IMG/VR virus record: IMGVR_UViG_3300021093_003079
Coordinates: 1 to 20,258 of that record
Origin: a virus
Length of the DNA stretch: 20,258 nt
Reading direction: 5' to 3' (one strand)
Shown piece by piece: positions 1 through 20,258 of the stretch. Both the position numbers and the translations under genes were made by a program. Position 1 is the stretch's first letter, and every line of letters starts with the position of its first letter. The notes beneath the pieces were generated by a model that saw nothing but the letters and a program-made list of their open reading frames with translations, was not told the DNA's origin and searched no databases.

Positions 1-2
1 TA

Positions 3-182
3 CCAACTTTTGTTGAAGTAGATACCAACAACCCAGAAGCGTTGTTTGGTTTAATCCCAGAAACCAGTCGTAAGATCTTTATTGAAATCAATGGATTCTT
101 ATACACATCCGAGAACAGGCAGATTCTTGTATCTATTGTTGGTTTCTATTTTGGTTCAGCCGTAGGAGGTAACAAGTCATGA
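3..182 (+). CDS. 3' end of a gene; hypothetical protein with C-terminal hydrophobic segment (partial)
   Basis: An open frame enters from before the window (first full codon at base 3) and ends at the TGA at 180-182, giving 59 visible residues. The last third contains a mostly hydrophobic stretch (ILVSIVGFYFGSAVGG) followed by a short polar end (NKS), which suggests a membrane segment close to the C-terminus. The stop codon overlaps the ATG of the next gene (ATGA), so the two are probably translationally coupled. In T7 the genes just before the small terminase are tail fibre (17) and class II holin (17.5), so a holin or other lysis or membrane protein is a reasonable guess. No diagnostic motif is visible and the start lies outside the window. 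Function is unassigned; only the reading frame and the coupling are secure. Confidence 0.65.
   Translation, partial: PTFVEVDTNNPEALFGLIPETSRKIFIEINGFLYTSENRQILVSIVGFYFGSAVGGNKS
164..170 (+). promoter_or_regulatory. Strong Shine-Dalgarno site for the lipoprotein gene
   Basis: AGGAGGT lies 8 bases before the ATG at 179, inside the coding sequence of the preceding gene. It is the best ribosome binding site seen in the window and supports the 179 start despite the overlap. Confidence 0.8.
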
Positions 183-427
183 AGTATTTATTATTTTTAT
201 TTTTGGGTGCTTGTTCAACAGTCCCCCAAGTCATCCCCGATGTATCCCGCCCCAGTGTTATGGAAGAATCCATTAAACACAATTTATCAACTTCGGGTGA
301 ATCAAGTTACCTATGGATTTTATGGTATATCCCAATACTGGTAATAGCCCTGAGTTGGACATGGAAAACATTCTTAAGAAAGGATAAAAATGAACAACAA
401 AGAAACTGTGAACAAAATCTACAGTAA
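179..427 (+). CDS. Small lipoprotein with a second transmembrane segment; possible spanin-like lysis protein
   Basis: This encodes 82 residues. The N-terminus is a very short signal sequence (MK followed by seven hydrophobic residues) ending in a lipobox L9-G10-A11-C12, so Cys12 would be lipidated. The next residue is Ser, compatible with outer-membrane sorting. Residues about 44-62 (SYLWILWYIPILVIALSWTW) form a clear transmembrane segment, followed by a basic, polar tail. An N-terminal lipid anchor plus a C-terminal membrane segment is the topology of a unimolecular spanin such as phage T1 gp11, which fuses inner and outer membranes at lysis. However, only about 31 residues separate the two anchors, much shorter than known u-spanins. 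It may instead be an Rz1-like or other membrane-anchored lysis protein. T7-like phages place their spanin genes beside the terminase genes, which supports a lysis role. It has a strong Shine-Dalgarno, and its 3' end overlaps the small terminase gene by 38 bases. Confidence 0.7.
   Translation: MKYLLFLFLGACSTVPQVIPDVSRPSVMEESIKHNLSTSGESSYLWILWYIPILVIALSWTWKTFLRKDKNEQQRNCEQNLQ
379..384 (+). promoter_or_regulatory. Ribosome binding site for small terminase
   Basis: AAAGGA sits 5 bases before the ATG at 390, within the lipoprotein coding region. It fixes the start of the small terminase inside the upstream gene. Confidence 0.7.
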
Positions 428-620
428 GTTCTTATCAGTTCTTTTAGAAGACCTGAACGATAGCTCCAAATGCGGTCCAGGTCTTTACCAAGTAATCAGA
501 GGAGTAATCCAAGATAACAAAGAGTTATTGGACAACTTGCCTAACGACTCAATGGCAGCTATTGAAAACAAACTGGCATCTTCGGTACCCTTTAAGTTTA
601 CCTCTTCCAAGGCCGTATAA
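390..620 (+). CDS. Terminase small subunit, T7 gp18-like
   Basis: This 76-residue protein, immediately before the large terminase, is a likely small terminase subunit, which would recognise the concatemer and present DNA to the motor. It is of similar size to T7 gp18 (89 aa). It shares a recognisable layout with it: an N-terminal helix with a Leu-rich face (FLSVLLEDLND), then a Gly/Pro-containing turn leading into LYQVIRGVIQDNKELLDNL, comparable to the LYNAINKLLDRHK stretch of gp18. The C-terminal part is a weakly conserved polar tail. The start at 390 has a good Shine-Dalgarno and overlaps the previous gene by 38 bases, a compact arrangement typical of late phage operons. Identification rests on position, size and pattern; the family is poorly conserved, so confidence is moderate to good. 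Confidence 0.75.
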   Translation: MNNKETVNKIYSKFLSVLLEDLNDSSKCGPGLYQVIRGVIQDNKELLDNLPNDSMAAIENKLASSVPFKFTSSKAV

Positions 621-623
621 GCC

Positions 624-657
624 CTAGGAAGCCACCGAGCTTTGAGGCGGTACCTAG
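624..657 (+). other. Imperfect stem-loop in the terS-terL gap
   Basis: The 79-base gap between the terminase genes is the only intergenic space over 10 bases in the window. CTAGG at 624-628 pairs with CCTAG at 653-657. Inside it, after a small internal loop, CC-A-CC at 632-636 pairs with GG-C-GG at 646-650 apart from one A/C mismatch, closing a loop of about nine bases. No T-run follows, so it is not a typical intrinsic terminator. An RNA processing site is possible, since T7 has an RNase III site in its 18-18.5 region, but the stem is short and the role is unproven. Confidence 0.3.
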
Positions 658-684
658 ATACCCCCCAAACAAGAAATCCCTTAT

Positions 685-690
685 AAGGAA
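685..690 (+). promoter_or_regulatory. Ribosome binding site for large terminase
   Basis: AAGGAA lies 9 bases before the ATG at 700 and supports that start. Confidence 0.7.
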
Positions 691-699
691 ACCAGCGCA

Positions 700-2388
700 A
701 TGAAGGTACCTCCAGAGGTTATAGAAGACTTTAGAAACCACCTATATTTTTGTTTCAAGTATTTGGGATTGGGTCAACCCACCCCCAAGCAGTACGCTAT
801 GGCTGAAGAGTTACAGAACGGTTCTAATGACTTTCTATTACAGGCGGGGCGTGGGGATGGGAAATCGGTTATTAATGCTTGTTTTGTTAGTTGGAAGTTA
901 CTGAAGGATCCTAATAGAACTCAGTTGGTACTGTCGGCAGCAGGCGACAAAGCCATTAAGTTTGTTGCCCAAGTCAGGCAAACCTTGTCTTTGGTTCCGT
1001 ATATGCAACATTTAATACCCCAAGAGTTTGAAAAGGACTCGGCTTTTGGTTTCAATGTTCATGGTCGTACCCGTATTGGTCAAGATCTATCGGTATCAGC
1101 CAAGGGTATTACTTCCCAGATCACAGGATCCCATGCCGATGACATCCTGTGTGATGACATAGAGATCCCTGAGAATTCAGACAGTCCCGCTGCTAGAGAG
1201 AAGCTGTGGGATAGATGCATGGAATTAGAAAACATTAGAAATAAAATACCTAGTTCTACTATTAGATTCTTGGGTACCCCTCAGACCAAAGATTCAGTCT
1301 ATAACAAACTTGCGGGTATTTATAAAGTTGTTAAGTTTCCTGCTGTTATGCCAGATATAAATAATTCCAACGAGTGTGATAATGTTCACCAATATATCTT
1401 AGGATTGCAGTTAGAACCCGGTCAATCAACCCAACCAGAACGATTTTCGGATGAGCAAATTTTAGACATTGAAGCTAAGATTGGACCCAGCTTATTTGCA
1501 TTACACTATAAGTTAGATACCTCAACCTCTGACAGTAAAAGGTATCCACTCAGGTTATCTGATTTAGTTGTTATGGATGTAGACATTGAGGTCTTTCCCC
1601 ACAAAGTAACGTGGGCTAATGCTGTTCAAAATAAAAGGGTTCCTTCCTTTGGGATGCGTGGTGACATATGCTATGAACCAATGTGGGTATCGCCTACCTA
1701 TGTTCCGTATCTTGAAACAGCTATGTTCATTGATCCATCAGGTCGTGGTGCAGATGAAACATCCATCTGTATAGCCAGCTTTGCCAATGGATATGTTGTT
1801 GTTCATGAACTGTATGGTCTTCAGGGTGGGTATGATTCAGGAACCTTGGAGAAGATTTCAAAGATGGTTCTTCAGTATGGGATCAAAAAGATTAATTATG
1901 AGTCTAACTATGGCGATGGTATGTTTGGTCAAATCTTAAGACCAGTCATTGCATCCCAGTGTGGTCAGGTTGCTATTGAGGAATTCAAAGTAACTGGTGC
2001 CAAGGAAAGCCGTATCCTCAGGATACTGGAGCCTGTGTTTGCCCAACACCGATTAGTCTTTGATACCAAGGTAATCAAAGATAAAGAAAATCAAACTCAG
2101 ATTACTAGGTTGTCAGATCGTAGGGGTGCCCTAAAGCATGATGATCGTGTTGATGTTCTGGCTTCGGCTGTTAACTATTGGTCTGAAGCTATATCAATTG
2201 ATCCCGATAAAGCAATAAAGAAGAACCAAGAAGAAGAACAAGAAAGAATAACTAAAGATTGGTTATCCAGTAAAAGATCTATTGGATTATTGGGTGATCG
2301 TATCAGTGGAGCTATTCTTTTAAATAACAATGAGATGAAACCACCCGGTAAGTTTGGCCAATCAATTCTTCGATATAAACGAATATGA
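700..2388 (+). CDS. Terminase large subunit (packaging ATPase/nuclease), T7 gp19-like
   Basis: This 562-residue DNA-packaging motor would translocate DNA into the prohead and cut the concatemer. The N-terminal ATPase has a Walker A AGRGDGKS at residues 49-56, a Walker B ending CDDIE at 151-155 with Glu155 as the expected catalytic acid, and a coupling motif FLGTPQ at 190-195. The C-terminal RNase H-like nuclease shows Asp345 (FIDPSGRGADET), Glu401 (INYESNYGDGMF) and the Asp481/482/485 cluster (HDDRVDVLASAV). The length is close to T7 gp19 (586 aa), and the GRGDGKS P-loop and FIDPSGRG motif are typical of that family. It follows the small terminase after 79 bases and overlaps the next gene by 4 bases (ATGA). 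Two lines counted by hand are 43-47 % G+C, higher than most of the window. Confidence 0.97.
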   Translation: MKVPPEVIEDFRNHLYFCFKYLGLGQPTPKQYAMAEELQNGSNDFLLQAGRGDGKSVINACFVSWKLLKDPNRTQLVLSAAGDKAIKFVAQVRQTLSLVPYMQHLIPQEFEKDSAFGFNVHGRTRIGQDLSVSAKGITSQITGSHADDILCDDIEIPENSDSPAAREKLWDRCMELENIRNKIPSSTIRFLGTPQTKDSVYNKLAGIYKVVKFPAVMPDINNSNECDNVHQYILGLQLEPGQSTQPERFSDEQILDIEAKIGPSLFALHYKLDTSTSDSKRYPLRLSDLVVMDVDIEVFPHKVTWANAVQNKRVPSFGMRGDICYEPMWVSPTYVPYLETAMFIDPSGRGADETSICIASFANGYVVVHELYGLQGGYDSGTLEKISKMVLQYGIKKINYESNYGDGMFGQILRPVIASQCGQVAIEEFKVTGAKESRILRILEPVFAQHRLVFDTKVIKDKENQTQITRLSDRRGALKHDDRVDVLASAVNYWSEAISIDPDKAIKKNQEEEQERITKDWLSSKRSIGLLGDRISGAILLNNNEMKPPGKFGQSILRYKRI

Positions 2389-2891
2389 GTAAAAAAAGTA
2401 TAGCCGTAGTAACAGGAATAGGTCCACGTACAGGAACATCTTTTGTTATGCAACGTGCAATTCTAAGTGGTCTTCCAATAACAGGTAAAAAATTTATTGA
2501 TGGTTATACTGTAAAAAAGCATAATCCAGATGGTTATTGGGATACAGACCTTGAAACAATCCAAAATAACAACATTAATAAAACAGTAATTAAACTGTGG
2601 TATAATTCTCTTAAGTATATAGACCATGATTTAATATCTTGTATTGTTGTTCTAGAAAGAAAAAACAAATTAGCTCAACTAGCCAGTATGTACAAAGTAT
2701 ATCGTGATGAATATAAAATGACAAACATGGACGTTAATATCTCTGATATTTTTTACGACCACCACACAAAGTTACAACAGTGGTTAAATCAAAGAAACCA
2801 ACAAACAATTCTTAAAGTATATACTGAAGACTTAAATCAAGAATATCCAAATATTATATCGTTTTTAGAAAGAGGTTTATTATGCCAGTAA
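2385..2891 (+). CDS. Sulfotransferase-like P-loop protein (putative cargo gene)
   Basis: This 168-residue protein begins with a beta-strand followed by GIGPRTGTSFVMQ (residues 11-23). That closely fits the 5'-phosphosulfate-binding loop of PAPS-dependent sulfotransferases (G-x-P-R-S/T-G-T-S), including the common continuation -xxMQ...GGLP. A strand plus helix at residues 84-104 (CIVVLERKNKLAQLASMYK) has Arg92 and Ser101, resembling the 3'-phosphate-binding R...S motif. The protein is short for a sulfotransferase (usually 220-300 aa), so it may be minimal, use another substrate, or be a non-catalytic relative. It overlaps the terminase by 4 bases and the next gene by 10, so it is co-translated with the late operon although T7-like cores have no such gene. 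Four lines counted by hand are only 23-30 % G+C, well below the adjacent terminase, suggesting separate ancestry. The fold is likely; the substrate is unknown. Confidence 0.7.
   Translation: MSKKSIAVVTGIGPRTGTSFVMQRAILSGLPITGKKFIDGYTVKKHNPDGYWDTDLETIQNNNINKTVIKLWYNSLKYIDHDLISCIVVLERKNKLAQLASMYKVYRDEYKMTNMDVNISDIFYDHHTKLQQWLNQRNQQTILKVYTEDLNQEYPNIISFLERGLLCQ
2869..2875 (+). promoter_or_regulatory. Ribosome binding site for the gp14-like gene
   Basis: AAAGAGG ends 6 bases before the ATG at 2882, inside the 3' end of the preceding gene. It supports the 10-base overlap. Confidence 0.65.
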
Positions 2892-3532
2892 TAACAGCAT
2901 CAGTAATAATGGGCGGTATGGCTTTAGGTCAGGGAATTATGGGAGCTTTGGGCAGCAGCTCACAAGCAGCAGCCCAAGCTAAAGCAGCAGAAATCCAACA
3001 ACAACAAGCTAACTTTAGGGCACAGTGGGAAAACGAAGCTAACAATCGAAATATGATGAGAGCTTACCAAGCTAACTTGGAAAGAAATATTTTGATTGAA
3101 AAGGGTGCAAACATTGACCGTGCTTTACAAGAGTTATATTTAGATAAATCCTTTTCAAATCAAAAGGGAACTCTCAGTAAACAAACAAACGCAACCAATG
3201 CCCAGTTTCTGGGAACAATGAGCCAGCGTAATATTGGATCTAACTCAGGAACTGCTAGAGCTTTGCTAAGGCAAAATATGTCAAACATGCAAGCTAATCT
3301 AGTGGCTTTAAAAACTAACCACAGACAAGCTTATAAAGACATTGAAAACCAACAAAACCAAAAACTAAGTCAACGTCAGTTTTCATTCCAAGAACAACGA
3401 GCATTCTTACCAACACTGGGTGGAATTGCTGATAGCTCTTCCACAGCTTTAACAACTGGTTTAATATCAGCAGGGCTGGGTGGTATCTCTGAGGGAGTTG
3501 GATCGTACATGAAGTTTAAACCCACAGGATAA
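2882..3532 (+). CDS. Internal virion (ejection) protein, T7 gp14-like
   Basis: This 216-residue protein has a Gly/Ala/Met-rich hydrophobic N-terminus (residues about 4-27, VITASVIMGGMALGQGIMGAL). A long Ala/Gln-rich helical body follows (QAAAQAKAAEIQQQQANFRAQWENEANNRNMM and on), and near the C-terminus a second Gly/Ala hydrophobic stretch (ALTTGLISAGLGGISEGVG). This layout, and a size close to T7 gp14 (196 aa), match the internal virion protein B group. In that group the protein leaves the capsid first and forms a pore in the outer membrane at infection. The RNIGSNSGTARALL segment also resembles the conserved middle of such proteins. It has no cysteine. Being first in a run of three further large virion genes supports the role. 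Sequence similarity could not be computed here. Confidence 0.8.
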   Translation: MPVITASVIMGGMALGQGIMGALGSSSQAAAQAKAAEIQQQQANFRAQWENEANNRNMMRAYQANLERNILIEKGANIDRALQELYLDKSFSNQKGTLSKQTNATNAQFLGTMSQRNIGSNSGTARALLRQNMSNMQANLVALKTNHRQAYKDIENQQNQKLSQRQFSFQEQRAFLPTLGGIADSSSTALTTGLISAGLGGISEGVGSYMKFKPTG

Positions 3533-3538
3533 AACAAC

Positions 3539-4594
3539 ATGAACAACAATCTATTTAACCAATTACAAACTATGGCAATGCAAGCAATGCCTCAGAACTA
3601 CAGTCAACCAGAAACAGTTGACTCAGTTGTTGACAACGAACAAATTCAATTACTAGGGAAAAAAAGAAAACAAGTTTTTGAAATGTTTCCAGATAATTCC
3701 CAAGAAAGATTTAACTATTGGAAAACACAAATTGACACAACAGGCATGACCGCCAAGGCTAAACAAACTTATTGGAAAGACTATGAAGCAATGCACCCCG
3801 AAGGTATTGTTGGGGCTAAAAGAGACTTTGTTGATGTAACTAAAAGAGAATTAGATTATATTGAATCACCTGTAGCCAAAGAGTTTTTCTTAAGAGAACG
3901 ATTGGATAACACACCTGAGTGGGCTAGAAAAGAACTAGATCCCATCTTGGGTGAACTCAGTACTATTGTTGCCAACTCTAATTATGCCAAAGCTCAACAA
4001 GTTTATATGAAAGACTTGGATCTCAGGATTAACAGGTTTGCTGTGTTGGCTCAACTGGATCCAGATGTGTCAGTTGAAAACCACACCACCGATATTACAA
4101 AGCTAGAGCAAATGAATCTTCTTGAGGTTGCTAAAGTTGAACAAGGTAGAGTTGGGGTATATTCTAAGGGTGGTAAATTTATCCCAGCCTTTGGTTTACA
4201 AAGCAGAAATGATGTTTTTGAAAATGATTCTAATGGTTCTCCATCACTAGAAGAACAATCTGTAATCAGATCTCTAGCTCCGACTATTATTAAAAAAGCA
4301 ATCCAAGGAAACCTTGCCGTTGCTAGAAATAAAATCATGGCAGACGAAAGGGCTGGTATTGCTGTTGCTGAAAAATATCTAACTGACGGTGCTTTTAATT
4401 TTGATCAATGGGACACAGCATTCTCTATGTTACACAATGTTCCAATGTACGATAAAATTAAACTGGGACTGAGGGGTGAAATTACAGCTGGTAGAATTAA
4501 AACAGAGTCTGATCTAAAATCTGCTATATATCAATCCGTATCTAAATACAGTTCTTTTCTAGAAAAGAAAGAAAATAATAATGGCTCCACTTGA
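3539..4594 (+). CDS. Probable structural/ejection protein of unknown family
   Basis: This 351-residue, predominantly hydrophilic and apparently helical protein has no signal peptide, membrane segment, enzyme motif or cysteine. It begins with a Gln/Met/Asn-rich stretch (NNNLFNQLQTMAMQAMPQNYSQ), then a charged body including KRKQVFEMFPDNSQERFNYWKTQ at about residues 42-64. I do not recognise the family. It lies between the gp14-like gene and the lysozyme-tipped gp15-like gene, which makes an internal-core or ejection role likely; it might be an N-terminal piece of a split gp15-type protein. The ATG at 3539 follows the previous stop by 6 bases, with AGGA at 3526-3529 as a ribosome binding site. 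Its 3' end overlaps the next gene by 14 bases. Confidence 0.75.
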   Translation: MNNNLFNQLQTMAMQAMPQNYSQPETVDSVVDNEQIQLLGKKRKQVFEMFPDNSQERFNYWKTQIDTTGMTAKAKQTYWKDYEAMHPEGIVGAKRDFVDVTKRELDYIESPVAKEFFLRERLDNTPEWARKELDPILGELSTIVANSNYAKAQQVYMKDLDLRINRFAVLAQLDPDVSVENHTTDITKLEQMNLLEVAKVEQGRVGVYSKGGKFIPAFGLQSRNDVFENDSNGSPSLEEQSVIRSLAPTIIKKAIQGNLAVARNKIMADERAGIAVAEKYLTDGAFNFDQWDTAFSMLHNVPMYDKIKLGLRGEITAGRIKTESDLKSAIYQSVSKYSSFLEKKENNNGST

Positions 4595-7500
4595 TCCACT
4601 AAATCAACAAATATTTGAAGAAGGTCCCAAGTCCAGCGTTGGTATGGGCAGTGTTACTCCTTTTGTTTATCAAGAAACATATCCAATACTGCCAGCACCA
4701 ATCAACCCAAACATTGCTGTTACAGACCAACAAGCTTGGTATAAACTAGGTGCCGAAGCTTTTAATATTGCTGGTAAGTTATACGAAGAAGTTTTGGATT
4801 ATCAAATCAGTGGACAAGAAGCTAATATACAAGCACTTACTTTTGATTTAGAAGATAAAATAAATGATGCATCGGCAGCAGCAGAAATTAGAATTTTAAA
4901 TGGAACAGAGTCACAAAATCAAATTGCTAAAGATATGCAAGATTTTTATAGTAAGGAAAAAGAAACATTTAAAAACAAAGCAATTGAAATACTTGGGCAA
5001 AGTTCGTACGATTATTATATAGGCGAAAATTCTGACATTAGTTTATTAGGCACTAAATATAGAAGACTAGCATTACAAACAAGAAAAAGTAATTACGATA
5101 TTTCTAATACTATGCAAAAAGCAATGTTAACTTTAAATACAACATTGTTAAATCAAAACCAAAGAAGAGCTGCCAGCAATGAATTTTACTCAGGTCAAAC
5201 ACCCCTAGGACAACGGTCGCTTTCAACATCTGAAATATCAAGAAATGTTCCACTAGATCAAATAACAAGTGGTATAAAACCTTTGCAAGTAAATGAAAAA
5301 GGTATTCCTGTTGTGGGTTTTGACCCAAGTGGTAGAGAAGTTATGGTAGATTCAGCAGGGAATTCTCTTGTTACTAAGAAACCGGATGGGTCGTGGTACA
5401 TTAATCCTGCCGCTGATGTAATAACAACACTGTATCTTCAAAACCCAAATCAGTTAAGAAGCTTAGCAATTCAAAATGTAAATTTTAATCCAATTACATC
5501 GCAAGATGGAACAAGGATACACCCAGAGTATCAAAAAAACCTTCAACTTGCACTAAGAGGAAATATAAATCCTCAAAATTCTTTTTATTATTTTCAACAA
5601 CTGAGTATGGTTGACCCAAAAGCTTTAAGAAACCTAGTAGACGAACCAGGAAACTCAGATTTTACGAATATTGATTCTTCTATTCTAAGTGTTATTCAAG
5701 CTCTTGTCTCTAACAGTGCTACACCCCCACAAATTGAACGTGTTATACAAGAGTTTGAAGTTAGAAAAGAAGATGTAAAGCGTGTTTATAAAGTTTTTGA
5801 AGATCTTCGTTTTAATTCTAGTAGAACGATAGAATTTCAAGGGCAACGGGAAATACCGGAAGATTATAAAGATGTATTAACAGCTGCTAATGCCGTAGTT
5901 ACCTGGTTACAAACCAGAATAAACGAGCCTGGGTTTCAAGAGGAATATGGATTATCAACCGATAAATTTAAAGACGGGGGCGGTAAGAATGCAACTTTAC
6001 AAGATTTAATAGAAAACAACCAAATCTTTAAAGCTATGGTAACCCGTGCTTTTATAGCTGTACAAAATAATCCCCGTATTCCAACCATCCAAGGACAAGA
6101 AAGAAGAACTGAAATAGCAAATTTTATACCAGGGTTTCTAGAAAACGAATTTAACCATGCTCAGTTTTCTTTTGTTGAAGGTAAATTAGTTCAGGGAAGT
6201 AGTGTTAAGAATTTTATGGATGACTCAACCATAGACTCTATGATGCGAAACCTTAGAGGTTTACCCTCAGAACAACAAGAAACAATACGCAGTCAACTTG
6301 CAGCCCTTACAAACAAAGAAAGATTAGAAACAGCAGCCAGTGCTGGTTTGCTTGGTTATTACAATTCGGGTATTATACCCCAGAATCTTGATCCCCGAAC
6401 ACAAGAAGTAACTGGAGACAGCGCAGAAATAATTCGTGAAAAAGCAATAAAATTTATTAGAACAGTAAACTCAAAAGCTGACCTAAATTTAGCAAGTATA
6501 TTTATTAGAAACCTTAGTGATACTCAACTTACTAGGACTGGTTTAACCACATCCACAAATGCTTTAAATGACGCAACTCTTATTAGAATTGCTTTTGCCG
6601 TAGATCCTTCACTGCATGAAGACATATTAAGGGATAACGCTTACGTAGCATTTGATAAGTTAACCGAAGAACAACAACTACAAAGAGCTGTTGACAGTTT
6701 TAAAAGGCTTCCATCCAGTGAGTATTGGAATTGGAGGTTAGATACATTTGATGTAGACACAATGGAAACACCAAACTTAGAAAACCAACGGGGAGGAATT
6801 CCTTTGGGTATTGTTAGCATACCATTACTTGATGAAAATGGAATTCCACTAAAAGATGATACTGGTAAAGTAATAACATTCCAACCAGTAACTAAAGATA
6901 GCCTTTCTTCTAATGGTTCTTACATCCCACGATACAGTAATCAAGCTGGAATCGTGCAACCATCTATTTTAATGGGTGGCTTACAAACCACCGATTTTCC
7001 TAAGTATTTTATAAATAAAGGTGAAGAAAATTTCGGACACCTCCCCGCCGTGCGAAATAGTTTATTATTTCCAGCGGGTGTTTCCTCATCTTCAAAACAG
7101 CAAACAACTGAATTTTTACGAAACCCATATTTTTGGAACGAAATTACTGAAAATACACTTGACTATAGAGCGGATTTGTTTAAACAATTTTTAGCAAGCG
7201 AAAAAATTGACAATAAGGAAATAACATCAGCAGGTAGATTGGTTACGTTATTAGAAATCTACCCAACATTATTAAGTCAGTTAGCTGCTGGTGATTTTTA
7301 CTTTAGGGATATTCCAGACCCAGTGATTACTAGAGCTGCTCAACACTTTGCAGATGATAAAGGATTATTTAGTAAAGATGTAATGAACACAGTGTTTGAA
7401 AAAGGAAAATCACTTGGATTAAAAACATTTGATCAATACCTATCTCTTATGTTTACAGTTGCATCAGAATACTCTGATAACCGACAATATGATTTTGGTT

Positions 7501-9404
7501 ATAACTTTAGAGAAGCCGTTAAAGATCCAAACTTTGATGTTAATAATCCACCAAATAGAATGCCTATGGGATCTGCCAAGCAAGGTTTAATTTTATACAC
7601 CCCTACATCCGGTAGTTTTTCCAATGTAGGAGCTGAATTAATCAGTCAAGGTTATAACATTTATCAAAGTAAAACTAATCCAAACGAGTTCTACGCTTTT
7701 TCAAGCGACGAGTTTGCAGAAAATTCTGTTGAAAATTTAAACAATTTTTCTCCTGTATATATAACTAGATACAAAGCTGATGAGCAACAAAAGTCTGAGG
7801 ATATTTCTTTACCAACTTCACAAACAAAAGGAAAAAACCAAACGGTTCCTGGTTTGCCGGGTTGGTATGGTTGGTCGCCAAGTACAGTTATTAGTGGTGC
7901 AGCACAACCATCAAAAGAAATATCAGAAGGTACCTTTGTTGGTCCTCCCGATACAACTGGAGCTGCTGAAGAATTCTTGTCTGAATGGAAGACGCGGAAA
8001 GATAAACTGTTTGGTGCTAGTAGAGATGATCAACAAGATGCTATGTTTAGTGATTTGTTTAAGAACATGGATAAACAGAAAAAATCAAGTTATACCAAAC
8101 CACCCGTAGGAAATTTAAAAAGACAATGGCAAAACTTTAAGAATAAAATATCAACTATATTGCCCGATATTAAACAAGGGCTAGATAAAATGGAAAACTG
8201 GAAACAAGAAACTCCAGTTGGTGAATTAGAGCAATCAAGAATTCAATCCGCAAGAGATGCTGGTAGGCTGGTTAGAGAATTCCTAGAAAGAGCAAAGGGA
8301 GAACCTTTGGGTACATATAACCCTGTAACTGGAAAAGGCGGTATTGAAGGTTTATTGCCCCAACCCCAGCAGTTACTTACACTACCCCTAGTGCCAATGC
8401 TTTTTATGTTTGATAATTTAAAATCAAAACAAGACTCAAACAACAAATTGTCAGAAGAACTACAAGAAACTATAGATGCTATAAAAAATAACACACTGAC
8501 TAAAGAAGAACAAAAAGTTTTAGATAGTATGTCTAAAATATTAAATAATTTACCACCTTCTAAAGATACATCAGTAACTAAAGAAATTGGTTCCTTTGGA
8601 ATGATTGGAGAAAAAAACAATCCTGATGTAGAAGAAGCAACAGTTAAAGTGGTTGAATCTAGATTCCCATCTGTTTGGAATCCGGATGGTTCAATATCAA
8701 GTATTAAAACAATTTCATTTCAAGAAACAAAAAATGGTCCTCATATTTTAATTCCAACTATTAAAAATGGAAAAGTAATGACTGATGCGGAAGCTATAGC
8801 AGAATACAGAAAAACCAAAGAACACTTTGGTATTTTCAGCACTGTGGAAAAAGCAAACAAACAAGCAAAAGAATTACACGATATTGAAGAAGCTAAAGGC
8901 AAACAGATTGAACAAGGTTGGATGGCTATAATCAATGCTTCTGAAGGCATGGAAACAAAAGCATACAACAAAGATGGTAAGTGGACTATAGGTAAAGGCT
9001 CAACAATACATCCAGATGGACGACCAGTTAAAAAGGGTGATGTTATTGCACCAGAACAAGCCGACCTATATGCAAGACATTACGTTTATACAAGGGTTGT
9101 TCCACAACTACGAATCAGTATTCCAACTTGGTATGAAATGAACTCTAACCAACAAGCTGCAATAATATCTTTTGCATATAATGTTGGTGAATATTTTTAT
9201 AACCGCACAGGATTTGAAACAATTACTAAAGCTTTAAAAACCAAAAACAATTGGGGACTTGTTCCCTCAGCTTTGCCTTTGTATAACAAAGGTATGAATT
9301 TAAAGACTGGTAAAAAGGAAGTATTAAATGGTTTGATAAAAAGACGGCAAAAAGAAGCTGAATTGTGGTTACAAGCGCCGACAACAATATTAGAAGGAAA
9401 ATAA
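4581..9404 (+). CDS. Large internal virion protein with C-terminal lysozyme domain (gp15-like, peptidoglycan-degrading)
   Basis: This 1607-residue protein has an N-terminal region of about 1200 residues that is hydrophilic, helical and Gln/Asn-rich, without recognisable enzyme motifs, as expected for a gp15-type core protein. A Pro/Leu hydrophobic patch (LLTLPLVPMLFMF) lies near residue 1263. Residues about 1351-1438 form a small domain seen in large phage virion proteins (motifs ISFQE, ILIPT, DAEAIAEYRKTKEHFGIF). Residues about 1444-1598 are a GH24 phage lysozyme with Glu1455, TIGKGST, an AAIISFAYNVG core and the GLIKRR-E signature near the end. It probably travels with the ejected proteins and opens peptidoglycan during entry. 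T7 instead puts a transglycosylase at the N-terminus of gp16. There is not one cysteine in 1607 residues. The start overlaps the previous gene by 14 bases, with a weak purine-rich (AAAGAAAGAAAA) ribosome site. The stop abuts the next ATG directly. Confidence 0.85.
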   Translation: MAPLDPLNQQIFEEGPKSSVGMGSVTPFVYQETYPILPAPINPNIAVTDQQAWYKLGAEAFNIAGKLYEEVLDYQISGQEANIQALTFDLEDKINDASAAAEIRILNGTESQNQIAKDMQDFYSKEKETFKNKAIEILGQSSYDYYIGENSDISLLGTKYRRLALQTRKSNYDISNTMQKAMLTLNTTLLNQNQRRAASNEFYSGQTPLGQRSLSTSEISRNVPLDQITSGIKPLQVNEKGIPVVGFDPSGREVMVDSAGNSLVTKKPDGSWYINPAADVITTLYLQNPNQLRSLAIQNVNFNPITSQDGTRIHPEYQKNLQLALRGNINPQNSFYYFQQLSMVDPKALRNLVDEPGNSDFTNIDSSILSVIQALVSNSATPPQIERVIQEFEVRKEDVKRVYKVFEDLRFNSSRTIEFQGQREIPEDYKDVLTAANAVVTWLQTRINEPGFQEEYGLSTDKFKDGGGKNATLQDLIENNQIFKAMVTRAFIAVQNNPRIPTIQGQERRTEIANFIPGFLENEFNHAQFSFVEGKLVQGSSVKNFMDDSTIDSMMRNLRGLPSEQQETIRSQLAALTNKERLETAASAGLLGYYNSGIIPQNLDPRTQEVTGDSAEIIREKAIKFIRTVNSKADLNLASIFIRNLSDTQLTRTGLTTSTNALNDATLIRIAFAVDPSLHEDILRDNAYVAFDKLTEEQQLQRAVDSFKRLPSSEYWNWRLDTFDVDTMETPNLENQRGGIPLGIVSIPLLDENGIPLKDDTGKVITFQPVTKDSLSSNGSYIPRYSNQAGIVQPSILMGGLQTTDFPKYFINKGEENFGHLPAVRNSLLFPAGVSSSSKQQTTEFLRNPYFWNEITENTLDYRADLFKQFLASEKIDNKEITSAGRLVTLLEIYPTLLSQLAAGDFYFRDIPDPVITRAAQHFADDKGLFSKDVMNTVFEKGKSLGLKTFDQYLSLMFTVASEYSDNRQYDFGYNFREAVKDPNFDVNNPPNRMPMGSAKQGLILYTPTSGSFSNVGAELISQGYNIYQSKTNPNEFYAFSSDEFAENSVENLNNFSPVYITRYKADEQQKSEDISLPTSQTKGKNQTVPGLPGWYGWSPSTVISGAAQPSKEISEGTFVGPPDTTGAAEEFLSEWKTRKDKLFGASRDDQQDAMFSDLFKNMDKQKKSSYTKPPVGNLKRQWQNFKNKISTILPDIKQGLDKMENWKQETPVGELEQSRIQSARDAGRLVREFLERAKGEPLGTYNPVTGKGGIEGLLPQPQQLLTLPLVPMLFMFDNLKSKQDSNNKLSEELQETIDAIKNNTLTKEEQKVLDSMSKILNNLPPSKDTSVTKEIGSFGMIGEKNNPDVEEATVKVVESRFPSVWNPDGSISSIKTISFQETKNGPHILIPTIKNGKVMTDAEAIAEYRKTKEHFGIFSTVEKANKQAKELHDIEEAKGKQIEQGWMAIINASEGMETKAYNKDGKWTIGKGSTIHPDGRPVKKGDVIAPEQADLYARHYVYTRVVPQLRISIPTWYEMNSNQQAAIISFAYNVGEYFYNRTGFETITKALKTKNNWGLVPSALPLYNKGMNLKTGKKEVLNGLIKRRQKEAELWLQAPTTILEGK
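8631..8897 (+). other. Small phage virion-protein domain before the lysozyme
   Basis: This encodes residues about 1351-1439 of the 4581-9404 gene. It has a D-G-S-x-x-x-I-x-x-ISF beta hairpin, a strand ILIPT, a turn NGKVMTDAEAIAEY and a helix KTKEHFGIFSTVEKANKQAKELH. I recognise this pattern (LIPT...DEAI..YR.TG.H.G.F......A...A..LH) from large phage virion proteins as a recurrent small domain, often near peptidase or lysozyme domains. Its function is not known to me. Confidence 0.6.
8910..9378 (+). other. GH24 (T4-type) lysozyme domain
   Basis: This encodes residues about 1444-1599 of the 4581-9404 gene. The catalytic region reads SEGMETKAYNKDGKWTIGKGST, with Glu1455 as the expected acid, Asp1465 and Thr1469. 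In T4 lysozyme the spacing is Glu-x8-Asp-x5-Thr; here it is Glu-x9-Asp-x3-Thr, so one residue is missing and the Asp is displaced. The conserved core NQQAAIISFAYNVGEYFY and the C-terminal GLIKRRQKEAELW are well kept, so the fold is secure and activity is likely. Confidence 0.85.
9392..9398 (+). promoter_or_regulatory. Ribosome binding site for the giant gene
   Basis: AGAAGGA lies 6 bases before the ATG at 9405, within the last codons of the lysozyme-tipped gene. It supports initiation exactly one base after the TAA at 9402-9404. Confidence 0.7.
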
Positions 9405-12400
9405 ATGTCAAAAATTTATAACGAAAGTTTTCTTATTCCGATAGGTACAAAACCAAGAAAGTTTCCTGAGTACACAAAACTAAGAGATATCCAGTACCAA
9501 CCGTGGCAAAGCGAAACAAAGGATTTAATACCTTCTACAAACTTAGATGATATAAGCAATCCAATTAATTGGTCACTGTTTCCCCCAAAAACAAGTATTA
9601 CCGATGCCGAAGCACGTTCTTTAAGGGATCTTGCTCAGCTATCTACTAATGATGTTTTAAACAATGCGTGGACTGGTTATGGAAAAGACCCAAGTAAAGC
9701 TTTGTTCCTTAGAACATTGTTAAACCAAGACCCACTAACCGAAATAATGGTCAGCGACACCGAAGTTAACAGTGACGGTATTAATAAAAGACAAGAACAA
9801 TTAAGAAGAATCGCTGAGTCTACTCCAGAAATCCTGAACTTACCTGAAACAAAAAACCAAGCTTTACGACTAAAACAAGAACTTAACTATATTCATAGAA
9901 AACAAAACCAAATAAAAACAAGATATTCAGAATTTAGTACAGCAGATTTTTATCGGGGACAAGAAGGAATTCTTGGTGGTGTTGTTCAAAAATCAATTGC
10001 TAATGTATACGACTTACTGAACAACCGTACTTTTAGTTTGGAGGGAGGATATAATGTTTTAGAAACATTTGATGAAGTTTTAGGAACATCTTTAATACCT
10101 GATTCTTTAAAAGAATTTGTTGTAAGACCATCAACATCAACCAAAGATGTTGAAAATTTGGTTTCTAGATTTGATGAAACTTTTAATTATAATGAATGGT
10201 TTGAAGACACCGTTACTAAAAACAACTCATTTGTTGCTGCTGGCTTACTGAACGCAGGCATCAGTAATGAAACTTTTGCACTAGCCAGAAACGCTGATCA
10301 TGCTTACATGATGTTAACCAGTAAACTTCTAAGTAACCATATAGATAAGCGACTATCAAAATACCACCCAAGTTCTTTTCAAGAGTGGGTAAGAAATAAA
10401 CCTATTTCACTAGCACAGGGTATTGTTAATTCGGGTGCTGACCTTGCTGCTGAAGCTGGTATTGAACTTGGTATTACTACGCTACTAGCAATGTTACCAG
10501 AAGCAACTTCTAAGGTTGGCGCTGGCGTTGGAGTTGTTAGACTTGGTACTAAAGCTTCAAGATTTTTTGACATTTTTAAAAAATCATTGGGAACAACTGC
10601 ATATGCTATTGGTGTTGGAGATGTACCAAGGTATGCTTTATCTTGGGGTTTGGTTAGAAGAACTGGAATGTCTTATCTTCCTGGATTTGTTGGTAGTGGT
10701 GCTGTCAGTATCCTTGGTCAAAACAGTGACCTAGCATTAGCTAATGCGCTTTATCACTATAACCCCGACATGAAATCAGATTTCTCTTGGGGCGAAGTAG
10801 GAGTAACTGCTGCTTTAGGTGGTGTATTCAGTGCTGGTTTAGGTTTGGGTTTTAGAATTCCCGAAGTTGCTTTAACGTGGAATAGAAACCGCCAAATAAA
10901 AAATATGTTTTATTCAGCCTTTTCTATTGAACCACCAAAAGAACTATTACAACCATACCCTTGGAATATTACTGCTAGTAATATTTCTAGTTTTTTAAGT
11001 AGAAAACCAAAGGTTATTACTGAAGATCCTTTACTAAAAACTGTTAACAAATCTTTATTACAGGGAACAGAACCTAGCTTAGAACAACAAAACGCAGACG
11101 CAAGAGCAAACGCAGAAGCTGTTAGTGCATCTAGGGTTGTTGACAATGTTGAACACACAACAAATATTCCTGAAGATCTAAAGGTTCAAAGACTAGATAC
11201 AGAAATACCTGAACAATTTATCAGTAGGTTTATACAGAGTACTAAAACATGGGATGACTCTAGTTTAGCTGTGCTTCTTGATGGGTTATCTCCAAACAGA
11301 AACTTTGATAAATTAACAACAAGAGAACAATTTGCTGTTCTACTAGAGTTGGAAGATTTTGATGTTGCAACAGTCCTTAATAAAGTCATTAGCAATAAAA
11401 GAAGTGAAAAGGTTTTATCAAGTGTAGAAAAAGAAACTTTAGATTTTCTAGAAAAAACAGTGTATGCTGGTTTTAAAAAAGATTTACTTAGTAAATCTTA
11501 TGGTGTTATTAAAAAACTAAGTGAGCAAGACCAAGCAGCTGTTAGACAAGCTAGGGCTGAAGGAAAACCAATTGGTCCTAGAGTTGTTTCTGACAGTGTT
11601 GAAGAGGCTAAAAAAACTGCACAATCAATTTTTGATTCTGTACAAGATTCTGTAAGAAGTAAAAATTCGGTAGTTATACCGAAAATAACTGAAGCTGTAC
11701 CACCAGCAGCCGCAGTTGTACCACCAGCAACCACAGTTGTACCGCCAGTAACCGCAGCTGTGCCCCCGGCAACTAAAGCTGTAACACCGACAACTAAAGC
11801 TGTACCACCGGTAACTAAAGCTGCGCCTACGGTTAAGCAAGAAAAAATAGATGAAGTTACTGAAGATGTTCAAAACGAAATTGAAGCATCTACCACCCAA
11901 GAAATTGAGAACAATGCTGAAAACATACAAGACAGTATTCGCCATAAACTTTTTGGTGGTATCGAACCAAAAACAAACCTAAAGAGATTGGCAGCCACTA
12001 AGCGAAAGAAACTGGGACTGTCACCCGAAAAGCAAAAGAAAGTATTACAAGTATTACAAAACCCAGTAAACTTTTTAAAACTTGCCCAAGGAAACACCGA
12101 ATATATTTCTAATTTCTTTGAAAGAATCAGCTCTAACAAATTAGGATATTCAAAAGAATCTGTCAGAATTATTCTAGCAGCTACTGTAAATCTAAATTGG
12201 AACTCATCAGCGGCTAGAAAAATTTCTGAACTTAATATATTAGAGGCAGGCAAACGATCTAAAGTTAATGCTCTTACGGGAGATGTTAGCATAGAGTCAA
12301 AAGCTGATGACATAGGAAATCTTTTACATGAAATCGGTCATGTCTTTGGGTTGTTTGACTACAGTGCTACTGTACAAAAAATAGCTTTACAAACTGATAG

Positions 12401-15400
12401 ATCATTAATAGACTTTCACGCAGCAGCGTTGGGTTTAGATAAAGTAAAAGACAAAGCAATACTGAGATATTTTACAGCAAACCCTGATGAGCTTTACGCC
12501 CAAGCATTTGCAACACTGATGCTTGATCGGGTTAGGTTGTCAGTTTTTATGAAAGATGCTTCGGCTAAATCACCAGCCATTATAAAAGCACTGCAAAAAA
12601 CTTTTGAAGTAGTTGTAGAATCTTTACTAAATATTATTGATACTTTAAAGTTAGATAAAGTCTATAACGACAGTACTTTATTAGAAACGGTTAAAAGGGG
12701 AATTGAATCAGTAGAAAGATCAGCAGACCCTATTCTTACACAGTACCAGTACTTTAGACTTGTAGTAAATGATATTATAGAAGCTGCAAAAAATAAAAAA
12801 GTAAAACTGAAAAACATTGTTGAGATTACAGATCTAGCAGACAAACTAAATTCTACTATTGAAAAAGAAATAGGAAAAACTATAAAAAAAGACCCTAGGT
12901 TTAAAACTAGGAAAGCAGACAAAAGACTGGGTGATTCGCTTGTTTCACAAAAATTCTTATTTGATGTAAATGAATTGCACTCTCTTATTGGTTTTATTAA
13001 ACAACTGGGTGTAAGTAATACAATAGAACTAAACATAGTAGTAGATGCTTTTATACAAACTAAGATACAAGGACTTTCAACAGATAATGTTTCTAGGTTT
13101 AACGCAGTCTTTTTAGAGAATCTTAAAACTAATCAAATAGTATTTAACACAGTAGTGTTTAACTTCTTAAAAGATATGGCAGCACTAGGAAACAAGGAAG
13201 CAAGAGAGTTAGACTTAACTTCTATTCCAGTGGGCAAAGAAAAAGAAATTGCTGAACTATTATCTAAAAAAATCAGTGGATTAAGTGAAGTTACTGCGGG
13301 TGACGATTTAGCAGCAAGACCCACATTTAGGTTTGCTACTTTAGACGAAACAATATCTTACTTCCAAAAACGCCAAACAGCAAAAAAGAAGATAATAGAA
13401 AAACAAACAAAAACTCCTTCAATTAGAATTCAAACAGGGCTTAAGTCACAAATGGTGGAGAAGCCCCGCGTTGACACTAAATCAAAAGATTTACTTGCAC
13501 CACCTCGCACACCTGGGGACAATGAAGCAGCTGACGATGCTTATAAGTTTGATGTACAAGAATTGTTCTTTGACAGGCGATTTTCAAATAAAGCTTTTGA
13601 AATCCTAGGAATAAGTAATATCTGGGAACAAAATGTTGTTAATACATTTGGTTGGTCCTTTAAAGAAACTGAAGTAAATTATGAATTTGTGGGTAAAGAA
13701 ATGGCGTGGGATGAAGAAGGTAATAATTCTTATATAGATATTATTTCAGAAGAAACAAAACTTAACTATGAACTAGAAAACTTCTGGGATGATGTAAAAT
13801 TATACGACAAAAATAAACCAGAAAATGTTGAAAAAATAATAGTAAAAATTCCAGACGAAACATCTGGGGTAACTGCTTATAGAGCATACTTTGTTGACGT
13901 TACAAAAGCTAAACAAATTCTAGAAAAATTTGGTATTAAAAAAAGTGTTTCAGAATTTCTTACAGAAGCAACTTTAGTTGCTCCTGAAGGTAATGCTAAA
14001 AAAGCATATGATAAATTAGTTACACGTAAATCTTTATTAATTAACAATTTACTTTTTAAACCAACAAAGAAACAACTACAACAAGCTATAGAAAAATTCC
14101 AAGAATATGTAGATAAAACAAACTCATATGACTTGGCAGGATTTGCTTCTTATGTTGGAAGAAAAGAAGATGGACGAAAAACAACCTTAGCTCAACTTAG
14201 CCCAATGTGGCTACGTTTTAATTTAACAAAAGAACAATTAAAAAACCGGTTATTGGAAGACTTGGATGATGAGGCGCAAGGCGGCAGCGAACTTTATGCA
14301 CCGCCAAGAGAACCGAATAAAGACCTAACCCCCATAGCAACCTTGCAAGAAGAAGTTGATATGCGGACTGATCTTTCTATGAGTGCTTTTGAAAGAAAAT
14401 TACTTTCTCTTGGAATTACTGCAAAGGACTATGATAATTATTATAAGAAAGTTTTACCAGATCAGAAAGCTACAAAACAAAATAGAACCGAAGTTCAAAC
14501 TGATATACTTAAGTTAATTATAGAAGATATTCAGGCTGAAAGATTAATTGTAAAATCAAACATGGATGGAAATTACTCAATTAAAAAAGCTAATGCTATT
14601 CAGCAAGAAAGAAATCCAGTAGTAAAACAAAACATTAAAAAAGATATTGAGAAATTAACTGAAGAACTAACTCCAGAATCTCCTGTTACTGTAGAAACAG
14701 TAAATGCTTGGTTTGCTAGTGATAGAGCAATAAAATTGGTTGGTAAAAAGATCCGAAGAAATAATTTTGAAATAGCCGTTGATGAAACTCTAGAAAAAAT
14801 AAAAAAATCAAAATTTATATTAGATGAACAAGGTAAAATAGTTGGTATTAAAGATAGTGAATCTTTTAAAACAATTGAAGATTTAGAAAAATTATTCCAA
14901 AAATCCGTTGATAACCAATACAAAACTATTCAGGGACAACTTAGTGGTAGCTCTAGAGCTGGGCTAACTGGAAAAAATTGGCGAGCGTTTATTGATAGAC
15001 GAAACGAAGGCATTCCAGAAGATAAACAACTAAGGTCAGAAAAAAACGAAACAGATGAACAATGGCTAGTAACAGAAAAAAAAAGATATTCTGAATTATA
15101 TCGTGAGTTTGAAAAAGAATATAAAAGTAACGCAGTATTTGGTTCTGTGATTACTGCTGAGGATGAAAGTGGAACAATAGCTGTTATCTCATCAGTTGAA
15201 GAAAGAGAAAAAGAACCATTAGCTAGAACAGCTAGAAATACTATGTGGTCTGAAAGAATTAATGTATTAGATCCAGAAGGTAAGACAGTCTTTAAAAATA
15301 GAATACCAAAAGTAGAACGAAAAGACAAATGGATTTGGGAAAGACTTAGAAAAGACAAATCCACAAAAGAAATTCTTGAAGAAGCAATTGATCCATCTGT

Positions 15401-18400
15401 TATAAGAAAAATCGGAGTTATTACCGAAAAAGAAATTGAAAATTCCAGAAATCGTGTCATAAAAAATATTAGAGAGTTGTTTAAGAAGTTGCATGGAAAA
15501 GACCTAGACGGTTTAACTGAAGTTGAACAAGTAACTTTTATTGAAGAATATCTAAAAAACAAAGACAAGGTTCCAGACCCAGAACCAGCAACACGCGAAG
15601 AAGTAATACAAGAAGCTATTAGAGAAACCGAAGAGCGCGAGCAACAGTTAACTTTGTTTGACACAGTAAATGAAACTGACTTAAATAAACCAACAGAAGA
15701 CCCCATTGTTTCTGTACCCAACGCCGCAGAAGATGTTACTGTTGTTATTCATCCTGAAGGTACAACACCTAAAGTAACCCCACTAACGCCCCATGTTAAT
15801 CCACAGATTGGTGTAAAAGCTGCTAAAAAACTAAAACAACAAATCATCACTACAGCCCCAACCAAACAAATTGATTGGACTACAGCTGATTTTAAAAAGT
15901 ATGATGACGCTAAGGGTGAGGTAAAAAATAAATTTTATTATAATTTAAAAATTATACAAGGAGTGCTGGGTAGTTTGCCAGAAGAAATGTTACAAGGTAG
16001 AAAAGTTGATGAGTTGCTGCAAGGGTTTGAAAAACTATTTGCAGACCGACAAGAAAAAGAAGCTGTAAAAATATTTTTAAGTTTAATGAAAGAATTAAAT
16101 ATTGAAGGTGTTAGAGTTGTTAATCCTAAGGGTAAAACTATTTACAAGTTTATATGGGATACTGCGGAATGGTCTTATGGTGGTATAACAAGATCAACAA
16201 TCAAACCTGAAGTTACTGAAACAGTTAAACCTGAAGTTACTGAAACAGCTAAACCTGAAGTTACTGAAACAGCTAAACCTGAAGTTACTACTAAGGTTGG
16301 TAAACCAAAAGTTATGCCAACACAAAAAGCTCCAAATAATAAAGATGTTCCTATAATTCAAAGAACAGAAAAACAGCCCAAAACAATTCCATCTATCCTA
16401 CCAGTAGTTACAGAAAGTGATAGAGTCTTTATTCACATGTCTGAAGGCAACGAAGCAATGCGTGATAACGGCACAGATGTCAGTTCTTTTGTTGGCTTGC
16501 TTAAGAAATATCTAAGATCTTTATCAGAAAAAGATAGAAAAACTTTAAGTGGCAGCATTCCAGATAAATTTAAAGAGTTGTTTTTAGAGCTGGTTGATAT
16601 CAACGCTCGTATTATGTTTTACAATAGAGAGTTGTTTCAAGATGAACTTATTGTACAACGCTTTTGGAAAGCTGTAGATTCAATCTTAGCACAAGAAGAT
16701 AGTGCCGGTATTAAACTACGTGTACAAAAAAGTTTAAAACAAGTTTATACTGAAGCTGCTCAAAAAGTTTCTACCCCCACCAAAAAATTTGTTTCACCTC
16801 TATCCCATGAAACCGTAGTGTTTGCAAATAAAAAAATTAAACTAGGTTTTGTAGATAAATTAACTCAGGGAATTATGGATGGGACTGTTGAAATCAAAGC
16901 TCCTGAAAAACCAATAAAAATAGAAGAACCAAAACCTTTACCGAGTTCTAAACCAGTAATTGAACCACCCAAGGTTGAAAAAGAAGTACAAACAAAAAAA
17001 GAAAAACTAACTGAGAATGCGTTAATAGACAATATGTTAGATGTTGTAAAAAACTATTGTTCTCATTTATTAAGACAAAATAATTGGGTATCTTGGATAT
17101 TTGGTGGGGATGAACGATCTAATAGAAACCGGTGGCGAGCTGCTATGTCGGGTACTGTAAACTTTATTCAAAGAGCGCAGCTACAAGGAGTAACAGTTAG
17201 ATCATTAGATGAAACTTTAAGATTCCTTTCTGCGTTAATGGATGACTCTAGGACAATGACTGGTCACTTAGTTGCCCCAAACACTAAACCAATCAGATCA
17301 TTTAACGGAGCTTTACAAGAATGTTTTTCAACACTTTCCAATCTGACTAAGGTACACAGATTATTACAGGCCGAAGCTAAGGATCTTGGTTTAAATAAGG
17401 AACAACGGTCAGCTTTGTTAAGACTGCAATGGCAAACATGGACCAAAAAAACCTCGCCTACAGCTAAAGAACTAAAAGATGTACTTGGTTTTGATAAAGA
17501 TTACACAACCTTGGAAAAAATTTTTAGTGAGTATAGAAGACAACTTCTATATATTAACAAAGAAATTTTGGGGTTAGAAGAAAAAACAGAGTGGAGAGCT
17601 GTAATTGATAAGAATGGTAATCCTGTTGATGCTGATGTATACTTACCAATTCAGATTAAAGTTGATAAAGTAAGAGAAAAAAAAGAAGATCCAGAACTTT
17701 TTAAAAAATTAATTGATAGTTTAGTTCTTACCAGAACAGCATCCAAATTAAAGGATGATGTTTTAGATGTACACACTTTAATAGTAATGGGTATTTTAAA
17801 CCTAGAGACTCAACCAAGCACTTTGTTTGGAAAGAATAAAAAGTTTAAACTTAGTTCATCTATACCTTTGGATAAAAAAACTTTAGAAAACTTGTTTGTG
17901 CATAGAGTTGAAATCAGCGGATATAAAGATTTATCAAAAATTGAAATGTCAACAGAATTAGGAAAACCAGGTAAAGATTACTTTCTGGTTGAAGAACCAA
18001 ATAAAACATCTGCTTCTGTATATAGAATTCCTAAAAAACTAGAGGATCTATCTGAAGCTGACCAAGTAAAATATAGAGAAACAATTAGTGGCAGTATGGT
18101 ACATGTTTTACCAGAATGGAAAAAAGAATTAGGTGGTCAATCTCTTATTGAGAAAGAAATAAAAGACTTGTTAGACTTTAAAGCAAAGGTTGGTAAATAT
18201 ACAAAAGCACGTTCAATGACAAAAGATGGTAGACCAGTTATTGATTTAGATGATAATGATTTTTACATGACTTCTGTAAGAAACTTTTCAATAGAAGAAG
18301 TTTTATCTAACCAAGACTTATTTGAAATAACCCGAACCGACCTACATGCAGCATTTCAAAACTTTGCAAGAAATCGTTTGTTTAATTTAAAAGTGCAAGA

Positions 18401-20258
18401 AACAATTGATCAGCTTGCTGGGCAAACTGGGTTGCGCCTAGCTAGGTTGTTTGAAGGGTTGGAAGAAAGAGTACTAAAATTCATTGATGAACACGAGAGT
18501 ATAAAGGACAAGAAAAAAAGAAAAAAAGATGCCGAATTAGGATTTACTAGGTTATTGTGGCAAGCTGCTATATGGAACGGCACGGCTTCAAGAAACAGAA
18601 CAGAATATGGATATTCATCTTACCCAGCAGAAATGGCGGGTGATTTGGTAAATATGCTCAGTGGTCCTGCTTGGGGTCTAGCGCAATCTCCTGAATTAAC
18701 AGGAGAACTGATTGCAAGTTCATTACAAACCAAAGGATCTAGTTTAGTTATGGGTCCATTTAAAGGGTTGTTAAATCTGTTAAAAGTTTGGGATAGAAAT
18801 GATTCTTCTGTTAAAAATGATGTTTCTGATTTAATGACCTCTTTTGAAGATTTTTCAGCTACCCACTCATCTCACTTCAGTGATGGTTTTGCTGATATTG
18901 ATTTTGATTCTACTGATGATATCTACAGACGTATATTAGACTTAGAACCAGACGATGAAAGTAAATTAGCTTGGTTGGCAAACAAGAGTAAAAAACTAGG
19001 ACAAATAGCAGTTATTTCTAGTGGTATTAATGATAACACTAATTTAACTAGGTTTTATGCCAAGGGTAGATTTATCAGAATGGTTAGAGAACAAATTTAT
19101 TCTGGCAAGTTAAAAAAGTTTTTGCAGTTGCGTGAAAATGCCAGGGAAGAAATGTCTGTCTTATTAGCCGATTCTAAGTATAATGTTTCGTCTGAAAGAT
19201 TGTTGTGGAAGAAGCACAAAGCATTAGCTCGCCAAGCCGGTTTAAACCCTCGTTTAGCCCTTGCTTGTACTAGGTGTGGTCTAGATACGGTCGAATCGTT
19301 AGAAGCCTTGGTATGGGGTTTAAACCACATTAAAGCTGTAAATAACATAATTGACTTCAGGGATCTTACACTAGCCCATATTGAACTGTCAGAAATGAAT
19401 AACCCACCAGTAGACCCCAAGTTATTTCAAAGAACAATTAATGCATTTGGCACTGGGATTGAACGTTTGATAAGAAAGAGAAGCGTTACTTCTGAGTATG
19501 GTTTAAATCAAGTCATAGGGGATATGGAAAGAAGTTCTACTTTCCGGTGGCTGCATAAACTAACAAACTACATGAGAACGTGGTTTGACGATAGAATGCT
19601 CAGTATTCCGGAAACAGGGGTAACTAAATTTGCTATTGGTTCTGTTATTGCACTAGGAACATGGGAACTGAGTTGGACTTTAATGAGAGAGTGGATGAAG
19701 GGTCGGGATATGGAAGATATTATAACTGAAATCGAAGAAGATCCTTGGAAGTACATTGTAAGATATATTACAAGATTACCTATGTTTGGATCTTTTAGTC
19801 CTGTGTTTGAAGGTATTATTTCTTTAGTTGCTGGAGCTTTAAATCTTACTGGACCACAAAATAAAAGGTTAGGTTTTCAACAAGGTTTGAATGCAAGCAT
19901 TATGCAGCTTGGAACCGGAGGTATAGGTATTGGTTCTAATGTTATCTCATCATTTATTAACAAATTATTGGATATTCCCGAAACATATGGACTCGGTGTT
20001 ATAGGTCTACCCATTAATAATTCCCCTTACGCACTCCCAGTAAGGTTGCTTGAAGAAAGTAGAGATTTTGAAAGACAATCAGCAATTCAGTTTATTATTG
20101 ATGGTATGCAAAACAAAGAACGCCCATACATAGAAAGAGGTCGATCATCTAGAACATCTGTTTCGGATAATGTTCCAATACCAGCTGTAGATTACCCAGT
20201 TAATAAGTTGAACATGCAAGACCCCAAAGTTAGAGAAATGGCATACCCTGATTATAGA
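9405..20258 (+). CDS. Giant multidomain internal virion/ejection protein with metallopeptidase motif (partial, runs off window)
   Basis: Hand translation from the ATG at 9405 gives 3618 codons without a stop up to the last base, so the gene is 3'-incomplete. Visible parts in order: hydrophilic N-region (1-337); Gly/Ala-rich hydrophobic region (about 338-490); seven-fold Pro-rich heptad linker (764-811); zinc-peptidase-like domain with HEIGHVFGLFD at 975-985 and NPDELYAQAFA at 1026-1036; long charged helical region; QLTLF at 2081-2085; four-fold KPEVTETA linker (2267-2298); further Pro/Lys linker (about 2497-2537); helical C-region; hydrophobic Gly-rich segments from about 3406. Only four cysteines are visible (2552, 2640, 3288, 3291). 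Place and hydrophobic segments suggest the T7 gp16 role (1318 aa), but it is nearly three times as long. Modular make-up also recalls polyvalent proteins delivered by phages. Sampled lines in the middle are 18-28 % G+C versus 38-43 % nearer the N-terminus and 33-50 % nearer the C-terminus. No RNA polymerase motif was found. Confidence 0.85.
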   Translation, partial: MSKIYNESFLIPIGTKPRKFPEYTKLRDIQYQPWQSETKDLIPSTNLDDISNPINWSLFPPKTSITDAEARSLRDLAQLSTNDVLNNAWTGYGKDPSKALFLRTLLNQDPLTEIMVSDTEVNSDGINKRQEQLRRIAESTPEILNLPETKNQALRLKQELNYIHRKQNQIKTRYSEFSTADFYRGQEGILGGVVQKSIANVYDLLNNRTFSLEGGYNVLETFDEVLGTSLIPDSLKEFVVRPSTSTKDVENLVSRFDETFNYNEWFEDTVTKNNSFVAAGLLNAGISNETFALARNADHAYMMLTSKLLSNHIDKRLSKYHPSSFQEWVRNKPISLAQGIVNSGADLAAEAGIELGITTLLAMLPEATSKVGAGVGVVRLGTKASRFFDIFKKSLGTTAYAIGVGDVPRYALSWGLVRRTGMSYLPGFVGSGAVSILGQNSDLALANALYHYNPDMKSDFSWGEVGVTAALGGVFSAGLGLGFRIPEVALTWNRNRQIKNMFYSAFSIEPPKELLQPYPWNITASNISSFLSRKPKVITEDPLLKTVNKSLLQGTEPSLEQQNADARANAEAVSASRVVDNVEHTTNIPEDLKVQRLDTEIPEQFISRFIQSTKTWDDSSLAVLLDGLSPNRNFDKLTTREQFAVLLELEDFDVATVLNKVISNKRSEKVLSSVEKETLDFLEKTVYAGFKKDLLSKSYGVIKKLSEQDQAAVRQARAEGKPIGPRVVSDSVEEAKKTAQSIFDSVQDSVRSKNSVVIPKITEAVPPAAAVVPPATTVVPPVTAAVPPATKAVTPTTKAVPPVTKAAPTVKQEKIDEVTEDVQNEIEASTTQEIENNAENIQDSIRHKLFGGIEPKTNLKRLAATKRKKLGLSPEKQKKVLQVLQNPVNFLKLAQGNTEYISNFFERISSNKLGYSKESVRIILAATVNLNWNSSAARKISELNILEAGKRSKVNALTGDVSIESKADDIGNLLHEIGHVFGLFDYSATVQKIALQTDRSLIDFHAAALGLDKVKDKAILRYFTANPDELYAQAFATLMLDRVRLSVFMKDASAKSPAIIKALQKTFEVVVESLLNIIDTLKLDKVYNDSTLLETVKRGIESVERSADPILTQYQYFRLVVNDIIEAAKNKKVKLKNIVEITDLADKLNSTIEKEIGKTIKKDPRFKTRKADKRLGDSLVSQKFLFDVNELHSLIGFIKQLGVSNTIELNIVVDAFIQTKIQGLSTDNVSRFNAVFLENLKTNQIVFNTVVFNFLKDMAALGNKEARELDLTSIPVGKEKEIAELLSKKISGLSEVTAGDDLAARPTFRFATLDETISYFQKRQTAKKKIIEKQTKTPSIRIQTGLKSQMVEKPRVDTKSKDLLAPPRTPGDNEAADDAYKFDVQELFFDRRFSNKAFEILGISNIWEQNVVNTFGWSFKETEVNYEFVGKEMAWDEEGNNSYIDIISEETKLNYELENFWDDVKLYDKNKPENVEKIIVKIPDETSGVTAYRAYFVDVTKAKQILEKFGIKKSVSEFLTEATLVAPEGNAKKAYDKLVTRKSLLINNLLFKPTKKQLQQAIEKFQEYVDKTNSYDLAGFASYVGRKEDGRKTTLAQLSPMWLRFNLTKEQLKNRLLEDLDDEAQGGSELYAPPREPNKDLTPIATLQEEVDMRTDLSMSAFERKLLSLGITAKDYDNYYKKVLPDQKATKQNRTEVQTDILKLIIEDIQAERLIVKSNMDGNYSIKKANAIQQERNPVVKQNIKKDIEKLTEELTPESPVTVETVNAWFASDRAIKLVGKKIRRNNFEIAVDETLEKIKKSKFILDEQGKIVGIKDSESFKTIEDLEKLFQKSVDNQYKTIQGQLSGSSRAGLTGKNWRAFIDRRNEGIPEDKQLRSEKNETDEQWLVTEKKRYSELYREFEKEYKSNAVFGSVITAEDESGTIAVISSVEEREKEPLARTARNTMWSERINVLDPEGKTVFKNRIPKVERKDKWIWERLRKDKSTKEILEEAIDPSVIRKIGVITEKEIENSRNRVIKNIRELFKKLHGKDLDGLTEVEQVTFIEEYLKNKDKVPDPEPATREEVIQEAIRETEEREQQLTLFDTVNETDLNKPTEDPIVSVPNAAEDVTVVIHPEGTTPKVTPLTPHVNPQIGVKAAKKLKQQIITTAPTKQIDWTTADFKKYDDAKGEVKNKFYYNLKIIQGVLGSLPEEMLQGRKVDELLQGFEKLFADRQEKEAVKIFLSLMKELNIEGVRVVNPKGKTIYKFIWDTAEWSYGGITRSTIKPEVTETVKPEVTETAKPEVTETAKPEVTTKVGKPKVMPTQKAPNNKDVPIIQRTEKQPKTIPSILPVVTESDRVFIHMSEGNEAMRDNGTDVSSFVGLLKKYLRSLSEKDRKTLSGSIPDKFKELFLELVDINARIMFYNRELFQDELIVQRFWKAVDSILAQEDSAGIKLRVQKSLKQVYTEAAQKVSTPTKKFVSPLSHETVVFANKKIKLGFVDKLTQGIMDGTVEIKAPEKPIKIEEPKPLPSSKPVIEPPKVEKEVQTKKEKLTENALIDNMLDVVKNYCSHLLRQNNWVSWIFGGDERSNRNRWRAAMSGTVNFIQRAQLQGVTVRSLDETLRFLSALMDDSRTMTGHLVAPNTKPIRSFNGALQECFSTLSNLTKVHRLLQAEAKDLGLNKEQRSALLRLQWQTWTKKTSPTAKELKDVLGFDKDYTTLEKIFSEYRRQLLYINKEILGLEEKTEWRAVIDKNGNPVDADVYLPIQIKVDKVREKKEDPELFKKLIDSLVLTRTASKLKDDVLDVHTLIVMGILNLETQPSTLFGKNKKFKLSSSIPLDKKTLENLFVHRVEISGYKDLSKIEMSTELGKPGKDYFLVEEPNKTSASVYRIPKKLEDLSEADQVKYRETISGSMVHVLPEWKKELGGQSLIEKEIKDLLDFKAKVGKYTKARSMTKDGRPVIDLDDNDFYMTSVRNFSIEEVLSNQDLFEITRTDLHAAFQNFARNRLFNLKVQETIDQLAGQTGLRLARLFEGLEERVLKFIDEHESIKDKKKRKKDAELGFTRLLWQAAIWNGTASRNRTEYGYSSYPAEMAGDLVNMLSGPAWGLAQSPELTGELIASSLQTKGSSLVMGPFKGLLNLLKVWDRNDSSVKNDVSDLMTSFEDFSATHSSHFSDGFADIDFDSTDDIYRRILDLEPDDESKLAWLANKSKKLGQIAVISSGINDNTNLTRFYAKGRFIRMVREQIYSGKLKKFLQLRENAREEMSVLLADSKYNVSSERLLWKKHKALARQAGLNPRLALACTRCGLDTVESLEALVWGLNHIKAVNNIIDFRDLTLAHIELSEMNNPPVDPKLFQRTINAFGTGIERLIRKRSVTSEYGLNQVIGDMERSSTFRWLHKLTNYMRTWFDDRMLSIPETGVTKFAIGSVIALGTWELSWTLMREWMKGRDMEDIITEIEEDPWKYIVRYITRLPMFGSFSPVFEGIISLVAGALNLTGPQNKRLGFQQGLNASIMQLGTGGIGIGSNVISSFINKLLDIPETYGLGVIGLPINNSPYALPVRLLEESRDFERQSAIQFIIDGMQNKERPYIERGRSSRTSVSDNVPIPAVDYPVNKLNMQDPKVREMAYPDYR
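10416..10872 (+). other. Gly/Ala-rich hydrophobic region of the giant protein
   Basis: This encodes residues about 338-489. Several hydrophobic, small-residue-rich stretches occur in succession: GIELGITTLLAML, VGAGVGVV, TTAYAIGVG, YLPGFVGSGAVSILG and VTAALGGVFSAGLGLGF. They look like membrane-active or amphipathic helices rather than a soluble enzyme core. This fits a channel-forming ejection protein. Confidence 0.5.
11694..11837 (+). repeat. 21-base tandem repeat encoding a Pro/Val/Ala/Thr heptad linker
   Basis: Six full 21-base units (11694-11819) and a seventh shortened one encode AVPPAAA, VVPPATT, VVPPVTA, AVPPATK, AVTPTTK, AVPPVTK and AAPTVK. The units are degenerate at the DNA level, so the repeat is old or under protein-level selection. 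It lies at residues 764-811 between the N-terminal hydrophobic part and the peptidase-like domain and probably acts as an extended spacer. Confidence 0.9.
12291..12530 (+). other. Zinc metallopeptidase-like domain core
   Basis: This encodes residues about 963-1042 of the giant protein. HEIGHVFGLFD at 975-985 has the HExxH zinc motif and matches the longer metzincin pattern HExxHxxGxxD, where Asp985 would be the third ligand. Downstream NPDELYAQAFATLM (Glu1029) resembles the third-ligand helix of gluzincin-type peptidases found in large phage proteins. Catalytic Glu976 is present. Which class applies cannot be told by eye; a Met-turn is not evident. Confidence 0.65.
15645..15659 (+). other. 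Candidate sliding-clamp-binding peptide QLTLF
   Basis: This encodes residues 2081-2085 of the giant protein, between a charged helix (REETEEREQ type) and a polar, Pro-containing linker. QLTLF fits the bacterial beta-clamp-binding consensus QL(S/D)LF apart from Thr at position 3. The position in a probably disordered stretch is right for such a peptide, but a five-residue match is weak by itself. Confidence 0.3.
16203..16298 (+). repeat. 24-base tandem repeat (4 copies) encoding KPEVTETA
   Basis: Four units begin at 16203, 16227, 16251 and 16275. The first three are identical apart from GTT/GCT at the last codon, and the fourth diverges at its end (KPEVTTKV). Near-perfect identity suggests recent slippage expansion. 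The encoded acidic/Pro linker (residues 2267-2298) separates the middle and C-terminal parts of the giant protein. Confidence 0.95.
19620..19995 (+). other. C-terminal hydrophobic Gly-rich segments of the giant protein
   Basis: This encodes residues about 3406-3530. VTKFAIGSVIALGTWELSW is a transmembrane-like segment. It is followed by an acidic/aromatic stretch, then FEGIISLVAGALNLTGP and LGTGGIGIGSNVISSF. A run of this kind (R-x-P-x-x-G, hydrophobic helix, then GP) is common near the C-terminus of large podovirus internal virion proteins and supports a membrane-channel role. Confidence 0.5.

Follow-up and report, generated by a model that had tools for sequence, protein, structure and literature searches.

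A giant late gene in T7-like phages probably encodes a polyvalent-type virion protein with one variable central cassette

The window analysed here, the whole 20,258-base stretch of an IMG/VR virus record, closes with a single giant open reading frame (9405..20258, plus strand; 3618 codons) whose 3' end lies beyond the contig. Its product is probably a polyvalent-type virion protein, packed into the particle alongside the internal virion proteins and delivered to the cell with the DNA. This reading draws on the uninterrupted gene, its genomic context, the ADP-ribosyltransferase (ART) domain of its relatives, an invariant HEIGH...E motif and its likeness to the phage polyvalent proteins described by Iyer et al. 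2017 (PMC5512222); against it stand the facts that the window protein matches no database domain, that its zincin-like character comes from a motif and that its own cassette is without a match. Phage polyvalent proteins are already known as a class, and the giant protein is best read as a new family among them, in T7-like phages; no prior description of this gene family was found in a literature search.

The frame starts with ATG and runs to the contig end without an in-frame stop, and the earlier note was correct in describing a single frame of at least 3618 codons from position 9405 to the end of the window. On base composition alone, a frame this long would stay open with a probability of about 10^-130, and every 300-codon block has the same coding pattern of GC by codon position, low at position 3, a uniformity that gives no sign of a hidden frameshift. 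As the window is a record of 20,258 bases, the missing 3' end is a matter of the contig limit. Relatives run about 75-95 residues beyond the last conserved block and the window copy has 41 of these, so that the stop would be expected some 35-55 codons past the contig end, which probably leaves the window copy complete but for its last ~35-55 residues. At the other end, the ATG follows immediately upon the stop codon of the gene at 4581-9404 and is preceded by a Shine-Dalgarno-like AGAAGGA (9392..9398, plus strand, read from the sequence), whose overlap with the end of that upstream gene suggests translational coupling with the giant frame.

Relatives were sought in IMG/VR with TerL as the probe, which gave 20 loci; five short contigs have a TerL 98-100% identical to that of the window, and others one that is 80-85% identical. 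The whole giant gene is present in four distinct relatives, each time as one uninterrupted frame: 4311 codons in G001 (65.5 kb), 3631 in G002 (60.9 kb; gene at 49241-60136), 3888 in G003 (39.8 kb) and 3586 in G008 (51.6 kb), the last found via the 351-aa gene described below. G004 holds a truncated near-copy of the G001 gene. The relatives' proteins align with that of the window end to end at 27-37% overall identity. G002 and G003 are sisters: identity between their giant proteins is 95-100% in the first 700 residues and 79-91% in most of aa 3100-3600, but falls to 28% at aa 1300-1400. The unusual length of the frame might suggest a fusion, through sequencing errors or assembly, of what are in fact several genes. 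We consider this extremely improbable, as one frame is kept in five independent assemblies at the divergence just given and the codon-position signal is uniform; as far as sequence allows, the idea is refuted. Homologues in which the region is divided into several separate genes, which the earlier note had proposed looking for, number zero among the relatives examined, all four full-length copies being one frame.

The genes ahead of the giant frame, all on the plus strand, are those of a late operon. A T7-type TerL (700..2388; phrog_38, E=9e-93; PF22530, E=1.8e-28) is followed by a 216-aa protein (2882..3532) that resembles gp14 in size and position, without detectable homology to T7 gp14, by a 351-aa protein (3539..4594) that is conserved in the group at 46-60% and is an internal virion protein candidate by position, and by a large protein of 1607 aa (4581..9404), likewise a candidate internal virion protein, with a C-terminal GH24 phage lysozyme domain at aa 1454-1592 (PF00959, E=1.7e-17). 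The window and its relatives have a common gene order, namely TerL, in some a P-loop/sulfotransferase-like gene, then the gp14-like, 351-aa, large and giant genes. In G002 no further gene follows the giant gene ahead of a terminal repeat of ~227 bp, and this genome also encodes an RNA polymerase (phrog_414, E=7e-142), primase/helicase, DNA polymerase, portal, major capsid protein, both tail tube proteins and fibres. We assign the phage to the T7-like Autographivirales by the T7-type TerL of the window and the single-subunit RNA polymerase (phrog_414) of G002, the polymerase evidence coming from that relative, with none seen in the window fragment itself. This gene set agrees with the podovirus-type late operon recognised in the earlier note. 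The window TerL is only about 35-39% identical to those of cultured Autographiviridae, so that this is a separate lineage, a group of unisolated phages related to T7.

The ~227-base repeat stands at both G002 ends (L034 1-226 and L037 12224-12450, differing by a one-base indel in a G tract), and the G002 genome is therefore probably complete. The giant gene takes up 18% of it, and 20% of the G001 genome. In textbooks, T7-like phages stand for a small genome and internal proteins of modest size. The small podovirus genome that had been supposed for the window phage does not fit relatives of 60.9 and 65.5 kb; in this lineage a single late protein, which is probably ejected, accounts for a fifth of a 61-65 kb genome. 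The first 22 bases of the G002 end repeat recur behind the giant gene in G003, and this common sequence is possibly a terminal repeat or packaging signal.

In pairwise BLASTP, the alignments of the window protein with three relatives break at the same place and leave aa ~1262-1744 unaligned. The protein is accordingly laid out, by blastp boundaries and alignments, as a conserved N-terminal block (aa 1-1262; 9405..13190, plus strand) with 28-29% identity to relatives, a variable cassette (aa 1263-1743; 13191..14633, plus strand) and a conserved C-terminal block (aa 1744-3578; 14634..20138, plus strand) in which identity reaches ~47% across aa 2534-3577. The central piece measures about 300 aa in G002, 690 aa in G003 and 1140 aa in G001. 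This constant-variable-constant layout is unusually clear. Two repeat tracts also lie within the gene on the plus strand: 21-bp tandem repeats that encode a Pro/Val/Ala-rich linker at aa ~762-810 (11687..11833), and a 98%-identical 24-bp tandem repeat in 3.6 copies that encodes a KPEVTETA linker (16203..16289) and whose copy number is probably variable.

The cassettes of the relatives are where an enzyme can be recognised. That of G002 contains ART-PolyVal PF18760 (E=1.9e-16, above the gathering score), that of G003 matches the same family more weakly (E=1.9e-4), and that of G001, which is similar to the G003 cassette (E=3e-10), contains an ART-like domain. The H, Y and D positions that Iyer et al. 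2017 (PMC5512222) give for this ART clade align in G002 and G003, and G001 has N for D. For comparison, a survey of sequenced viruses found ARTs in only about 3% of podoviruses (PMC9503650). Since the variable site of relatives carries an ADP-ribosyltransferase, the suggestion of the earlier note that the gene may carry host-takeover domains is broadly supported; their delivery with the genome is an inference. The cassette of the window (aa 1263-1743) gives no ART signal, with no match to PF18760, and matched nothing by tblastn against 50,697 phage records or by PDB profile search. A degenerate ART in this cassette was considered and is unsupported, comparison with the relatives having given no ART signal.

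The peptidase motif that had been noticed in the window proved to be invariant. A zincin-like metallopeptidase motif, H975-E-I-G-H979 with a downstream E1029 (12327..12491, plus strand), is found in all five homologues, the window included: each giant protein has one HEXXH, always HEIGH and at the same aligned place, and the glutamate 50 residues downstream is conserved in all five. Polyvalent zincins have been described as bearing HEXXH and a downstream Glu (PMC5512222), and HEIGH...E conforms to this zinc-ligand signature of zincin-like metallopeptidases. Pfam gave only sub-threshold matches to zincin families (Astacin 0.16, ATLF 0.077 in G001), and the assignment is likely rather than proved; the giant protein likely carries a zincin-like peptidase domain, its superfamily taken from the motif only. 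ART-PolyVal and the zincin-like motif thus occur together in the giant protein of relatives, and the window has the zincin-like motif and a cassette without a match.

In the description by Iyer et al. 2017 (PMC5512222), phage polyvalent proteins are neighbours of late genes, bring zincin peptidases together with HYD-type ARTs, and are expected by prediction to enter the cell by injection. The points of likeness are a giant late gene beside virion genes, a zincin-like motif, variable domain content and, in relatives of the window phage, a HYD-type ADP-ribosyltransferase, the described polyvalent family PF18760 being above the cut-off in G002 and without a counterpart in the window. In the window and the relatives alike, the giant gene sits among late virion genes, downstream of TerL and the internal-virion-like genes. 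It differs from the described proteins in belonging to a T7-type phage genome and in having one exchange site between two long constant blocks. T4 Alt is comparable in principle, as an ART cargo that supposedly enters together with the DNA (a likeness to the relatives); unlike the giant protein, it is a separate small protein of a T4-type phage, and its ART clade is R-S-E rather than the H-Y-D clade found here (PMC5512222).

Other giant or ejected virion proteins offer a different comparison. The N4 virion RNA polymerase (Schitoviridae, 3500 aa) is a packaged giant protein and resembles ours in size and in an internal HEXXH motif; ours, however, has no RNA polymerase module by Pfam or PHROG match, the polymerase being a separate phrog_414 gene in G002, and it gave no match to the N4 vRNAP profile, including the C-terminal part of the vRNAP family. 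T7 gp16 (internal virion protein D), which is 1318 aa long as the earlier note had said, resembles the giant protein in being the largest late-operon protein, near internal-type proteins. The relationship to gp16 itself, proposed from position, did not hold up: there is no detectable homology, the gp16 gene is upstream of the tail fibre gene whereas the giant gene is last, downstream of TerL, and the giant protein has an exchangeable enzyme cassette, with a lysozyme in the gene adjoining it. Comparison by hhalign with T7 gp14, gp15 and gp16 found nothing, with a gp16 probability of at most 1.4%; the T7 proteins entered as single sequences, a comparison that could miss remote homology to gp14-16.

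These comparisons bear on the main rival explanation, that the protein is mainly a structural and ejection machine, an oversized counterpart of T7 gp16/gp15 that would form the core and trans-envelope channel, with the ART and the peptidase as minor additions. The clustering of the giant gene with internal-protein-like genes and a lysozyme-bearing gene suits such a role, as do a prediction of mostly helical structure (in low-confidence models) and the C-terminal 1000 residues, which are the most conserved and include a hydrophobic segment in relatives. The ejection-type hydrophobic ends of the earlier note stood only in part: in the window copy they are weak, the best Kyte-Doolittle 19-residue mean being 1.64 near aa 465 and a second region near aa 3460 reaching about 1.4-1.5, and near the C-terminus three relatives have one clear segment (2.1-2.2). 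We nevertheless regard this explanation as unlikely, given that no profile match to T7 gp14, gp15 or gp16 was found, that the protein is nearly three times the size of gp16, and that the cassettes of relatives are non-homologous and include an enzyme domain. T7 gp16 itself combines ejection and enzymatic functions, so the two readings are not exclusive.

If the giant protein is of the polyvalent type, it would be made late, from the last gene of the structural operon, be packaged together with the internal virion proteins and enter the cell with the DNA or ahead of it. The two conserved blocks would do the packaging and ejection, the embedded zincin-like domain would cleave either the protein itself or proteins of the host, and the central cassette, which is exchangeable, would serve as the cargo that acts on the host, an ADP-ribosyltransferase in relatives and some other activity in the window. 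Alternatively, the product might be a late cytoplasmic effector or polyprotein that acts in the producing cell and is never packaged. A last gene after the structural genes would be in keeping with this, and an embedded peptidase-type motif would fit a self-cleaving polyprotein; we think it very unlikely all the same, as the giant gene is tightly coupled to internal-virion-like genes in every relative and phage ART/zincin polyvalent proteins are typically late and virion-linked (PMC5512222).

A more specific proposal sees the giant protein as an unchanging delivery chassis that has one slot for cargo, in which the zincin cuts hydrophobic-Ala-Pro motifs flanking the cargo and frees an effector in the host. 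In the window the relevant segment would lie between LLAPPRTP (aa 1363) and LYAPPREP (aa 1630; 13491..14318, plus strand), two candidate boundary or cleavage sites for which there is weak evidence. In the window, G002 and G003, Ala-Pro motifs flanking the cassette match 3 to 4 times where about 0.4 matches would be expected. As they are absent in G008 and the pattern was chosen after seeing the data, we keep the cleavage motif only as a lead and find the proposal as a whole quite unlikely; if it were true, the ~267-residue cargo of the window would be an undescribed effector. On the broader polyvalent reading, the polyvalent-effector strategy would extend to T7-like phages, and the conserved ends would mark a cargo slot, so that any sequence they enclose in further members becomes a candidate for a host-modifying domain, a simple route to undiscovered effectors.

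Searches with the giant window protein, whole and in slices, gave nothing credible in Pfam, PHROG and NCBIfam scans or in PDB profile searches, a phrog_25538 match being discounted as it covers the Pro-rich linker. Neither conserved block matches an LPD or any other polyvalent domain described so far; an LPD38 at the C-terminus, suggested by the resemblance of RLPMFG to PLxRFG, was unsupported by a search whose control also matched nowhere. In scans that rest on short conserved peptides or BLAST sensitivity, tblastn of aa 1-3000, 1-1221, 1263-1743 and 2534-3577 found no match in the 50,697 phage records, nor did a C-terminal profile in 84,980 prokaryote genomes. AlphaFold2 models, built on 4-5 homologues, were unusable (mean pLDDT 34 for aa 1-1140 and 44 for aa 2534-3577).

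Several smaller observations concern the neighbouring genes. Just ahead of the terminase genes, an 82-aa protein (179-427) resembles a one-piece spanin in having an LGAC lipobox and a hydrophobic segment at its C-terminus, and a 76-aa frame (390-620) that overlaps it ahead of TerL is a candidate small terminase (DNA maturase A). A 168-aa protein (2385-2891), encoded between TerL and the gp14-like gene, has a P-loop/sulfotransferase-like start, GPRTGTS; it has no match in Pfam or PDB, is strongly variable among relatives (37-46%) and is absent from G001. The G008 counterpart of the 4581-9404 gene (L056 10932-16793) has no Pfam lysozyme match and instead a HELTH motif near its end, at about aa 1745, with a weak eCIS_core match (E=0.2), which suggests domain exchange in this gene also. 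Finally, a contig whose TerL is 98% identical to that of the window has ~280 extra bases near the 3' end of its 351-aa gene (L006 3918-5291).
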